DNA of 64,000 nt from a virus: IMG/VR virus record IMGVR_UViG_3300017991_000062, positions 49,078 to 113,077 of that record; one strand, given 5' to 3'. The notes below the pieces were generated by a model. That model was given only the letters and a program-made list of their open reading frames with translations, did no database searches and was not told the origin of the DNA. Made by a program: the position numbers and the translations under genes. This document shows positions 1 to 64,000 of this stretch, piece after piece. Numbering within the stretch: the first letter of the stretch is position 1; each line of letters begins with the position of its first letter.

Positions 1-1
1 C

Positions 2-697
2 CCCCACATCCACGGGTTCATCTCACCTGACGGGAACGGCTGGATGATTTTCGATGGCCGGTCGTTTAGTGGTGGTGCTGACGACGAAGAGAATTCGATG
101 GTGTTCCTGTTCACAGGGATGCGAGGACAGGGCGGCAACCTGGCTTTTTCCCCGACGACGATGGTGTGGATGGGCAACGTCGACGGCGCCGAAGGCCCGA
201 GCATCCTCATCACCGACGCGCGGCACAACCGGCTCGTCATCGAAGGCGGCGCAGCCGAGGGTGAGGGGGTTGTCTACCTGCTCACCAATACCGGTCACCG
301 TATCGCTCTACGCGACGACAACAACACCATCGAAATCACACACAAGGACGGCCCGATCTTCAAGCTCACCGACACCGACATCGAGGCCAGGACGCCGAGC
401 GGCGACCGGCTTCTGATCCGGGACGGGAACGACATCCGCATCGAGCAGGCCGGCGGTGAGCTGGTGCAGGTGAGCGCGACCGCTGGTATCCTCATCGGCA
501 GCGGCTCGTCGGAGCCCCTGGTTCTGGGCAACACATTCAGCAACCTGCTCAACACGGCACTCGGCGCGATCCTCGCGCATGTTCATCCGACGCCAGGCGC
601 GGTGATGGGGCCGCCGCAGTATGCCGCGCTCCAGGGAGCGATCAACACGCTCATCACTGGAGCCCACCTTTCCGACTTGGCAAAGACGAAGAAGTGA
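2..697 (+). CDS. Baseplate spike / assembly protein V-like, 5' end outside window
   Basis: The reading frame is open from base 2, so the gene begins upstream; 231 residues are visible. Short beta-strand-like stretches (ILITDARHNRLVIEG, ITHKDGPIFKLTDTDIEA) resemble the beta-helical part of gp5/gpV/VgrG-type spikes. Near the C-terminus the segment HVHPTPGAVMGPP matches the His-Pro-rich loop common in Mu gp45/P2 gpV-like proteins. Known role of the family: the trimeric needle under the tail tube that pierces the host envelope. It heads a run of baseplate genes, which supports the call. A clear lysozyme domain is not visible in the part present. Confidence 0.72.
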   Translation, partial: PHIHGFISPDGNGWMIFDGRSFSGGADDEENSMVFLFTGMRGQGGNLAFSPTTMVWMGNVDGAEGPSILITDARHNRLVIEGGAAEGEGVVYLLTNTGHRIALRDDNNTIEITHKDGPIFKLTDTDIEARTPSGDRLLIRDGNDIRIEQAGGELVQVSATAGILIGSGSSEPLVLGNTFSNLLNTALGAILAHVHPTPGAVMGPPQYAALQGAINTLITGAHLSDLAKTKK

Positions 698-706
698 GGC
701 TATGAT
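677..706 (+). promoter_or_regulatory. Sigma70-like promoter at end of spike gene
   Basis: TTGGCA (677-682), an 18-bp spacer and TATGAT (701-706) lie 38 bp before the ATG at 745. The -35 box is inside the 3' end of the spike gene. Seen directly in sequence; activity is inferred. Confidence 0.5.
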
Positions 707-744
707 AGGGCACCTGACTCCGACCAACCCAGGAGGGAAGTGAG

Positions 745-1191
745 ATGAGCACCGAGACCCAGTTCGAGAAGATCGCGAAGGCCGCGCCCGACTTCGACAA
801 GGAGAGTGTCGATGCCTTCGTCGGGCGCGTGCGGGCCGGCTTCAGCATCGGCATCATCGTCCCCATCGAGGAGGCGAACAAGGCCGAGTCCAAGCTCGGG
901 CGCCTGCGCATGAGCCGCAAGTACCGCGAGGGCGACTACCAGCGCGTCCAGACCTGGTGCCTGTGGCTGAAGCGCATCTTCGGCACCTTCGCCATCATCG
1001 AGAACGACTACGCCTCGAAGCTGTTCAAGGTGCCCTTCTCGGACGACGGCAGCGAGGTCAAGTTCGACCTCGACAAGGCCCAGGAGGTCAAGGAGGACTT
1101 CGTGGCCAAGGCCGGCTTCCACATCGAGCTGACCCCGGCCATCTGGTCGCCGGTCATCTTCGGCACCACGGACACCCCGGCCAAGGAGTAG
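745..1191 (+). CDS. Conserved-looking phage protein of unknown function (148 aa)
   Basis: The start is set by a strong ribosome binding site (AGGAGGGAAG) just upstream of the ATG. The protein is soluble and charged, with no signal peptide or membrane segment and one Cys (in QTWCLWLKRIF). I do not recognise the family. It lies between the spike gene and the gp25-like wedge gene and has its own candidate promoter, so it may be expressed independently of, or more strongly than, its neighbours. A structural or chaperone role in baseplate assembly is possible from position only. Confidence 0.8.
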   Translation: MSTETQFEKIAKAAPDFDKESVDAFVGRVRAGFSIGIIVPIEEANKAESKLGRLRMSRKYREGDYQRVQTWCLWLKRIFGTFAIIENDYASKLFKVPFSDDGSEVKFDLDKAQEVKEDFVAKAGFHIELTPAIWSPVIFGTTDTPAKE

Positions 1192-1194
1192 TCC

Positions 1195-1632
1195 GTGACC
1201 GAGAAGGCCAAGGGCAAGCTCGGCCAGTGGGCCGGCATCCTCACCGGGCTCGCGGCACTCATCGGAGCGCTGGTCGCCGCCTGGACGACGGTGGTGGTGC
1301 CGGCCCTGGACGCGGCCGAGAAGCAGGGCTCCGAGCAGGGCCAGAAGCTCGACGGCTTCTATGGGCTGTTCCGCGACCGGGTGGAAGGCCAGGGCGACAG
1401 CATCGAGGATCTTCGGCGGCAGGTGCACAGCCTGCGCGAGGCCCTCGCGGAACTGCGCTCTGACCTCCGCGATAGGCGGCGACTGCGGAGCCCCACGCGC
1501 CGCACAGAGCCCGAACGAGCCCCGGAGGCTGTGGCAGCCCCTCCCCCGCCACCCGAGGCCCCTGCGTCGTTGCCAGCGAGCCTGGACGTGTTCGTGCAGC
1601 AAGAGGCGGCCGAACCGCCTCCCGGGGAGTAG
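1195..1632 (+). CDS. Small membrane protein with coiled coil; holin- or spanin-like candidate
   Basis: GTG start 3 bp after the previous stop. Residues about 10-35 form one hydrophobic segment (AGILTGLAALIGALVAAW then VVVPAL). A heptad-like charged helix follows (about 45-90), then an Arg-rich stretch and a Pro/Ala-rich tail. One N-terminal transmembrane helix with a periplasmic coiled coil fits class II/III holins, inner-membrane spanins or a tail-associated membrane protein. It sits among baseplate genes, and better lysis candidates lie at 9070-10551, so the function is open. Confidence 0.7.
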   Translation: MTEKAKGKLGQWAGILTGLAALIGALVAAWTTVVVPALDAAEKQGSEQGQKLDGFYGLFRDRVEGQGDSIEDLRRQVHSLREALAELRSDLRDRRRLRSPTRRTEPERAPEAVAAPPPPPEAPASLPASLDVFVQQEAAEPPPGE

Positions 1633-1635
1633 CTC

Positions 1636-2037
1636 ATGGCCGAGCCCCAGGGCATCAGTGTCCCGATCCGGCCCAACCCCCGCGGCGGCCTCGCCCTGGT
1701 CAAGGGCGACGACTACATCCGCGAGATCGTGCTGCGGGCCGTGTCGCCGAACTACAGCGAGCATCCCTTCGAGGTGCTGTTCATGGAGGAGGCCACGGTC
1801 TTCGCGGTGGACAGCCCGGCGATGCGAGCCCAGGCGGTGGACTCCATCAGCAAGGTGTTCGCCTATCTGGAGGGCCGGGGCATCGCCCGGCTCCAGAACG
1901 GCGCGTCGGGCTCGGTCTCCTTCAGCTCGACGCCAGGCACGGGCGAGCTGACCATCACCATCGAGTACCTCGACCTCAAGACCCAGGACCCGGCCGTGGT
2001 CACTCGCACGCTGCGGCCCAGGGCGACGGGGGTGTAG
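1636..2037 (+). CDS. Baseplate wedge protein, GPW/gp25-like
   Basis: 133 residues, close to the usual length of the gp25/GpW family. The N-terminal half (DDYIREIVLRAVSPNYSEHPFEVLF) resembles the family's conserved region, where an inter-domain loop precedes N-P-F-like residues, and the C-terminus is beta-rich (GELTITIEYLDLKTQDP). Family role: a lysozyme-fold wedge subunit that joins the J-like protein to the sheath. The following J-like gene overlaps in the usual order gp25-J-I. Start ATG at 1636 follows the upstream stop by 3 bp. Confidence 0.7.
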   Translation: MAEPQGISVPIRPNPRGGLALVKGDDYIREIVLRAVSPNYSEHPFEVLFMEEATVFAVDSPAMRAQAVDSISKVFAYLEGRGIARLQNGASGSVSFSSTPGTGELTITIEYLDLKTQDPAVVTRTLRPRATGV

Positions 2038-2038
2038 C

Positions 2039-4195
2039 GTGGCCACCGTCCCGAGCTTCAAGTTCGCGGTATTTTTCTACCCGGAGATCCTGTCCGAGCT
2101 GCGGACGTGGATGCGGATCAACGTCCCCGAGATCACGAATGAGAACGATTACGAGGTCGCGGTCCAGCTCATCAAGGCGTTCGCCCTGGTCGGGCACCTC
2201 AACAGCGTCCACCTCGATGCCGCTGCCAACGAGGCCATCTACGGCACGGCGAAACTCCTGGAGTCGGTGCGACAGCACCTCAAGCTCATCGGCGTCGAGC
2301 CCGACACGGCCACCCCGTCGACGGCCGGGATGGTGCTCCAGCTCTCGAAGCACTTCGACGTCGCGACGGACGTGGTGCAGCCCTACGCACAGGTGAGCAC
2401 CGAGCCGGCCGACAACGAGCCCGGGGTGGTGTTCGAGTACGTCGCCGACTCGGCCCTCGGCCCGACCAGCAACACGGGACGCCTGACCTACATCTACGCC
2501 GAGGAGGCTGCCGTCTTCTCCGCGAACTACGCGAGTGACGCCGAGTCGGGAACGCCCTGGACACCGTTCGCGAGCCTGGAGGCTGGCGACAAGCTGTACT
2601 TCGGGCACGACTCCGTCCTGTGGTTCGGGATGGCGCTGGAGGTCAACACGCCCGGCGTCGACTACGAGGGTGTCTGGGAGGTCTACATCGGCGACAGCCT
2701 GGCACGGCCGCCGGGCTCCGTCACCGACCTCGGAAGCACCCTCCGCTTCGGCTTGAACGACGTGCTCGGCAGCACCTCGGTCGCCGGGCTGGAGGTGCGG
2801 ATCGCAGTCGCGAAGACCGGCGTCTCCGAAGACCTCGTGGTGCAGTGGGACGGCGTCGATAACTACATCGAGACGACCACGCTGCTCAACCAGGAGAGCC
2901 CGAGCACGGACCCCCTCGACTACCGGCTTTCGATGGAGTGGCTCCCGCAGGGGATCTCGGACGACACCTCCAGCTTCCAGTCTGGCGGCACGAACCAGGT
3001 CCGCATGATTCCGCTCTTCGATTACGGTATCGAGTGGCAGAAGACGGAAGTGAACGGGGTCGAGGGCTACTGGACCCGGTGGCGCTGCACCGGCATCGGG
3101 ACGCCCACCGAGCCCATCCTCGCGGAGATCGACACGTCGTCACTCCCGGCTGTGCTCGCCTTCACCGTCACCCAGGGCCAGCGCGTCACGCAGGAGCCGC
3201 TCGCGACCGGAACCGGCGAGGTGTGGCAGGTGTACACCCTCGCTCGCACCGGCTACATCGGCGGCACCCTGGAGATCACGGTCGACGGTGTGGCTTGGAG
3301 CGAGGTGGAGAACTTCATCAACTCCAGCTCGCTCGACCGGCACTTCACGGTCGAGGTCGGGAGCGAGGACCTGGTGCTGGTCGGGTTCGGCGACGGCGAC
3401 AACGGCGCCATCCCGGCCGCGGGTGCCGTCATCAACGCCTACTACCGCATCGGAGCAGACCAGGACGGCAACGTCGCGGCCCGGTCGATCACGGTCAACC
3501 GCAGCGGCATTCCCTACGTCACGGAGCTGTACAACTGGAGCGCCGGGGTGGGCTGGTCGGAGAAGGAGGGCGCCGACGAGGACAGTCTGGAGCGCCTCAA
3601 GATCGAGGGGCCGGCCGAGATGCGCACCATCGGCCGGGCCTGCACCGAACCGGACTTCGAGCCCGTGGCGAAGCAGTACGTCGGGGCGGGTGGGACGAGC
3701 CCCATCGTGCGGGCGTATCCCATCATCAACGGGCTCGGCCCCAAGACGGTCGCGCTCTACGTCGTCGGCAGCGGCAGCGACTTCCTCACGTCGGCCGTGC
3801 TCGAAGATATCGAGGACTGGTTCAACGGCGACGAGGCCAAGGGCTACGAGTCGCGCATCTTCCTCAACTACCTCCTCGGCGCACAGAACTTCACCCCGCG
3901 CACGATCACGGTCGAGGCCGTGGTTACCGCCCGCGGGGTCACGGCCGGCCAGATCAAGGCGGCCCTGATGACCTACCTTTACCCGACCGCTGTGCATAGC
4001 GACGGGGTGACGTGGCGCTGGGACTTCGGGGAGAAGGTGTCGCGGAATAAGCTCATCGCTGCCATCGACGCGGTCGCGTCCGAGCAGATCGAGGACATCG
4101 TGCTCACGACCCCGGCTGCTGACGTGCTACTCAACCCCGACGAGCTGCCCTACACGACCAACGCCGACCTGACGATTACGGTGGTGGAGCCCTGA
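2039..4195 (+). CDS. Baseplate J-like protein (Mu gp47 / T4 gp6 type wedge)
   Basis: 718 residues from a GTG one base after the previous stop. The N-terminus (PEILSELRTWMRINVPEITNENDY) and helical region around residue 60-100 match the start of J-like proteins. The central segment with RSGIPYVTELYNWSAGVGW and RTIGRACTEPDFE resembles the conserved core of the family. The gene is longer than P2 J or Mu gp47, and the middle is beta-rich. Known role: wedge protein that dimerises around the central hub. Its stop overlaps the next ATG (TGATG), indicating translational coupling with the protein-I-like gene. Confidence 0.82.
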   Translation: MATVPSFKFAVFFYPEILSELRTWMRINVPEITNENDYEVAVQLIKAFALVGHLNSVHLDAAANEAIYGTAKLLESVRQHLKLIGVEPDTATPSTAGMVLQLSKHFDVATDVVQPYAQVSTEPADNEPGVVFEYVADSALGPTSNTGRLTYIYAEEAAVFSANYASDAESGTPWTPFASLEAGDKLYFGHDSVLWFGMALEVNTPGVDYEGVWEVYIGDSLARPPGSVTDLGSTLRFGLNDVLGSTSVAGLEVRIAVAKTGVSEDLVVQWDGVDNYIETTTLLNQESPSTDPLDYRLSMEWLPQGISDDTSSFQSGGTNQVRMIPLFDYGIEWQKTEVNGVEGYWTRWRCTGIGTPTEPILAEIDTSSLPAVLAFTVTQGQRVTQEPLATGTGEVWQVYTLARTGYIGGTLEITVDGVAWSEVENFINSSSLDRHFTVEVGSEDLVLVGFGDGDNGAIPAAGAVINAYYRIGADQDGNVAARSITVNRSGIPYVTELYNWSAGVGWSEKEGADEDSLERLKIEGPAEMRTIGRACTEPDFEPVAKQYVGAGGTSPIVRAYPIINGLGPKTVALYVVGSGSDFLTSAVLEDIEDWFNGDEAKGYESRIFLNYLLGAQNFTPRTITVEAVVTARGVTAGQIKAALMTYLYPTAVHSDGVTWRWDFGEKVSRNKLIAAIDAVASEQIEDIVLTTPAADVLLNPDELPYTTNADLTITVVEP

Positions 4196-5634
4196 TGGTT
4201 ACGACCGGCGACACGGCCTTCGAGAGGGACATCTACAAGTTTCTCCCGAAGATGCTGCGCGACATCGACCAGGATGAGGGCATGCGCCTCCTGGAGCGCT
4301 ACCTCCAGGGCATGACCGACGTCTGGGATTCCATCGCGGATCGGATCGAGGACTTGCGCGGCCTGGCAAATCCGCTGAACATCCCCGACGCGGTGCTTCA
4401 GCACATCATGCCACTGCTCGGGTTCGGCGGCGACCTCTCCTACGTCTGGAACGCCCTGTCTCCGACCGACCTGCGCCGACTCGCGTTCGCAGCGGTTTCG
4501 CTGTGGCGGTTCAGCTCCACCGAGCAAGCTGTACGCATCGCAGCCCGGTTCCTCTCCGGGAAGCCGTTCCTAGTACGCAACCTGCACGACTTCCTCCCCG
4601 TCGCTGACGACCTCACATTCGGCATCAGCTACGACACGAAGGCGCTGTGGGTGGTCGGCAGTGACCCGTCGCCGTACAACATGGACAGCGTCGACCTCCA
4701 CATCGTTGACGAGGGCGACCTCGACCACACCCTGCTCCGCAACCTCATCGGCATCACCCGGGCTGCCGGCGAGAAGGTGGTCATCGTCTACGCCCAGTTC
4801 CTTGACCGCTTCCGCGATGCCGAGCTGACGCAGTGGTCGCAGAACGGGCCGGTGACCGCAGCCGGCGACGGCATCGTCAAGCTCGGCCCCGGCAACGCAT
4901 TCATCGTCGCAGAGTCGGTCAACGCGCCTTTCGACAACTTCCTGCTCACCACCACCATGACCAGGCGGGACAGTGGGGCAAGCTCCGACGAGTCGATGAC
5001 CATCTTCCGCCTGACCGATCTGGCCACGGCTCCCTCGGGCTACCTGTTCGGGTTCGAGTCCAGCTACGGGCTCGGCACCGGACCTGCGAGCTGGTTTCTC
5101 GCCAGGCTCGACGCAGGTGTCCCGACGTCGCTCGCTGGCGGGACACACCTGTTCGCAGACGAGCACGAGTACCATTTCGCCATCCACTGCTTCGAGGCGG
5201 GTGCCGGCACCTACATCCGCATCACGGTCGACGGTGCCGTGCTCGCGGAGGTGACCGACGCCTATTCTGGCCGCAACCTGGAAGGCGACATCGGGTTCAG
5301 CAACGAGGGCGGCGACCAGGAGTACACCGAGGTCGGAGTGGTCGAGATCCTGCCGCAGCCGGCAGACCTGGAGCTAGTCGCATCACCGATGAAGCTCACC
5401 CCGACCGCGGTGACTGTGAATGGCGGTGCGACCGTGCCGTTCACAGGCTTCGGCGGTGCCGAGGACTACTACTGGAGCATCCCCGTGAACAACTCGGGTG
5501 CGAGCATCGCGAAGCTCGACACGGACGAGGCCGAGTACACCGCTGGATTCCCTGGGAGCACTGTGGTAGACACGGTGCGCGCGACCGACGTGTTCGGGAA
5601 CTACGCCGAGGCGCAAGTCACGGTCGAGCCGTAG
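4195..5634 (+). CDS. Tail protein I-like wedge with added C-terminal beta domain
   Basis: 479 residues, TGATG overlap with the J-like gene. The first ~180 residues (FLPKMLRDIDQDEGMRLLERY, a central helical region, then TDLRRLAFAAVSLWRFSSTEQ) resemble P2 gpI/Mu gp48-type wedge proteins. The rest is predicted from composition to be beta-sandwich: a LamG/concanavalin-like stretch (about 200-390), then a short Ig-like segment (LTPTAVTVNGGATVPFTGFGG) ending in VTVEP. Such additions usually mediate fibre attachment or weak carbohydrate binding. The tail fibre gene follows directly. Confidence 0.68.
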   Translation: MVTTGDTAFERDIYKFLPKMLRDIDQDEGMRLLERYLQGMTDVWDSIADRIEDLRGLANPLNIPDAVLQHIMPLLGFGGDLSYVWNALSPTDLRRLAFAAVSLWRFSSTEQAVRIAARFLSGKPFLVRNLHDFLPVADDLTFGISYDTKALWVVGSDPSPYNMDSVDLHIVDEGDLDHTLLRNLIGITRAAGEKVVIVYAQFLDRFRDAELTQWSQNGPVTAAGDGIVKLGPGNAFIVAESVNAPFDNFLLTTTMTRRDSGASSDESMTIFRLTDLATAPSGYLFGFESSYGLGTGPASWFLARLDAGVPTSLAGGTHLFADEHEYHFAIHCFEAGAGTYIRITVDGAVLAEVTDAYSGRNLEGDIGFSNEGGDQEYTEVGVVEILPQPADLELVASPMKLTPTAVTVNGGATVPFTGFGGAEDYYWSIPVNNSGASIAKLDTDEAEYTAGFPGSTVVDTVRATDVFGNYAEAQVTVEP

Positions 5635-5646
5635 CAGGAGGGCGTC

Positions 5647-8475
5647 ATGGCGACTGGCCAGAAGCTCGTCAACATGTACACGAAGAAGGTCGTCCCGGGT
5701 GACGAGATCCGCGACAACTGGATCGAGTACCAGAACCAGCTCATTGAGGACAACCTCGCCGCGCTCTACCCGACCAGCGGGTTTTTCGGCGCACCTCCCC
5801 CGGTGACGGTCTCAAGCTCGGCCATCGACACCTTCGAGATCAGTAGCTACAACGGGCTCCAGTCGAACGGCGTGGACCCCGTGCGGCGCTACGACTACGC
5901 GGGCGGCGACACCATCCCCTTCGAGAATGCGGCGACCGACTACTGGGTCCAGACGTGGCTCGCGCTCGCCCCAGAGTTCGCGTCGGCCGGGCTGGAGGGC
6001 AGCCCCGAGTTCGGGACCTACCGCTACTCCCACTTCGAGGAGCAGGTGGGGTACTTCACCGAGCCGGACAGCGTCTCCGATCTGGCGCCTGGCGTGCGAC
6101 TCGTCATCGACGACGTGCTCACGGCCGGCGAGGGCACCACCTTCGACCAGAGCGGCCGGCAGGTCACGGTCATGCTGTGGCCGGACCCGATGAGCCTGGA
6201 CCCGGCCGTGGCCTTCCAGACGCTCACGGTGCAGTGGAGCGGGACGAACAACTATGTCGACGCGCCCGACTACCTGGGCGACACCGCGATCCGCGCCGCG
6301 GCGCAGTACCGGGTCTTCGTGCCGGTGTGCACCATCAGCAAGTCCAACCCCACGGGCGACGGCAATTGGGTCGCGAAGATCACGGGCAACCCCGGCGGCT
6401 CGCCCACCGTGTTCGACTACAGCGGTCAGACGGTGCTCGGGTTCAGCCCGTCCACCATCACCGCCGCGTTCCAGCGCGAGCACACCCTGACGGGTGGCTC
6501 CTACGACGGCCTCCATGACAACGTCCACGCCGACAGCTACAGCAACCGCAGCGCGGCCGAGGGCGGCGCTGCGGGAACCAAGCTCTCCTTCCAGGGTGTC
6601 GACGGCAGCGACTACGGTCAGCAGTTCCAGTACTTCGACCACGTCGGCGGCCTGCGCTGGATGAAGGACGGGCACGGCCAGGATTACACCTACTGCAACG
6701 ACTACGACCTGTCGCCCAAGAGCAACCCGTTCCTCGACATACTGTTCGTGGGATACACTGGTGAGGGCTCCAAGGTCGCAACGCAGTACCGGTCCATCGG
6801 ACTCGACGACGAGATGGTGAGTGGCGAGCTTGACGTCGCCATGTATATCGGTGGCGGAAACTACCCGGCCGGGCTCACCTGCACCACGAAGAACGGCGGC
6901 ACCATCGACGTGACGGGCGTGCCCGACATGACGACTGACCCGGTGCTGGTCGCGATGGGTGGTAGCGGGCTCGCCTTGTTCGCGAACGTGCTCGGCACCA
7001 CTACCCGGAATAGCTGGTACGTCGTCGACGTCCTCGATGCTGATACCCTGACGGTCGCGAACCTGGACGGTAGCAGCGTGAGCTGGACCGGCGACGAAGC
7101 CGGCACCATGACCTTCTACCTCATGCGTCGGCAGACGATGGTGAAGCAGGATAGCGCCACCGACGAAGCGCTACACCTGCTCGTCTCCCCGTTCGACACG
7201 GTGATGTGCCAGGGCGACTTCGTGATGGACCGGCCGCCGGATGGTGGGACGAACCAGTTCTTCGGGTGGGGCTTCGCCTACTACGACATCAACCGAGACC
7301 AGTTCATCTTCGAGGCCAGGGCCAGTGGCGCGGCGGCGGGGATGAGCTTCGCCGGGAACGACGAGTGCATCAGCGACCCGGCCGGTATCACCGGGCCGAG
7401 CGAGCGCTGGAGCGGCTTCGGCTCCTTCCAGGCCGCCGACGATGGCGACCTCCTGCTCTACACCGGCAACGACAGCTCGGGCTCCATCTACTTCGGCCGG
7501 CCGCACGAGGGCACGAGCTGGAGCTGGCTGACCTACACCGACCTCTACATGGCACTGACGCCGACCGCCAATTACAGCATGAAGTCGATCCATCCGTGGA
7601 CCGACGGGTTGAGCCTCGGCACCACGACGGGGCCGCTGCGGTGGGACATCGACGCGAAGGATCTCGGGGTCGGCGGAAGCGTCGTGACCAACCTCATCCC
7701 GAGCACGGGCGGCGGGCAGACCATCGGCGACGCGACTTTCACCTGGGACGCCTACTTCCAGGACGTCGAGTTCAAGAGCGGCGGCTCCGTGCTGTTCGAG
7801 GTCAACCCCCAGATCAAACACGCGACCGACCCCTATCTGGAGCTGTGGGATACGGGGGCTTCGACCAACGAGGGCCGGGCATGGCTCCAGGCGGGAGCCG
7901 ACCGGGTGCGCATGGTGCTGGTCAACGATGCTGGTGCGGAGATCGAGGAGGCGTTCTACATCGAGCGTGCAACCTCGACCGGCGCGATGGCCGGAATGTA
8001 CGTCCGCGACAGCCTCTACCCGCTCACCGATGCCGGGAGCGGCAACGCGTACCTCGGCAAGAGTAACTCGCGCTGGGAAGGCTCGTTCAAGACCGCGACC
8101 TTCTGGGACGGCACGGCCGGGACCTACTACTGCGACCTCGAAATGGCGACCTCGGTCGGCACCGACGACTTCCGCATCAAGCCCGGCGGGACGGACGCCT
8201 ACTCCTTCCAGGCCACCGAGTTCAACACGCAGACTATCGCCCCCTTCGCTGCGGGCGACACCATCGGCAAGAGCGGTGACCGATGGTCCACAGCCTACAT
8301 CGACACCATCGTCGGCAACCCGAGCGCCGACGACCGGGTGACGATCCAGAACGTGCTCCGGGTGACGCCGATCTCCAGCGACCCGAGCAGCCCGTCGAAC
8401 GGCGACATCTGGTACAACTCGACCAGCAACGAGCTGAAGGCTCGGGTCAACGGAGCCACTGTGGTCCTCGCATAG
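5647..8475 (+). CDS. Tail fibre / receptor-binding protein
   Basis: 942 residues, ATG preceded by an AGGAGGG-type site. The protein is rich in Gly, Ser, Thr, Asp and aromatic residues with long beta-strand stretches and no membrane segment. The C-terminus (DPSSPSNGDIWYNSTSNELKA) is the motif seen at the end of many phage fibres. Upstream repeats of the type AGSGNAYLGKSNSRWEGSF and AGDTIGKSGDRWSTAYI resemble pre-C-terminal fibre repeats. It follows the wedge genes in the standard tail order. It is the last tail gene; no separate fibre-assembly chaperone is recognisable. Confidence 0.78.
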   Translation: MATGQKLVNMYTKKVVPGDEIRDNWIEYQNQLIEDNLAALYPTSGFFGAPPPVTVSSSAIDTFEISSYNGLQSNGVDPVRRYDYAGGDTIPFENAATDYWVQTWLALAPEFASAGLEGSPEFGTYRYSHFEEQVGYFTEPDSVSDLAPGVRLVIDDVLTAGEGTTFDQSGRQVTVMLWPDPMSLDPAVAFQTLTVQWSGTNNYVDAPDYLGDTAIRAAAQYRVFVPVCTISKSNPTGDGNWVAKITGNPGGSPTVFDYSGQTVLGFSPSTITAAFQREHTLTGGSYDGLHDNVHADSYSNRSAAEGGAAGTKLSFQGVDGSDYGQQFQYFDHVGGLRWMKDGHGQDYTYCNDYDLSPKSNPFLDILFVGYTGEGSKVATQYRSIGLDDEMVSGELDVAMYIGGGNYPAGLTCTTKNGGTIDVTGVPDMTTDPVLVAMGGSGLALFANVLGTTTRNSWYVVDVLDADTLTVANLDGSSVSWTGDEAGTMTFYLMRRQTMVKQDSATDEALHLLVSPFDTVMCQGDFVMDRPPDGGTNQFFGWGFAYYDINRDQFIFEARASGAAAGMSFAGNDECISDPAGITGPSERWSGFGSFQAADDGDLLLYTGNDSSGSIYFGRPHEGTSWSWLTYTDLYMALTPTANYSMKSIHPWTDGLSLGTTTGPLRWDIDAKDLGVGGSVVTNLIPSTGGGQTIGDATFTWDAYFQDVEFKSGGSVLFEVNPQIKHATDPYLELWDTGASTNEGRAWLQAGADRVRMVLVNDAGAEIEEAFYIERATSTGAMAGMYVRDSLYPLTDAGSGNAYLGKSNSRWEGSFKTATFWDGTAGTYYCDLEMATSVGTDDFRIKPGGTDAYSFQATEFNTQTIAPFAAGDTIGKSGDRWSTAYIDTIVGNPSADDRVTIQNVLRVTPISSDPSSPSNGDIWYNSTSNELKARVNGATVVLA

Positions 8476-8526
8476 CAGGACCATCCACTACAGGCCGCTC
8501 GACGCGGCACTGACTGGAGGAACGAC

Positions 8527-9048
8527 ATGGGGAACAAGACCAAGAAGAAGACGGCGACCGCGGCCGGCAGCAAGAAGGCCCGGCAGCGGAAACGACCTGG
8601 CGGCAAGCCGGCCAAGGCCGCGGCCAAGCCGGGAGCCCAGGTGCGGCAGCTCACGCCCGGGATGCTGGGTACGGTATCCTCCAGCGGCGACAAGGAGGTT
8701 GACGGCATCGTTGACCGGCTGCTGAAGACAGACCCGGCCACGGTCGACGACGCGGTACTCTCCCACCTGCTCAAGGGGTGGCAGCCCAAGGCCATCGCCT
8801 TCGGTGGTGTGAATCAGCAGGTGATGCAGCTCAAGGCGCAGCTCAAGCGCGCCGAGGAGGAGGCGGCCAAAAACAGCGGCGGCGTCCAGGCGGTCGAGGC
8901 CATGATTTTCGACCGCGTGCGCGAGATGCTGGAGGCCGGGAAGATCCTGTGCGATGGCTGCGGCACGAGGTTCACGGAAGGACACGTCACGACAGAGGAC
9001 GGGGTGGTGCTCTGCGAGGCGTGCTTCAAGGCGGCGGTTCCCGAGTAG
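8527..9048 (+). CDS. Unknown protein with basic N-terminus and C-terminal Cys4 zinc ribbon
   Basis: 173 residues. The first 35 are extremely Lys/Arg/Ala-rich, suggesting nucleic-acid contact. The middle is helical (VMQLKAQLKRAEEEAA). The end carries CDGCGTRFTEGH and LCEACFK, a likely structural zinc site. The start is supported by GGAGGA upstream of ATG. No family recognised. It begins the block of small genes after the tail fibre. Confidence 0.75.
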   Translation: MGNKTKKKTATAAGSKKARQRKRPGGKPAKAAAKPGAQVRQLTPGMLGTVSSSGDKEVDGIVDRLLKTDPATVDDAVLSHLLKGWQPKAIAFGGVNQQVMQLKAQLKRAEEEAAKNSGGVQAVEAMIFDRVREMLEAGKILCDGCGTRFTEGHVTTEDGVVLCEACFKAAVPE

Positions 9049-9069
9049 GGGCTGCCCGAGGAGGACGAG

Positions 9070-9423
9070 ATGGAACAGGCAATCACTACGGCTCTCGGAC
9101 GACTGCTCGGGTGGGACGTGCTGTCGCTGGCCGGCGGCATCTACTTCCTGATGGTCGCCCTCAAGGTGGTACTCGGGAACGAGCTGAAGGACAAGCCACT
9201 CGTCAACCGGCTGCTCTTCGTGGCGCCGCTGGTCATCTGCGTGGGCATCGCCTTCATCCCGGGCATGTTCGAGGACGTCACCACGGCCGGCGCGAAGGTG
9301 CGAATGGGCCTGTGGACCGGTGGTGTGTCGATGTGGTTCCACCTCATCCTCAAGTTCATCCTGGGTGACAAGGCGAGGGCTGCTATCGCCGGCAAGGTGA
9401 ACAGCCTGATTCGGAAGGGGTGA
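9070..9423 (+). CDS. Holin-like membrane protein
   Basis: 117 residues with three hydrophobic stretches: about 18-36 (SLAGGIYFLMVALKVVL), 47-65 (LLFVAPLVICVGIAFIPGM) and 79-95 (LWTGGVSMWFHLILKFIL). The C-terminal tail is basic (GKVNSLIRKG). Size and topology fit class I holins, which form the lysis lesion in the cytoplasmic membrane. The neighbours 9647-10003 and 10015-10551 look like spanin subunits, which supports a lysis cassette, although the amidase lies 28 kb away. ATG with GAGGACGAG upstream. Confidence 0.6.
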   Translation: MEQAITTALGRLLGWDVLSLAGGIYFLMVALKVVLGNELKDKPLVNRLLFVAPLVICVGIAFIPGMFEDVTTAGAKVRMGLWTGGVSMWFHLILKFILGDKARAAIAGKVNSLIRKG

Positions 9424-9427
9424 CGCT

Positions 9428-9619
9428 GTGCCTGCACCGATCCTGAAGTACTTCGAGTTCGAGCACCTGCCTCCTGACCTCCAGGCGTTCAGCAAGCCCC
9501 TTGGCGAGCTGGCGCACAAGCTGGACGCGGACCTGCCCGACTGCGCCGAGAAGTCGGCCGGACTGCGCAAGCTCCTGGAGGCCAAGGACTGCTTCGTGAG
9601 GGCGGCCCTGGACAAGTAG
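9428..9619 (+). CDS. 63-aa helical protein, possible Acb2/Tad1-type hairpin
   Basis: GTG start. The sequence contains FEFEHLPPDLQAFSKP, then LAHKLDADLP and EKSAGLRKLLEAKDCFVRAAL. Small phage proteins with the pattern H-L-P-x-L-Q ... LRKLLEAKD are common. The spacing of the helix-turn-helix hairpin recalls Acb2-like cyclic-nucleotide sponges (LA...LP...E....LxxLEEA). That link is my reading of a pattern, not a proven homology. It sits between the holin-like and spanin-like genes, where accessory counter-defence genes are plausible. Confidence 0.6.
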   Translation: MPAPILKYFEFEHLPPDLQAFSKPLGELAHKLDADLPDCAEKSAGLRKLLEAKDCFVRAALDK

Positions 9620-9646
9620 CTCCAGCGCCAGGCCGCAGGAGGGGAC

Positions 9647-10003
9647 ATGCTCAAGGCCCGACTCACCAACCTCATCCTCCGTGCGAAAACCGGCGGCTGG
9701 AAGGTGTGGCTCGTCCTGGCCCTGGTGCTCGCCGGGGTGGCCCTCGTGCTGAAGCTGGTCTTGACCCCGCGCCCCAAGGGCGGCAGCGGTGGCGCCCCAG
9801 GCGAGCGGGCCACCGACGAGGCCCAGGAGGCGGCCGGCCGGCTGGAGGTTCACATCAAGGCCACCCGCGACCGCATCCGGCAGGCCGAGGCCGAGCTGGA
9901 GTCCCGGCGGGAGGAGCTGGACGAGATCAAGGCCGAGCCCGACAAGGCCGAGAAGCTGCGCAGGCTGGCCGAGCTGTCCAACCGGCAGGCTAGGCGCCCG
10001 TAG
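9647..10003 (+). CDS. Inner-membrane spanin-like protein (Rz-like candidate)
   Basis: 118 residues. One N-terminal membrane helix (about 19-41, WKVWLVLALVLAGVALVLKL) is followed by a Gly/Pro linker and a long charged coiled coil (about 58-110). This is the architecture of i-spanins, which span the periplasm and connect to an outer-membrane lipoprotein. The next gene encodes a lipoprotein, as expected for a two-component spanin. Both imply a Gram-negative-type envelope. The assignment rests on topology and position. Confidence 0.58.
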   Translation: MLKARLTNLILRAKTGGWKVWLVLALVLAGVALVLKLVLTPRPKGGSGGAPGERATDEAQEAAGRLEVHIKATRDRIRQAEAELESRREELDEIKAEPDKAEKLRRLAELSNRQARRP

Positions 10004-10014
10004 GAGGCCGAACG

Positions 10015-10551
10015 ATGCTCCGGAGGCCCAAGGACCCCCGTTTGGCCCCGTTCGTGCTCCTGGCGGCGGCCTGGGCAGCCCTGTCGGTGCTTCCAGCCGG
10101 CTGCGCAGGGGCGGATCGCACCCCACGGTCTGCCGATGCACTGCGCATCGGTTCAGGTGTCCGCGTGGAGCTGGCCAGCCTGCCCGAGTTCCAACTGCCG
10201 GCCGACCCCGAGCCCGTGCCCGACGCGACCCCTCCGAACGAGGCCCTGGGCCAGGGGAGCCCGGCGCCATTCGACGGCATCCTGGTCACGGCCGAGTGGA
10301 TGACGTGGCACCACGAAGTCGTCCTCCAGCGCGACGAGCTGAAGGTGAAGGCCGCGGCCTGGGCCGACCTGATACCGAAGCTCCACGGCGAATGCCTCGA
10401 CGGGCTGGCCAGGACCGCAGCGGCGGCCGAGCTGAAGTGGTGGGAAGACCCGGCCCTGAACAGGTGGGCCGGCTTCCTGCTCGGTGTCGGGCTCACCATC
10501 GGCGGCATCTTCGCGGCCGACGCTATCGACGACCAGGTCGAGAAGCCGTAG
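10015..10551 (+). CDS. Lipoprotein, o-spanin-like candidate
   Basis: 178 residues with a type II signal peptide. A hydrophobic core at 10-28 is followed by the lipobox LPAGC at about 26-30. A Pro-rich region follows (LPADPEPVPDATPP). Near the C-terminus is a second hydrophobic stretch (AGFLLGVGLTIGGIFAADAI), unusual for an o-spanin. It pairs with the upstream i-spanin-like gene. Alternatives are an unrelated envelope lipoprotein or a superinfection-exclusion protein. Confidence 0.55.
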   Translation: MLRRPKDPRLAPFVLLAAAWAALSVLPAGCAGADRTPRSADALRIGSGVRVELASLPEFQLPADPEPVPDATPPNEALGQGSPAPFDGILVTAEWMTWHHEVVLQRDELKVKAAAWADLIPKLHGECLDGLARTAAAAELKWWEDPALNRWAGFLLGVGLTIGGIFAADAIDDQVEKP

Positions 10552-10573
10552 ACCCGACCCCTCGCCCGATCCA

Positions 10574-10580
10574 GAACTGT
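10574..10580 (+). promoter_or_regulatory. GAACTGT motif, copy 1
   Basis: GATCCAGAACTGT lies in the gap before the helicase gene, 35 bp upstream of its GTG. It is one of six intergenic copies of the same motif in the window. Confidence 0.4.
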
Positions 10581-10615
10581 TGCTCACGGGCTACGCCCGG
10601 GGAGGAGGGTTCGCC

Positions 10616-12082
10616 GTGATCGTGTTGCGAGTGGGCGATAACAAGACCGTCATCGAGGGCGCGGACAAACCGACGATCAAGCTGCTCGACCAGCGCACCT
10701 CATACCGCGTCGAGGGCTTCCAGTTCAGCAGCGGCTTCCGTAACCGGAGCTGGGACGGCAAGGTGCACACCCTGCGCTATTCCGCGACCTACGGGCTGCG
10801 GCTCTACACCGGGCTCGTCCCGGTGGTGACGCAGTACCTCCGCAACCTGGGTCACGAGGTCGTGGTGCACGACGAGCGCCGCGGCTTCACCCGGCGCTTT
10901 ACGGTGGGCTGGTACTCCGACATGGAGCTGCGCGACTACCAGAAGGACGTCATCGAGGACGCCCTGTCGGAGAGCGTGACGTTGCCAGGCCGCGGGATGC
11001 TGTCGATGGCGGTGCGCTCGGGCAAGACCGTCACCGCGGCCGGGCTCATCCACCGCACCGGGGCTCGGACCCTGTTCATCGTCAACCAGGAACGGCAGCT
11101 CACCCAGACGGTGAAGCTGTTCCGGTCCATCTTCAAGCGCGACCGGGTGGGGCAGGTGGGCGGCGGCCAGCGACAGCTCGGACGCCCCGTCACCGTGGCG
11201 ATGGTGCAGACGCTCTTCCGGCGCCGGAAGACGGCCGAGATCCGCGAGTTGATGAAGTCGGTCGACATGCTGTTCGTGGACGAGTGCCACCACCTGCGCT
11301 CGGCCGAGACCTGGAAGCGGCTGGTGCTGATGTGCGATGCCTACTACAAGTTCGGCCTGTCGGCGACCATCTACCTGTCGCACAAGAAGGACGATAACAA
11401 GAAGGGCGCGGTGTGGCTCCACGCCCTGACCGGCCCGCTGCTCAAGACGGTCAGCACGCGCACCCTCATCGGCCGCGGTGTGCTGGTGCCGGCAACCATC
11501 CGCTTCATCCGGGTCAACGGGCCCGAGGTGGCCGGCTCCGACTGGCACCTGCTGAAGCGCGAGGGCATCATCGACCACCGGCAGCGGAACAAGCTCGCGG
11601 CCCTCACCGCTGCGAAGCGGCTGCGGCGCGGCCGGCGCGTGCTGGTCATCGCGCACGAGATCCGGCACATGAACAACCTGGAGGAGGAGCTGTCGAAGGC
11701 CGGTGTCGAGAGCGACCAGATCGCACGGGTCGAAGGCAAGACCAGCCCTGGCCGACGCGACGACCTCATCGGCGACTTCACCAGTGGCCGGAAGCCGCTC
11801 CTGCTCGGCAACGTGTTCAAGGAGGCGGTCGACATCCCGGCCATCGAAGACGTCATCGTCTGCGAGGGTGGCAAGGATCGGAAGGCGGCCATCCAGCGGC
11901 TCCGCAACCTGACGCCCGGCCGTGGCAAGGCCCGGCGCGTGTACCTCTACGACTTCGCCGACATGCACAACCGCATCCTCGCAGCGCACAGCGCGTCCAG
12001 GCTGGCCGCGTACCGCGCCGAGGGCTGTTTCGACTTCGGGGTGGTGGACCACCGCAAGCGGAGGCGACCGCGTAGGGCTTGA
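10616..12082 (+). CDS. SF2 DNA/RNA helicase, UvsW-like
   Basis: The GTG at 10616 is chosen because GGAGGAGGG ends 6 bp upstream; the frame is open further back but lacks a better start. 488 residues. Motif I is MAVRSGKT (near residue 128), motif II is DECH (VDECHHL), motif III is SAT (GLSATIY), and motifs V/VI lie near LLLGNVFKEAVDIP and AIQRLRNLTPGRG. The N-terminal ~100 residues (YRVEGFQFSSGFRNRSWDG) resemble the small N-terminal domain of T4 UvsW. Known role of UvsW: branch migration and unwinding of R-loops and recombination intermediates, controlling the switch from origin- to recombination-driven replication. It lies just upstream of the initiator gene. Confidence 0.85.
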   Translation: MIVLRVGDNKTVIEGADKPTIKLLDQRTSYRVEGFQFSSGFRNRSWDGKVHTLRYSATYGLRLYTGLVPVVTQYLRNLGHEVVVHDERRGFTRRFTVGWYSDMELRDYQKDVIEDALSESVTLPGRGMLSMAVRSGKTVTAAGLIHRTGARTLFIVNQERQLTQTVKLFRSIFKRDRVGQVGGGQRQLGRPVTVAMVQTLFRRRKTAEIRELMKSVDMLFVDECHHLRSAETWKRLVLMCDAYYKFGLSATIYLSHKKDDNKKGAVWLHALTGPLLKTVSTRTLIGRGVLVPATIRFIRVNGPEVAGSDWHLLKREGIIDHRQRNKLAALTAAKRLRRGRRVLVIAHEIRHMNNLEEELSKAGVESDQIARVEGKTSPGRRDDLIGDFTSGRKPLLLGNVFKEAVDIPAIEDVIVCEGGKDRKAAIQRLRNLTPGRGKARRVYLYDFADMHNRILAAHSASRLAAYRAEGCFDFGVVDHRKRRRPRRA

Positions 12083-12107
12083 CCGAGGTGCTGATGTGTC
12101 CTATGGT
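12079..12107 (+). promoter_or_regulatory. Sigma70-like promoter for the initiator gene
   Basis: TTGACC (12079-12084), a 17-bp spacer and TATGGT (12102-12107). The -35 overlaps the helicase stop. The sequence before the -10 (CTGATGTGTCC) closely matches that of the promoter at 18062 (CTGACCTGTCC). The predicted transcript start is about 65 bp before the ATG at 12182. Confidence 0.55.
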
Positions 12108-12181
12108 GCCACCCCTGCGCTCCGCTCCCTCCCAACTGCACAGGGCGGCGGGGATTGCAGGTTCGAGAGGGACGTGGTGAA

Positions 12182-13648
12182 ATGAAGGCGCGACGGCGTG
12201 ATCCGGTTCGGGTAGGAGCCGGGAGCGGGGAACCCAGGTCGGCACGGCGGCGGCCTGGTCGCAGCGTCCCAACCCGCTCCCGTCCTGTGCAGCCCGACAC
12301 CGACACGCATCCCCCTGACCCCCGTGCTGGTCGCCAGGCCAGCACGGGGGTCGTCCTCCCACCCCAATTCTCCGACCGCACCTGCCAACATCTACTCGAC
12401 AAGCTGCTTGAGGTGACCGCCGCACCTCTCGCGGCTCTCGTCGCGGGCTCGGGCCACTACGCCGGGTCACGGCCGGCCCAGGTGCTCCGACACGCTATCG
12501 AGTCAGCCTTCGCTGGTCGGCCGGTGAACCGTGCCGACCTGGTGCGCGACCTGGGGCTCACTCTCGACAAGGTGCGGGCCGACCGCGACAGGCTGATGAA
12601 CCTGGGGGTTGACCTGCGCTTCCGCCGCGGCACCCGGCACGACTTCCGCATCGTCATCGACACGCAGCGAGCAGTCCGACCCCTGCGAAAATATGCCAGG
12701 AAGAACCCGGACTTGGATGGCCTTTGTGGGGTTTTCCCGGAGCCGGACCCCACAAAGGTCACGCAACCCCTTGATATTACTGGCACCGACCCCACAAAGG
12801 ACCGGCCGCCCAAGTCGAGACCCCACAAAGGCGGCAGGCGCAGCGAGCCCAAGAACCCCACAAAGGGAAAGCAACGTCACAGAAAGACTGGCAAAAAGAA
12901 GCGGACCAAGGCCGGCTCCGCACCCTGCACAGATGCAAGCGTACCCCCGCGCGTAATAGCTACTAGCTACAAAGGGGGTAAGGCTGGTGCTGTGCCCCGT
13001 CCTTGCTCCGCTACGCTCCGCAAGGACGGGGCCGGTCGCGCTGCGACCGCCGGCTCCCGGTCAGCGATTGCCGACCCCGACGAGATGCAAAGGCTGCTCA
13101 CACTCGCCCGGCCCACCGGCTCTGACCTCACCCGGCGTCGGACCCTGGTGCGGGCGCTCTCGGCTCGGTTCAACCTCGCCTATCGAAAGGCGTGGCGGGC
13201 GGCCTACGGAAAGCGGCCGGCCCAGGACTACTCGAAGGCGTTCGAGGAGGTCGCTGTCTGGTGCGCGGTCGAGGGCATCGAGCCGGCCGAGTATATCAAG
13301 GTCAGCAGTGAGACGGCGAAGCGCTTCGCCAACTGGAAGCTCATCCCGGCGTCGGTGCTCGCGTCGGTCAAGACCCGCGATAGGTACGTCGAGGAGGTGG
13401 CCACGCGCAAGCGGGCCAGGTCGAAGCACGCGGGCTTCAGCTACGACTACGATCTAGACGTCGGCGACCTGAAACGACGGCTTGTGGGGGCGAAGCTGCC
13501 AGGCGCCCGCGAGCTGGACGAGAAGACCCTCCACCGTATCGAACGGCTCTGCAAACACGGGCTCGACGGGCGGCTGCCCGTGATGTCGCGCAAGCTGGAA
13601 CCGTTTGTGAGGTGGGCACTGGACCACGTATATCGGAAGCGGAGGTGA
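12182..13648 (+). CDS. Replication initiator (lambda O-like organisation) containing the origin
   Basis: 488 residues from ATG 12182. Residues ~1-60 are Arg/Pro-rich and unordered. About 65-165 look like a winged-helix DNA-binding domain (NRADLVRDLGLTLDKVRADRDRL). About 175-300 form a low-complexity Lys/Pro linker whose DNA carries five iterons and a perfect hairpin. About 300-488 is a second helical domain. The next gene is a DnaC-like loader and then a DnaB-like helicase, as in lambda O-P, so an initiator role is inferred from context and the internal iterons. A 14-bp hairpin at 12317-12352 lies in the N-terminal coding part; a later start (GTG 12413) lacks a ribosome binding site. Confidence 0.72.
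   Translation: MKARRRDPVRVGAGSGEPRSARRRPGRSVPTRSRPVQPDTDTHPPDPRAGRQASTGVVLPPQFSDRTCQHLLDKLLEVTAAPLAALVAGSGHYAGSRPAQVLRHAIESAFAGRPVNRADLVRDLGLTLDKVRADRDRLMNLGVDLRFRRGTRHDFRIVIDTQRAVRPLRKYARKNPDLDGLCGVFPEPDPTKVTQPLDITGTDPTKDRPPKSRPHKGGRRSEPKNPTKGKQRHRKTGKKKRTKAGSAPCTDASVPPRVIATSYKGGKAGAVPRPCSATLRKDGAGRAATAGSRSAIADPDEMQRLLTLARPTGSDLTRRRTLVRALSARFNLAYRKAWRAAYGKRPAQDYSKAFEEVAVWCAVEGIEPAEYIKVSSETAKRFANWKLIPASVLASVKTRDRYVEEVATRKRARSKHAGFSYDYDLDVGDLKRRLVGAKLPGARELDEKTLHRIERLCKHGLDGRLPVMSRKLEPFVRWALDHVYRKRR
12317..12352 (+). repeat. Perfect 14-bp inverted repeat, 8-nt loop
   Basis: Arms GACCCCCGTGCTGG (12317-12330) and CCAGCACGGGGGTC (12339-12352). It lies about 200 nt after the predicted transcript start, inside the 5' part of the initiator gene. 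No U-run follows, so it is a candidate attenuator or protein site rather than a classic terminator. Confidence 0.75.
12721..12866 (+). repeat. Iteron array inside the initiator gene (candidate replication origin)
   Basis: The 12-mer ACCCCACAAAGG occurs directly at 12747-12758, 12789-12800, 12820-12831 and 12855-12866, and inverted at 12721-12732. Start-to-start spacings of the direct copies are 42, 31 and 35 bp. An AT-richer patch (TTGATATTACTGG, from 12771) lies within the array, and A-rich sequence follows it. Iterons inside the initiator's own linker are the lambda O arrangement. The identical 12-mer recurs four times at 61543-61646. Confidence 0.85.
12994..13032 (+). repeat. Perfect 13-bp inverted repeat beside the iterons
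   Basis: Arms GCCCCGTCCTTGC (12994-13006) and GCAAGGACGGGGC (13020-13032) with a 13-nt loop. It lies 128 bp downstream of the last iteron and inside the linker coding region. It could be a single-strand initiation or primosome site, an initiator operator, or an mRNA stem. Confidence 0.75.
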
Positions 13649-13652
13649 GGCG

Positions 13653-14432
13653 GTGCTGAACCTGACCAGGGCCGCGGAGGAGGCCGAGCAGATGAGGGAG
13701 CGGGTGGTCGACGCCTGCGACCTCTGCGGCGGCCAGGGTGCCACCGTGCCTGACGAGGACGACATCGACCCCGACACGATGGAGCCGCGTGTCGTGCCCT
13801 GCACCTGCTACCTGGAGGCCGTGCGGCAGGTGCGGCTCATCGAGGGCAACGTGCCCCGGGAGTTCAGGGAGGAGGCCGAGGCCACATTCAAGGCGTTCGC
13901 GGAGGGGCCGAACGAAGTCGTGGCCGAGCTGCTCTCGGAGTACGTGAACCGGATGGAGGCGGCCCGGCGTCACGGCCTGGGCTTCTTCTTCTACGGCGAG
14001 AACGGGGTCGGGAAGACGCTGTGCGCGACGTGGCTCCTGTCGCAGGCCGTGCGCAAGGGGCTGTCGGTGTTCTACGTCACTGCCGACGAGTGGCTCGAAG
14101 GCGTCCGTGCCGGCTTCCGCGACGAGGAGCTGGTGGAGTGGATGAGGTTGCAGACCGAGGCCGACCTGTTCGTGCTGGACGAGCTAGGCAAGGAGCACCG
14201 TGCGGCCGGCAGCACCTTCGCGCCGGCCGAGTTCGACAAGCTCATCCGGGGTCGGGCCAGCGCACTCAAGCCGACCGTGGTGGTGAGCAACATCCAGGAC
14301 CGTGACCAGGTGCGCGAGGACCTCGGCAGTTCGCTCACCTCGATCCTGTCTGGGCGTCGGTTCCGGTGGGTCGAGTTTGAGCCTGGCGACTTCCGAGGCG
14401 CCGTGACCTGGGAGGAGCTGTTGAATGAGTAG
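13653..14432 (+). CDS. DnaC-like helicase loader (AAA+ ATPase)
   Basis: 259 residues from GTG with GGAGG upstream. An N-terminal Cys cluster (CDLCGGQG and PCTCY, about 22-52) probably binds zinc. Walker A is GENGVGKT (near 118), Walker B is LFVLDELGKE (near 170), and the sensor-1 region is VVVSNIQDRDQ. This is the DnaC/IstB family pattern. Known role: delivers the hexameric helicase to origin DNA opened by the initiator. It sits between the initiator and helicase genes, which makes the role convincing. Confidence 0.85.
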   Translation: MLNLTRAAEEAEQMRERVVDACDLCGGQGATVPDEDDIDPDTMEPRVVPCTCYLEAVRQVRLIEGNVPREFREEAEATFKAFAEGPNEVVAELLSEYVNRMEAARRHGLGFFFYGENGVGKTLCATWLLSQAVRKGLSVFYVTADEWLEGVRAGFRDEELVEWMRLQTEADLFVLDELGKEHRAAGSTFAPAEFDKLIRGRASALKPTVVVSNIQDRDQVREDLGSSLTSILSGRRFRWVEFEPGDFRGAVTWEELLNE

Positions 14433-14646
14433 CCGACGCGACTGCGGCAACTGCGCCTTCGGGCCGGCGATCCGGTGGGTGTGCCCACACTGCGGCATCT
14501 GCCAAACCGAGAGCCGGCATGGCCGTCCACCTCCGTACTGGGCCAAGACGATGACGCGCGAGCTGGCGGCGCGTTCTGGCTGTGGTGCCTGCACCGGCTT
14601 CGGTGACTGTGCAGCGATGCAGAGGGCGGGGGTCGAGCGTGGCTAG
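14425..14646 (+). CDS. Small Cys-rich protein (73 aa)
   Basis: ATG at 14425 overlaps the loader stop by 8 bp. It contains CGNCAF, CPHCGICQ and CGACTGFGDC, eight Cys in all, suggesting one or two zinc sites. Its end overlaps the helicase start by 8 bp, so it is translated as part of this replication operon. No known family recognised. Confidence 0.65.
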   Translation: MSSRRDCGNCAFGPAIRWVCPHCGICQTESRHGRPPPYWAKTMTRELAARSGCGACTGFGDCAAMQRAGVERG

Positions 14647-16003
14647 CGTGAAGAAGTTCGATGCTGATATGGAGCGCGCCGTGCTCGCCCGGTGCCTCTC
14701 CGACCTGACGTTCCTGCGCGAGGCTGTCGGCGTGGCCGCGGCTCACGACTTCAGCTCGAAGCCTCTCGGGTGGGTGTTCGGCGAGATGAAGCGCCACTAT
14801 GAGCGGCGGCGCGAGCTGATGTCGGGGCGCACCCTGGTCGGCCGGCTCAAGGCTACGATCAAGGATGCCGACGCTCGCGAGGCGCACGTCCGTTCCATCC
14901 GTGAGGTGCTCGCTGCCGACTCCGCTGATGCCGGTGCTGCCCTGGACCTGCTGACCGACTTCGTTCGCTTCCAGCGCCTTCACGCAACCGGCGCGGCCCT
15001 GGTCGAGAAGCTGGAGGCCGGTGACCTGGAGGCGGCCGAGGCCGCCGTCGCTCGGCAGTACCGGCAACGGGTGGGCGGTCCCGACTACGACCGCCTCGAC
15101 TGGTGGGGAACCTTCGATGAGCGGCAGTCCACCACCCTCGCGGAGATCAAGGCGGGGAAGCGGCTGTCGATCCGCACCGGCATCAGGAAGCTCGACAAGG
15201 TCATCCTCGGGCAGCACGTCGGCGAGCTTGGGATGCTGCTCGGCACCACCGGCAAGGGGAAGACGATCTTCCTGCTCAACTTCACCGTGGCGGCTGCGCT
15301 CCAGGGCTTCGGCGGTATCTTCTTCGCGCTGGAGATGCCGGCCCGGCAGGTGTGCCGGCGCCTGGACGCCCGCATCCTCAAGACGCCCTACACCCGGTTC
15401 CGCAGCCTGGACTTCGATGAGCGCGAGTGGAAGTCGCTGCGGAAGATGATGGTGCGGCGCAAGCGTTCCTTCGAGGGGATGATTGATGTGGTGTCGGTGC
15501 CCGTGGCCAAGTGCACCACGTCGCTCCTGGAGGAGGTGATTGAGGAGCGCCGCGCTGACGGCCTGCCGGTCGACTTCGTGATGTTCGACAGCCTCGACCA
15601 TGTCCGGCCCGAGACCAGGCGCCGCACCGAGAGCAAGCGCATCGAGGCGAGCGACGTGTACTGGTGGGCCAAGGGCCTCGCGATGGGCAGCGGCGACACC
15701 CCAGGCTTCGCGAGCTGGACCACCTGCCACGCTGGTCGGGAGTGGCGCTACCGCATCGCCACCCCGGAGGCTGCGAGTGAAGCCTACGACAAGAGCCGTA
15801 TCTGCGACGACGTGGTCAGCATCAACCAGTCGCGGGCCGAGGAGAAGGTTGGGCTGATGACAGCCTACCTCGCCAAGTACCGCGAAGGCCCGAGCTGGAT
15901 TAAGATCCCGCTGTCCACGAACTACCAACTGATGACGTACCGCGAGCTTCGGGAAGCCGAGCGTGCTGCCATCGCTGGCGAGGAGGAGGAAGACGATGAA
16001 TAG
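14639..16003 (+). CDS. Replicative DNA helicase, DnaB-like
   Basis: 454 residues. GTG 14639 is preferred (GGGCGGGGG upstream); GTG 14648 is an alternative. A short N-terminal helical domain (about 1-120) precedes a RecA-fold C-terminal domain: Walker A GTTGKGKT (near 200), FFALEMPARQVCRRL, and an acidic Walker B-like strand VDFVMFDSLDH (near 305). The C-terminus is acidic. Family role: 5'-3' hexameric helicase at the fork. It differs from host DnaB at the otherwise conserved primase-contact region, and the phage encodes its own primase downstream. Confidence 0.85.
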   Translation: MASVKKFDADMERAVLARCLSDLTFLREAVGVAAAHDFSSKPLGWVFGEMKRHYERRRELMSGRTLVGRLKATIKDADAREAHVRSIREVLAADSADAGAALDLLTDFVRFQRLHATGAALVEKLEAGDLEAAEAAVARQYRQRVGGPDYDRLDWWGTFDERQSTTLAEIKAGKRLSIRTGIRKLDKVILGQHVGELGMLLGTTGKGKTIFLLNFTVAAALQGFGGIFFALEMPARQVCRRLDARILKTPYTRFRSLDFDEREWKSLRKMMVRRKRSFEGMIDVVSVPVAKCTTSLLEEVIEERRADGLPVDFVMFDSLDHVRPETRRRTESKRIEASDVYWWAKGLAMGSGDTPGFASWTTCHAGREWRYRIATPEAASEAYDKSRICDDVVSINQSRAEEKVGLMTAYLAKYREGPSWIKIPLSTNYQLMTYRELREAERAAIAGEEEEDDE

Positions 16004-16169
16004 CTGGACCTGGAAGCATGTCGTGACGATGTTGATCGTGGCCGGGTTGCTCGGGTGGTTCATGTTCAACGCTCGTGCCTGCGACACGACTAACCGCAAG
16101 ACGAGTGCCGACAAGGAAGTTCGGTTGGAAGAGATCCGGCACGGGTGTCGGGCAGGGAGGCCGCATTGA
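15996..16169 (+). CDS. 57-aa single-pass membrane protein
   Basis: ATG overlaps the helicase stop by 8 bp. Residues about 8-23 are hydrophobic (VVTMLIVAGLLGWFMF), with a charged C-terminal half (RKTSADKEVRLEEIRHG). No family recognised. Its place inside the replication operon suggests an accessory or membrane-anchoring role, but nothing proves it. Confidence 0.6.
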   Translation: MNSWTWKHVVTMLIVAGLLGWFMFNARACDTTNRKTSADKEVRLEEIRHGCRAGRPH

Positions 16170-16372
16170 GCCCGCTGGCGCCTGGCGACGGAGTGTCGCT
16201 CGCCGACCAGCCTTGCGAGCTGGCCAGCGACGGCCCTGGTGACTGGTCCTGCTATGCGGAGCGCAAGTTCTTCGACTCGGAGTATGAGCGCTGTGGGCCT
16301 TGCCAAGCGCGGGCCGACCTGGGCTTCGAGAGCGAGCTGGACTACGCGGAAAGGAGCGGGAGCGATGGCTGA
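16166..16372 (+). CDS. Small acidic protein (68 aa)
   Basis: TTG 16166 is chosen because GGGAGG lies 4 bp upstream and it overlaps the previous stop; an upstream GTG at 16145 is possible. It has four Cys (PCELAS, WSCYAE, RCGPCQ) and many acidic residues. Function unknown. Next gene overlaps by 8 bp. Confidence 0.5.
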   Translation: MSPLAPGDGVSLADQPCELASDGPGDWSCYAERKFFDSEYERCGPCQARADLGFESELDYAERSGSDG

Positions 16373-16757
16373 TGACCTGTGCGACACCTGTGGAGGCTGC
16401 GGCGATGTTCCTGGCATGGGGCATCGGGTGAGCTGTGACGACTGCGGCGGCACCGGGAAGAAGGGCGGGACGCCCGACACCTGGGTCATCCCCAGGTTCA
16501 CCCCCATCGCGCCGGGCACGAAGCCTGACTTCCCCGTGCCGATGGACGAGTACCCGCGGCTCGCCGTGGGCACCGTGCTCGTCTCGAACGGCATGGTCTT
16601 CAAGGTGGCCGCGGTGAAGGAGGACGGGGGCATGGTCAGCGCCCACTTCTGCGGCATGACCCAGTCCTGGGTGAAGAAGATGCGGCAGAAGTACGGCTCG
16701 CAACGCAAGCGCCGGGCTGAAATGGTCGCCAGGCGCCACAAGGGCGGGAAGCGCTGA
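16365..16757 (+). CDS. DnaJ-type zinc finger protein (130 aa)
   Basis: Start ATG 16365 after AGGAGCGGG. Residues ~4-30 contain CDTCGGCG and CDDCGGTGKKGG, the CxxCxGxG repeats of the DnaJ zinc-binding domain without any J domain. The rest (VGTVLVSNGMVFKVAAVKEDG) is beta-rich and the tail is basic. Stand-alone DnaJ-like fingers are common in phages and probably bind nucleic acid or partner proteins. Confidence 0.65.
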   Translation: MADDLCDTCGGCGDVPGMGHRVSCDDCGGTGKKGGTPDTWVIPRFTPIAPGTKPDFPVPMDEYPRLAVGTVLVSNGMVFKVAAVKEDGGMVSAHFCGMTQSWVKKMRQKYGSQRKRRAEMVARRHKGGKR

Positions 16758-16996
16758 TGAAGGTGACCGTGAGCTACGCCTGCGACGCTTGCGGCCAGCC
16801 GTGGCCGACCAATGATGAGGCGTTCGCGTTTGCGGAGCTTGCGGTGAGCGGTGAGCCCTATCTCTGCCACGTCTGCGGGCGGCCGATGCGATATGGCTCG
16901 TGCGCTACCTGTGCCGACACCACCTGCGGATTCCAGGGCACCGGCAGCGGTGTCGAGGAGTACACGTGCTGGAAGGAGTCTCCGGGTGAGGATTGA
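16757..16996 (+). CDS. Small zinc-binding protein (79 aa)
   Basis: TGATG overlap with the previous gene. Pairs CDACGQ (9-12), CHVCGRP, CATCADTTCG and a final Cys give two likely zinc sites. The next gene (primase) starts 11 bp inside its end. No specific function seen. Confidence 0.62.
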   Translation: MKVTVSYACDACGQPWPTNDEAFAFAELAVSGEPYLCHVCGRPMRYGSCATCADTTCGFQGTGSGVEEYTCWKESPGED

Positions 16997-17987
16997 CTTC
17001 GAGGAGCACCTCAACACCTTCAGCGAGTGCAAGGAGCGTCCAGGCCGCAGCGGGCCGCAGCTACTCACCCGTGACTGTCCGTTCTGTGGCGATGGAGGCT
17101 GGCACCTCTACGTGAACGCCCGCAACGGGCTGTGGAAGTGCATGAAGTGCAGCGAGGTCGGGAGCTACCTGCGCCTCGCCGCGGCGTTCCTGGGCATTCC
17201 TCTTCACGAGGCTGCGCGCACCATTCGCGGGCTGCCGCCGCGGCGGGCTCCGCGGGTCAACGAGCTTGGCCGGCTGCGCGAGGCTGTCTACGACATCGAC
17301 TGGGACGGGCTGCGCGGAAGTGACCCGGTCACCGTGCCTCTGCCCGAGCGGTTCAAGCCTTGCTACCTGGACGGACGCTATCGCATTCCGAAGGCGCTGA
17401 AGCGGCGCCGGCTGAAGAAGCGCACCATCCGCGAGTTCAACCTGGGCTACTGCGGCCTCGGCACCTACGGCAGGCGCATCATCATCCCAGTGGTGACAGG
17501 CACCGAGCACGCATTCCAGGCCAGGGCCTACGACAGCGACGTGTACGGCCCGAAGTATCTCTCTCCGAAGGTGGACATGGGCCGGCTCCTGTTCGGCGAG
17601 CCGTGGCTCGCTGCGGGCCTGCCGCGGGTGGTGGTGGTCGAGGGTGTCTTCGACGTCATGCGGCTGCACGAGTACGGCATCCCGGCAGTCGCCGTTCTGG
17701 GCAAGTCGGTCAGCGAGCGGCAGATCACGATCCTCTTGAGCCGAGCCCCTCGCGAGGTGGTGCTGATGCTGGATGCCGACGACCCGAGGGCCGAGGGCTC
17801 GGCGTGGGATGCTGTCGACCGGCTGCGCGGCGAGGTGAAGTCGGTCAGGCTGGCGAGCTTGCCGCCAGGCCGCGATCCCGACACGGCCACGGCTCAAGAG
17901 GTGGACGACGCTATCGCTGCGGCCCGTGATGCGAGCCCAGTGTGTTCAACGCTGCGGGGCAGGCTGTCCAAGCTGCGACACGACTGA
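16986..17987 (+). CDS. DNA primase, DnaG-like
   Basis: 333 residues from GTG with GGAG upstream. The N-terminal zinc-binding domain is CPFCGDGGWHLYVNA...WKCMKC (about 24-48), as in CHC2 primases. The Toprim domain has VVVVEGVFDVMRL (near 215, catalytic Glu) and VVLMLDADDPR (near 258, the DxD motif). It is much shorter than host DnaG and lacks an obvious helicase-binding domain, as is usual for phage primases. It completes the initiator-loader-helicase-primase operon. Confidence 0.85.
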   Translation: MRIDFEEHLNTFSECKERPGRSGPQLLTRDCPFCGDGGWHLYVNARNGLWKCMKCSEVGSYLRLAAAFLGIPLHEAARTIRGLPPRRAPRVNELGRLREAVYDIDWDGLRGSDPVTVPLPERFKPCYLDGRYRIPKALKRRRLKKRTIREFNLGYCGLGTYGRRIIIPVVTGTEHAFQARAYDSDVYGPKYLSPKVDMGRLLFGEPWLAAGLPRVVVVEGVFDVMRLHEYGIPAVAVLGKSVSERQITILLSRAPREVVLMLDADDPRAEGSAWDAVDRLRGEVKSVRLASLPPGRDPDTATAQEVDDAIAAARDASPVCSTLRGRLSKLRHD

Positions 17988-18061
17988 CCGCCACAAGCTG
18001 CGACAATCAAAGAAGCTGTAACCTACCGCTATCTCTGACGCATTTTCTGCGCATTTTTCGC

Positions 18062-18090
18062 TTGCATTGGATTCTGACCTGTCCTACTAT
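18062..18090 (+). promoter_or_regulatory. Sigma70-like promoter for the CobS/CobT-like operon
   Basis: TTGCAT (18062-18067), 17-bp spacer, TACTAT (18085-18090). It lies in a 136-bp AT-rich gap. The spacer end CTGACCTGTCC parallels the promoter at 12079. The ATG at 18124 follows, with AGGAGG upstream. Confidence 0.6.
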
Positions 18091-18123
18091 TGGTTCCAGC
18101 GTGAGAGGAGTCAGGAGGCTAGC

Positions 18124-19374
18124 ATGGCAACCCGAGAGTTCGACCGTAAAGGGCGCAAGCGGATTCGGTGCATGGAGTGTGGGGAGTTCTTCCACGCCCT
18201 CGCGCCGCACCTGAAGAAGCGCCACGACATGAGCGTGGAGGAGTACCTGGGGAAGAACACCGTCGACGGTGAGCCTCCCCCGCCGACGATCTCCACCTAC
18301 GCAAGCGAGGAGATCGACGCGAGTCGCAAGCGCAAGAAGAAGCGCGAGCGGCCGGCACCGCAGCCCGACACCGCGGTCGCCGGGCCGTCCGACGCCGACT
18401 TCGCGGAGAAGCCGCTCGATGCACTGGTCATCGAAGGGTGGGAGATCCCGATCCGCGACCCCGAGTGCATCCCCGAGCAGGCCCGGCAGCACGTCCCGCC
18501 GCACGACGAGAACTACGAGCCCGACAACGACCTGCTCGGGCGCGTGGCCCAGGCCGTCGAGCTGGACGAGGTGCTCATGCTCACTGGGCCGACCGGCAGC
18601 GGCAAGACGTCGCTCTGCTACACGGTCGGCGCCCTGATGAACATGCCCTGCGTCCGCATCCAGTGCGACGGCGAAACCAGCTACGGCAAGCTCTTCGGCA
18701 AGACCCAGGTGAGGGTCGACTCCGAGAGCGGGAAGCAGGTGACGGTCTTCGAGCAGGGCCTCATCCCGGTGGCCGGCCGTTCCGGCGCGTTCATCATCGT
18801 GGATGAGGCCGACGCCCTGTCGCCCGACGTGCGCATCGCGCTTCACGAGTGTCTGGAGAAGGACGCCCTGGGGCGCCGCAAGTGCACCCTCGAAACCGGG
18901 GCCGAGGGCGACCTCGCCGAGGTGGTGTGGTTCCACCCGATGACGAGGTTCTTCCTCACGGGGAACAACCTCGGTTCCGACCTCGACGGGCTGTACGGTG
19001 GCACCGACAGCGCGCCGAACCTCGCCTTCCTGGACCGCTGCGAGCGCGTCAACGTCGGCTACCCCTCGCAGAAGATCGTCGCGAAGATCGTCGAGGCCAA
19101 GAGTGGCGGGCTGGCGCCGGCCACCTGCAAGCTCATCGCCAAGGCGGTTCACGAGGTGCTCCAGGCCCACGTCACCGCGAGCCTGCCCTGGGTCCTGTCG
19201 CTGCGGCGGGCCGTGGTGCTCGGGACCAAGATGCGCCTCTATGAGGAGCGCGGCATCGACGCGAAGAAGGCGGTGCAGGTGGCGGTCCTGGACAACGTGC
19301 CGGTCGACGACGTGCGCAACGACGTCCGCGGCATCCTCCAGCGTGTCGGCCTGCCGACCCCGAAGGCGGTGTAG
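18124..19374 (+). CDS. CobS/MoxR-like AAA+ ATPase with MucR-type zinc finger
   Basis: 416 residues; ATG 18124 is set by CAGGAGGCTAGC. The N-terminus has C16-x2-C19-x9-H29-x4-H34 followed by MSVEEYLG, the Ros/MucR zinc-finger pattern. The AAA+ module has Walker A TGPTGSGKT (near 155), Walker B FIIVDEAD (near 220) and FLTGNN (sensor 1). It resembles CobS, the ATPase of cobalt chelatase, but phages lack the rest of that pathway. Paired with the next VWA gene it forms a MoxR/VWA-type machine, which in other systems remodels proteins or inserts metal. Its phage role is unknown. Confidence 0.8.
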   Translation: MATREFDRKGRKRIRCMECGEFFHALAPHLKKRHDMSVEEYLGKNTVDGEPPPPTISTYASEEIDASRKRKKKRERPAPQPDTAVAGPSDADFAEKPLDALVIEGWEIPIRDPECIPEQARQHVPPHDENYEPDNDLLGRVAQAVELDEVLMLTGPTGSGKTSLCYTVGALMNMPCVRIQCDGETSYGKLFGKTQVRVDSESGKQVTVFEQGLIPVAGRSGAFIIVDEADALSPDVRIALHECLEKDALGRRKCTLETGAEGDLAEVVWFHPMTRFFLTGNNLGSDLDGLYGGTDSAPNLAFLDRCERVNVGYPSQKIVAKIVEAKSGGLAPATCKLIAKAVHEVLQAHVTASLPWVLSLRRAVVLGTKMRLYEERGIDAKKAVQVAVLDNVPVDDVRNDVRGILQRVGLPTPKAV

Positions 19375-19375
19375 C

Positions 19376-21490
19376 ATGGCGGTCAAGTCCACCCGGCGCA
19401 TGGTCGCCAGCACGGCCGGCCACTTCGAGACGCTCGCCCGCACCCTCACCCGGGACACGGGTATGCAGGTCATCCCCACGGCCGGCGAGTGCTGCACCGA
19501 CTGCAAGACGTTCATCAAGGTGCCCATCCTGGCCGAGCACCTGCCGAAGCGGGCCAGCGAGATCCTCGACGGGATGCTGGACCACGAGAGCGGTCACGGC
19601 CGGTGCTGCAAGCTGGACGAGGAACTGGGCCGGGTGCCCCTGCACCGGCTCTGGGAGGTGTACGGCAAGCCCTCGGACAAGGTCCACGGCGCCATGAACG
19701 CGGTTATCGACGCCCGGGACGAGGAGAAGATGGAGCGGCTCTACCCGGGCACCGCGGAGAACTTCCAGCGGAGCTTCGAGTTCTGCGCTGGCCGGCGCCG
19801 CGAGCTGGACCCGGTGGCGGCCTCCGATCCGAAGCGGCTTCTGTTCGACGTGCTCTGCGTCGTCAATGCCCGGCTGCGCCGCAAGGACGGCTCTGCCTGG
19901 GGCTCGATGGCGAACCAGGTGGTCGACGAGGTGCTGGAGGAGGAGGTCGAGGACGGACGGGAGCTGGTGGACGACTTCGCCGAGCCGGCTGCGTTCCTGG
20001 ACCTCGCTCGCCGCATCCTGGAGAAGCTGGAGGCTGCCACGGAGGAGCCCGAGCCCGGCGAGGGCGACGGCGAGGGTGGTGAGGGCGACGGCGAGAACGA
20101 GGAGGGCGAGGGCAGCGGCGGCAAGGGTGACGAGGAAGGCGACGACGAGGGCGGCGGGAGCAGCGGCAGCTCGGGCGATGGCGACAAGGACGCAGGATCG
20201 TCGCCAGGCGATGAGAACGAAGACGAGGGCGATGGCAGTGAGGACGACTCCTCGAACGGCTCGGACAGCGAGGATGGCGCTCCCACATCGCCCGAGTCGG
20301 GTGATGGCGGCTCCGCGGATAGCAGTGGCGCGGACGACGACCCCGAGCCGGGCAAGGCCGGCGACAGCCCCGACAGCCCCGACGAGAGTGACGGCAAGGC
20401 CGAGCAGTGCGAGGCCGGGCTGCCCGAGGGCACCCGCGAGGAGCTGGAGAAGACGCTCGACTCGAAGCTCGGTGACGACCCCGACCCCGTGAAGGAGTTC
20501 GAGCGCGAGGAGCTGGAGCGCGAGGCGAAGCGCGTCAAGCCGAAGATGGATGGCATCCACATCCCCGACCCCAAGGCGAAGGCCGCGGACAGGGTGCTCG
20601 ACGCCCAGACCCAGGGCAGCCCCGAGGTCGGGTTCAGGACGTACAACGAGGCACGCAACCGGGCTCGCCGGGAGATCGGTGCGCTGCGGGCCAAGCTCTA
20701 CCGGGCGCTCTGCTCCAAGCGGGCGAAGCGGCTGCGCGTGGAGCAGGAGGACGGCCCGCGGCTGCACGAGGCCAGCCTGCACAAGCTCGTCAGCAGCCGG
20801 CACGACACGCGGGTTTTCCGCAAGACGCTCCCCGGCATCGAGGTCGAGACCGCGGTCAGCATCCTGGTGGACCAGAGCGGGTCGATGAGCGGCTCGGGCA
20901 AGATCGGCAAGGCCAGGATCGCGACGACGGCACTGGCCGAGACGCTCAACAGCCTGGGCATCCCGTTCGAGGTGCTCGGCTGGTGGACGAACGACCTGGG
21001 GCGCCCGAAGGTGACAGGCGAGGAGCGTGACTGGCACACCCGCTTCAATCGCTGCTATCCTCAAGTCTACTACGTCTACAAGGCGTTCAACGAGCCCTTC
21101 GGCAAGGTGCAGAAGTCGCGCATCGGCGTGATGGACGCGCACAACCAGAATTGCGATTCGGAGGCCGTGGCCTGGGCCGCTGACCGGCTGGCCACGCGCC
21201 GCGAGCGCCGCAAGATCCTCATCGTGATGTCGGATGGCCAGCCCTGCTCGCCGGGCACCGACAGCGCGGTGGACGGCGGCAACATCCGCAAGGTCGTGAA
21301 CCGCTGCTTCGACATGGGGCTGGAGGTCATCGGCCTGGGCATCCTGACCGATGCGCCGGCCTACTACTACCCCGTCAGCGTGGTGCTGCACGACATCAGC
21401 GACCTCGCGACGAAGCTGGTGAAGATCCTGGAGGCGCTGCTCCACAAGGGTAAGCGCCTCGCCAAGGTCGGGACCGGGAAGGTGGTGTGA
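19376..21490 (+). CDS. CobT-like VWA-domain protein
   Basis: 704 residues from ATG one base after the CobS-like stop. The N-terminal domain contains HESGH (residues 70-74), an HExxH zinc-protease-like motif, and several Cys. About 220-390 is a very acidic Glu/Asp/Gly/Ser stretch. The C-terminal VWA domain has the MIDAS motif DQSGSMSGS (near 500) and IVMSDGQP (near 617). This layout (helical N-part, acidic hinge, VWA) is that of CobT. It should partner the CobS-like ATPase. Whether the HExxH site is catalytic is not shown by sequence. Confidence 0.8.
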   Translation: MAVKSTRRMVASTAGHFETLARTLTRDTGMQVIPTAGECCTDCKTFIKVPILAEHLPKRASEILDGMLDHESGHGRCCKLDEELGRVPLHRLWEVYGKPSDKVHGAMNAVIDARDEEKMERLYPGTAENFQRSFEFCAGRRRELDPVAASDPKRLLFDVLCVVNARLRRKDGSAWGSMANQVVDEVLEEEVEDGRELVDDFAEPAAFLDLARRILEKLEAATEEPEPGEGDGEGGEGDGENEEGEGSGGKGDEEGDDEGGGSSGSSGDGDKDAGSSPGDENEDEGDGSEDDSSNGSDSEDGAPTSPESGDGGSADSSGADDDPEPGKAGDSPDSPDESDGKAEQCEAGLPEGTREELEKTLDSKLGDDPDPVKEFEREELEREAKRVKPKMDGIHIPDPKAKAADRVLDAQTQGSPEVGFRTYNEARNRARREIGALRAKLYRALCSKRAKRLRVEQEDGPRLHEASLHKLVSSRHDTRVFRKTLPGIEVETAVSILVDQSGSMSGSGKIGKARIATTALAETLNSLGIPFEVLGWWTNDLGRPKVTGEERDWHTRFNRCYPQVYYVYKAFNEPFGKVQKSRIGVMDAHNQNCDSEAVAWAADRLATRRERRKILIVMSDGQPCSPGTDSAVDGGNIRKVVNRCFDMGLEVIGLGILTDAPAYYYPVSVVLHDISDLATKLVKILEALLHKGKRLAKVGTGKVV

Positions 21491-21561
21491 CGTGGGCGCC
21501 GCTCTCACGCAAGCTAGCCTCGCCCACGTCGGGCGCCCCGGGGCGGCACTCGCCCCGGGGC
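21490..21561 (+). terminator. Two GC-rich hairpins after the CobT-like gene; terminator-like
   Basis: First stem: ACGTGGGCG (21490-21498) with CGCCCACGT (21521-21529). Second stem: GCCCCGGGGCG (21535-21545) with CGCCCCGGGGC (21551-21561), loop GCACT. Both are perfect. No T-run follows, so factor-independent termination is uncertain. The second hairpin resembles the one at 30669-30698. Confidence 0.45.
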
Positions 21562-21586
21562 TGCCCACTTCCAGGGAGGGATGACG

Positions 21587-22171
21587 ATGGCACCGTCACT
21601 CGCAGAGATGAGGGACCGCTTCAGCAAGGGCGCTGCCGAGCAGCGTGCGCAGGAGGAGGCCGAGCGCAGGGCACGCGAGGCGGCCGAGGCCAAGCGGAAG
21701 CGCGAGGAGCAGGAGAAGAAGGACCGCGAGCGCAAGGCCGCGGCCGAGGCCGAGGCGAAGCGGCAGCGGGCCAAGCGCGCGGCCGAGGAAGCCCGGCGGG
21801 CCAAGCTCCACGAGGACATGATGAAGGAGGCCGCCAGGCCCGGGAGAGGCCGAGCCGACCTGCGTGACGACGAGTATGAGGTCGAGTTCGACCACCTGGA
21901 GTATCGCCGCCGCGGCTCGCGGAAGTTCTGGATGGGCGCGGTCATCAACGACGGCGCCCGGGGCATCTACGGCTTTGTTCGTCGGTGGGGCCGTATCGGC
22001 ACCACCGGTCAGGGCAAGTGGGTTGACTTCGTGACGGCCGGCCATGCCATCGAGAACGCCGGGAAGGTGATGGACGAGAAGCTCGGCAAGGGCTACAGCC
22101 GGGTCGGGACGGTGCGCTGCGCGGTGCGGCTGGACCCGAGCGGTGCGATTTCATGGCGCCCGCTGCGGTAG
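21587..22171 (+). CDS. WGR-domain protein with coiled coil and shared N-terminal tag
   Basis: 194 residues; ATG 21587 has GGGAGGG at ideal distance (an ATG 6 bp earlier does not). It begins MAPSLAEMRDRFSKG, one of seven copies of the tag found in this phage. Residues ~15-90 are a Lys/Glu/Arg/Ala coiled coil. The C-terminal half has RKFWMGAVIN, YGFVRRWGRIGTTGQ and FVTAGHAIENAGKVMDEKLGKGY, a recognisable WGR domain. WGR domains in PARPs and MolR-like proteins bind DNA ends or nucleic acid. A DNA-binding role is therefore likely. Confidence 0.72.
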   Translation: MAPSLAEMRDRFSKGAAEQRAQEEAERRAREAAEAKRKREEQEKKDRERKAAAEAEAKRQRAKRAAEEARRAKLHEDMMKEAARPGRGRADLRDDEYEVEFDHLEYRRRGSRKFWMGAVINDGARGIYGFVRRWGRIGTTGQGKWVDFVTAGHAIENAGKVMDEKLGKGYSRVGTVRCAVRLDPSGAISWRPLR

Positions 22172-22180
22172 GAGGGGAGA

Positions 22181-22363
22181 ATGAACGACCTGGAGCAGTT
22201 CAAGGCCATGCTCGACGACTGGGGTGTCGACTATGCCAGCGCGGTTAGCTCGGGCGGGGAGGTCGCCCTCCACGTCTACGTCGGTGTCGAGCCCGACGAG
22301 CAGGTGCAGCAGTACGAGTTCAAGGACGGTCGGCTGACCATGTTTGCCGGCCGAAAGGTCTGA
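22181..22363 (+). CDS. Hypothetical protein (60 aa)
   Basis: ATG with AGGAGGGG upstream, 9 bp after the WGR gene. Acidic, mixed alpha/beta (VDYASAVSSGGEVALHVYVGV). No recognisable motif. Confidence 0.6.
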   Translation: MNDLEQFKAMLDDWGVDYASAVSSGGEVALHVYVGVEPDEQVQQYEFKDGRLTMFAGRKV

Positions 22364-22376
22364 CAGGAGGAGCCCG

Positions 22377-22706
22377 ATGCGATATACGAAGTGCTCGAAC
22401 TGCGGACACGCAGTCGCCATCCCCCACGTTCGGCCCAAGGTGCCGTCGCGGCGGATCGAGGGCGTGCCTGGGCTGTGGCGGCCGACGGCCTACGGCGGCG
22501 TCCACCGCGGCGACGAGGTGCTCATCATGCTCAACACCATCACCGGCAAGCGGGCGGCCCGCTACCACCGGGGCTTCGTGGTGAGGAAGTACCAGGGCCT
22601 TGCGATGCGGGTGGTCGGCACCCGGCGCGGCGGTCAGATGTTCGTTGACAAGGCTACGGTGAGCAACGCTGCGGCCATCTTCGTGCGAGTGAGGGACGAG
22701 GGATGA
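22377..22706 (+). CDS. Hypothetical protein with one N-terminal CxxC (109 aa)
   Basis: ATG 22377 is placed by AGGAGGAG. It starts MRYTKCSNCGHAVAIPHVRPK; the Cys pair could form half a zinc knuckle with nearby His. The rest is basic (GKRAARYHRGFVVRKYQ). Its end overlaps the sigma-like gene by 4 bp. Function unknown. Confidence 0.6.
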   Translation: MRYTKCSNCGHAVAIPHVRPKVPSRRIEGVPGLWRPTAYGGVHRGDEVLIMLNTITGKRAARYHRGFVVRKYQGLAMRVVGTRRGGQMFVDKATVSNAAAIFVRVRDEG

Positions 22707-23377
22707 AGCAGGTTCGACGGGTGCGCCCCGAGCTGGCGCCGACCGAAGCGAATGTGATGCGCTTCGTGAACATGATGGCTGACCGCGCTCGCAAGCTGGC
22801 CGCGGCCCAGGGTATCGGGCTCGACGACGCGCGGCAGGAGATCGCGCTCATGGTCATGGAGGCCCTGGACACCTACGAGCCCAGGAAGGGGCCGCTGAAG
22901 TACTGGGTCAAGCTCGTCGTGAGCTGCGAGGTGAGCACCAGAACCACGCGCGAGGGCTGCGCCAAGTCGCGGCCCTGGAACTGGTCGTATGACCAGGTGG
23001 AGGGGTGGCAGCGCGAGCGGAGCCGGGTGGTGTCCGACCTGGGCGTGCTGGATGACCTGCCCGAGCCCGAGGGCGACAGCCCGGCGACCCCCGAGGAGGA
23101 GTTGCTCCAGCGTGAGCGCCGCGAACGCTTCGCGTCGGCTATCATGGCGGCCGAGGCTGCCCTGGTGGAGCAGACCCCGGAGGCCTCCCGCGGCCTGGCG
23201 GCGAGAATCTTCCGAGCCCGCGTGAGCGAGGCCATGAGCAGCGGGAATCAGAAGTACGACGGCCTGACCGAGCACTTGCAAAAGAACCTCGGCGTGAGTC
23301 GCTATGTCGAGCGCCGGCATTGGCACATCGGCCGCCGACTGCTCGAACGCGAGCTGAAGGATCGGGGTGAGCGGTAG
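22703..23377 (+). CDS. Sigma-70 region 2-like protein, possible phage sigma factor
   Basis: 224 residues. The N-terminal part (residues ~10-75: FVNMMADRARKLAA, IGLDDARQEIALMVMEALDTYEP and KGPLKYWVKLVVS) follows the region 2 pattern of sigma factors, including the D-D-x-x-Q-E core-binding helix and the aromatic-rich recognition segment. A region 4-like helix-turn-helix is less clear (GLTEHLQKNLGVSRYVERRHWH, 190-220). Phage sigma factors redirect host RNA polymerase to middle or late promoters. A GAACTGT motif lies immediately downstream. Confidence 0.5.
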   Translation: MKQVRRVRPELAPTEANVMRFVNMMADRARKLAAAQGIGLDDARQEIALMVMEALDTYEPRKGPLKYWVKLVVSCEVSTRTTREGCAKSRPWNWSYDQVEGWQRERSRVVSDLGVLDDLPEPEGDSPATPEEELLQRERRERFASAIMAAEAALVEQTPEASRGLAARIFRARVSEAMSSGNQKYDGLTEHLQKNLGVSRYVERRHWHIGRRLLERELKDRGER

Positions 23378-23405
23378 TTACTCGCCCGCTCGGTAGCGCG
23401 ACCCA

Positions 23406-23412
23406 GAACTGT
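23406..23412 (+). promoter_or_regulatory. GAACTGT motif, copy 2
   Basis: CGACCCAGAACTGTAT in the 84-bp gap after the sigma-like gene, 49 bp before ATG 23462. No sigma70 -35/-10 pair at normal spacing is visible here. Confidence 0.4.
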
Positions 23413-23461
23413 ATGAGGACGACAAGGTGCACGGAGCACCACAAGACGAGGAGGTTCTGCG

Positions 23462-24613
23462 ATGGCGAAGAAGGACCCGAAGGACAAAGTCGCGGAGATC
23501 GAGGCGCCGAACTGCCTCGGGTTCCATGACGAGGACCCCACCTGCGACGGCGACCCGGAGGCGGCCGACGCCGAGATGCGCAAGGGGTGCCCGACGCGGG
23601 ATACGTGCATCCGGCTCCAGCAGTACGCGGCCGGCACCGACGAGGATGCCGATGCGCTGCTCAAGGATGCCGGGCTCACCGGGGCGAAGGTGGGCAAGGT
23701 GGACGAGTGGCTGGAGGCCCAGGCCGAGGCCGAGGAGGAGCCCGAGGCCGAGGAGGAGCCCGAGGCCGAGGAGGAGCCCGAGGCCGAGGAGGAGCCCGAG
23801 GCCGAGCCCGAGGAGGAGCCCGAGGAGCCCGAGGCCGAGGAGGAGCCCGAGGAGCCCGAGGCCGAGGAGGAGCCCCCCAAGCCGAAGGCCAAGCCCAAGT
23901 CGAAGTCCAAGTCGAAGTCCAAGAAGAAGAGCGCCTCGAAGAAGGCGGCCAAGCCCGAGGCCAAGCCCAAGGGCAAGGGCAAGCCCAAGGGCAACGGCGG
24001 TGCCCAGGTGCCCGAGGGCGCGCCCGAGTGCTACGCCGACGAGGAGGTGCTCGATCCCAAGAGCGACCAGTGCAAGGCGTGCCCCGTGGCGAAGAAGTGC
24101 CGGACCCGGGTGTACAACGTCCGCGCCGACCGCAAGCGCAAGGAGGCGGCCGGCGACGAGTCCGAGCCGGCCAAGGCCAAGCCCAAGCCGAAGGCCAAGC
24201 CCAAGCCGAAGGCCGAGTCCAAGCCCGAGCCGAAGCCGGCACCCGCGGCCAAGCCCAAGGCGAAGCCCGCGGCCGAGCAGAAGCCGGCACCGACCAAGCC
24301 CAAGCCCAAGGCGCGCAAGGTGAAGGACCCCATCACCGCCATCGCCAAGAGCAAGGGCTGGCCGCTCACCGTCTACTCCGACCACTACGAGGTCAGCCGG
24401 GTCGTCGGCTCCCAGGTGCGCCCGTTCATGCGGGTGTTCACCACCGAGCCCCTCATCCGGGTCAGCGGTCTGCGCGCGAGCCCCGACGTCCTGGCCGGCC
24501 TGGGCGCCGAGGAGAGCGTGGCCCAGGGCTTCGACCACGACCTGTCGCTCACCAGCAAGACGGCGATGGCTCGGTTCCTCAAGGCGCTCGACGCCGAGCC
24601 GAACATCATCTAG
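23462..24613 (+). CDS. Low-complexity acidic/basic protein with two Cys clusters
   Basis: 383 residues. Residues ~18-49 hold one Cys group (C-L-G-F ... C-x5-C). Residues ~85-140 are (E/A/P)-rich 6-residue repeats. About 140-180 and 235-290 are Lys/Pro/Ala-rich. Between them is C-x13-C-x2-C-x5-C, the same zinc module seen in the proteins at 29465 and 45240. The last ~90 residues are folded-looking (GWPLTVYSDHYEVSRVVG). Alternating acidic and basic tails suggest nucleic-acid or protein scaffolding. Function unknown. Confidence 0.72.
   Translation: MAKKDPKDKVAEIEAPNCLGFHDEDPTCDGDPEAADAEMRKGCPTRDTCIRLQQYAAGTDEDADALLKDAGLTGAKVGKVDEWLEAQAEAEEEPEAEEEPEAEEEPEAEEEPEAEPEEEPEEPEAEEEPEEPEAEEEPPKPKAKPKSKSKSKSKKKSASKKAAKPEAKPKGKGKPKGNGGAQVPEGAPECYADEEVLDPKSDQCKACPVAKKCRTRVYNVRADRKRKEAAGDESEPAKAKPKPKAKPKPKAESKPEPKPAPAAKPKAKPAAEQKPAPTKPKPKARKVKDPITAIAKSKGWPLTVYSDHYEVSRVVGSQVRPFMRVFTTEPLIRVSGLRASPDVLAGLGAEESVAQGFDHDLSLTSKTAMARFLKALDAEPNII
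23719..23874 (+). repeat. Coding tandem repeat (Glu-Ala/Glu-Pro)
   Basis: Units built from GAGGAGCCCGAGGCC repeat with period 15-18 bp and encode EEPEAE-type hexapeptides. It is a coding repeat prone to copy-number change, not a CRISPR array. Confidence 0.8.
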
Positions 24614-24620
24614 CGACCCC

Positions 24621-25172
24621 GTGAAGCTCACCGACCTCCGCAAGCGCTACAGCAAGGGCAAGCGCCCGAAGCGCACCCCGGCAGGCTCCAAGCCGAGAGC
24701 GACGGGCCTGCCGGGGCAGAAGGCGTGCCGGAACTGCGACGGGACCGGGAAGGTGCTGGTGGACGGTGGCCCGAGCGGGAGGCCACCGAGGGAAGTCACC
24801 TGCTCGCGTTGCGACGGCACCGGCATCGCGGTCGACCCCGACACGAAGGGTCCGCGCAAGCGGCACGTCGCTATCGAGGAAGAACACCCCGGCCTCGCAG
24901 GTGGTGAGCGCGATGGCACCACAAAGAAAAAGCTCGACCTGAAGAAGATAGCGGAACGCCGGGCCAAGGTGGGGCGTGCGAAGTACACCTTGGTCACCGA
25001 CGTCGCTGGCCGCGAGGATGCGATCCTGCTCTTCGGTAAGCACAAGGGCAGCAAGGTGTCAGCGCTCGCTGCTAGTAGAGAGACGCGGGGATACCTGATG
25101 TGGATGCTCGACGAGGGCTTTGACGATGAGCTGAAGCGGGCGGTGCTCGTTCAGCTCGGGATGGATTCGTGA
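24621..25172 (+). CDS. DnaJ-like zinc finger plus DUF3820-like domain, tagged N-terminus
   Basis: 183 residues from GTG. It begins MKLTDLRKRYSKGKRPKR, a clear copy of the recurring tag. Residues ~36-70 contain CRNCDGTGK and CSRCDGTGI, a DnaJ-type zinc site. The C-terminus (ILLFGKHKGSKVSALAASR...GYLMWMLDEGF) matches the FGKHKG...YLxW motif seen in DUF3820 and at the C-terminus of some exonucleases (ExoX). It lies directly upstream of the DNA polymerase with a TGATG junction. Confidence 0.7.
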   Translation: MKLTDLRKRYSKGKRPKRTPAGSKPRATGLPGQKACRNCDGTGKVLVDGGPSGRPPREVTCSRCDGTGIAVDPDTKGPRKRHVAIEEEHPGLAGGERDGTTKKKLDLKKIAERRAKVGRAKYTLVTDVAGREDAILLFGKHKGSKVSALAASRETRGYLMWMLDEGFDDELKRAVLVQLGMDS

Positions 25173-28100
25173 TGGCGCGCGACCCCTGGGCCAACCTCCA
25201 CGTCCACAGCATGTTCAGCCTCCTGGACGGTGTGGGCTCATATGCCGACTACGCGAAGCGACTCAAGGCCGACCTGGAACGGCGTGACGACGACTCGCCA
25301 GGCGCGCTCGCAGCGACCGAGCACGGTAGCATGAGGGGCATCGTCCAGCTCCAGAAGGCGGCCGACGAGCACGAGCTGAAGCCGGTGTTTGGTGTCGAGC
25401 TGTACGTGTCGGCTGACCACCGGGTCAAGGCCCTCTCCGAGGAGGACAAGGCCCTGGTGAAGGAGCAGCCGGCAAAGGAGCGGCGCTCGTTCCAGGTGGC
25501 CCTGGAAACCTACCGCGGCATCCGGCCGCGCTGGCACCTGACCGCCTGGGCGCTGAACAACGTCGGCCTGCGCAACCTCATCAGGCTGTCGAGCGCGGCC
25601 TGGGTCGACGGGTTCTACTACAAGCCACGGGTCGACTTGAAGTTGCTGGAGCAGTACTCGGAAGGCGTGGCCGTGGGCACCGCCTGCCTCGGCGGCATCC
25701 TCGCAGAGCCGCTGCTCAAGGACGAGCCCGCGCTGGCCGTCGAACACGCCCACTGGCTCCGCGACGTGTTCGGTGACCGCGCCTATGTTGAGCTGATGCC
25801 GAATGGCCTCGCGGATCAGAAGCGGGTGAACCGCGGGCTTCTGAAGCTGGCGCGCTCGGTGGGGCTCACGCCCATCGCCACGGTCGACACCCACTATACG
25901 AAGCCGAAGGACTGGAGGCTTCAAGACACGCTGCTCGCGGTGCAGACCAACGACCGCATGAGCAATCCCCACCGCTGGACCATCCCGGCCCGCGACTTCT
26001 GGTACATGACCGCGGCCGAGGTGCGCAAGCTGTTCCGGCGGAACCACCCGTCGCTGAAGCACAGCACCATCGACAGCCTCATCCGCAACGCTGCCGAGCT
26101 GGCCGGCCGGTGCGAGGCGCGTCTGGAGTTCGACCGCTTCGCTGCCCTCCTGCCGAGCCCCACCGGACGGGACACCACTCCCGAGGAGGACTTCAACGAG
26201 CTGAAGAAGCTGTGCGTCGAGGGCTGGCACTGGCGCGACATCCACACCCGAGCGGCCTGGGTCGCCGGCCGCGACGGACGCAAGACCGAGCGAGTGGTGA
26301 CGCAGTATCGCGAGCGGCTGAAGCGCGAGCTGCGGGTGTTCCGCGACATGAAGTTCTCCCGCTATGCCTTGGTCGTTCGCGACCAAGTGGACTGGGCCAG
26401 AGGCGAGGGCATCCTGGTCGGCCCAGGCCGCGGCAGTGCAGGCGGCAGCCTGGTCGTCTACCTGCTCGGTATCACCAGCATCGATCCCATCGAGCACGAC
26501 CTGCTCTTCGAGCGTTTCATCGCGCCTGGCAGAATCGATCTCCCAGACATCGACATCGACTTCGAGAAGGAACGCCGGCAGGAGGTCATCGCGTACATGG
26601 TCGAGAAGTACGGCCGCGAGCAGACCGCACAGCTCACCACCTACAGCTCGATGAAGGGACGCGGCTGCTTCCGCGACGTGGCGCGGGTGCACGAGGTGCC
26701 ACCGCGCGAGCTGAACGCGACGGCCAGTGCCATCCTCCAACGGCTGCCCGGCCACGAGCGCGAGGACAAGTGCATCGCTGACTCGCTGGCCACCTCGCCC
26801 CAGTGCAAGGCGTTCGCGAAGAAGCGGCCTGTCGTGTTCAGCGTGGCCGAGCGCCTGGAGGGCACCATCCGGCAGGTCGGGCTCCACGCGGGCGGTGTCG
26901 TGGTGGCGCCGATGCCCCTGGACGAGGTGGTGCCCCTGGAGAGCCGTGCTGACAAGGACGGCGGTGGACGGGTGCCGGTCATCGCGCTCGACTACCGTGA
27001 CGCCCAGGAGTGCGGCCTGGTGAAGTTGGACGACCTCGGACTCACGAACCTGACGGTGGTGCGCTACGCCCTGGAGGCTATCGCGGAGCACCACGACGCC
27101 GAGCTGACGCTGGCCGACCTGGAGGCGAGTCACTACGACGACCGCGACGTCCTGGACGCATTCAACGAGCCGTCCAACCTCACCGGCATCTTCCAGTTCG
27201 ACTCGACCAGCATGGTCGGCATCATGCAATTCAAGGTCGAGCGCTTCGAGGACCTGATGGTGCTCAACGCGCTGAACCGGCCCGGCCCGATGCGCAGCGG
27301 CCTGGCGAACATCTACGCGGCGAGGGCCACCGGCAAGAAGAAGCGGAAGAAGGAGCACCCTATCGTCGAGCGGATCACGGCGTCCACCCTGGGCGCCCTG
27401 GTGTACCAGGAGCAGGTCGCGCGGCTGTTCGTGGACCTCGCCGGCTACAGCGCGGGCGATGCGGACAAGATTCGGAAGAAGATCGGCAAGAGCGAGGGTG
27501 AGAAGGCCATCGCCCCCGAGGAGGCCAAGTTCATCGACGGCGCTGTGCGCAACGGCATGAGGGCCGAGGTCGCTGCGAAGCTGTTCAAGCGAGTGTTGAA
27601 GTTCGGCGGCTACGGCTTCAACCGCTCCCACGCTGCCGAGTACTCCGCGCTCGGGTATTGGGAGATGCTGCTCAAGGTGCGCTACCCCGGCCCGTTCTAC
27701 CTGGGCGTCTTGCAGGCGGCCAAGGATGACGCCGACAGAGCCCGCTACATCGAGGCGGCCCACCGCGACGGGGTGGAGGTGCTGACGCCCGACGTGAATG
27801 AGAGCCGGCGCGCCTACGCCCTGTCGGTGTCAGGCTCCATCCGGCCACCGTTGGAGGGCATCAAGGGTGTCGGTCCGAAGGCGAGCCTCGCTCTGCTGGA
27901 GGGGCAGCCCTACACGTCCTTCACCGACCTGGTGAGCCGTACCGACTCCCGGCAGGTGCACCGCGGCATCGTGACCGCCCTCGCCGAGGCTGGCGCTCTG
28001 GACACCATCATCCCGAACCGGCGCTTCGCGGTGGAGAACGCCGAGGAGTTGATGAAGCGGGCTCGCAAGGGCGATGCTGCCGTGGACTTGGACATCGAGG

Positions 28101-28888
28101 TGAGCAAGACGGCGACCGATTGGGACGAGCGCGAGCGCGCCAGGCGTTCTATCGAGTTGGGAGTGTTCGGGCCAGGAGCTAGCATCCTCGACGCCTATGC
28201 CGACCTCTGGGAGGCCATCGAGTCGGCAGGTGTGGAGCTGACCACCCTGGGCGGCATCCAGTGGAACGAGTCCCTGGGCTGGTTCAAGGTGGTGGCACGC
28301 GAGTCGAAGGTCATCACGACCGACGACGGCCGGGTCGCCTCGCTGGTGCTCACGGATGGCACCGGCCCTGACCTGCGCGCTCGGATGGAGAGCAACGAGC
28401 TGGACCGCTACGAGAAGGCGGTGAGCCGTGCCTCCGGGAAGGCCGTGCTGGTGCGGGCCAGCTTCAACGCGAAGACGAAGCAACTGCGAGCCCTGAAGGT
28501 GTACGACGCGGCGGCGCTCCACAAGGCATGGAGAACGGACGAGTTGTCCGACGATGAGGCGCAGGTGTTCGTGAACCCGCTGGCCGCGGTGAAACCGCGG
28601 CATGACCTGCGCAAGTCGCTCGCTGGCGAGCCCTCGCTGCTCAAGTTCGTTGGCCGCGTCGAGGCGATGAAGCTGTGGAAGGATCGCAAGAAGAACACGA
28701 TGGCGTTCTTCGATGTGCAGGCGTACCGCGGCAGCGTGCCGGCGGTGTGCTTCGCGTCGTCGTTCCGTCACTACCGTTCGGACCTGTATGTCGGGGCCGT
28801 GGTGCGGATCGAGTTGATACGAACCGAGGGCGGCGGGTGGGCGCTCGACCATGAGAGCGGCTGCGAGCTGGAGAACATCGGGGAATGA
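25172..28888 (+). CDS. dnaE: DNA polymerase III alpha subunit (DnaE-like, family C)
   Basis: 1238 residues; ATG 25172 overlaps the previous stop. The PHP domain starts at NLHVHSMFSLLDG, with ATEHGSM and TVDTHYT carrying metal-binding residues that look intact. The palm has GPGRGSAGGSLV and PDIDIDFEKERR, the catalytic Asp motif. The fingers have QEQVARLFVDLAGYS and GGYGFNRSHAAEYSALGYW. A C-terminal helix-hairpin region (EGIKGVGPKASLALL) and OB-fold end the protein. Family role: replicative DNA synthesis. No separate 3'-5' exonuclease is seen, so proofreading may reside in PHP. Confidence 0.93.
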   Translation: MARDPWANLHVHSMFSLLDGVGSYADYAKRLKADLERRDDDSPGALAATEHGSMRGIVQLQKAADEHELKPVFGVELYVSADHRVKALSEEDKALVKEQPAKERRSFQVALETYRGIRPRWHLTAWALNNVGLRNLIRLSSAAWVDGFYYKPRVDLKLLEQYSEGVAVGTACLGGILAEPLLKDEPALAVEHAHWLRDVFGDRAYVELMPNGLADQKRVNRGLLKLARSVGLTPIATVDTHYTKPKDWRLQDTLLAVQTNDRMSNPHRWTIPARDFWYMTAAEVRKLFRRNHPSLKHSTIDSLIRNAAELAGRCEARLEFDRFAALLPSPTGRDTTPEEDFNELKKLCVEGWHWRDIHTRAAWVAGRDGRKTERVVTQYRERLKRELRVFRDMKFSRYALVVRDQVDWARGEGILVGPGRGSAGGSLVVYLLGITSIDPIEHDLLFERFIAPGRIDLPDIDIDFEKERRQEVIAYMVEKYGREQTAQLTTYSSMKGRGCFRDVARVHEVPPRELNATASAILQRLPGHEREDKCIADSLATSPQCKAFAKKRPVVFSVAERLEGTIRQVGLHAGGVVVAPMPLDEVVPLESRADKDGGGRVPVIALDYRDAQECGLVKLDDLGLTNLTVVRYALEAIAEHHDAELTLADLEASHYDDRDVLDAFNEPSNLTGIFQFDSTSMVGIMQFKVERFEDLMVLNALNRPGPMRSGLANIYAARATGKKKRKKEHPIVERITASTLGALVYQEQVARLFVDLAGYSAGDADKIRKKIGKSEGEKAIAPEEAKFIDGAVRNGMRAEVAAKLFKRVLKFGGYGFNRSHAAEYSALGYWEMLLKVRYPGPFYLGVLQAAKDDADRARYIEAAHRDGVEVLTPDVNESRRAYALSVSGSIRPPLEGIKGVGPKASLALLEGQPYTSFTDLVSRTDSRQVHRGIVTALAEAGALDTIIPNRRFAVENAEELMKRARKGDAAVDLDIEVSKTATDWDERERARRSIELGVFGPGASILDAYADLWEAIESAGVELTTLGGIQWNESLGWFKVVARESKVITTDDGRVASLVLTDGTGPDLRARMESNELDRYEKAVSRASGKAVLVRASFNAKTKQLRALKVYDAAALHKAWRTDELSDDEAQVFVNPLAAVKPRHDLRKSLAGEPSLLKFVGRVEAMKLWKDRKKNTMAFFDVQAYRGSVPAVCFASSFRHYRSDLYVGAVVRIELIRTEGGGWALDHESGCELENIGE

Positions 28889-28915
28889 CCTCGGCCCACT
28901 TGCTGCGGCGATTGG

Positions 28916-28922
28916 GAACTGT
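28916..28922 (+). promoter_or_regulatory. GAACTGT motif, copy 3
   Basis: CGATTGGGAACTGTGG in the 61-bp gap after the polymerase gene, 27 bp upstream of the GTG at 28950. Confidence 0.38.
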
Positions 28923-28949
28923 GGTGAGGCAACAGAAAGGGGGTCCGTA

Positions 28950-29444
28950 GTGGACCAGGTAATCGTGAACATCCGTGGCGAAGAGGTGGACGTCAGCGGG
29001 GAGCTGCGCATCGGCGGCGACCTCGGCAAGGAGATGAGCCGGCTGCCCGGTCAGGTCGCCTACTACGGCGGCGCGCTCGCCGAGGCCCAGGCGCTCGAAG
29101 CCCAGGTCACCGCCCAGTACCGGGCCTGGCGAGCGAAGCAGATCGAGGCCGTGCTGGAGAGCGAGCCCAAGCTGGCCGAGTGGAAGGTCAAGGCCAAGCT
29201 GGAGGCGCTGCCCCAGTTCATGCAGCACAAGGAGGCCATCGCCAGGACGGAGAAGGTCGTCCGCGACCTGTGGGCCGTCTACGAGGCGTTCCTGCGCAAG
29301 GCCGACATGCTGCGCAGCAAGGGCGCCCGGCAGCGTGCCGAGCTGGAGGCCAGCGGCGGCATCAGCACCAGCCTCGACCCCGACGAGAAGGCAACCCGGG
29401 CCGGCAAGGTGGTCAAGCGCCACCGCGCCCGCCCGAAGAAGTAG
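28950..29444 (+). CDS. Helical protein upstream of SSB and recombinase (UvsY-position candidate)
   Basis: 164 residues from GTG with GGGGG upstream. After a short beta start (VIVNIRGEEVDVSGEL) the protein is almost all helix: QVAYYGGALAEAQALEAQVTA and a long Lys/Glu-rich stretch, ending very basic (KRHRARPKK). It is followed by an SSB-like and a RecA/UvsX-like gene. By position it could be a recombination mediator, but no UvsY similarity is evident. Confidence 0.7.
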   Translation: MDQVIVNIRGEEVDVSGELRIGGDLGKEMSRLPGQVAYYGGALAEAQALEAQVTAQYRAWRAKQIEAVLESEPKLAEWKVKAKLEALPQFMQHKEAIARTEKVVRDLWAVYEAFLRKADMLRSKGARQRAELEASGGISTSLDPDEKATRAGKVVKRHRARPKK

Positions 29445-29464
29445 GACCAGAAGGAGGAACCGGC

Positions 29465-30646
29465 ATGCCGAAGACGAAGAAGAAGGTGGATCTGGACCGT
29501 CTGCGCCAGTACAAGCGCGACCGGGCCACGGGGAAGTTCCTGAACATCCCCGAGGGCGACTCGCTCGTGTACCTGGCACCCCCGGCCCGCGACGACTGGG
29601 ACCTGCCGTTCCTGGAGACGGCGGTTCACTACGGGCTCGGCGGGACCATCATGTGTCTCAACCCCGACAAGAACCCACTCCTCCAGGACGAGGAGTTCCT
29701 GCGCCTGTGCAAGAAGCTGAAGATCGACGTCAGCGGCCCGTGCCCGGTGTGCCAGGTGCTCCAGGGCAAGCCGGGGCAGCCCGGCCTCTGGGACACCGAC
29801 AAGGACGCGGCCCGCAAGATCAAGGTCAGCCCGCGCTTCCTGCTCGCCGCGGCCATCATGTACACCCGCAAGGACTCGACCGACGCCTGGTCGGCGCGCG
29901 AGAGCTTCGACCTCAAGCCCTTCTCCATCGGGAAGAAGGTGTGGGAGGCCATCGTCGACCAGTTCCTCGACCAGGACGCCGACCTCACCGACCCGCTGGA
30001 GGCGGTGCTGGTCATGATCCATCGCGAGGGCACCGGCATCAGCTCCCAGTACAACGTGAAGATCGACCCCAAGAGCAGCAAGAAGCCGCTCCGCATGTCC
30101 AAGGCGGCCCGCGCCGACCTGCGCGACATGCTCGCCTCGGGTGCCGAGTGCGACCCCTACACCCTGGCCCTCGACTGGGTGAAGCCGGCCGACGGGATGA
30201 GCGCGCTGCTCGACGGGCTCGACGTGGACGAGGACGAGGAGGAGGACGAGGAGGAGCCTCCGCGTGGCCGTGGCCGCTCCACCCGCCGCACCCGCCGCGA
30301 GGAGGACGAGGACGAGGACGAGGAGGACGAGGACGAGCCCGAGGACGACGACGCGGGCGAGCGCCCCTCCTGCTTCGGCCTGGACTACGAGGCCGACGAC
30401 GAGGACTGCCAGGAGTGCGGCCACAAGGGGCCGTGCGCCAAGAAGTCGGGCGCCGAGGAGCCCGAGGACGACGAGGCCGAGGAGGAGCCCGAGGACGACG
30501 GCGAGGAGGAGGACGACGAGGACCTCGCCGACCTGGAGGCCGCGCTGGACGAGAAGGCCGGCAAGAAGAAGGGCAAGGGCAAGCCCAAGAAGAAGGGCGC
30601 CAAGGGCAAGGGCGGCAAGGGCCGCACCCGGCGCCGGCCGTCGTAG
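29465..30646 (+). CDS. Single-stranded DNA-binding protein-like, gp32-type with acidic tail
   Basis: 393 residues from ATG with AAGGAGG upstream. The N-terminal half (~1-245) is an ordered domain with aromatic and basic residues (SLVYLAPPARDDWDLPFLETAVHY) and a CPVC pair. The C-terminal ~150 residues are dominated by Asp/Glu runs, with an Arg/Lys end. A zinc module C-x11-C-x2-C-x5-C lies near 302-323. An OB-like core plus acidic tail beside recombinase genes fits a gp32-type SSB. The core could instead belong to another recombination protein. Confidence 0.6.
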   Translation: MPKTKKKVDLDRLRQYKRDRATGKFLNIPEGDSLVYLAPPARDDWDLPFLETAVHYGLGGTIMCLNPDKNPLLQDEEFLRLCKKLKIDVSGPCPVCQVLQGKPGQPGLWDTDKDAARKIKVSPRFLLAAAIMYTRKDSTDAWSARESFDLKPFSIGKKVWEAIVDQFLDQDADLTDPLEAVLVMIHREGTGISSQYNVKIDPKSSKKPLRMSKAARADLRDMLASGAECDPYTLALDWVKPADGMSALLDGLDVDEDEEEDEEEPPRGRGRSTRRTRREEDEDEDEEDEDEPEDDDAGERPSCFGLDYEADDEDCQECGHKGPCAKKSGAEEPEDDEAEEEPEDDGEEEDDEDLADLEAALDEKAGKKKGKGKPKKKGAKGKGGKGRTRRRPS

Positions 30647-30668
30647 GCCACACCCTCCCCCACTGGGC

Positions 30669-30698
30669 GCCCCGGTCGGCCGCTGTGCCGACCGGGGC
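30669..30698 (+). terminator. Perfect 12-bp GC hairpin between SSB and recombinase genes
   Basis: GCCCCGGTCGGC (30669-30680), loop CGCTGT, GCCGACCGGGGC (30687-30698). Flanks GGGC and TTGCCC resemble those of the hairpin at 21535. It lacks a T-run; it may be a partial terminator or an mRNA-stabilising stem in the 72-bp gap. Confidence 0.45.
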
Positions 30699-30718
30699 TT
30701 GCCCGTCAAGGAGCACGC

Positions 30719-31789
30719 ATGGCACCACGGAAAAAGACGGCTCGCAAGCGGCCGTCCAGCTCGAAGTCCCTCGCCCGCGAATTGGTCGACGCCGATGCCA
30801 GCCTGCTCGTCGGCGCCACTGCGAAGGAGGCCCTGGCCCTGCGCGGTGTCATCCCCACCGGCATCGTCACGCTCGACATCGCCACTGGCATCGGCGGCCT
30901 TCCGATGGGTCGCCTGTCTATGATTCAGGGCGCCGAGGGTGGCGGGAAGACGACGTTCGCCCTGTCGTGCTGCGCGTCGGTGCAGCAGATGGGCGGTGTC
31001 GCGGTCTACTACGATCCCGAGCGCAAGCTGCTCGGTTCCTTCGCGGAGAACATCGGCGTCGACCTGGATGCGGTGGTGTACCACAAGCCGTTGACGATGG
31101 AGGCGATGGCGCTCAAGCTGGTGCAGGTGCTCAACCGCACGAAGAACATGAGCCGCGACCGGGGCAAGGACGTCCCGGTGCTCGTGGTGGTGGACAGCAT
31201 CACTGCGCTGAAGACCGGCCTCGACACCAGCCTGGAGAAGATGGTGGACGAGGGCACCGCGCCCCGGGTCGGTGCGCTGGCGGCCATCATGTCGGCCACC
31301 CTGCGCGACGTGCTGCCGGCCCTGGAGAACAGCCCGGTCGCCCTCCTGTTCGTGTCGCAGCTCCGCACGAAGCTGACCAGCTTCGGCGCACAGCAAGACA
31401 CCACCTGCGGCAACGCGCCCAAGTTCTACAGCACCGTCATCATCCAGGCGCGCCCCGACATCGCCCGGGAGAGCGGGAAGAAGGTGGGCCACCGTGTCGA
31501 GTGCGAGGTGGTGAAGAACCAGGTGGCGGCACCGTTCCGCCGCGGCTACTTCGAGATCCTGGGCAAGCGGGGCATCGACAAGGAGCGGGCGCTGCTCGAT
31601 GCCTCTGTCGAGTTGGGCCTGGCAAAGAAGTCGAAGAAGGGGGGCTGGTTCACCTACGGGACCGCCCTGGACGAGCTGAAGGTGCAGGGCTCGCGCGGGC
31701 TGCGGGTGAAGTCCCGCAAGGAGCCTGACGCTGACTGGCCCGGCCGCATCCGCAAGGCGGTCATGGAGGCCGCCGAGGAGGAGCGATGA
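30719..31789 (+). CDS. RecA/UvsX-like recombinase
   Basis: 356 residues. A basic N-terminal tail (MAPRKKTARKRPSSSK) precedes the RecA core: IPTGIVTLDIATGIGGLPMG, Walker A GAEGGGKT (near 72), Walker B VLVVVDS (near 158) and LLFVSQLRTKL, the loop region. The C-terminus is charged. Family role: strand invasion during recombination-dependent replication and repair. The following SbcD/SbcC-like genes supply end processing, as with T4 UvsX and gp46/gp47. Confidence 0.88.
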   Translation: MAPRKKTARKRPSSSKSLARELVDADASLLVGATAKEALALRGVIPTGIVTLDIATGIGGLPMGRLSMIQGAEGGGKTTFALSCCASVQQMGGVAVYYDPERKLLGSFAENIGVDLDAVVYHKPLTMEAMALKLVQVLNRTKNMSRDRGKDVPVLVVVDSITALKTGLDTSLEKMVDEGTAPRVGALAAIMSATLRDVLPALENSPVALLFVSQLRTKLTSFGAQQDTTCGNAPKFYSTVIIQARPDIARESGKKVGHRVECEVVKNQVAAPFRRGYFEILGKRGIDKERALLDASVELGLAKKSKKGGWFTYGTALDELKVQGSRGLRVKSRKEPDADWPGRIRKAVMEAAEEER

Positions 31790-32994
31790 AGCGCGACCGC
31801 CGGTTTCTGGTATTCAGCGACCTCCATGCCGATAACAACCTGCCGATGAGCACCTACGACGCGGCCGGGGTCAGTAACCGGCTGCACGACACCATCGAGA
31901 CGCTGACCCAGGTGTGGCGGCTGGCCGAAGAGCAGAAGGTCGAGGCGATCCTGTTCCTCGGTGACCTGTTCAACCGGCCGCGCCCCGACGCGACCACGGT
32001 GACGCTCATCTCGCGCGCCCTGGCCGACCTCCAAGGCATGTACGCTGCGCCCCTGGTGATGCTGCCTGGGAACCACGACGCCGGCACCCGCCGGTCGCTG
32101 TTCACCACGGTCGACTTCTTCGGTGCCGTGCGCCTCCCGAACACCGTGGTCATCCGCGACCTCGATCCCGACGACCCCCACGCGCCTCTCGGGTGGGAGT
32201 CAGAGAAGCTCTACTTCGTGGGCAAGCGCTACGACCGCCCCGACGAGTCTCTCGCCAGGCTGCGCGAGCTGTTCACGCAGGTCGGTTCCGACATGGGTTC
32301 GACGGTGCTGCTCCTGCACCACGACATCGCAGGCGGCCGGGTCGGATCGTGGTCGCCGACCGACGCGCTGCCCCTGGAGCTGTTCAAGGGCTTCCCCCTG
32401 GTGTTGTCGGGCCACTACCATCAGCCCCAGGTCATCTACCCCGACGGTGAGCGGGTGTGGCCCGCAGCCGACGAGGAGCTGGTGGAGTTTGGTCCGCTGG
32501 AGCCCGGGACGGTGGTGTACGTCGGCTCGCCGCAGCAACACGACTTCGGGGACTGCGGCGGTGCCCGAGGGGCGTGGGTGCTCACGCATAGCCGGCGTGG
32601 AAAGCTCAAGCTCGACTTCCACAACCTGTTCCGCCCCACCTTCGCAGAGGCCAGCTTCGCGCACACCGACCCGCCGGCCAAGGTGGCGCGCATGTTCGAG
32701 GAGGCTGCCGACTACGTGAAGCTGAAGGTGGTCGGCCCGAAGCACGGGCTCGACAGCCTGGAGCGTGGCGCCTACGAGGCCGCGGTGCGGGCGGCCATCG
32801 ACCACGACCCACGCTCCTTCAAGTGGGAGCTACAGGTGGAGGCCCACCACACGAAGCGGGCTGACCTGGACTCGCACCTCGGGATCGACGCCCTGCTCGA
32901 CGCCTACGTCAACAGCGGCTCCGTGAACCTGGGCGACCTGGACCCGGCCGACGTGCTCGCCTACGGCCGGGCGATGCTGGAGGAGGTGCGCTGA
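31786..32994 (+). CDS. sbcD: SbcD/Mre11-like nuclease subunit (T4 gp47 type)
   Basis: 402 residues; ATG overlaps the recombinase stop (ATGA). Metallophosphatase motifs in order: FSDLHAD (10-16), LFLGDLFNRP (near 50), LPGNHDAG (near 88), LLLHHD (near 176) and SGHYHQP (near 207). All metal ligands expected for Mre11 are visible. Family role: with SbcC, resects double-strand ends to start recombination. Overlaps the SbcC-like start by one base. Confidence 0.9.
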   Translation: MKRDRRFLVFSDLHADNNLPMSTYDAAGVSNRLHDTIETLTQVWRLAEEQKVEAILFLGDLFNRPRPDATTVTLISRALADLQGMYAAPLVMLPGNHDAGTRRSLFTTVDFFGAVRLPNTVVIRDLDPDDPHAPLGWESEKLYFVGKRYDRPDESLARLRELFTQVGSDMGSTVLLLHHDIAGGRVGSWSPTDALPLELFKGFPLVLSGHYHQPQVIYPDGERVWPAADEELVEFGPLEPGTVVYVGSPQQHDFGDCGGARGAWVLTHSRRGKLKLDFHNLFRPTFAEASFAHTDPPAKVARMFEEAADYVKLKVVGPKHGLDSLERGAYEAAVRAAIDHDPRSFKWELQVEAHHTKRADLDSHLGIDALLDAYVNSGSVNLGDLDPADVLAYGRAMLEEVR

Positions 32995-34952
32995 TGCTGC
33001 GGCTACTCGAAGTTCGGTTCAGTGGCTTCCTGGCCTATTACGAGCAGCAACGGCAGCGGCTCTCTGACCTGGGGCTGTGCCTCATCATCGGGGAGAACCG
33101 CCAGGCCGGCGGCTCGGACTCCAACGGGGCCGGCAAGACCACCATCTACGACGCGGTGACCTGGGCGCTCTACGGCGAAACCGTCACCGGGGAGAAGACG
33201 GAGGAGGTGCTGCACCGCGAGGCGGCATCGGCGCAGGTGGACCTCGACATTGAGGACGAGACGGCGGGGCGGCAGTATCGCATCACCAGGGTCCGCAAGC
33301 GCAAGGGCGGCGGTGAACTGGGGCTGCGCGACATCACCGACCTCGACGACGTGGTGGACCTCACCGAGTCCACGATGGCGGCAACGCAGGAGCGCATCAT
33401 CTCCATCGTGGGGCTCGACTCGCTGGCCTTCCGCACCTGTATCCTCTTCGGGCAGGGCGAGTCCAAGCGGTTCGGCTCCGACGCGACCACGGACGGCGAG
33501 CGCAAGGCCATCTTCCGGTCGGTGACCAGGATGGGGGTGTGCGAGGACGCCCGCAAGGCGACCGCGACCAAGCGGCGCGAGCTGGAGAACCGGCTCGCCG
33601 ACCTGGAGCAGGAGAAGCGGCACCTGAATGACCAGTTCGACCAGGCGAGCGACGACCTGGAACGGACCCGCGAGCAGCACGAGGACTGGAACGCTGGTGC
33701 CGACGAGCGGGTCGCCGCCGACCAGGCCAAGCTCGACCGGCTCCTGGAGCGCGTGGACGAGGCCGACGGGGTGGACGACGAGCTGGCCGAGCTGGACGAG
33801 GCGGTCGAGGCGGCCGAAGCGCGGGTGGAACGGCTGGACGCCCTCAACGCCCGGTACGAGGAGGCTCGGGAGCAGGTGCGGGCGGCCGACAAGGTCATCA
33901 ACGATGCCGAGCTGGAGGGTCGCACGGCTACGGCCGACCTCCGCGCGGCCAAGGCCAGCCTGACCGAGTTGCTGGAGCAGGCCAAGGCCGGCCGGTGTGG
34001 CACCTGTGGCTCCGACCTGGCCGACGAGGACAATACCGGCTTCATCCTGGAGCAGAAGCGGCGCAAGGACGCGGTCGAGGCTGCGATGGACGCCCTGGTG
34101 GAGGCCAACGAGGCAATCGAGGCGGCGCAGGACGCCGGAAAGGGGTGTACGGCTGCCGCATCCTCGCTGTGGGAGGAGATCGAGGCTCTGGACGACCCCA
34201 AGGCCGAGTTGACCCGGCTCGGGCGGCAGCGGGCGGATCTGGCGGCCAAGGCCGGCCAACTCGACGCGCTGCGTCAGCAGGCCGACGAGCTGGAGCAGCG
34301 CATCAAGGAGGAGCGGGCGCGCCCGAGCCCCCACAAGGAGGCCATCACCCGGCTCAAGACCAGGCGTGGCAAGCTGCGCCGCAAGCTCGGCCGGGCCGAG
34401 GCCCTGGCCAGCGAGGTCACGGCCGAGCTGGAGCTGGCGACCTTCTGGTCGAAGGGGTTCAGCACCCGCGGCGTCCAGAGCTTCGCCATCGATCACATCC
34501 TGCCGCGGCTCACCAGCGCGAGTCAGGAGTACCTGGACGCCCTGTCCAGCGGCGACCTCCAGATCGAGTTCGACACCGTGGCCAAGCTGAAGTCGCGCAA
34601 GGACGAGGTGAGGGACAAGTTCAGCATCAACACCCGCATCGAGGGCCACCTGGGCATGAAGGTGAGTGGGGCGCAGAAGACCAAGGTGGCGCTCTCCGCG
34701 TCGTTCGGGTTGTCGGACCTGGTAGCCGAGCGCGAGGGCGCGGCTCTCGATTGCTACTTCCTGGACGAGGTGTTCGACGGGCTCGATCCCACTGGCAAGG
34801 ATCGGCTCCTGGAGCTGCTCCAACTGCTCCGCAGCCGGCGGTCTACGATCCTCGCCGTGTCGCACGACCCCGACGTCGCCAGGCACTTTGACCACGTCAT
34901 CCGCGTGGTGCGCGAGGACGGCCGCTCACGGCTGGAGGGAGGCCCGAAGTGA
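32994..34952 (+). CDS. sbcC: SbcC/Rad50-like ATPase subunit (T4 gp46 type)
   Basis: 652 residues, TGATG start. Walker A region is GSDSNGAGKTTIYDAVTWAL (near 40-60). Long coiled-coil arms flank a zinc hook CGTCG near residue 335. The signature and Walker B region near the C-terminus reads YFLDEVFDGLDPTGKDRLL, with the H-loop VSHDPDV. It is shorter than bacterial SbcC, similar to T4 gp46. It forms the end-resection complex with the upstream SbcD-like protein. Confidence 0.9.
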   Translation: MLRLLEVRFSGFLAYYEQQRQRLSDLGLCLIIGENRQAGGSDSNGAGKTTIYDAVTWALYGETVTGEKTEEVLHREAASAQVDLDIEDETAGRQYRITRVRKRKGGGELGLRDITDLDDVVDLTESTMAATQERIISIVGLDSLAFRTCILFGQGESKRFGSDATTDGERKAIFRSVTRMGVCEDARKATATKRRELENRLADLEQEKRHLNDQFDQASDDLERTREQHEDWNAGADERVAADQAKLDRLLERVDEADGVDDELAELDEAVEAAEARVERLDALNARYEEAREQVRAADKVINDAELEGRTATADLRAAKASLTELLEQAKAGRCGTCGSDLADEDNTGFILEQKRRKDAVEAAMDALVEANEAIEAAQDAGKGCTAAASSLWEEIEALDDPKAELTRLGRQRADLAAKAGQLDALRQQADELEQRIKEERARPSPHKEAITRLKTRRGKLRRKLGRAEALASEVTAELELATFWSKGFSTRGVQSFAIDHILPRLTSASQEYLDALSSGDLQIEFDTVAKLKSRKDEVRDKFSINTRIEGHLGMKVSGAQKTKVALSASFGLSDLVAEREGAALDCYFLDEVFDGLDPTGKDRLLELLQLLRSRRSTILAVSHDPDVARHFDHVIRVVREDGRSRLEGGPK

Positions 34953-35122
34953 TGTGCAAGTACCTGAAGATGATGCTCGGCCTGGGCGCCATGTCGGCCG
35001 CGGCGACGGCGTTCATGCTGGCCGAGGTGGTGGAGCGCGTGGCCCAGGCCATCGCGGACGGTGCCGACGTGGTGGATTACATCCTCGACGGCAAGTATGA
35101 CGACTGGAGGGTCCAGCGGTGA
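34952..35122 (+). CDS. Small hypothetical protein (56 aa)
   Basis: TGATG start on the SbcC stop; translation runs MCKYLKMMLGLGAMSAAATA to a Tyr/Asp/Trp-rich end (YDDWRVQR). A weakly hydrophobic Ala/Met helix near residues 7-25 may touch the membrane. Its end overlaps the next GTG by 4 bp, so it fills an otherwise empty slot in a tight operon. Function unknown. Confidence 0.6.
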   Translation: MCKYLKMMLGLGAMSAAATAFMLAEVVERVAQAIADGADVVDYILDGKYDDWRVQR

Positions 35123-35766
35123 GCCCGACCCGCAAGCGGCCGAAGAAGCCCAAGGGCAGGGCGCAACCCAGGTCGGCGGCCACCACCGGCACCGGCAAGG
35201 GCGGCGTCTTCGAGCGAGCTGTCGCGCTCGCCCTGTCGCTGTGGTGGGGCGACGAGAAGGGCCTCCACCATACCGAGCGGAGCTTCCGTCGCACGCCCGG
35301 CAGCGGCGGCATCGACCCGCACGAGTGGCCCGGCGATGTGATGCCCACCCGGCGCTTCGCCCACCTGTGGCCGCTCGTGATCGAGTGCAAGGCCCGCGAC
35401 AGCGAGTTCGGCGACCTCATCGAGCTACTGACCGCGCCCGGCCACAAGCTCTTCGAGTGGATGGACCAGGCGCAGCGGGACGCCCAAGGCGTCGGCCGGT
35501 GGTGGTGGCTCGTGGTGCGCCGTGTTCACTATCCGTGGCTCCTGTTCCAGGACTGGAGGACGTGGCAGCGGCTCACCGGAGAGATGAGCGAGGGGAGCCC
35601 GATGGACGGCGAGCCATTCTTTCGGTTCAGGCGGCCGGGGCCTAGCGCCAGATTCGTGTCTATCTGCCGGTTCGATCCGTTCCTTGAGTCGATCACACCA
35701 GACGCCCTGTGCAGGGCGCTTCCGATCCGGGAGACGAGATATGAGCAGCCGCGACGACGGAGGTAG
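35119..35766 (+). CDS. PD-(D/E)XK nuclease, resolvase-like
   Basis: 215 residues from GTG. After a basic tail (RKRPKKPKGRAQPRS) come GKGGVFERAVALALSLWW (the conserved Glu helix), GSGGIDPHEWPGDVM (Asp motif) and PLVIECKARDSEFGD (the ExK motif). This is the order of Holliday-junction resolvase/RecB-type PD-(D/E)XK nucleases. It sits between SbcC-like and FEN genes, so a role in recombination intermediates or end processing is likely. The precise subfamily is not clear. Confidence 0.68.
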   Translation: MSPTRKRPKKPKGRAQPRSAATTGTGKGGVFERAVALALSLWWGDEKGLHHTERSFRRTPGSGGIDPHEWPGDVMPTRRFAHLWPLVIECKARDSEFGDLIELLTAPGHKLFEWMDQAQRDAQGVGRWWWLVVRRVHYPWLLFQDWRTWQRLTGEMSEGSPMDGEPFFRFRRPGPSARFVSICRFDPFLESITPDALCRALPIRETRYEQPRRRR

Positions 35767-36760
35767 GCGGCCCGCGATCCTGGTCGACGGGCTCAATGTG
35801 CTCTACCGCGGGGCATTCGCGATGCTCCACGGCGGGACTGGGCTATCGGTCGCGCTCGACGGGGAGGAGACCGCCACCGGGGCGGCCTACCGGATGCTCC
35901 GTACCCTGGTCGAAGTGGCGGCCAGCTACGGCGCCCTCCCGGTGGTCTGTTGGGACCCCATCGGCGGCCGGGAGTCGCTGGTGCGGCACAAGCGCTGCAA
36001 GGACTACAAGGCCGGCCGCGAGCCCAAGAACGAACTCGACCGCGACTTCCACCGCGAGGTCCACGACCAGCGGCGGCTCCTGAACGACCTGCTCATCAAG
36101 ATGGGGGTGTGGCAGGCTGTAGCGACGAAGGGGTGGGAGGCTGACGACGTCATCGCCACGCTGGCCCGCCGGCTGCACCGAGGCGGCCCGGTGTTCATCC
36201 TGTCGAACGATAAGGACATGCTCCCGCTGATACAGCTCGACGGCGTCAGCGTCATCAACATCGGCTCGAAGAAGGCGCAGCCCGGCGAGCGCTACGAGCG
36301 CCGTGACCGGGCGTGGTGGGATGAGAAGTACCCCGACACGGCGCCGGGGCAGTGGCTCCAGATGCGGGCGCTGATGGGCGACCGGAGCGACGGCATCGCC
36401 GGGGTGAAGGGCATCGGCGAGGTGTGGGCCTACAAGCTCATCCGTGCCTACGGCAACGCGGTCACGGCGGTGGACTTCGCGGAGAGTATCGAGGCCGACG
36501 ACGGCACGAGCACCGGCCACTTGTCCGGCCCGCTCAAGACGGCGAAGGGCGTCAGGAAGAAGCTGCTCGGGCAGCGGCCCACGGTGGAGTCGGCGCTGGA
36601 CCTGCTGAAGCTGAACGAGAAGGCGCCGTTCACCTGGTATGACCGCGAGCATGACCGCAAGGCGGCGACCCGCGAGCTGCGCCGGCTGCGCTTCAAGTCG
36701 TTCCTCGCCGGCACGCTGCGCCGGCAGTTCGCAGACCTGCTCGCAGCCTGCGCGGCGTAG
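35741..36760 (+). CDS. 5'-3' exonuclease / flap endonuclease (Pol I N-domain type)
   Basis: 339 residues; ATG 35741 lies 26 bp inside the previous gene. Metal-binding motifs: ILVDGLNVLYRG (12-23), KGWEADDVIATLARR (near 130), LSNDKDMLPLI (near 155) and MGDRSDGIAGVKGIGE with a helix-hairpin-helix (near 210-225). Family role: removes RNA primers and flaps at the lagging strand. It partners the phage polymerase, which is a family C enzyme lacking this activity. Confidence 0.9.
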   Translation: MSSRDDGGRRPAILVDGLNVLYRGAFAMLHGGTGLSVALDGEETATGAAYRMLRTLVEVAASYGALPVVCWDPIGGRESLVRHKRCKDYKAGREPKNELDRDFHREVHDQRRLLNDLLIKMGVWQAVATKGWEADDVIATLARRLHRGGPVFILSNDKDMLPLIQLDGVSVINIGSKKAQPGERYERRDRAWWDEKYPDTAPGQWLQMRALMGDRSDGIAGVKGIGEVWAYKLIRAYGNAVTAVDFAESIEADDGTSTGHLSGPLKTAKGVRKKLLGQRPTVESALDLLKLNEKAPFTWYDREHDRKAATRELRRLRFKSFLAGTLRRQFADLLAACAA

Positions 36761-36773
36761 GGAGGCACAGACG

Positions 36774-37382
36774 ATGGAACCGATGGAGCTGGACAAGCTC
36801 GACCGGGTGCGCGCCATGTTGCAGGGCTGCCAGCTCTGCGGCGAGCTGGCCTCGCACCGTCGCCGGGTGGTGTTCGGCGAGGGGCCGCACGACGCCCGCT
36901 GGATGGTGCTCGGTGAGGCGCCGGGCAAGGACGAGGACTTTCGTGGCATCCCGTTCATCGGCCGGGCTGGTCGTAAGGTGTGCCTGGCGATGGACGACGT
37001 GGGGCTCGATGCTGACGACGCCTTCTGGTTCAACGTGCTGTGCTGCCACCCGCCGAAGAACCGCAACCCGAGGGCCGATGAGGTGGCCAACTGTCGTGAG
37101 CGGCTGGAGCTGACGGTCTGCCTGGTGCAGCCCGACGTCATCCTCACCCTGGGCTTGCCGGCTGCTCGCGCGGTGCTCGGACCGGTGGCCAAGGGCCAGT
37201 CGATGCACAAGCTGCGAGGCAAGTTGGTCGATGCCGAGTTCCGCACTCGCAAGCGCGAACACTACTGCCGGATCTTGCCGACATACCATCCAGCGTATAT
37301 CCTACGGCCTGACGGTCGAAGAGAGGAGTCGGTGTGGCGAGAAGACCTCGCACGGCTCCGCGAGCTGGTGGAGGGGAGATGA
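36774..37382 (+). CDS. Uracil-DNA glycosylase, family 4-like
   Basis: 202 residues from ATG after GGAGG. CQLCGE near the N-terminus suggests part of an Fe-S or zinc site. GEAPGKDEDFRGIPFIGRAG (near 45-65) is the active-site water-activating motif of family 4/5 UDGs, and PTYHPAYIL (near 172) is the motif 2 loop. FNVLCCHPPKNRNP carries further Cys. Family role: removes uracil from DNA. A phage repair role fits the neighbours. Confidence 0.85.
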   Translation: MEPMELDKLDRVRAMLQGCQLCGELASHRRRVVFGEGPHDARWMVLGEAPGKDEDFRGIPFIGRAGRKVCLAMDDVGLDADDAFWFNVLCCHPPKNRNPRADEVANCRERLELTVCLVQPDVILTLGLPAARAVLGPVAKGQSMHKLRGKLVDAEFRTRKREHYCRILPTYHPAYILRPDGRREESVWREDLARLRELVEGR

Positions 37383-37672
37383 GATACAAGGTCATCGCCG
37401 AGCGGCTGGCACCGCGCGACCAGGACACGCTCCGGGAGTTGCGGCAGGCCAAGGCCGAGGCCGAGGCTGCTACGGCCAAGGTGACCGCAACTCGGGCGCG
37501 ACTGTGGCGCGACCTCCAGGCTACCTTCGACCTCGACCTGGACACCTTCCACTATCGCATCGACGCGGCTGGCCGGTTGGTGCAGGTGGGAAGTGACTCG
37601 GTTGACGCGACCGAGGAGCAGAGCACCGCTGTCGCCGCCATGCTCGCGCTGGACAGCGAATCGAGGCACTAG
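37379..37672 (+). CDS. Hypothetical coiled-coil protein (97 aa)
   Basis: ATGA overlap with the UDG gene. Residues ~12-45 are a charged helix (LRELRQAKAEAEAATAKVTA), followed by a short alpha/beta end. No family recognised. Confidence 0.65.
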   Translation: MRYKVIAERLAPRDQDTLRELRQAKAEAEAATAKVTATRARLWRDLQATFDLDLDTFHYRIDAAGRLVQVGSDSVDATEEQSTAVAAMLALDSESRH

Positions 37673-37681
37673 GAGGGCAAC

Positions 37682-38428
37682 GTGCACACCGACATCGTTC
37701 GCGAGCTAGAGGCGAGGCTGGTTGACCTGGGCGCGGTGTGGATGCCGACCCCGAATGTGGGCGGCCGGTTCCTTGCCTCGGACCCCATCGGCATCGTCAT
37801 CCACTACACGGGCGGTCCTCATGGCACCGCTGCGAAGTGGCTCTGCAACCCGAAGGCAAAGGCGAGTGCTACCCTGGTCATCCAGCGCGACGGTGGTCTG
37901 TACTGGCTCGTCAACCTGGACCGGATCGCGTGGCACGCTGGTCGGTCGGAGCTTCACGGCCGCTACGGCTGCAATGACTTCACCTGGGGTATCGAGCTGG
38001 AGAACTGGGGACCGATTGTGCGGCGCGGTGATGGATACTACGTCTGGCCGCCTGTGAAGGACGGGGTGCCCCAGTTCCAGCGGCGCTTCAGCGGTGGCGA
38101 GGTGCGCCACTACCCCGAGCATCGCGAGTACGAGTTCTGGGAGGGCTACACCGAGGCCCAGATCGGCAAGCTCAACCAGGTGCTTCAGGCGCTCCTGTGG
38201 CCGTCGCTTATCAACGGCCCGCTCTTTCCCCGCGAGAGCATCGTCGGGCACGAGCACGTCTCGCCAGGCCGCAAGCTCGACCCTGGTCCGGCCTTCCCGT
38301 GGCGCGATGTGCTGCGCGAGGCGTACCACGGAAGCATCGCCGTCGCTGACCTGGACAAGGCCCTGGACGACGAGAGCGACGAAGCGTTCTTCGCCGCGAT
38401 GGGTGCCAAGCCAATCGACCGGAGATGA
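37682..38428 (+). CDS. N-acetylmuramoyl-L-alanine amidase endolysin
   Basis: 248 residues from GTG with AGGAGG upstream. Amidase_2/PGRP motifs: GIVIHYTGG (first zinc His), SATLVIQRDGGLYWLV, AWHAGRSELHG (His), FTWGIELEN and IVGHEHVSPGRKLDPGPAF, which carries the late zinc His and the catalytic Lys/Asp region. No signal peptide is visible, so a holin should release it. The likely holin is at 9070, 28 kb away, so lysis genes are split. No separate cell-wall-binding domain is clear. Confidence 0.88.
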   Translation: MHTDIVRELEARLVDLGAVWMPTPNVGGRFLASDPIGIVIHYTGGPHGTAAKWLCNPKAKASATLVIQRDGGLYWLVNLDRIAWHAGRSELHGRYGCNDFTWGIELENWGPIVRRGDGYYVWPPVKDGVPQFQRRFSGGEVRHYPEHREYEFWEGYTEAQIGKLNQVLQALLWPSLINGPLFPRESIVGHEHVSPGRKLDPGPAFPWRDVLREAYHGSIAVADLDKALDDESDEAFFAAMGAKPIDRR

Positions 38429-38543
38429 GGCGAGGGGGGTAGCAGAGTAGAGGTCGCTTGGAATGGGTGCAGGCCGTGGGGGCTGTGCTCTGTGCACTCT
38501 GCTCATTTGTCGGGATCTGGTTACTGACGGGAGGGAATAGAAG

Positions 38544-39938
38544 GTGAAGCGCAGCCGGCCACAACTTCAGCGCGGGACGTGCCTGTTCGACCTGCACACT
38601 TGGGCCGGCGGCAAGCCTCCCCTCTCGGTGCAGTACTTCGTCAACCGGCATTCGCTGCCTGTGGTGACCGACCCTTCCGACCTGGGCGAGTTCCGAACCG
38701 TGCTGTTCTCCCTGCACACTGCCCGCGACGCGCTCAAGGTGGCGCGGCTCGCTCACCACAAGGCCCCGGGTCAGGAGTGGATTGCCGGCGGCGGCGCCGC
38801 GGTGAACCCGACGCCCGTGTCGTGGCTGATGGACTATGTGCTCGTCGGTGATGGCTTCGAGGCGTTCCCGCTCCTGCTCCAGGGTGAGCGTGAGCTAGAG
38901 GGCCTGTTCGATTGCCAAGCCCGCGACCCGGTGCGCTACCGGGACGAGGGGATCTTCCCCGAGCCGTATGCTCCGCGCAACCTGCTCCTGACCGTGGGCT
39001 GCCGGCATCGGTGCGCGTTCTGCATCAGCCCTTGGAGGCGTCAGTACCGCGAGCAGAGCCCGGCCGTGGTGCAGCGCTTCATCGCTGACGCGCCTTGCTC
39101 GCAGCTCGGGCTCACCACGACCAGCGCGGTCGACGTGTCCTACCACGCCGACCTCCTGGAGTGGCTTCGCGAGCACGGCCGCATCAACAACTCGATGAGC
39201 AACACGGTTCGCGGCGTCTCTGAGGGCGCCCTCACCGGCTGGAAGGGCAACATCCTCTTCGGCCTGGAGGGCATGCGCGAGGAGGTGCGCGGCTTCGTCA
39301 ACAAGCCCATCCCGGAGTCGCTGGCCCTGGAGAAGGTGTTGCTCGCGCTGCGGCACGGGTGGAAGGTGCGGCTCACCTATCAGTTCAACCTCCCGGGCGA
39401 CCGCCCCTCCGGCGTGGAGAACGTGCGCAGCCTGGTCGAGAAGGTACGCCGCGAGCTGCGCAAGGGCCAGCTCGAAGTCTCGTTTATCCCGCATCAGCCG
39501 TCGCCATTCACTCCGATGCAGTGGGAGCGGCCACGGTGGGACGAGGAGACGCGACGGGCGATCCTGGACATGCGCAAGTCCTACTTCGGCAGCGGTAAGA
39601 CCGGCGTGAGCGTGTTCGTGCCGACGCCGCTCGGCGCCCCGAGGTGGGTGACCCAGATCGTGTCCGAGCGCATCCCGGTGACGCCCGGCGTGGTGAAGGC
39701 GATGGATGCCATCCCGGCCACGGCCAGCTTCGAGAAAGCGGTGGACGTGCTGGAGTCCCACGGTGTCGATGCTGCGCGCTGGTTCAGGCGCCAGAGCACG
39801 AACGAGGCGCTCCCCTGGGAGTATGTCGAGGTCCATACCAGTCGCGAGCGTCTGCTCGCGGAGTTCAACAAATTGCGGCGCCGTGTCCAGCGGCGTGAAC
39901 GTCAACGGCCAACTGCGGGGGAATCCGATGCCGCGTAG
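38544..39938 (+). CDS. Radical SAM enzyme of unknown substrate
   Basis: 464 residues from GTG with GGGAGGG upstream. The Fe-S motif is C-x3-C-x2-C in GCRHRCAFCISPW (near 152-160). The upstream ~140 residues (TCLFDLHTWAGGKPPLSV, LVGDGFEAFPLLL) resemble the B12-binding-like N-domain of MiaB/elongator-type or cobalamin-linked radical SAM proteins. The chain overlaps the next gene by 11 bp. Pairing with a PP-loop-methyltransferase fusion suggests joint modification of nucleic acid; this is inference. Confidence 0.72.
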   Translation: MKRSRPQLQRGTCLFDLHTWAGGKPPLSVQYFVNRHSLPVVTDPSDLGEFRTVLFSLHTARDALKVARLAHHKAPGQEWIAGGGAAVNPTPVSWLMDYVLVGDGFEAFPLLLQGERELEGLFDCQARDPVRYRDEGIFPEPYAPRNLLLTVGCRHRCAFCISPWRRQYREQSPAVVQRFIADAPCSQLGLTTTSAVDVSYHADLLEWLREHGRINNSMSNTVRGVSEGALTGWKGNILFGLEGMREEVRGFVNKPIPESLALEKVLLALRHGWKVRLTYQFNLPGDRPSGVENVRSLVEKVRRELRKGQLEVSFIPHQPSPFTPMQWERPRWDEETRRAILDMRKSYFGSGKTGVSVFVPTPLGAPRWVTQIVSERIPVTPGVVKAMDAIPATASFEKAVDVLESHGVDAARWFRRQSTNEALPWEYVEVHTSRERLLAEFNKLRRRVQRRERQRPTAGESDAA

Positions 39939-41328
39939 GAGTGAGGGCCTGTCTGCGGGCCTGGCGGAAAGATACGACGAGGCGATGGTGGTGTTGCTGG
40001 AGCACGAGCCCCCCGAGGGCTACCACCTCGCATTCAGTGGCGGCAAGGACAGCATCGTCCTCAAGGCCCTGGCCGACGACGCGATGGTGCGGTACGACGC
40101 CCACTACAACGTCACCACCATCGACCCCCCGGAGGTGACTGCCTTCATCCGCGAGCACCACCCCGACGTCGTGTGGGACCGCCCCTCGCGTTCGTTCTTC
40201 CGGTGGATGCAGACGCAGGGCTTCCCCCTGCGTCACAAGCGCTGGTGTTGTCGCAAGCTGAAGGAGCGCAAGGCGCCCGGTCGCACGGTGCTGCTCGGGC
40301 TGCGCCACGAGGAGAGTTTCGGGCGGTCGGGCAAGGAGGTCGTCGACACCCGCGGCGACGAGGTACACGTCCACCCGATCCTGGAGTGGTCGAGCGACGA
40401 GGTGTGGGAGTTCATCAGGGCGCGCGGGCTGCCGTATCCGTCGCCCTATGACGAGGGCTTCCACCGGCTCGGCTGTCTGTTCTGCCCGTTCAAGTCGCAG
40501 GCGGTGCGGGATGCCGAGGCGGCTCGCTACCCGAAGTTCGTGCGGGCCTTCGAGCGGGCCTTCGTCCGAGCCTGGACCCGTGGCCAGGAGCGGGGCCTCA
40601 AGGGCTTCGCCCGGTGGCGGTCGGGCGAGGAGATGTTCGCCTGGTGGATGCAGCGCGACGAGAAGCTGCCCCCCATCATCCAGCCCGAGCCCCGGGTGCT
40701 CCCGCCCGTGAAGCGCCGGGTGCTGACCAGCGTGGTGAGCTACCCTGACCGCGGGCCGTGGGGCGACCACGCCTTCCGGGGCAACTGCTCCGGTCACCTG
40801 CTCGTGGACCTGTGCTGCTACTTCGCCCCGGCGTGCGTCATGGACCCGATGGAGGGCAGTGGCACCACCCGCGATGTCTGTGCCGACCTGGGTATCGACT
40901 ACACCGGCTTCGACCTGTCCAATGGCGAGGACCAGAACGTGTTCAAGCAGCCGTGGCAACCGGAGCGGTTCGACCTGGTGTTCTGTCACCCGCCCTACGC
41001 AGACATGATTCCCTATGGCGAGGAACCGCCCTGCCTCTCGACGTTGAAGCCCGCGCAGTTCGGCAAGGTGCTCGTCAAGCTGGCCGAGCTGCTACTCACC
41101 CACGCTGTAGCCGAGGGCGGCCACCTCGCGATCCTGGTCGGCTCGCTGCGGCGCGGTGGGCGCATCTGGAACTTCGCCCGCGACCTCATCGAGTGGCGTG
41201 AGCCGAGCGAGCCAGAGATTATCAAGGTGCAGCACCACGTCACCAGCTCGGCCACGCGCACCGGGATGATGTACGGCAACCCGTTCATCCCCATCGTGGA
41301 CGAGCGCGTCTTGATCTGGAGGAAGTGA
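39928..41328 (+). CDS. Fusion: PAPS-reductase-like PP-loop domain + DNA methyltransferase
   Basis: 466 residues; ATG 39928. N-domain: LAFSGGKDSIVLKAL (PP-loop, near 33-47), KRWCCRKLKERKAPG, LLGLRHEES and GCLFCPFKS, the Cys pairs typical of sulfonucleotide-reductase/DndC-like proteins. C-domain from ~290: FAPACVMDPMEGSGTTRDVCADLG (split here: DPMEGSGTT is the SAM-binding motif I-like loop) and FDLVFCHPPYADMI, motif IV of N6-adenine/N4-cytosine methyltransferases as HPPY. It may install or use a sulfur- or methyl-containing base change in phage DNA. No target-recognition domain is obvious. Confidence 0.75.
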   Translation: MPRRSEGLSAGLAERYDEAMVVLLEHEPPEGYHLAFSGGKDSIVLKALADDAMVRYDAHYNVTTIDPPEVTAFIREHHPDVVWDRPSRSFFRWMQTQGFPLRHKRWCCRKLKERKAPGRTVLLGLRHEESFGRSGKEVVDTRGDEVHVHPILEWSSDEVWEFIRARGLPYPSPYDEGFHRLGCLFCPFKSQAVRDAEAARYPKFVRAFERAFVRAWTRGQERGLKGFARWRSGEEMFAWWMQRDEKLPPIIQPEPRVLPPVKRRVLTSVVSYPDRGPWGDHAFRGNCSGHLLVDLCCYFAPACVMDPMEGSGTTRDVCADLGIDYTGFDLSNGEDQNVFKQPWQPERFDLVFCHPPYADMIPYGEEPPCLSTLKPAQFGKVLVKLAELLLTHAVAEGGHLAILVGSLRRGGRIWNFARDLIEWREPSEPEIIKVQHHVTSSATRTGMMYGNPFIPIVDERVLIWRK

Positions 41329-41510
41329 TGCCCGTCATCGGCCGGCACAGCTTCGGCGCTAAGTGCATCCGCTGCGGTGCTCCGGGCGCCGAGGAAAGCA
41401 AGGTGCGCGCCCCGAGCACTGCGGACAAGCCCGCGAAGATCGGGGCCGGCTACTTCCACGTCGTCCGCAAGTGCAAGCGCTGCGGCTTCACCTGGAAGAA
41501 GAAACAATGA
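41328..41510 (+). CDS. Zinc-ribbon protein (60 aa)
   Basis: ATG in a TGATG junction. CIRCGAPG and CKRCGFTWKKK form a Cys4 ribbon. The ends are basic. Probably a small nucleic-acid-binding or accessory protein of the upstream methyltransferase, by position only. Confidence 0.65.
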   Translation: MPVIGRHSFGAKCIRCGAPGAEESKVRAPSTADKPAKIGAGYFHVVRKCKRCGFTWKKKQ

Positions 41511-41806
41511 GGGCCGCGGCTGTCGCCCTGCTTCTGGTGCTCGTGGGCTGCTATCCCGAGCCGCGGCCATGCCCCGACGTGGCGGCCCTGCGCGAGCGTC
41601 TGAAAGCGCTGGAGGCCGAGGTCGCTGCGATGCACTCCGGGTCGATTCGGTCCTGTGCCATCCTGGCCGAGCGGTGCGAGAGCATGGCGGCCCTCGTGGA
41701 CGGTTCGCTGCGGAGCTTCATCGAGGCTCACGTCGACCCCGCCGAGCGCGCCAGGCGTGAAAACCGGGTGAGCGAGTTCCGAGGCGTCGGTGGTGGCTCG
41801 GACTGA
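41507..41806 (+). CDS. Small lipoprotein (99 aa)
   Basis: ATGA overlap. A type II signal peptide (RAAAVALLLVLVGC) has its lipobox Cys at residue 15. The mature part begins with Pro/Cys residues and is otherwise helical (LRERLKALEAEVAAMH). Alternatives: o-spanin, superinfection-exclusion lipoprotein. It is the third lipoprotein in the window, with 10015 and 53370. Confidence 0.7.
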   Translation: MRAAAVALLLVLVGCYPEPRPCPDVAALRERLKALEAEVAAMHSGSIRSCAILAERCESMAALVDGSLRSFIEAHVDPAERARRENRVSEFRGVGGGSD

Positions 41807-41834
41807 CCTGATGCCCGACAGCCGACCGGATCTG

Positions 41835-41841
41835 GAACTGT
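41835..41841 (+). promoter_or_regulatory. GAACTGT motif, copy 4
   Basis: GGATCTGGAACTGTCC in the 72-bp gap before ATG 41879 (37 bp upstream). A small inverted repeat, CCGCTGCGAGCGG (41852-41864), follows. Confidence 0.4.
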
Positions 41842-41878
41842 CCTGTGCCGACCCGCTGCGAGCGGGTGGAGGAAGACG

Positions 41879-42208
41879 ATGCTGAACAGCGCACAGCTCA
41901 AGGAGGCACTCCAGGCCGCGGCCGAGCCGACGATGCTGACGCCTGCCGAGCGGCGCGGTGCGAACAAGCTGCTCGCGAGCACCGGCTTCGTCCGACGCCT
42001 ACACAAAGCGCTGGACGAGCACACGAAGGAGCGAGTGGTGCGCGCCCCGACGCTGGCGAGTGAGCTGGCCGAGTTGTTCAGTAGCACCACGACCACGGCC
42101 ATCAAGGCGGCCGAACGCCTGTGCGAGCTGTACCTGGTGCTCCCCGCCTTCCCTGACGTGAGATACCTGCGAAGCCCGAAGGCACGGGCGAAGAAGAGGA
42201 GGAGATGA
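41879..42208 (+). CDS. Basic helical protein, possible DNA-binding (109 aa)
   Basis: ATG after GGAGGAAGACG. Mostly helical, with a segment APTLASELAELFSSTTTTAIKAAERLCEL that could be a helix-turn-helix, and a basic end (SPKARAKKRRR). It starts a new transcription unit if the GAACTGT element is a promoter. No specific family. Confidence 0.6.
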   Translation: MLNSAQLKEALQAAAEPTMLTPAERRGANKLLASTGFVRRLHKALDEHTKERVVRAPTLASELAELFSSTTTTAIKAAERLCELYLVLPAFPDVRYLRSPKARAKKRRR

Positions 42209-43074
42209 TGGACTACGACCGCTTCCTGGGCGGCTGGATTGGCGCGGCCCTGGGCAGTGCCCTCGGCCGGTTCACCGAGGGCCAGTCGCCGCAGTGGGTG
42301 GAGGACCAGTACCCCCGCGGCCTGCGCCGCTTCCCCGAGGAGAGCCGGCCCGGCGCCGATGCGATCCTCGCCTACGACACCAGCGACGTCATCTCCAGCC
42401 GGCGCGAGTTCCCGCGGGCGGTCGGCTCCATCGCCAACCCCTACTCGGCCTTCCTGCGCGTCCTGCCGGCCGGCCTCGCCGCCGCGGCGGCCGGGCTCAC
42501 CGAGGCCGAGCTGGACGACATCGCCGTCGAGGCCATGCTCCAGGACCGCGAGCCCAAGCCGGCCGCGGCCATCCTTGGCGCGCTGCTCTACGCCCGGCTC
42601 CTGCGGCAGCTCGTGCTCGGGATGCCGGCCGACGAGGAGATCGACCAGTGTCTCTTCGGCCCCATCGAGCACATCGAGCGGCCGTCGCCGGCCCTGGTGC
42701 TCACCGAGCCCGGCGAGACGCAGACCGAGGCGTGGGGCGTGGCCCGCATCACCGTCACCGAGGGCGTCGGTGCTGGCCTGCGCAGCCTGGAGCGCTTCGA
42801 CTTCCTGGACGACCTGCTCGACCCGAACCTGCTCGCGATGGCGGTCGTCGCCTGGGCGCTCACCACCGACAAGGCGGTCGACCGTGGTCTGGAATACCTC
42901 ATCGCCCGCGGCGGTTCGGCCAGCGACCTCGGCATGATTGGCGGCGCCGTCATCGGCGCCCGCGACGGCTTCAAGGACATCCCCCAGGGCTTCCTCCGGG
43001 GCCTGTCCGAGCTGCCGAGCATGGTCGAGGCCGGGAATCGCCTGTTCAAGGCGGCCGAGGACTACCGGCGGTGA
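42205..43074 (+). CDS. ADP-ribosylglycohydrolase-like protein with altered metal-site residues
   Basis: 289 residues; two adjacent ATGs (42205, 42208) follow AAGAGGAGG. It begins FLGGWIGAALGSALGRFTEG, the typical first helix of the ARH/DraG family. Near 55 it has AYDTSDV where the family has TDDT/S, and near 245 GGSASDLGMIGGAVIGARDG...IP where the family has GGDTDT...GA..GA.YG...IP. Several expected Asp residues are replaced, so it may be inactive or have a different activity. Family role: removes ADP-ribose from proteins or DNA. It could counter a host defence. Confidence 0.6.
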   Translation: MMDYDRFLGGWIGAALGSALGRFTEGQSPQWVEDQYPRGLRRFPEESRPGADAILAYDTSDVISSRREFPRAVGSIANPYSAFLRVLPAGLAAAAAGLTEAELDDIAVEAMLQDREPKPAAAILGALLYARLLRQLVLGMPADEEIDQCLFGPIEHIERPSPALVLTEPGETQTEAWGVARITVTEGVGAGLRSLERFDFLDDLLDPNLLAMAVVAWALTTDKAVDRGLEYLIARGGSASDLGMIGGAVIGARDGFKDIPQGFLRGLSELPSMVEAGNRLFKAAEDYRR

Positions 43075-43373
43075 GGGCTTGGCTCCTGCGGGCTGCGCTC
43101 GTGGCGGCCGTAGCAGCGGCCGGCGCGGGCTGGACGCTGCTACTCGGACGCATGCTGGAGGGATGCTGGAGGGATGCTGATGGCGAAGTACCGACCATGC
43201 GACAACTGCGGAGCGGTTCGCAAGCGCGAGCGCGACCAGGGTATCTGTATCGCGGCGCGCCCCAAGGGCAAGCCGACGCGCTACTACTGCGCGAAGCCGG
43301 GCTGTCAGGCCGCGGCCTCGGCCTACCTGGGCGTCCTGGGCACGACCGACCTCATCCCGAAGTCGGTGCGTGA
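43071..43373 (+). pseudogene. Small membrane-protein gene apparently frameshifted by an 11-bp tandem duplication
   Basis: GTG at 43071 overlaps the previous stop. The frame encodes RAWLLRAALVAAVAAAGAGW (signal/membrane helix), then TLLLGRMLEGC, and continues out of frame through the next gene to 43373. ATGCTGGAGGG occurs twice in tandem (43152-43162, 43163-43173). Deleting one copy gives RMLEGC followed by TGA overlapping the ATG of the next gene, the usual junction in this phage. So the original product was probably about 33 residues. Whether the extended form is made is unknown. Confidence 0.42.
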
Positions 43374-43506
43374 CCGCAGAGCGCGTGAGGCGCGGGAGAA
43401 CCGCGAGGCCGCGGCTGTGCCTGCGCCGGCCGCACCGAAGCCGAAGAAGGCCGTGAAGCGGGCGCGCCCCAAGCCCATCCGGCAGCGGCCGGTCCTGGCG
43501 AGCTGA
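43180..43506 (+). CDS. Zinc-finger protein with basic tail (108 aa)
   Basis: ATG 43180 is chosen because GGAGGG ends 6 bp upstream; an in-frame ATG lies 6 bp earlier. CDNCG (7-10), CIAA, YYCAKPGC form a likely zinc site. The last 50 residues are Ala/Lys/Pro/Arg-rich (PKPKKAVKRARPKPIRQ). TGATG junction with the next gene. Probably nucleic-acid binding. Confidence 0.65.
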   Translation: MAKYRPCDNCGAVRKRERDQGICIAARPKGKPTRYYCAKPGCQAAASAYLGVLGTTDLIPKSVRDRRAREARENREAAAVPAPAAPKPKKAVKRARPKPIRQRPVLAS

Positions 43507-44171
43507 TGGGCAAGGCGATTATGAAGCGCTCGGCCGAGGAGCGCCGGCTCCTGGTCGAGCTGACCCGGCAGGCTCTCGCCGAGCACAAGGGCGACCAGGA
43601 GATTCTGAACGAGGTGCTCGCGCGGTTCGACCTCGACGGTATCCGCGAGCTGACTACCCTGAAGCGCATGGTCCGCGACGAGGAGCGTGGCGAGATCGAG
43701 GGTCGGTCTGCGATGGACTCGTTCCTGGACTACCGCCGCGACATGCTGGCCGTCGCCCGCAAGCTGGATGAGTTCGTGGAGGACCTGTCGGGCAAGGACG
43801 TTCACCAGGGCGCCATCCCGACAGCGCTGCGGGCCAAGGCCGACATCATCGACAAGGTGTTCACCCGTGGCCAGGAGGCCGGCGTCATCCAGGGCCGCGC
43901 CGCGGGGCCTGGCGGTGTCCTGGTCGGTGGGCTCATCATCGGCGACTTGTCCGACGCCGACATCGTGAAACACCTGCACGAGCTGCAAGCCGGCTTCCGA
44001 GAGCTGGTGAAGCGGGTGAGCGCCCCGATGTTGCCCGGCGGCTACAGGTTCACCAAGTCGCCCGAGGAGCTTGGCGAGGATGTGGTGGATGTATCCCCTG
44101 CCCCGGCCAAGGCCGAGCCCGAGAAGAAGCGCAGCCGCAGGAAGCGGCCTGTGCGCAGGAGGCCCGTCTGA
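43506..44171 (+). CDS. Helical protein of unknown function (221 aa)
   Basis: The chain is mainly helical with a conserved-looking segment TALRAKADIIDKVFTRGQEAGVIQGRAAG, then LVGGLIIGDLSDADIVKHL. The C-terminus is basic (KKRSRRKRPVRRRPV). Size and a DNA-binding tail would fit many phage proteins, including terminase small subunits, but no decisive motif is present and the position is not beside a large terminase. Confidence 0.62.
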   Translation: MGKAIMKRSAEERRLLVELTRQALAEHKGDQEILNEVLARFDLDGIRELTTLKRMVRDEERGEIEGRSAMDSFLDYRRDMLAVARKLDEFVEDLSGKDVHQGAIPTALRAKADIIDKVFTRGQEAGVIQGRAAGPGGVLVGGLIIGDLSDADIVKHLHELQAGFRELVKRVSAPMLPGGYRFTKSPEELGEDVVDVSPAPAKAEPEKKRSRRKRPVRRRPV

Positions 44172-45250
44172 TGCTGGTGCGCCTGCCGTGGGAGTGGGAA
44201 GTCGCCATCTGCTGCGCCCTCAACCTCGCCGAGATGTGGTCGCTCCGACCGGAGCAGCGGCCATCGAGCCAGGAGATTTCGGACGACGAGGGGCTCGGCA
44301 GGACGCCCCACTACCTGTCGCGCTCGATCCTGCCCAACCTGGTCAAGGCCGGGGTGCTCACTCACCAGCGGAAGCAGCCGATGGGCTACCGGCTCGCTCG
44401 TACCCCGTCGCGCATCACGCTCTATGACATCGTCGCCGGGGTGTTCAACTACCGTGGCGAGGGCGTCGTCAACCACCTGTCCAAGCGCCTGCCGAGGGCA
44501 GAGATCCGACGCTACCGCTCTTCGCGCGGCCTGCGCTGCCCCGGGGAGTATGCCTTCGGCGGCCTGGACGAGTTCGTGACTGCCTACCTGAAGCGGATTA
44601 CGCTGTCGAAGATGCTCGCGGCCAACCTGGGCCTGACGGCGAAGGTGCTGTATCGGGACGCCTATGCGAAGTCCCGCTACCCCGTGTCGCTGCTCGACAG
44701 GGTGCGCCCGGTGCTCTTGGAGTTCTGTCCGCTGGTCGAGAATTGGAGAGGCTCCATCATCGCCTGGGCGCACAGCCCGGTCGCTGACCCGCTGCTCAAC
44801 GGGTTCGAGATGTGGATGCGCGCTCTTCACAAGCGCTACCTGACCGCACCGCGCCGTATCGGGTCGCAGCAACTCTACGAGCTGCGCCTGGAGGTGCAGA
44901 GCTTCGCAGGGCGAACCGAGCCTGGCGCCACCTTCGGGAAGTACCGGATCTGGGAACGCAACCTCGCGACTCACCACTGCCACGACCGGGCCGGCTACAT
45001 CGCCGCGGTCCAGGTGCAGCCGTGGCGAGGCTACGAGTCCTTCCAGGTGTTCTGCACCGACAGGGAGCGGCTACTCGACTTCGCTGCGTCGGTGCGCTTC
45101 AAGGACACGGACGGCATCACCGAGGATGGCCCAGGCGCGCCGCTGCCACCGGCTGACGTGGGCCAGCTCACCGCGGATGGATGCTGGAGCTACATCGACC
45201 GGCGCAGGGACGCGAACGACATCTACCGGGGGCTGGCAGGTGAAGGCTGA
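44171..45250 (+). CDS. Rrf2-like winged helix fused to unknown domain
   Basis: 359 residues, TGATG start. Residues ~10-85 follow the Rrf2 pattern: ISDDEGLGRTPHYLSRSILP, NLVKAGVLTHQRKQPMGYRLA and SRITLYDIVAGVF. The Cys residues that bind Fe-S in IscR are not present there. The remaining ~270 residues (KRLPRAEIRRYRSSRGL, SIIAWAHSPVADPLLNGFEMWMR) are unrecognised. It may be a transcription regulator of the phage or of host genes. Confidence 0.62.
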   Translation: MLVRLPWEWEVAICCALNLAEMWSLRPEQRPSSQEISDDEGLGRTPHYLSRSILPNLVKAGVLTHQRKQPMGYRLARTPSRITLYDIVAGVFNYRGEGVVNHLSKRLPRAEIRRYRSSRGLRCPGEYAFGGLDEFVTAYLKRITLSKMLAANLGLTAKVLYRDAYAKSRYPVSLLDRVRPVLLEFCPLVENWRGSIIAWAHSPVADPLLNGFEMWMRALHKRYLTAPRRIGSQQLYELRLEVQSFAGRTEPGATFGKYRIWERNLATHHCHDRAGYIAAVQVQPWRGYESFQVFCTDRERLLDFAASVRFKDTDGITEDGPGAPLPPADVGQLTADGCWSYIDRRRDANDIYRGLAGEG

Positions 45251-46328
45251 CGAGCTACGACGGCGCTTCGCCAAGCGGCCCTCCTGCTTCGGCCAGTACG
45301 AGGAGCACCGGGAGGGGGACGGTTGCCTCGTGTGCGCATCGTTTGGCGAGTGCCTGGAGGAGAGTGCTGGTGAAGCCGAGGAGCCCGATCCCGAGATAGT
45401 CGAAGCGCAGTGCGGTCACTGCCGCCACTTCCAACTCGAAATCGATGGCGGCCCTGTCGGGCACTGCACCGGCCACGGCAAGGCCGTCTTCTCGGCGGAT
45501 ACCCCGTGCCCCACGTTCCACCCTGCGGATGTCCCTCCTATGCTGCGGGCCGATGCCCGGTGCAAGGACTGCGCGCACCTACAGTTCGACGGGCATGCTC
45601 TCCTCAAGTTCTGTGAGCTGCGGTCGATGGACCGCCACGGCGACGACAGAGCGTGCGACCGCTTCAACCCGCGCGAGCCGAAGCATGCTGCCGGTCAGAC
45701 CCCGATCAACCTGCCGGGGTGTTTCGCCACCTACAACCCGGGGCGCACGGACGGCAAGGACTGCACCGACTGTGAGTTCAGTCGGCAGTGCGAGGGCGTG
45801 CGCCGCAGAGCTTTCGAGCACCCGCCACCGAAGCGGGTTATCAAGTTCGACCGTGGCGAGTTGGACGACGAGGCCATCGAGCGTGTCAGGGAGTTTGTCG
45901 AGCAGCAGAGGCGGGGGATGTCCGATGCGCTTGTGGTCCCGAAGGGGATGCTAGCAGAACCGATCCCGCCTGTCAGCGCGCCAGAGCCAGAGCCCGACAA
46001 AGAGCCGCGCGAAGAGACGGCCATGTTCAAGTCGCGGGCTGGCGACGAGAGCTACGTCGTGCCGGCTATCGCGCTCACTAGCCGTGCCCAGGGCACAGCC
46101 CACAAGATAGCGAGCTACGCTTGCGGCGACTACCCTGACCCGGCCGTGCTTCAGCTCGCGAACTACGCGATCCGGTGCCTCGCTGCCACGTCCGACAGCG
46201 TAGATGCCGCGGCACAGCGGCTCGATGTGGTGGTGCAGCGGCAAGTTCCCGCCACGACATCGCAGCCGCACCGGCAGCGGCAGGTCGTGTCGATCCTGGC
46301 CAGCGTTATCAAGACCAGAGCCCTGTGA
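45240..46328 (+). CDS. Multi-zinc-site protein with shared N-terminal tag (362 aa)
   Basis: GTG 45240 overlaps the previous gene by 11 bp. It starts MKADELRRRFAKRPSCFG, a variant of the recurring tag. Four Cys groups follow: C16-x12-C-x2-C-x5-C, a CGHC/HC/C group, a CKDC/FC/C group, and a second C-x13-C-x2-C-x5-C near 161-184. The middle is charged; the C-terminal ~90 residues (ALTSRAQGTAHKIASYACGDY) are helical. The two outer modules match those in proteins 23462 and 29465. Function unknown. Confidence 0.65.
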   Translation: MKADELRRRFAKRPSCFGQYEEHREGDGCLVCASFGECLEESAGEAEEPDPEIVEAQCGHCRHFQLEIDGGPVGHCTGHGKAVFSADTPCPTFHPADVPPMLRADARCKDCAHLQFDGHALLKFCELRSMDRHGDDRACDRFNPREPKHAAGQTPINLPGCFATYNPGRTDGKDCTDCEFSRQCEGVRRRAFEHPPPKRVIKFDRGELDDEAIERVREFVEQQRRGMSDALVVPKGMLAEPIPPVSAPEPEPDKEPREETAMFKSRAGDESYVVPAIALTSRAQGTAHKIASYACGDYPDPAVLQLANYAIRCLAATSDSVDAAAQRLDVVVQRQVPATTSQPHRQRQVVSILASVIKTRAL

Positions 46329-46338
46329 GGAGGAACCG

Positions 46339-47202
46339 ATGAGTGAGCACAAGCCGACCGTCGTGGTCGACCTGCTCGGTGTGCTGTGCGTGACCGAGAC
46401 CGACCTCGAACTGGATGACCCGGCCATCTTGCGGCCTGGCGCGCGAGCCTTTCTCGTGGCGCTGAACGCGAAGGGCTATCAGGTGCAGGTGCACTCCCTG
46501 CTCCCTGCCCCGGTGGCCAAGGAGTTCCTCAAGCAACACAACCTCGTCGGCTTGGTCGCCACGGTGACGGAGGGCAAGGCTCCCCTCACCCGCTATCTGG
46601 ACCCGCTCGCTGTGCGGTTCGAGGGTGACTTCAACGCGGTCTACTCGGCGCTCGATGCCGAGCCGTTCTGGGCTGGCAAGCCGTCCGCGGCCAAGGGGCC
46701 GTTCAAGAAGACCGAGACGGTCCAGAGCTTGCGGATCAAGCTCCTGGAGGCCGAGCAACGCATGGCGACGACGCTGCGGGTGCAGCTCCATCGGTGGGCC
46801 GAGGAGATGGGGTGGCCGGATGACATGCTGGAGGCCCTGGTGGAGCTGCTCTCCGCGAAGCTGGTGCCCGGCCGGGACTGGTCCGTGTTCGAGATTGCCC
46901 GCGAGGAGGCGGCCGGCTACAAGGCGCTCATCGCAGACCTCGGCCGGCGCCTCTCCGAGCTGATGCAGATGTATCGGGAGCGTGATGCCCAGTGCACCGC
47001 GCTTCGCCAGGCCGTCCCGGCTGACCGCGAGGCCCAGGCCAAGACCGAGGCCGAGCTGGAGGTGGCGAACGCGACCATCGAAGCCCTCCGACACGAGATT
47101 AGCATTCTGAAGCGTGGCCCGCTCGCGGTGGCAGATGAGAACTGTAGTGGTGAGGAGCTGGACGACGTGGTCGCAGACGCGATGGAAGAGGAGCAACAGT
47201 GA
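46339..47202 (+). CDS. HAD-like N-domain with C-terminal coiled coil
   Basis: 287 residues from ATG after GGAGGAACC. The start VVVDLLGVLCVTET occupies the position of the HAD motif DxDG(T/V)L, with the second Asp replaced. FLVALNAKGYQVQVHSLLP resembles HAD motif 2 (hydrophobic strand then S/T). The C-terminal ~130 residues are helical and coiled-coil-like (AKTEAELEVANATIEALRHE), with an acidic end. A weak phosphatase-like call only. Confidence 0.45.
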   Translation: MSEHKPTVVVDLLGVLCVTETDLELDDPAILRPGARAFLVALNAKGYQVQVHSLLPAPVAKEFLKQHNLVGLVATVTEGKAPLTRYLDPLAVRFEGDFNAVYSALDAEPFWAGKPSAAKGPFKKTETVQSLRIKLLEAEQRMATTLRVQLHRWAEEMGWPDDMLEALVELLSAKLVPGRDWSVFEIAREEAAGYKALIADLGRRLSELMQMYRERDAQCTALRQAVPADREAQAKTEAELEVANATIEALRHEISILKRGPLAVADENCSGEELDDVVADAMEEEQQ

Positions 47203-48158
47203 AGGAAGCGTACCTCCGCAAACGGTTCAAGCCCGAGACGCGCCGACTGATTAGCCAGGCCGACGCCATCATCGACGAGTACCTCGCGGATGGGCTCAAG
47301 CTCTCCCTCCGTCAGCTCTACTACCAGTTCGTCGCCCGGGGCATCCTGGAGAACAACTTCCGAAACTACAAGCGGCTCGGCAGCATCATCAGCGATGCCC
47401 GGCTGGCCGGCCTCATCGACTGGGACGCCATCGAGGACCGCGGCCGGGAAACCGACCGCGCCACCCGCGTCTTCTGGGACGGGCCGCAGTCGATCCTCGA
47501 AGCCTGCGCCGAGCAGTTCAAGATCGACCGGTGGCTTCCGCAGCCTCACCACGTCGAGGTGATGGCGGAGAAGGCCGCGCTGGAGGGCGTGCTCATCCCG
47601 GTGTGTGCCGAGCTGGGGGTGCGCTTCACCGCGAACAAGGGCTACAGCTCCCAGAGCTTCATGCGGGAGAAGGGCGAGGAGCTGGCGCGCTGGCGACGTG
47701 GTGGGTTCGAGGTGGCCGGCCGGCTCGTGCCGCCGAAGTACATCCACGTCCTTTACCTGGGCGACCACGACCCGAGCGGGATGGACATGGACCGCGACGT
47801 GGTCGAGCGGCTGGAGCTGTTCAGCCGTGGCCCGGTGAAGGTGAAGCGCCTTTGCCTCACGATGGACCAGATCGATGACTGGGGGCCGCCTCCGAACTAC
47901 GCGAAGCCCACCGACAGCCGCTCGAAGGAATACCGGGCGCTGTACGGTGACGACTCGTGGGAGCTGGACGCGGCCGAGCCGCGTGAGCTGGTGAAGATCG
48001 TGCGCGAGGCCGTGGTGCGGCTGCGCGATGACGAGCTGTGGGAAGCCGAATGCGAGCGTCAGGCCAAGATGCGCGCCGACCTGCGCGACATGGCGCTGGA
48101 GTATGAGTACCGCGAGGCCGAGGCCAGTGCGGGCGACGAGGACGACGAGGAGGAGTGA
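47199..48158 (+). CDS. Spo11/Top6A-like protein (Mini-A type) with Toprim domain
   Basis: 319 residues from GTG (ATGA-like overlap). N-domain: LKLSLRQLYYQFVARGIL (near 34-51) carries a Tyr pair where Spo11/Top6A have their catalytic Tyr in the 5Y-CAP fold, followed by YKRLGSIISDARLAGLIDW. Toprim: VEVMAEKAALEGVL (catalytic Glu near 125) and LYLGDHDPSGMDMDRD (the DxD near 190). The C-terminus is acidic. Small stand-alone A-subunit homologues without the Top6B ATPase are known from mobile elements. DNA cleavage by this protein is an inference. Confidence 0.66.
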   Translation: MKEAYLRKRFKPETRRLISQADAIIDEYLADGLKLSLRQLYYQFVARGILENNFRNYKRLGSIISDARLAGLIDWDAIEDRGRETDRATRVFWDGPQSILEACAEQFKIDRWLPQPHHVEVMAEKAALEGVLIPVCAELGVRFTANKGYSSQSFMREKGEELARWRRGGFEVAGRLVPPKYIHVLYLGDHDPSGMDMDRDVVERLELFSRGPVKVKRLCLTMDQIDDWGPPPNYAKPTDSRSKEYRALYGDDSWELDAAEPRELVKIVREAVVRLRDDELWEAECERQAKMRADLRDMALEYEYREAEASAGDEDDEEE

Positions 48159-48391
48159 TGGCGAGCAAGCCGACCCAGGACCAGATCGACCAGGTGCTCA
48201 ACGCCTGCTCGGTGCTGACCGACGCGAACGAGAACCCGTACTTCGGTATGACGTACACCCAGGGCGTCGAGGACGGCATCAACTGGGTCTTGGGCTACAT
48301 CGACGCGCAGCCCTTCGATGATGAGCAGGGGGCCGAGGCCATCGCCCGCGCCGAGGAGGCGATGGGCGAGCGCGAGGAGGAGATGGACTGA
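48158..48391 (+). CDS. Hypothetical acidic protein (77 aa)
   Basis: ATG in a TGATG junction after the Spo11-like gene. Helical, acidic end (EEAMGEREEEMD). The segment TYTQGVEDGINWVLGYID resembles small phage proteins of unknown role. Overlaps the next ATG by one base. Confidence 0.62.
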   Translation: MASKPTQDQIDQVLNACSVLTDANENPYFGMTYTQGVEDGINWVLGYIDAQPFDDEQGAEAIARAEEAMGEREEEMD

Positions 48392-48750
48392 TGTGGATCT
48401 TCAGCGAGCACGGGTTCGTCAGCATCGTGGTTAACCGCTACGGCGACGATCAGAACGAGTTCCTTGTCCGCGCCCGCTGCCGGGCCGACCTGGAGCGCTT
48501 CGAGGAGCTGCTTCCGGCCGGGTGGGCGAAGGAGCCCTGGCACGCGCCCCCCGCCGACTACCGCTGGCGCGCCCTGGCCAATCGCGGTGACGTCGCCGAG
48601 GCCCTGGTCGCGATGATGCGTGAGCACGAGTACACCAACTTCAAGGCCCGGGTGATGCAGACGCCCTCGGGCATGGACCCGGGTCGGCTCCACGCCCTCC
48701 ATGAGGTGTGGGCTGTCATGCGCGAGTTCGGCGCGCAGAACGACGGCTGA
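48391..48750 (+). CDS. Small conserved phage protein (119 aa), MWxFxxHGFxS family
   Basis: Begins MWIFSEHGFVSIVVNRYGDD, with FLVRARCRADLERF, ADYRWRAL and YTNFKARV. This pattern (MWLFTxxGFFS ... VRAR...HL ... ADY.YR ... Y.NFK) recurs in many unrelated phages, usually as a gene of unknown function. Soluble, no membrane segment. TGATG start. Confidence 0.75.
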   Translation: MWIFSEHGFVSIVVNRYGDDQNEFLVRARCRADLERFEELLPAGWAKEPWHAPPADYRWRALANRGDVAEALVAMMREHEYTNFKARVMQTPSGMDPGRLHALHEVWAVMREFGAQNDG

Positions 48751-48753
48751 CCG

Positions 48754-49122
48754 ATGCCGACGCCCCACCCTGCCGACCGCTACCAGACGGCGCGCGAGCG
48801 CGTGTTGGAGCTGCTCACCGACCAGCGCTGGCACGGCTACCGACAGCTCGTCAGGGTCGGCGGGGTGAGGGCGACAGGCCGGGTGAGCGAGTTGCGCCGC
48901 ATCGGCTACCCCATTCGCTCGCGGCCCGACCCGAGCGGTCACGGGAAGCAGTACCAGCTCACGTCGCTGCACCCGGTAGGCAAGCGCCCGAAGCGCGTCC
49001 GCGTCTACCTGGCCGAGTGTGATGCAGCCCTGATGGAGCACGACGAGAACGTGCCTGTCGGTGCCCGGCGCGCCATCCGCAAGGCGCTCGCGTCGTTCAG
49101 GCGCAACCGGGGGAAGCCATGA
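48754..49122 (+). CDS. Winged-helix DNA-binding protein (122 aa)
   Basis: Residues ~13-60: ARERVLELLTDQRWHGYRQL, then RATGRVSELRRIGYPIRSRPD and a wing YQLTSLHP. This is a typical winged helix. The C-terminus is basic (KALASFRRNRGKP). Probably a phage transcription regulator or a replication accessory factor; target unknown. Confidence 0.68.
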   Translation: MPTPHPADRYQTARERVLELLTDQRWHGYRQLVRVGGVRATGRVSELRRIGYPIRSRPDPSGHGKQYQLTSLHPVGKRPKRVRVYLAECDAALMEHDENVPVGARRAIRKALASFRRNRGKP

Positions 49123-49367
49123 GTGCCGAGAGCATCCTGGACCTCGCACACCGCGCCGAGTGGTCGTGGAACGATGTGCCCAGGGCCGAGCGCAGATTCC
49201 TCATCGCAGCGGCCAAGGCCGGTGTTGAAGCGGGCCTGGACCCCGGCCGCGAATGCTGGTGCTCTGCCCACAACGCGGACGACGGTCCTTGCGCCCTCTG
49301 CGAGCTGCGTGCGATGCTCGGTGTGCGGCAGCCGGCCGAGAGCCGGTATCACAGGGAGAGGCCATGA
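49119..49367 (+). CDS. Hypothetical protein with small Cys cluster (82 aa)
   Basis: ATGA overlap. The helical N-half is followed by CWCSAHNADDGPCALCELR, a compact Cys4 site. No family recognised. Confidence 0.6.
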   Translation: MSAESILDLAHRAEWSWNDVPRAERRFLIAAAKAGVEAGLDPGRECWCSAHNADDGPCALCELRAMLGVRQPAESRYHRERP

Positions 49368-49840
49368 GTGCAACGCACGGGCCGGAAGCTCCCCCGGTCA
49401 TCGCGCTGTGGTGGCGACCAGGCGCGCTGTACCTGCCCAGGGGAGCCGAACAGACCATCGGGAGCATCAACATCGCGGCCCAGGCCGCGGTCGCGGAGGC
49501 GCTCGAACTGGGCGGCGAGGCGGGGTGGGCGAAGATGTGCACCAACCTCGCCTCGCTCGCCAGGCTGCGGCGCAGCCTGATGAAGGAGGACGGGATGCCG
49601 AACGGGACGCTGTCGCTGCGCGAGTTGCTTGAGGGTGCCTCGGGCGCCATGTTCGACACGGTGGTTCGCGAGACGGCGGCCGACACCGGCCTCAACGAGG
49701 ACCTGGTGCGCCGCTCCTTCGACCCACCTGCGTCGTCCGACCCGCCCGAGCTGACCGCGGCCCGGGAGCGCGTCGTGCTGTACTTCAGCCACGGCAGCCG
49801 CGGGGAGGCTCGGACTGCGATGCGGGGCGAGTCTGACTGA
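49364..49840 (+). CDS. Hypothetical protein (158 aa)
   Basis: ATG with GGGAGAG upstream, ATGA overlap. Mixed composition, no Cys cluster or membrane helix; MCTNLASLARLRRSLMKED and TLSLRELLEGASGAMFDTVV are helical. Overlaps the next ATG by one base. Not recognised. Confidence 0.6.
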   Translation: MSATHGPEAPPVIALWWRPGALYLPRGAEQTIGSINIAAQAAVAEALELGGEAGWAKMCTNLASLARLRRSLMKEDGMPNGTLSLRELLEGASGAMFDTVVRETAADTGLNEDLVRRSFDPPASSDPPELTAARERVVLYFSHGSRGEARTAMRGESD

Positions 49841-50394
49841 TGCCTACCCTGGACGAGCTGCGGAGTCTGTTCAGCAAGGCCAGGGATGCCGAGCGGCTTG
49901 CAGCTCTGGACGATGGTGAGTCGCTCGTCAGTGCCGAGTTCACCGCGGCGTTCGCCGTTGCCGATACCGACAAGACGGTCTTGATGCGCCTGGTGCTACT
50001 TACCGAGCGCGTTCTTGAGAAGCTGCCCCGCGACCGTGCTGCGGACCCAGAAGAGGAGATGATCGCAGTGAAGTTGGCGGCCCGCGAGAAGCTGCGCGAG
50101 CTGACCGGCGTCGGCTACCCGGCGAGCGGCCTGGTCCCGGAGCAGGTCACGAACCTGCCCGACTTCGATGGGCCGCCCCAGATCCGGGTCGAGCTGCGGG
50201 TGCCTCGTGTGCTCGCCGACCAGGTGAAGGCCATCCTCGGCCGCAAGGAGCGCGACGAGGGTATCCACTTCAACGACGAGCCGAGCTACACCTGTCCACA
50301 CTGCGGGAAGACGTCACACCACCCGGTCGACGTCGAGCGCAAGTTCTGCGGCGCCTGTGGCCGCTTTGAAGAAGCACTGGAGGGGATCGAATGA
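49840..50394 (+). CDS. Zinc-ribbon protein with shared N-terminal tag (184 aa)
   Basis: TGATG start. Begins MPTLDELRSLFSKARDAERL, a looser copy of the tag. The C-terminus has CPHCGKTSHH and CGACGRFEE, a Cys4 zinc ribbon. The middle (IRVELRVPRVLADQVKAILGRKER) is alpha/beta. Function unknown; a nucleic-acid role is likely from the ribbon. Confidence 0.62.
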   Translation: MPTLDELRSLFSKARDAERLAALDDGESLVSAEFTAAFAVADTDKTVLMRLVLLTERVLEKLPRDRAADPEEEMIAVKLAAREKLRELTGVGYPASGLVPEQVTNLPDFDGPPQIRVELRVPRVLADQVKAILGRKERDEGIHFNDEPSYTCPHCGKTSHHPVDVERKFCGACGRFEEALEGIE

Positions 50395-51038
50395 CCGAGA
50401 TCGTTGTCGCCGTCCTGGCCGTGGCCGCGCTTGTGCTGCTCCTGGCCTCCCGCTACCGCTGGCGCCGTGCCGAGCGCTACCAGCCGCCGGTCGACCCTGG
50501 GCCTCGGCAGGAAGATCCTCGCCAGGCCGTCCGGCTGCGGCTGCTCGCCGCGACCCAGGCCCTCACCACGTCGAAGCAGCTCATCGCGAAGCGGCTGCGG
50601 GGGAAGATGTCGCAGCGCAAGGCCAACGAGCTGAAGAACCGGCTCGGGACCGAGCTGTCGGTGGCGCAGACCGTGCTCGCCGAGCTGATGCTGGCCGTGC
50701 GCCCCGAGCGGGCCACGGCCGAGGAGATGCACGAGGAGCTTGACGAGGTGACGCCCCACGCGGTCGAGCCCGAGGACAACGTGGTCAGCATCGGGCGGCC
50801 GGCTGGCGACCTGCCGGCTATCGAGGACGGGTTGTGCTCCCTGTGTGGGAAGCTGCCCTGCCGACACTACCCGGCCGAAGAGGAGAAGGGCACCGAGCGG
50901 CGTCCGCAGTGCCCGCAGTGCGGCTCCTACCAGACGAAGCGCGACGACCAGGCCAAGGCCAGCGAGCCGGGCTTCGGGGTGTGGAGCTGCGCCCGCTGCG
51001 GTTGCCCCTTCGAGTGGCAGGAGGACAAGCAGGCATGA
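50391..51038 (+). CDS. Membrane-anchored protein with two zinc ribbons (215 aa)
   Basis: ATGA overlap. Residues 2-20 form a membrane helix (TEIVVAVLAVAALVLLLA) followed by Arg residues, so the body should stay in the cytoplasm. About 65-110 is helical and basic. The C-terminus has CSLCGKLPC and CPQCGSY...CARCGCPF, likely zinc sites. Function unknown. Confidence 0.62.
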   Translation: MTEIVVAVLAVAALVLLLASRYRWRRAERYQPPVDPGPRQEDPRQAVRLRLLAATQALTTSKQLIAKRLRGKMSQRKANELKNRLGTELSVAQTVLAELMLAVRPERATAEEMHEELDEVTPHAVEPEDNVVSIGRPAGDLPAIEDGLCSLCGKLPCRHYPAEEEKGTERRPQCPQCGSYQTKRDDQAKASEPGFGVWSCARCGCPFEWQEDKQA

Positions 51039-51277
51039 GGCTGACAAGCTCGATGCCGCGTATCCTGACCGAGCTGCGACGGCGACCCGACCGCTGGTTC
51101 ACATTCAGGGAACTGCGAGCACTCACCGGGCTCCCAGAGACCACGCTGCGGTCCAACCTGTGCCGGCTCGTGAAGCGTGGCCGCATCGCCCAGTCCAAGA
51201 GGCCGGTGTGGCGGCAGTGCGGGTCGGTCACCAGGCTGTTCAACGTCAACGCCTGGAAGAGGATGGCGGATGGGTGA
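51035..51277 (+). CDS. Winged-helix DNA-binding protein (80 aa)
   Basis: ATGA overlap. ILTELRRRPDRWFTFREL, RALTGLPETTLRSNLCRLVK and RGRIAQSKRP give a compact winged helix with recognition helix at LPETTLRSNLCRL. Strongly basic. A small phage regulator is likely. The next gene starts 8 bp before its end. Confidence 0.68.
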   Translation: MRLTSSMPRILTELRRRPDRWFTFRELRALTGLPETTLRSNLCRLVKRGRIAQSKRPVWRQCGSVTRLFNVNAWKRMADG

Positions 51278-51647
51278 AGCGAAGACCGAGCGCGAGCAGG
51301 ATCGCGAGCTGGTGAGGCGCGTGGTGTCCAGGCTCTACCCGCTGGCCAAAGAGCGGACTCTCCTGCCAGGGAGGCCGGTGCGGTTCGAGGTGAGCCCCGA
51401 CGTGCTGCGGGAGACGGCCGAGGCGTGCGCCGCTGCGAAGTACCCCAGGCCCCACACGAGCGAGGCATACGGCTCGCTCAAGCTGGCTGTGGTGCTGGCC
51501 CGGCAGGCGCACGAGGCCGACACGATGCGCGAGCCACTGGTGGACCTCATCGTGAGGGGCGTGGAACCGCTGTCCATGTTCGGAATCCCAGTCGTGGTCG
51601 ACGGCAGTCTGCCGCCAGGCACGGCAGAGCTTCGGGAAGTGAGGTGA
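51270..51647 (+). CDS. Hypothetical helical protein (125 aa)
   Basis: ATG 51270 overlaps the previous gene. A basic helical N-half (DRELVRRVVSRLYPLAKERT) is followed by a region ending GIPVVVDGSLPPGTAE. No known motif. Confidence 0.6.
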   Translation: MGEAKTEREQDRELVRRVVSRLYPLAKERTLLPGRPVRFEVSPDVLRETAEACAAAKYPRPHTSEAYGSLKLAVVLARQAHEADTMREPLVDLIVRGVEPLSMFGIPVVVDGSLPPGTAELREVR

Positions 51648-51650
51648 CCG

Positions 51651-52391
51651 ATGGAGTTGCTACACGTCAGCGACCTGCACATCACGGAGCAGGGTCAGCA
51701 CCCGCGCCTCGCCTACGAGCATCGCACCGTCATCGCGACGGGCGACGTGACCGACAACGGCACCCGCGAGGAGTACGAGGCCGCGACCAGGGTGCTCGCG
51801 CCGCTGGTCGTCACCGGGCTGCACCTGTGCCCGGGGAACCACGACCACGGCTACCTCGGCAACCTGTGGACGCCGAGCTGCGAGCGTCGGTGGTGGGAGT
51901 TCGCCTCGCTGATGGGGAACGCCTGGTACACCGAGCTGGAGGAGAAGCGCGGCGGTGAGGTGGTGAGCCGGGTGCACCTGTTCTGCCTCGACTCATGCCT
52001 GCCGACGACGCACCCGCTCGACTTCGCGTGCGGCGAGGTGGGCCAGCGGCAGCTCCAGGCGCTCGACATGATGCTGACCACCATCGAGGTCGCACGCCGC
52101 AGCGTGCCCGGTCACGACATCGACAAGGTCATTGTCGCCCTGCACCACCACCCCTTCATCCACACCGACCCGACGATGAAGCTGATGGACGACGAGGCCT
52201 TCTTCCGCGTGCTGGCCGGCCGGGTCGACCTGGTGTTGTTCGGTCACAAGCATGCGCAGCGGGTCTACTACCACCGGCACGGCGTCAGGATGTGGCTCGC
52301 CGCTGCGAAGTACCCGAAGGGCCAGTGGGCCATCACCATCCACGGCGACCATCTGGGCATCGAGAAAGAGGAGAGCGACGGCTGTGGATAA
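51651..52391 (+). CDS. Calcineurin-like metallophosphoesterase (CpdA/icc-like)
   Basis: 246 residues. Motifs in order: LLHVSDLHIT (3-12), IATGDVTDNG (near 28), LCPGNHDHGY (near 62), VIVALHHHPF (near 162) and LVLFGHKHAQ (near 197). All metal ligands of the class III cyclic-nucleotide phosphodiesterase type are visible. It is separate from the SbcD-like gene and lacks the Mre11 capping region. Substrate unknown: cyclic nucleotides, DNA or protein phosphate are possible. Confidence 0.8.
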   Translation: MELLHVSDLHITEQGQHPRLAYEHRTVIATGDVTDNGTREEYEAATRVLAPLVVTGLHLCPGNHDHGYLGNLWTPSCERRWWEFASLMGNAWYTELEEKRGGEVVSRVHLFCLDSCLPTTHPLDFACGEVGQRQLQALDMMLTTIEVARRSVPGHDIDKVIVALHHHPFIHTDPTMKLMDDEAFFRVLAGRVDLVLFGHKHAQRVYYHRHGVRMWLAAAKYPKGQWAITIHGDHLGIEKEESDGCG

Positions 52392-52908
52392 CCTGTTGAC
52401 GCCGAGGGAGGTGGCGGCACGCTGTCGCCTCAAGAACGAGCGCACCGTGCGCCGCTGGTGTCGAGCTGGCAAGCTGCCCGGTGCGGTTCGCATCGGCCGC
52501 GGCCGTGGCCGCTGGCGCATCCCGGAGTCGGCTGTGGAAAACATGCTCGGGAGGAAGGCGATGGCAGAGGAAGCGAAGCCCTACGATGGCGACATCGAGT
52601 CGCGCCCGCCCGCGCGCTGGCAGCGGCTCCAGCGCAACGGTAAGCCGCGCACCGGGCGGAAGATGAGCTTCATGTCGAAGCACGGCGAGGTCTGCCTCAA
52701 GGACGCGGCCGAGCTTGGTCCCTGGCACGAGGTCGCCTGGGACGAGATCGAGGTCGGCATGGTCATCCGTCTGCATCCCGACGACCCGAACGTCGGTCGG
52801 TGCTGTTGCTGCGGCGGCGAGCTTCACGAGGGGAGCGGTATCTACCTGGTGGAGGAGCTGACCTCGCCCGGCGACTGCGTGGCCGTCGAGCTGGACCTGG
52901 AGGGCTGA
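52384..52908 (+). CDS. Excisionase/MerR-like HTH fused to C-terminal zinc-site domain
   Basis: 174 residues from GTG, overlapping the phosphoesterase by 8 bp. Residues ~4-55: LLTPREVAARCRLKNERTVR, RWCRAGKLPGAVRIGRGRGRW, RIPESAVENML, the HTH_17/AlpA excisionase pattern. After a short Lys/Glu linker the C-part has GRCCCCGGELHEGSGIY, a Cys cluster. No integrase is seen, so it is more likely a regulator than a true excisionase. An internal ATG (52561) could make the C-part alone. Confidence 0.65.
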   Translation: MDNLLTPREVAARCRLKNERTVRRWCRAGKLPGAVRIGRGRGRWRIPESAVENMLGRKAMAEEAKPYDGDIESRPPARWQRLQRNGKPRTGRKMSFMSKHGEVCLKDAAELGPWHEVAWDEIEVGMVIRLHPDDPNVGRCCCCGGELHEGSGIYLVEELTSPGDCVAVELDLEG

Positions 52909-52912
52909 AGTG

Positions 52913-53125
52913 ATGCTCTGCTCGCGCTGCGGCCTGGCGACAGATGCGCCGGCTACTGACGAGCGCTGGGCGAAGGGCAAGCTGTGTCCGGTGTGCGTCA
53001 CGGTGCTGGACGATGCCGACATCACGAGCCCCGAGGAGCGTGAGGCCGCGGCCGAGGTGCTGAACCGGGCCGTGGCGAACATGAGCAAGCCGCGGGGGCT
53101 CCGCGTGAAGACGGAGGACGGGTGA
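52913..53125 (+). CDS. Small zinc-ribbon protein (70 aa)
   Basis: Begins MLCSRCGLATD; CPVCVTVLDDA completes a Cys4 site. An overlapping GTG lies 3 bp earlier. The end overlaps the next GTG by 4 bp. Function unknown. Confidence 0.6.
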   Translation: MLCSRCGLATDAPATDERWAKGKLCPVCVTVLDDADITSPEEREAAAEVLNRAVANMSKPRGLRVKTEDG

Positions 53126-53373
53126 AGACGATGGCAATACCGGAGGTGAGGGTGGACTTCAGCAGGCGCAACCCGGTCACGAAGCGGGTGCCCCTGTCGG
53201 TGGAGCCGGCTGCCAGTGAGATCCTCAAGCTCGGCCTGGGCCACGGCGACCGGGTCTTCCTCTGTGACGACGAGCGCGGGGCCGTGGCCGATATCGAGCA
53301 GGATGGTGAGTTCCTGTTCGGCAGCCTGGTGACCGAGCCCTTCGCCCTCGATGCCGAACAGGAGGAGCCATGA
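53122..53373 (+). CDS. Hypothetical protein (83 aa)
   Basis: GTG start; an ATG at 53131 ([13 protein letters not shown]) is possible. Alpha/beta with an acidic end ([10 protein letters not shown]). Overlaps the collagen-like gene by 4 bp. No motif recognised. Confidence 0.58.
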
Positions 53374-54188
53374 AGCGAGCGCTGATGGTGCTCTTGCTGG
53401 TCGCCGGCTGCGCTGCCGATGGCCAAGACGGGGAGCCCGGCGAGCCGGGTGACAGCGGGGCGGTAGGCGAGCCCGGCCCGGCTGGCGAGCAGGGGCCACC
53501 GGGTCCGCAGGGCGAGCCCGGCCCGGCTGGTGAGCGCGGCCCTGCCGGCGAGCAGGGGCCAGAGGGTGCCCCAGGCTCGCGAGGAGAGCCCGGCCCGGCT
53601 GGAGAGGCCGGGGAACCTGGACCGTCTGGCGAACGCGGTCCACAGGGCGAACCAGGGCCGGCAGGCCCCCGAGGCGAGCAGGGGCCGGCAGGGGAACGAG
53701 GCCCGACAGGGCCTCAAGGCGCGCCTGGCGATGCCGGCCCGGCCGGGTCACCGTCGCCGGCCGTGGTGTGGTGCGATGCCTCTGGCTCGTTTGTGGGCTT
53801 CGGTGATGTGACAGCGGCCCGGGTGTGGTACTGCGACGGCGACGGTATTTTCTGGCGCCTGGGTGTCGGGTCGCTGATGCACGAGCCCGAGGAGCCTGTG
53901 GTGTACTGGACCGAGCCCGGCTGTGGTGGCGAGGCTGTCTTCCAGGAGCGACCGCCCCGGGTCGCGCTGCGGCTGCTCGGGGAGTTCCGAGTGCGCCTGG
54001 ACGACACCCAGAGCTTGCTCGACATCACCACGGCCTCGCTGACCGAGTGGAACGGCACCTGCACCGACAGGGATGTCGCCCTGCCGAGGGCGGTGCCGAT
54101 GAACGGGACCGTCGTGGTGCCTGGGCCTGGGCTGCCGTTCAGCCGGCCGCTGCACCCGGCGGTCGGGCAGTGCGAGGAGGGGCCGTGA
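53370..54188 (+). CDS. Collagen-like lipoprotein (272 aa)
   Basis: Signal peptide [14 protein letters not shown] with lipobox Cys at 14. Residues ~19-127 are Gly-X-Y repeats, often GEPGPAGE or GEQGPPGPQ, with many Pro, Glu and Arg, and no interruption until [11 protein letters not shown] folded C-domain follows (~130-272) with several Cys ([28 protein letters not shown]), probably disulfide-linked. Collagen-like triple helices occur in phage fibres, but a lipoprotein signal means export to the host envelope. It may alter the infected cell surface. High-GC repeats are prone to copy change. Confidence 0.72.
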
Positions 54189-54589
54189 AGAAGAAGGTGA
54201 CCAAGGCCGAGCTGGAGGAGCTGTGCGCACAGCTCGAAATCAGGAACAAGACGCAGATGAAGGAGATCCGGGAGCTGCGCCGGGAGCTGCGGCAGGAGCG
54301 GCGCGAGCCCACCGTCAACCGGTTGCGCCGCGAGGTGTTCGAGGTGACGGTGCCGTTGCCGGTCGACGTCTCCTACAAGGACGGCCACGGCCCGTCGCGC
54401 GACCGCATCGAGAAGGCCGAGCGACGGGCCGAGCGTGCGGTCGGTCGGTGCACCGGCCACCGTGGCACCCGGGCCACCTGCGAGGTCCGAGGCGACTACG
54501 ACACCTTCAAGCACGCGATCCGGTTCGTCTACCTGGTCGACTACCGCGAAGGCGATGCGGAGGAACCCTGTGACGCAGCGTCGAGCTGA
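54185..54589 (+). CDS. Coiled-coil protein (134 aa)
   Basis: GTG 54185 overlaps the previous stop by 4 bp. Residues ~5-45 are a strong charged coiled coil ([15 protein letters not shown]). The second half contains two Cys and a beta-like end ([14 protein letters not shown]). Unknown function; overlaps the next gene start by 20 bp. Confidence 0.6.
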
Positions 54590-54908
54590 CTCCCACGACG
54601 ACGGGCTCATTCACCTCCGAGTCGCCTACCGAACCGGTGACGAACCTCTGCGGCCAGGCCATCAGGTCGGCATCGCGTGCGGCGCCCCGGTCACGGCCCG
54701 GTGGACCGGGAAGCACGAGCACGTCACCTGTCCCGACTGCTCCCACTGGGCAGCGACCCACCCGGCCGAAGCGAACGCGAGCCTGCGCTTCCTCAACGCC
54801 CGCTACCACGGCCGGAAGGCCCGGCAGAAGGCAGAAAAGGAAGCGCTCCGTGCGCGGGCCGCGTACCCAGACCTCCCCACGTATAGCGGCCAGGGCGACT
54901 ACGAATAA
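54570..54908 (+). CDS. Hypothetical protein with zinc-like Cys/His site (112 aa)
   Basis: GTG 54570 is preferred (GGAGG 6 bp upstream); ATG 54555 is possible. It contains ACGAPVTARWTGKHEHVTC, PDCSHWAATH and a basic C-terminus (YHGRKARQKAEKEAL). It is the last gene before the AT-rich promoter island. No family recognised. Confidence 0.6.
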   Translation: MTQRRADSHDDGLIHLRVAYRTGDEPLRPGHQVGIACGAPVTARWTGKHEHVTCPDCSHWAATHPAEANASLRFLNARYHGRKARQKAEKEALRARAAYPDLPTYSGQGDYE

Positions 54909-54917
54909 AAACAATCG

Positions 54918-55103
54918 CTTACAACTTTTTGTAGCGTAACCCGACGTTATACCTCCAGGTTTAGAAAGCGAAGTGCTGTTCAGCCTGGCTCTGCCGCCAG
55001 GCCGCAAAAAAAGTGCACCTGGAACACGACGGTATTCATTGGGAAACAGATTAAGTTAAACTTCGGGGTTGACAAGGTGTTCGGGCCGTCATACCTTTGG
55101 TTC
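54918..55103 (+). promoter_or_regulatory. AT-rich promoter island A with sigma70 promoter
   Basis: It holds CTTACAACTTTTTGTAGC (54918-54935), an inverted copy of the operator-like motif (ACCTCCAGGTTTAGA, 54951-54965), a GCCTGGC/GCCAGGC hairpin (54983-55002), TTCATTGGGAA (55035-55045), TTAAACTTCGGGGTTGACA, and -35 TTGACA (55069-55074), 17-bp spacer, -10 TACCTT (55092-55097). An ATG (55104) lies at the predicted start of the transcript. Its order and spacing are matched in island B at 56647-56833. Likely an early promoter. Confidence 0.72.
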
Positions 55104-55136
55104 ATGGCTAACGGAACCCACAACACGGAGCGGAAG

Positions 55137-55520
55137 ATGAACAGCGCGAACCAGGGTGGGAAGTGGATTCGGCAGGACAAGCGCCTCGCCATCTACCTCC
55201 GCGACGGCCTCTGCTGCACCTACTGCGGGGCCACCGTGGAGGACGGCGCGGTGCTCACCCTCGACCACGTCAAGCCCCAGTCCAAGGGCGGCTCGAACCA
55301 CGAGACGAACCTCGTCACCGCCTGCAAGCGCTGCAACTCGGCGCGGGGCAACCGGCCGCTCGCCACCTTCGCCCGCGCCGTGGCCGACTACGTCAACGAC
55401 GGCCGCACCGGCAAAGACATCGTCCGCGAGGTCAACCGGCTGCGCCGCCGCAAGCTGGACCGGGCCGAGGCCAAGGCCGTCATCGCCCGGCGCGGCTCCG
55501 CTGCCGCGGCCGGTTGCTAG
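55137..55520 (+). CDS. HNH endonuclease
   Basis: 127 residues from ATG 55137 (CACGGAGCG upstream); ATG 55104 is an in-frame alternative adding MANGTHNTERK. HNH core: CCTYCGAT (first CxxC), LTLDHVKPQSKGGSNHETNL (catalytic His and Asn), ACKRCNSARGNRP (second CxxC). Family role: metal-dependent DNA cleavage; homing endonuclease or host-DNA attack. It is a free-standing gene behind a strong promoter, so an early takeover role is plausible. Confidence 0.82.
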   Translation: MNSANQGGKWIRQDKRLAIYLRDGLCCTYCGATVEDGAVLTLDHVKPQSKGGSNHETNLVTACKRCNSARGNRPLATFARAVADYVNDGRTGKDIVREVNRLRRRKLDRAEAKAVIARRGSAAAAGC

Positions 55521-55529
55521 GAGGCCACG

Positions 55530-55688
55530 GTGAGGCGCACCCGCCGGAAGACGACCTGCCCCTACTTCCGCAACCTGCGAGCACAGCCCGCGTCCGAGGC
55601 GCGGCGCTGCACGTACTGCAAGGACCACTTCGTCTGTATCGTGAAGCCCGAGCGGCCGGTGCTGCCGGCCAAGAAGGAGGAGGACTAG
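55530..55688 (+). CDS. Small basic zinc-site protein (52 aa)
   Basis: GTG 55530 with GGAGG upstream. Translation: TTCPYFRNLRAQPAS, then CTYCKDHFVC and a Lys/Glu-rich end (LPAKKEED). Too short for routine gene callers, but the start site and tight spacing on both sides support it. Probably nucleic-acid binding. Confidence 0.55.
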   Translation: MRRTRRKTTCPYFRNLRAQPASEARRCTYCKDHFVCIVKPERPVLPAKKEED

Positions 55689-55689
55689 G

Positions 55690-56610
55690 ATGTACATGAC
55701 CCCCGAGCGCGACAGCAAGGGCGAGTGGCGCTGCCCGAACTGTGACCACCCGCTGCTCCACGGCGAGCCCGAGTGCCCCGAGTGCACCTGTGGGCTCGAC
55801 TGGGACGACGCCGACGAGAACGACGAGCACGAGGATTCCGAGACGGCGCCCGAGGCGCCCGCAACCGACCCCGAGGAGGGACAGACCATGACCACGAAGA
55901 CCACCGAGACCGCCGAGACCATGAAGGCCCGCATCGTGCGTTACTCCGACGAGCTGGTGACCCGCGGCAAGCGGAAGGGCCTGCCGAAGATCGAGAAGGT
56001 CGGCACCCGCAAGGTCACCATCACCGACACCCGGGCCGAGCCCGCGGACGGCACCCTGGTCCGCTTCGCCACGGCCACCGTCAAGGGCGAGCCGGCGTTC
56101 CTCGTCCAGCTCGACGACTGCGCCTTCCGCGTGGTGGACGAGGCCACGTACAACGACCGCATCCTGGCCACCCTGCCGCCCGAGCAGTACGCCATCGACG
56201 AGGCGCAGCGCAAGGCCGAGGCCGAGGCGAGCGCGGCCAAGCCCAAGGCGAAGCCCGCGGCCAAGGCCAAGGCCCGGCCCAAGGCGAAGCCGGCGCCGGC
56301 CGAGGGGAAGAAGGAGCGCGCCCCGTCCGTGGTGCTGCCCAAGGACGAGCGCGACATCCTGGACGCCCTGGTGCTGGTCGCCGTGGCCAGCCTGGAGGCC
56401 GCGCCCAACGACGCCACCGCGGCGGCCGTGAACGAGAACATCCAGGGCAGCCCCACCGCGATGAAGAAGCTGCCGACCTTCCAGGGCCAGATCGAGGCCG
56501 GCTCCTGGTGCTACATCCGCGTCTTCGACGCCCTCAAGCGGCAGGAGAAGGCCGGGAAGGTGGTCGCGGCCAAGGACGGCAAGCGCACCGTGTACGGCCT
56601 GGCGGGCTAG
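55690..56610 (+). CDS. Zinc-ribbon protein with Lys-rich linker and C-terminal winged-helix-like domain (306 aa)
   Basis: ATG after AGGAGGAGGAC. N-terminal CPNCDHP...CPECTCG (15-34) is followed by an acidic stretch. The middle domain (~85-175) is beta-rich (GTRKVTITDTRAEPADGTLV). A Lys/Ala/Pro linker (~178-212) leads to a C-domain, SVVLPKDERDILDAL ... YIRVFDALKRQEKAGKVVAA ... YGLAG, shared with the PP-loop protein at 57249. A strong internal site (GGAGGGACAGACC) before ATG 55888 could give a shorter form lacking the ribbon. Confidence 0.65.
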   Translation: MYMTPERDSKGEWRCPNCDHPLLHGEPECPECTCGLDWDDADENDEHEDSETAPEAPATDPEEGQTMTTKTTETAETMKARIVRYSDELVTRGKRKGLPKIEKVGTRKVTITDTRAEPADGTLVRFATATVKGEPAFLVQLDDCAFRVVDEATYNDRILATLPPEQYAIDEAQRKAEAEASAAKPKAKPAAKAKARPKAKPAPAEGKKERAPSVVLPKDERDILDALVLVAVASLEAAPNDATAAAVNENIQGSPTAMKKLPTFQGQIEAGSWCYIRVFDALKRQEKAGKVVAAKDGKRTVYGLAG

Positions 56611-56646
56611 TTCGAGCCGAGCTGAATTCCTCAAGTATCTACCTCC

Positions 56647-56833
56647 CTTACAACTTTCTGTAGCCCAACCAAGCGCAATCATTCCGCTTTCTGGCACCGA
56701 GCAACGAATCCGCCGTTCGGCACAGATCCGTCAAGTAAAATCGTGATCTGGAAGTATGCGGGTTTCATTGGGAATAAAAGAAAGTTAAACTTTGAGGTTG
56801 ACACCCTCCGCGCGTGGGTCTTACTGTGGGGCC
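56647..56833 (+). promoter_or_regulatory. AT-rich promoter island B, duplicate of island A
   Basis: CTTACAACTTTCTGTAGC (56647-56664), TCTGGAA (56747-56753), TTCATTGGGAA (56764-56774), TTAAACTTTGAGGTTGACA, -35 TTGACA (56798-56803), and -10 candidates TTACTG (17-bp spacer) or TACTGT (18-bp spacer). Distances from each shared element to the -35 are the same as in island A (151, 51, 34 bp). An ATG (56834) again falls at the predicted transcript start. Confidence 0.7.
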
Positions 56834-56866
56834 ATGCTTAACACACACCACAACACGGAGCGCGGG

Positions 56867-57238
56867 ATGGACACGGCGAAGACCTGGGACGTGAACTGGA
56901 CGGACTTCCGCTTCGGCAGCCGTACCCTGAAGGCCGAGGCCCGCACCGACGTCAGCCGCCCGGGGTTGCACCTCGCCCCGGTGCTGCTCCGCGGTGAGCG
57001 CGGCGCCCTCTACGCCCTGGTCCGCACCGACGAGGGCAGCGCGGCATTCCACGCCCTGAACCTGCGCACCGGCAAGGCCGACCTCCGCTGCGTCTGGTTC
57101 GTGCGGCCGATGGCGCCGGTCGACGGTGTGATGCAGTTCGACATCCGGCGCGTCGGGCATGCCGAGTGCCCGTTGCGGCCGACCCCGTTCATGTTCGGCA
57201 ACGCCTCCCGGGCCGGCGCGCTGCCGGCCGCGGCGTAG
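56867..57238 (+). CDS. Hypothetical protein (123 aa) behind island B
   Basis: ATG 56867 is the counterpart of the HNH start: the preceding DNA CACAACACGGAGCG is identical. ATG 56834 would add MLNTHHNTERG. The body (WTDFRFGSRTLKAEARTDVS, LHLAPVLLRGERGALYALVR) is beta-rich with two Cys. It is not an HNH protein, so only the control region and leader are duplicated. Function unknown; early expression is inferred. Confidence 0.65.
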   Translation: MDTAKTWDVNWTDFRFGSRTLKAEARTDVSRPGLHLAPVLLRGERGALYALVRTDEGSAAFHALNLRTGKADLRCVWFVRPMAPVDGVMQFDIRRVGHAECPLRPTPFMFGNASRAGALPAAA

Positions 57239-57248
57239 GGAGTAGACG

Positions 57249-58706
57249 ATGACGACGACCCCGAAGTGGATGGTGTTCTCCTACGGGATGGGTGTGGACA
57301 GCACGGCGATCCTCCTTCGCTACCTGGCCGAGCCCCACACCTGCCCGGTCCCGCTGGACCACGTCATTCTCCTCACGGCCCAGGTGGGCAACGAGTTCCC
57401 CACGACGGGCGAGCTGGTCACCGAGCACATCCTGCCCAGGCTGCGCGAGGCCGGCGTCCGGTTCGTGCAGGTGGGCAAGGCCGGCCCGAGCGGCGCCGCG
57501 GCCGAGGTGCTGGAGGACAGCACGAGCCCTGCCGAGTGCCACCTCGCAGGCGCCTACCCCATCGCCGCCGAGATGAAGGGCGCGGCGACCATCCCGACGA
57601 CCGGGGGCTGCCGCAAGTGCTCGCTCAAGTTCAAGGGCGCCGTGCTGGACCACTGGGTCGCGCGCGAGCTTGGCGACGAGCCCTACCTCCACGTCATCGG
57701 CTTCAACGCCGACGAGCTGCGTCGGGTCGAGAAGGACCAGGTGTTCGGCAAGGCTGGCTCCCGGGTGGCCTGCTACCCGCTGGTCGAGTGGGGCTGGGAC
57801 CGGGCCAAGTGCCACGACTACATCACCGAGCAGACCGGCGTCCGCTGGCTCAAGAGCGCGTGCTCGTTCTGCCCCTTCAGCCAGGGCAAGGGCACGGTCG
57901 TTGACCGCTACCTGGCCGAGCCCGAGGCCGCGGCCGAGGCCCTGGTCATCGAAGAGGTGGCGCTGCGCTTCAACCCCCGGATGAAGCTGTTCAAGAGCCG
58001 CACACTGCGCGGCGTCCTGGAGGCCAGCGGCAACACCGAGGCGCTCGCCTTGGCCGACTCGATGCTGGACGCGGTGCCCTGGGCGGTCTTCCGCATGCGC
58101 CGGGCGATGATGCCGGCCAAGGCGAACCCGGCCAAGCGCGGCTTCGGCATGCGGGCCATTGAGCGCACCACCGACACCATGACCCGCGCCGAGGCCGAGG
58201 CCACCCTGGGCGGCGCCCGGCAGGTGGTGCTCGACACGGGCGAGGGCTTCCCGCGGCGCGAGGAGTCCCTGGTCGCTGCCCCGGCCTGGGTCCAGGAGAA
58301 GGCTGGCCGCTACGGCATCGAGCGCTTCACCGAGCTGTGGAACGACGCCGCCGCGGCCCAGGGTGAGCCCCAGGTCGCCACCACGGCCGAAACGACCCAG
58401 GCCCCGACCCAGGCAGAGGCCGAGGCTCCTGCGGCTCGCAGGGCGGGCGTGGTCCTGCCCAAGGACGAGCGCGATGCCCTGGGCGAGGCCGCCCGGGTGG
58501 CGCTCGCGGCAGCCGGCCCGCTCACGGCCGCCGAGGTGCACGCGGCCATCACTCGCCAGGCCCCGGCCGAGCTAAAGACCTGGGCAGCCCAGGACCACGG
58601 CTGGCAGTACACGCGGGTCTTCGATAGCTTGCGCCGGCTCGCCAAGGCCGGCGACCTGACCGCGACCAAGACCGGACGGACGACCCGCTACGGCGTGGCC
58701 GTCTAG
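57249..58706 (+). CDS. PP-loop (PAPS-reductase-like) ATPase with C-terminal winged-helix-like domain
   Basis: 485 residues from ATG after GGAGTAGACG. N-domain: MVFSYGMGVDSTAILLRYLA (PP-loop, residues 8-27), GGCRKCSLKFKG, YLHVIGFNADELRRVEK, SACSFCPFSQGKG. These Cys pairs match those of the fusion protein at 39928. About 230-380 is helical. The C-domain (VVLPKDERDALGEAA, YTRVFDSLRRLAKAGDLTA, RYGVAV) is shared with protein 55690. PP-loop enzymes activate carbonyls or sulfate with ATP; this one may modify nucleic acid. Substrate unknown. Confidence 0.72.
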   Translation: MTTTPKWMVFSYGMGVDSTAILLRYLAEPHTCPVPLDHVILLTAQVGNEFPTTGELVTEHILPRLREAGVRFVQVGKAGPSGAAAEVLEDSTSPAECHLAGAYPIAAEMKGAATIPTTGGCRKCSLKFKGAVLDHWVARELGDEPYLHVIGFNADELRRVEKDQVFGKAGSRVACYPLVEWGWDRAKCHDYITEQTGVRWLKSACSFCPFSQGKGTVVDRYLAEPEAAAEALVIEEVALRFNPRMKLFKSRTLRGVLEASGNTEALALADSMLDAVPWAVFRMRRAMMPAKANPAKRGFGMRAIERTTDTMTRAEAEATLGGARQVVLDTGEGFPRREESLVAAPAWVQEKAGRYGIERFTELWNDAAAAQGEPQVATTAETTQAPTQAEAEAPAARRAGVVLPKDERDALGEAARVALAAAGPLTAAEVHAAITRQAPAELKTWAAQDHGWQYTRVFDSLRRLAKAGDLTATKTGRTTRYGVAV

Positions 58707-58712
58707 AACTGT
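58706..58712 (+). promoter_or_regulatory. GAACTGT motif, copy 5
   Basis: GTCTAGAACTGTATGG overlaps the stop codon of the PP-loop gene and lies 15 bp before the GTG at 58728. Confidence 0.38.
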
Positions 58713-58727
58713 ATGGAGGGAGGCACA

Positions 58728-59741
58728 GTGGACCTCAACGAATTCCGACACCGCTACCGCAAGGGGCGCCCCAGGCCGAAGCCGAAGAAGAAGCCCAGGC
58801 CGCACCTCAACGGGTCGGCGCAGGGTCGCATCTTCACCCTGGCCGAGGAGGCGTGCGTCCAGGCCGCGGCGAGCCTCGCCCACGTCGGGACGGCGCTCAT
58901 CGACAACCGGGAGACCGACCAGTGGCGCATCCGCTTCAGGGTGCCGATGGGCACTGAGCTGACCGCGGCGAACGAGGAGGCCGCCCGGCTCATGGGTGAC
59001 GCCCCGAACGGCGCCCCGGAGACCCTGGGCGAGCTGGCGGCCGGGCTCGCCCTCGCCCGGTCGCACGACGACGGGTACGTCCCGACCGCCGCGGACCACG
59101 CGACCAGCCGCATCCAGAACCCGGAGTACAACTCGTCTCGCAACGCCCTCGTCTTCCGGGTGCACGGGCCTCGCCGCTTCATCGCCAGCATGTCGGAGCC
59201 AAACGACCCCATCCGCGGCAAGGACGCCGAACGAGGCGTGAGGCTCCCGCACTCCGTCCTCCCGGCCGGTCGCTTCCCCAAGGGCGCCCACCGGGCCGAC
59301 AGGCGCATCCCGGAGATCGAGGCCACGACCAGGCTCGCAGCCGCGGCGAACATCGGCACGCTCCGGGGCATCAACGGCTTCGGCGGCGAGTGGGACCACC
59401 TGCGCTTCATCACGGTCAGCGTGCTCAAGAGCCGGTGGGAGCAGGCCCTCGGCGCCCTGGAACTCAAGGAACTCCGCGAAAACCCTCGGGCCAAGGACGC
59501 CGCCGCCAGGCGCAAAAAGAGGCCTCGAAAGCTGGCCTGCGCCATCACGGCCAAGCTCTTCGACGAGGCCGGCACCCTGGGCAGCACCTACGAGATCCCG
59601 CCCGGTGGCGCTGCGCCCCTGGCCTACACCGTTCCGACCGAGCACCTGCCCGGCTACATCACCTTCAAGGTTTACGGCCCGAAGGCGATGCTGTCGAAGC
59701 TGACTGCCCTGCGCCGGCTGCCACACCACCGGCCGAGCTGA
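58728..59741 (+). CDS. Tagged protein 1 of the 58.7-61.5 kb cassette (337 aa)
   Basis: GTG 58728 is chosen for its GGAGGG site; an ATG at 58713 lacks one. It begins MDLNEFRHRYRKGRPRPKPK, then RPHLNGSAQG. The rest is a large alpha/beta protein with no motif I know (VMGDAPNGAPETLGELAAGL is not present; instead MGDAPNGAPETLGELAAGLA and FGGEWDHLRFITVSVLK). The final stretch GYITFKVYGPKAMLSKLTAL resembles the end of tagged protein 3. Next gene overlaps by one base. Confidence 0.65.
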   Translation: MDLNEFRHRYRKGRPRPKPKKKPRPHLNGSAQGRIFTLAEEACVQAAASLAHVGTALIDNRETDQWRIRFRVPMGTELTAANEEAARLMGDAPNGAPETLGELAAGLALARSHDDGYVPTAADHATSRIQNPEYNSSRNALVFRVHGPRRFIASMSEPNDPIRGKDAERGVRLPHSVLPAGRFPKGAHRADRRIPEIEATTRLAAAANIGTLRGINGFGGEWDHLRFITVSVLKSRWEQALGALELKELRENPRAKDAAARRKKRPRKLACAITAKLFDEAGTLGSTYEIPPGGAAPLAYTVPTEHLPGYITFKVYGPKAMLSKLTALRRLPHHRPS

Positions 59742-60649
59742 TGAAGCTGCGCGACCTGCGACGGCTGTTCAGGCGCGGCCGGTGGAAGCCGGCCGAGCCC
59801 GAGCCAAAGAAGGCGGCAGTCGTCACCAAAGAGGACGCGAAGAGGCTCGCGCATGCGTTCGAGCTGGCCAAGGCCATCCGTGCGGAGAACCCACACCACC
59901 CGTCACGCGGCATCCCGAAGGCCCTCCCGCTCGCGAGGGGCATCGAGGAGCTATCGCGGCGCCTGGGCGTCACCCTGGACACGGCCGCGACCGCGCTCGA
60001 CACGGAGATCCGCGCAGCTCTCGACGCTGTTCCAGGGGCGCGCCTGCCGAAGCTGGAGGTGCTGGTCACGGTCGCGGCGACCAGGACGCTGACCGAGGCC
60101 GGTGTGAAGATGCCTCCGACGCCGACGAAGGTCATGCGCAAGGAGTTCATCATCATCGACGACATCCCAGGCCCAGGCGGGGTCAAGTTCAGAGACCCCG
60201 ACGCGCTGCCGCCACACCCGGCCATCGAGAGCGGGCCTATTGAAGACCCGGAGGAGCGTGAGCGGGAGGTGCGGGCGGCCCTGAAGCGCTGGCACGAGCG
60301 CGAGCTGACCGACAAGGGCGTCGAGCGATTCAGCGTCCACCTCCCGGCCAGCGCTGTCGAGGAGGCGACCAGCCGGCTCGCGTCAAAGGTCGGTTGGCCG
60401 CCTCCACCGCCGAAGCCAGACGACATCGAGATCCGGCCGATGACCAGAGAGGAGATCGAGGAGGTCGCCAGGCTTTACGACATCGACCGGCCACCCGTGA
60501 AGCCGGTGAAGCTGAAGAAGGCCAGGACGAGCGAGGAGCTGATGCGTGATATCGAGGCCGGCATTGCGGGCATCCCTGACGAGGTGGTGGACCGCGTCAT
60601 GGCCAGGGCTATTTTCGGAGACGACAACCCAGAGGGTGACGACGAATGA
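59741..60649 (+). CDS. Tagged protein 2 of the cassette (302 aa)
   Basis: TGATG start. Begins MKLRDLRRLFRRGRWKPAEP. The body is charged and helical (FELAKAIRAENPHHPSRGIP, LSRRLGVTLDTAATALDTEI), with Pro-rich linkers (WPPPPPKPDD) and an acidic end. It has no enzyme motif I recognise. It overlaps the next gene by 4 bp, so all three tagged genes are translationally coupled. Confidence 0.65.
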   Translation: MKLRDLRRLFRRGRWKPAEPEPKKAAVVTKEDAKRLAHAFELAKAIRAENPHHPSRGIPKALPLARGIEELSRRLGVTLDTAATALDTEIRAALDAVPGARLPKLEVLVTVAATRTLTEAGVKMPPTPTKVMRKEFIIIDDIPGPGGVKFRDPDALPPHPAIESGPIEDPEEREREVRAALKRWHERELTDKGVERFSVHLPASAVEEATSRLASKVGWPPPPPKPDDIEIRPMTREEIEEVARLYDIDRPPVKPVKLKKARTSEELMRDIEAGIAGIPDEVVDRVMARAIFGDDNPEGDDE

Positions 60650-61500
60650 AGCTCAACGAGCTGCGCCACCGCTACCGCAAGGGCAGGCCCAAGCGTCGGC
60701 CACGGCCAAGCCCCCGGGCCTGGATAGCAGAAGAGGCGAAGAAGGGCCGCCCTCTGAACGTGGCCGAGGCCACCCGGGCAGCAGAGCAGCTCTCGGCAGC
60801 GTTCGGCATCACCAAGGACCACGCCTCCGGTATACTGGCGCGGGTGGTGAACGGTCTGGAGCGAGACAAAGGCGGGAAGGAGTATGTGACGGCGGCCGAG
60901 CTGGAAGCGACAACCGAGGGGTTGATACTCACGAGCAGCCCGAGGCCCGACAGCCGCCGCGGCAGGCGCAAGGCAGACCTGGAGACCCTGAAGCGGGCCA
61001 GGGCAGACAGACGGGAGAGCAGGAAGACCAGACGCACCAGAGCCACGTTCCCAGGGCTGCGCCACCCGAGCAAGGCCGCGGAGGAGCTACTGCTAGCAGC
61101 GGACGGCCGCTGGACCAGGAGCAGCACCGACGCAGCGACCGCGGTGCTGACGCTGGACCTGTGGCCCAGGAAAGCGATGCTGGAAAGCCTGCGCGAGCTG
61201 AACAGGAAGTATCGACCAAGGCCACTGGGCAGGATAGTGTCGAGGACCGTGGAGGACACGATAGCCACGCTGGCGATACGGCACCTGGTCAAGCTGGCCG
61301 GGCTACGACTCGCAGCCCCGACGACGATGACCAGGGTAGCCGGCATCCGAGCAGAGGAACACCCGAGACACCCGGAGCGAGGACACATCCAGCTCACCTA
61401 TACGGGGAGCCCGAAGCAGGTAGCTGAAGCAGCGCACGCGCTGAAGGTGCTACAGGGAAGAAAGGCTCTAGATGACCTCACGAGCACACCCGCAGAGTAG
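60646..61500 (+). CDS. Tagged protein 3 of the cassette (284 aa)
   Basis: ATGA overlap. Begins MKLNELRHRYRKGRPKRRPR, nearly the same as tagged protein 1. Central region is Arg/Ala-rich and helical (AEQLSAAFGITKDHASGILA). The C-terminus HIQLTYTGSPKQVAEAAHAL is like that of tagged protein 1. Late codons shift to more AGG/AGA/ATA than in the neighbouring genes, which may reflect recent arrival. It ends at the iteron-bearing non-coding block. Confidence 0.65.
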   Translation: MKLNELRHRYRKGRPKRRPRPSPRAWIAEEAKKGRPLNVAEATRAAEQLSAAFGITKDHASGILARVVNGLERDKGGKEYVTAAELEATTEGLILTSSPRPDSRRGRRKADLETLKRARADRRESRKTRRTRATFPGLRHPSKAAEELLLAADGRWTRSSTDAATAVLTLDLWPRKAMLESLRELNRKYRPRPLGRIVSRTVEDTIATLAIRHLVKLAGLRLAAPTTMTRVAGIRAEEHPRHPERGHIQLTYTGSPKQVAEAAHALKVLQGRKALDDLTSTPAE

Positions 61501-61542
61501 GAACGACCAGAGCACCCACTTCAGGCCCACGTGATACGAGCT

Positions 61543-61646
61543 ACCCCACAAAGGCAGAACCCCACAAAGGGGAGCTAACCCCAGGGAACCACGAGAACCA
61601 CCCCACAAAGGCAGAGCCCAGACACACCAGTAGAACCCCACAAAGG
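61543..61646 (+). repeat. Second iteron array (four direct ACCCCACAAAGG)
   Basis: Exact copies at 61543-61554, 61559-61570, 61600-61611 and 61635-61646; spacings are 16, 41 and 35 bp. The last two spacings are close to those of the array at 12721-12866. All four are on the + strand. Binding by the initiator encoded at 12182 is the natural expectation. Confidence 0.88.
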
Positions 61647-61862
61647 GCAGTAGAACAGAGGGCAGGGCAGGAAGTAGGATAGGCGAGCGAGTATCACAGA
61701 ATCCAACAGGGGGCAGAGACAGGGGGAGAGGTAGCGATAGAGGGGTGTGCAGGGGGAGGAAGAGCAAGGGGTGCCCCAAGCCCCGGGGAGGTGGGGAGGT
61801 CTACACCGCTCGCTATCGAGCCTCATCGCCCTGAACAGCCTGGCGGATGATTCCTGGACAGC

Positions 61863-62293
61863 GAGCATCCCCGAGCATCCGTGAGCATCCCCCAGGCCCC
61901 GAAGTGAGCACCACCGAGCACCCCGGAACCTACACGAGCCCTCGATAGCTACCAGGGCAGCACACCTCCCCCGAGCCTCCCCAGGCCCAGGCCCCAGGAT
62001 CACAGCCCACCCCCACAAGCCGAAGCCCAGGACACCGGCCAGGAAGCATCCGAGCTACCACGACGACCGATAGTCGTTCGTGCTCTGGTGCGAGGATTAG
62101 CGAGCCGATTTTGTAGCCCTGGAGGTTGCCACCCTGACCAAGGCCACCACCACCGGCAATCGAGCTGCCCAGGCCCAGGCCCACGGCCCAGGGCTGTCAG
62201 TGGGGGGCAACCGAGCTGCCCGGCCCGGTCGGGAGGTGTGACGTGCCTGACCGCATCCAACTTCCAACCTCGTCAGGGATGCTCGGGGATGCT
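61863..62293 (+). repeat. 10-bp-phased GAGCATCC/GAGCACC repeats and inverted copies
   Basis: GAGCATCC at 61863, 61873 and 61883; GAGCACC at 61906 and 61916; AGCATCC at 62045; reverse complement GGATGCT at 62277 and 62287. Neighbours in each cluster are exactly 10 bp apart, so sites fall on one helix face. Confidence 0.7.
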
Positions 62294-62365
62294 AGCAGCG
62301 ATTCGACCCCCCTTACCCGCACCCGGGCGGGCGGGCGCGTGTACGTGATTGCCTGACCGCCTCCA
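62244..62365 (+). repeat. 16-bp direct repeat
   Basis: TGCCTGACCGCATCCA (62244-62259) and TGCCTGACCGCCTCCA (62350-62365), one mismatch, 106 bp apart. Both are in the gene-free block. Confidence 0.65.
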
Positions 62366-62390
62366 GAAACGCGCTCTATTTCTGAACCCC

Positions 62391-62443
62391 CTTAAACCTG
62401 GAGGTTGACACTCTGCCCCTTGCCGCTGACGACCTGGAACTGT
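62391..62443 (+). promoter_or_regulatory. Third promoter-like element: operator motif, TTGACA and GAACTGT copy 6
   Basis: TTAAACCTGGAGGTTGACA ends with a -35 at 62405-62410 and matches islands A and B. No good -10 is found at 16-18 bp. GACCTGGAACTGT ends at 62443, 19 bp before ATG 62463. The two motifs may act together. Confidence 0.5.
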
Positions 62444-62462
62444 AGAGCAGGAGGTGCGAAGC

Positions 62463-62615
62463 ATGAAGCCCGAGACCATCCGCGAGGCCCTGGAAGAAAT
62501 CCGACAGCTCGCGCGGCTCCACGCCCGGCACGGGCGCTCGCCGTCCGAAATGAACGACCTCGCAGACCGGGTGGATGACGCCCTGGAGCTGGTCGCAGAG
62601 GAGAAGACCAGGTGA
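62463..62615 (+). CDS. Small helical protein (50 aa)
   Basis: ATG with GGAGG upstream. Sequence KPETIREALEEIRQLARLHA, then an Asp/Glu-rich helix to EEKTR. Overlaps the next GTG by 4 bp. Too short for many gene callers; supported by the start site and coupling. Function unknown. Confidence 0.58.
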   Translation: MKPETIREALEEIRQLARLHARHGRSPSEMNDLADRVDDALELVAEEKTR

Positions 62616-62893
62616 CCAGGAAGCTCACGAACATCGACGTCGCCCGAGCCCAGGAGCTAGTCACCATCTGCGAGGAGCGTGGGCTCATCCACAGGGCCTA
62701 CCACCCACTCAACGAGGTGCTGGAGCTGTTCCCCCTGCTCGTGGATGCGGTGGTGGTCATGCGGGACGAAGACCCCACCCCGGAGAGCAGGGCGCTCGCC
62801 GAGGTCTGGGGGCACACCCGCAAGGCACACGAGCTGATGGAGTCCATCCGGCCGCCTGGCGGCTGGCCGCAGAAAAAGGAAGGTGAGCGATGA
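62612..62893 (+). CDS. Hypothetical helical protein (93 aa)
   Basis: GTG start coupled to the previous stop. Helical throughout (VARAQELVTICEERGLIHRA, LFPLLVDAVVVMRDEDPTPE). No motif recognised. Overlaps next ATG by 4 bp. Confidence 0.6.
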   Translation: MTRKLTNIDVARAQELVTICEERGLIHRAYHPLNEVLELFPLLVDAVVVMRDEDPTPESRALAEVWGHTRKAHELMESIRPPGGWPQKKEGER

Positions 62894-63099
62894 AGCTCTA
62901 CAGGACCAGCTTCGACGGCCCGGTGACGGGCGGAACCGCGGTGGTGCTCGCGGCCAACCGGCCCCACGCCCTGCGCATGCTCCACGCGCAGCACGGCGAC
63001 GACCTGTTCGACGATGGGCAGCCCATCACCGCGAGCGACCTCAAGGAGGTCCCGCTCGACGCGGCCTGCGTCGTCCACTACGACTCCGGGGATTACTGA
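62890..63099 (+). CDS. Hypothetical protein (69 aa)
   Basis: ATGA overlap. Begins MKLYRTSFDGPVTGGTAVVL; alpha/beta, acidic, one Cys. Unrecognised. Confidence 0.58.
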   Translation: MKLYRTSFDGPVTGGTAVVLAANRPHALRMLHAQHGDDLFDDGQPITASDLKEVPLDAACVVHYDSGDY

Positions 63100-63362
63100 T
63101 GGCCAAGCGGCGCCCCAGAATCATCACCCTCCTGCGCCGGGCGTTCTCGGGCCGGTGGGACTACAACTGGCTTCTACACAGGTGGGAGCACGAGGACGGG
63201 TGGGCCGTCGAGCCGAGAGCCGCGCTCGCGCCGAAGTTCGACGGCGACGACGACAGCTTCGTCACCCGCTACTACCGCACCGACAACGGCGAGGAGGTGT
63301 GCCTCGGCGACACCTTTTCACAGGCCGGGATGATGCTGGCCAAGACAAGGAGGAAGGCGTGA
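63099..63362 (+). CDS. Hypothetical basic protein (87 aa)
   Basis: TGATG start. Basic N-terminus (AKRRPRIITLLRRAF), then Trp/His-rich WDYNWLLHRWEHEDGW. Basic end. Unknown; ATGA-type overlap to next GTG. Confidence 0.58.
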   Translation: MAKRRPRIITLLRRAFSGRWDYNWLLHRWEHEDGWAVEPRAALAPKFDGDDDSFVTRYYRTDNGEEVCLGDTFSQAGMMLAKTRRKA

Positions 63363-63790
63363 ACGACACCGAATACCCCCTGCTCGTGGTCAGCGTGTCC
63401 GGCGGCCAGCTCACCATCCCGAGCATCGAGCGCCTCACCCAGTTCGTGAATGGTGTGGCCAAGGGCGACAAGAGAGCCCGCGCCCTGGTGCTGGAGTCCG
63501 ACGACCCCGAGGCCGAGGTCACCGTCACGCCCCTGTTCAGCCGCGCCTACTCCAAGCTCTACCGCCTGCGCTACGCGACCAGGCCAGGGGCCAACCGGCG
63601 CGAGGTGGTCGTGGCCGCGGCCAGCCGCGAGGAGGCGTGGCGCTTCATCGTCGAGCACGTCAACGGCGGCGTGGAGCCCATCGGGCCCGACGCGAGCTGG
63701 CTCGAAGAGCTGGAGGACTGCGACAAGGGCGGCGTCCTGGTCTACCTGGGCGACGTGGACGAGTACTTCACCAAGCGGAGGAAGCGATGA
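63359..63790 (+). CDS. Hypothetical protein (143 aa)
   Basis: GTG with AGGAAGG upstream, overlapping the previous stop by 4 bp. Alpha/beta (LLVVSVSGGQLTIPSIERLT, RREVVVAAASREEAWRFIVE). The middle resembles small phage proteins of unknown role. One-base-pair-coupled to the next ATG. Confidence 0.58.
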   Translation: MNDTEYPLLVVSVSGGQLTIPSIERLTQFVNGVAKGDKRARALVLESDDPEAEVTVTPLFSRAYSKLYRLRYATRPGANRREVVVAAASREEAWRFIVEHVNGGVEPIGPDASWLEELEDCDKGGVLVYLGDVDEYFTKRRKR

Positions 63791-64000
63791 GGGGCAAGCT
63801 GAAGGTGTTCCCGTCACCGGCCCACGACAACCCGGGCAAGGAGCCGCTCGCAGAGTCGGACTGGTTCCGCATCGAGACGCCTGGCGGCGACCGCTTCGAC
63901 ATCCAACCGGCCGAGCACGGGCGCGGGTTGCGCGTGCGCCGAATCGACGGCTCCATCTACGTCCTGCCCGACTGCTCCAACGTCGTCGAGCTGGTGCCGC
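63787..64000 (+). CDS. Hypothetical protein, 3' end outside window
   Basis: ATGA overlap at 63787. Visible 71 codons begin MRGKLKVFPSPAHDNPGKEP and are beta-rich (FRIETPGGDRFDIQPAEHGR). Truncated by the window edge; no family recognised. Confidence 0.55.
   Translation, partial: MRGKLKVFPSPAHDNPGKEPLAESDWFRIETPGGDRFDIQPAEHGRGLRVRRIDGSIYVLPDCSNVVELVP

Follow-up and report, generated by a model that had tools for sequence, protein, structure and literature searches.

The internal proteins of T-even phages are highly diverse and conserved only in an N-terminal capsid-targeting sequence, or CTS (PMC3012670), and in phage P1 the N-terminal 30 residues of DarB suffice for packaging (PMC9024508). 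In the giant phage SPN3US, two strongly diverged paralogs with prohead-protease motifs, gp53 and gp54, have an identical 15-residue N-terminus (PMC5694885). In T4, a terminal region of the SSB gp32 recruits replication and repair proteins (PMC11551737).

The phage described here has a 12-residue N-terminal motif, which we will henceforth refer to as the tag (consensus [KTS]-L-x-[ED]-L-R-x-R-[FY]-x-K-G), on eight proteins. As with the T4 CTS (carried by IPI-IPIII and Alt; PMC3012670, PMC5694885), a short conserved N-terminal sequence is thus found on several different, fast-evolving phage proteins. However, the two sequences do not match (the tag lacks the MKTYQEFI-like CTS consensus), the tag is not followed by a conserved cleavage site, it is also found on conserved proteins of the replication module, and packaging is here a proposal. 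The likeness to DarB lies in the use of 30 or fewer N-terminal residues as a possible address, but whereas the Dar N-termini have no consensus according to the P1 authors (PMC9024508), that of the tag is strong. By contrast with the paralogous SPN3US pair, the tag precedes several clearly different protein bodies. Finally, among the genes of the phage is one for a gp32-like SSB whose tail is acidic; this SSB may likewise gather proteins, although its binding to the tag is our proposal.

We analysed a window of 64,000 bases (positions 49078-113077 of a 113,077-base IMG/VR phage record, G000), as well as the remainder of that record and two further metagenomic records (G001 and G029), with genes called by a home-made caller. 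The initial annotation of the window had listed seven proteins, starting between 21587 and 60646, with a common pattern at residues 2-15; all seven are present at these starts and have the motif in this range. Its literal pattern describes six of them and fails for the protein at 45240, which has A for L and R at the last position, though it scores with the others. The eighth tag lies outside the window, at record position 314 (VKLDELRKRYARG). In window coordinates, the seven proteins are as follows:

21587..22171, + strand: tag SLAEMRDRFSKG (21596-21631), charged coil and WGR domain (Pfam WGR, 4.7e-14)
24621..25172, + strand: tag KLTDLRKRYSKG (24624-24659), basic linker, DnaJ-type zinc finger and ExoX-like C-terminal domain
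45240..46328, + strand: variant tag KADELRRRFAKR (45243-45278) and two four-cysteine modules of the SSB kind
49840..50394, + strand: tag TLDELRSLFSKA (49846-49881) and a C-terminal zinc-ribbon-like CxxC pair
58728..59741, + strand: tag DLNEFRHRYRKG (58731-58766), basic Pro-rich linker and orphan body
59741..60649, + strand: tag KLRDLRRLFRRG (59744-59779) and orphan body
60646..61500, + strand: tag KLNELRHRYRKG (60649-60684), basic linker and orphan body

The protein at 24621 had been read as a DnaJ finger plus DUF3820; the finger is there, but in place of DUF3820 Pfam gives an ExoX-like domain (E 2e-5 for the G001 ortholog). The zinc-ribbon-like end of the 49840 protein falls below the Pfam cut-off. 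None of the orphan bodies (58728, 59741, 60646, record position 314 and the G001 protein at 38547) matched a family, the 58728 protein had no homolog in IMG/VR and the 60646 protein none in INPHARED, while PADLOC detected nothing in the tagged proteins.

Equal frequency of the pattern at internal positions or by chance, which the initial annotation had named as evidence against a signal, was not what we found. Specifically, a strict regular expression applied to all six frames of the 113,077-base record returned seven matches (missing the 45240 variant), all of them N-terminal and none internal, and every copy of the tag begins 1-3 residues past the start codon. Scored by a position matrix, all eight tags lay between 25.7 and 34.3; no other 12-mer in the six frames of the record exceeded 15.3, and 20 million random 12-mers of matching composition all stayed below 20. 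In a leave-one-out analysis of the 12 tags of G000 and G001, in which each tag was dropped from the training along with its ortholog or near-duplicate, 11 beat every other 12-mer of the two genomes; the exception was 58728 (with its near-duplicate 60646 also dropped), which was outscored by one DnaE peptide.

A search for the tag over the full record and related phages found eight tags in G000, four in G001 (107,406 bases, largely collinear with G000; MCP 80%, DnaE 68%) and four in G029 (107,749 bases; MCP 73%, DnaB 70%), the latter phage having been found by a search with the phage SSB. The tags of the two relatives, by record and position, are:

G001, 8592: ortholog of the WGR protein
G001, 11506: ortholog of the DnaJ/ExoX protein
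G001, 33885: positional ortholog of the 49840 protein (MPTLDDLRERFKQH), with a diverged body
G001, 38547: accessory protein, absent from the matrix training set
G029, 72552: ortholog of the WGR protein
G029, 75718: ortholog of the DnaJ/ExoX protein
G029, 96181: counterpart of the 45240 protein, with tag and four-cysteine modules
G029, 98949: small protein of 84 residues

Five tags, the fourth of G001 and the four of G029, came up with matrices whose training had not included them; in G029, a matrix trained on G000 and G001 only gave the four tags 20.4-23.8 and the next best peptide 13.8. Each of the three phages bears the tag on its WGR and DnaJ/ExoX proteins and, beyond these, on a set of accessory proteins that differs from phage to phage; the 45240 protein has no match in G001. 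Across 2.02 Mb of other phage loci we found no matrix match of at least 19, and narrow DNA patterns, written for two tag variants, matched in IMG/VR only records of these phages. Weak matches to the DnaJ/ExoX protein in Lak megaphages and other records turned out to be untagged proteins of the DnaJ or UvrA type, and a Rhizobium phage WGR protein likewise lacks the tag. A capsid-protein search of bacterial genomes for the host gave no match. A separate 11.6 kb record (L004, IMGVR_UViG_3300018080_004171), in which the DnaJ/ExoX protein and DnaE are 99-100% identical to those of the window, is by its sequence the same or a near-identical phage.

Across the 16 tags of the three phages, conservation is strongest at positions 5 (hydrophobic), 6 (R) and 9 (F or Y), each invariant in kind (16/16), followed by an acid at position 4 (15/16), L at 2 and R at 8 (14/16 each, with L replacing the latter), K or R at 11 (13/16) and G at 12 (9/16). 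In helical geometry, positions 2, 5 and 9 share one face, and low-confidence models (mean pLDDT 47.6 and 35.6), too poor for structural comparison, predict a helix at residues 3-11 of the 24621 protein and 8-15 of the 58728 protein; we infer that the tag is a helix. A Lys/Arg/Pro-rich linker follows it in many of the proteins, though not all. Comparison of the tag profile with the PDB gave chance-level matches only, and we found no account of the tag in the open-access literature, our coverage of which was incomplete.

We then considered whether the motif is conserved as peptide or as nucleic acid. Among same-amino-acid pairs in the 16 tags, the codon was identical in 51% of cases against 53% expected from codon usage, i.e., there was no additional synonymous-site conservation of the kind looked for as a trace of 5' gene conversion or a DNA element. 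Since the codon match is no higher than codon usage predicts, selection acts on the peptide, and the motif is not explained by a DNA/RNA element or by recent copying. Similarity between N-termini also emerges de novo when all N-termini of one phage are compared pairwise, with residues 31-52 as control: in G000, 17 N-terminal pairs scored at least 35 versus one internal pair, and the same test on T4 segments returned as its top pair the CTS of IPII/IPIII. Ten more distant relatives yielded nothing comparable (few pairs, near the internal counts), their strongest N-terminal pairs coming mostly from neighbouring gene copies. In G001, the genes at 51813 and 53211 both begin with E[SR]KNRKREKKM ahead of a second Met; this common start is perhaps an upstream leader or translation-start region and not protein.

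The reading of the tag as a peptide that targets or docks different bodies is well supported: the tag is strictly N-terminal, selected as a peptide, kept on orthologs in three phages and, in each phage, borne by different accessory proteins as well. This much of the sorting signal proposed in the initial annotation stands, whereas the capsid as its target becomes one rival reading, in which packaging is conjectural. As for where the tag may lead, the following genes of the window accompany the tagged ones:

18124-19374, + strand: CobS-like AAA+ protein (Pfam), upstream of the WGR gene
19376-21490, + strand: CobT-like VWA protein (Pfam), upstream of the WGR gene
23462..24613, + strand: untagged neighbour of the DnaJ/ExoX gene, with the same four-cysteine module as the SSB
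25172..28888, + strand: DnaE-type DNA polymerase (tblastn), its start overlapping the stop of the DnaJ/ExoX gene
29465..30646, + strand: gp32-like SSB with a long acidic tail and one four-cysteine module, untagged (phrog_1192, 7.5e-9)

CobS/CobT, DnaE and the SSB belong to a replication module which also includes DnaB, primase, SbcCD and RecA. The CobS-like protein also bears a ROS/MUCR-type zinc finger. The WGR and DnaJ/ExoX genes lie inside this module in all three phages, the former immediately after cobT and the latter, in G000, overlapping dnaE, which tilts the balance towards a replication partner. The terminase, portal, protease, capsid and tail genes are common to tag-free phages (G004, G008, G009, G011 and G012; MCP about 50%) at about 20-50% identity, whereas nearly all replication genes are unmatched there, RecA and a few others having distant matches. 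G000, G001 and G029 have head as well as replication genes in common, and a head partner is still conceivable because the gene at the scaffold position is likewise limited to these three. A four-cysteine module (C[FYL]..C..C..C), for which we found no Pfam family, recurs in all three phages on the SSB and on other proteins, some tagged and some not: in G000 on the 23462-24613 protein, the SSB (29465-30646), the tagged 45240-46328 protein and the product of a gene that closely follows the capsid gene (L002:8616-9173), and in G029 also on the WGR protein. All three phages found with this SSB have tags, in a small sample from a pattern-limited search. The N-terminal arm of the SSB (LDRLRQYKR) looks tag-like by eye and was rejected as a tag, being outside the top N-terminal matrix scores.

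On this genomic evidence, a partner in replication or genome processing fits somewhat better than capsid targeting. We favour it because the tag tracks the replication module and not the common head block, and because tagged proteins have the four-cysteine module in common with the phage SSB; the SSB query that led to the third tagged phage is in line with this, while the occurrence of the module next to the capsid gene counts against it. Our preferred reading, to which we give not quite an even chance, is that the tag is a lineage-specific amphipathic-helix docking motif whose most likely partner is the phage replication/genome-processing complex, the SSB being the first candidate. The tag would stand free at the N-terminus as an amphipathic helix with hydrophobic residues 2, 5 and 9, a conserved acidic residue 4, Arg 6 and Arg 8; Gly 12 would usually end it, and a flexible basic linker would often follow. 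Through this helix, a single lineage-specific partner at that complex, perhaps the gp32-like SSB, would gather a changing set of accessory proteins. We know of no common N-terminal tag on the partners of T4 gp32. Both docking and its replication site are what we infer from sequence and gene context. Put more generally, and a shade more tentatively, this may be a phage address code, in which one N-terminal helix, read by the replication hub, has been fixed onto newly acquired proteins for the replication/repair complex.

Should the tag instead be a capsid-targeting sequence, as in T4 IPI-IPIII or P1 DarB, the tagged proteins would be packaged and injected with the DNA. These two systems are the closest functional precedents (PMC3012670, PMC9024508), the tag is similar to the CTS in position and length, the orphan tagged genes vary between phages like T4 internal proteins, and several tagged proteins are basic (net +13 to +27), though three are not. 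LxE, which resembles the T4 protease site, often lies within the tag, but it is LxD or otherwise broken in several copies, and no (L/I)xE prohead-protease site is conserved after it; the phage protease is of the XkdF type. The tag matrix gives the T4 ipI, ipII and ipIII proteins negative scores, from -2.7 to -5.4. Distance from the head genes is no argument against packaging, since the T4 ip genes adjoin denV and the lysozyme gene; the sharing of terminase, portal, protease and capsid genes with tag-free phages is one, as is the position of the two most conserved tagged genes in the replication module. We regard virion targeting as unlikely, though a serious contender. A further reading, which we consider rather improbable, makes the tag an adaptor for another partner, i.e., the CobS/CobT-like AAA+/VWA pair, a host protein or RNA polymerase. 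The place of the WGR gene right after cobT in all three phages speaks for CobS/CobT, as does the conserved acid, which could suit contact with the metal site (MIDAS) of a VWA domain; against the adaptor reading, a narrow DNA pattern written for tags of the MPTL form matched none of 84,980 bacterial and archaeal genomes.

It is very unlikely that common descent alone accounts for the tag, the orphans being diverged paralogs or bearers of a duplicated 5' end in which the N-terminus is best kept and has no separate docking role. The tagged proteins had been called otherwise unrelated, and judged by sequence the WGR, DnaJ/ExoX, cysteine-module and zinc-ribbon bodies certainly are; among the orphan bodies (58728-61500 and record position 314) distant kinship is possible, and the tags and linkers of 58728 and 60646 are near-identical. 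None of 45 pairwise HMM comparisons of tagged bodies was clearly significant, in a weak test: even the 49840 protein and its positional ortholog gave p=0.04 only, similar to some orphan pairs. A beta-strand/Pro/helix motif that the bodies seemed on inspection to share did not survive leave-one-out, in which its five source proteins ranked 14-43 of 271, and the codons bear no sign of recent copying. We give least credence of all to a membrane-binding helix or an N-terminal degron. The tag is amphipathic and often basic, and about half of the tags tested for the lipid-binding discriminant (D 0.57-2.31) reached 1.5-2.3, but two had only 0.57, mean hydrophobicity is near zero, and a generic membrane helix would need neither the acid at position 4 nor the invariant Arg at 6.

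If the tag is an address, sequence alone would reveal which unknown phage proteins work at one place, and it would offer a genetic handle on the targeting system (e.g., tag-reporter fusions or pull-down with the tag peptide). A CTS-like tag could allow proteins to be loaded into new phage heads, while, if the tag leads to a replication hub, accessory proteins would be recruited in a manner not yet described. All-against-all comparison of the N-termini of one genome with internal controls, which recovers the T4 CTS, is applicable to all phages.

Two further groups of genes were noticed in G000. A B12-binding radical-SAM-like protein (window 38544-39938; TIGR03960, 1.8e-11) has no match in G001 or G029. 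Elsewhere (L001:3649-5142 and L002:1769-3320), QueC fused to a glutamine-amidotransferase domain is encoded along with QueD, QueE and FolE, a 7-deazaguanine pathway that suggests modified DNA; we found no relatives of these genes in G001, while G029 has them.
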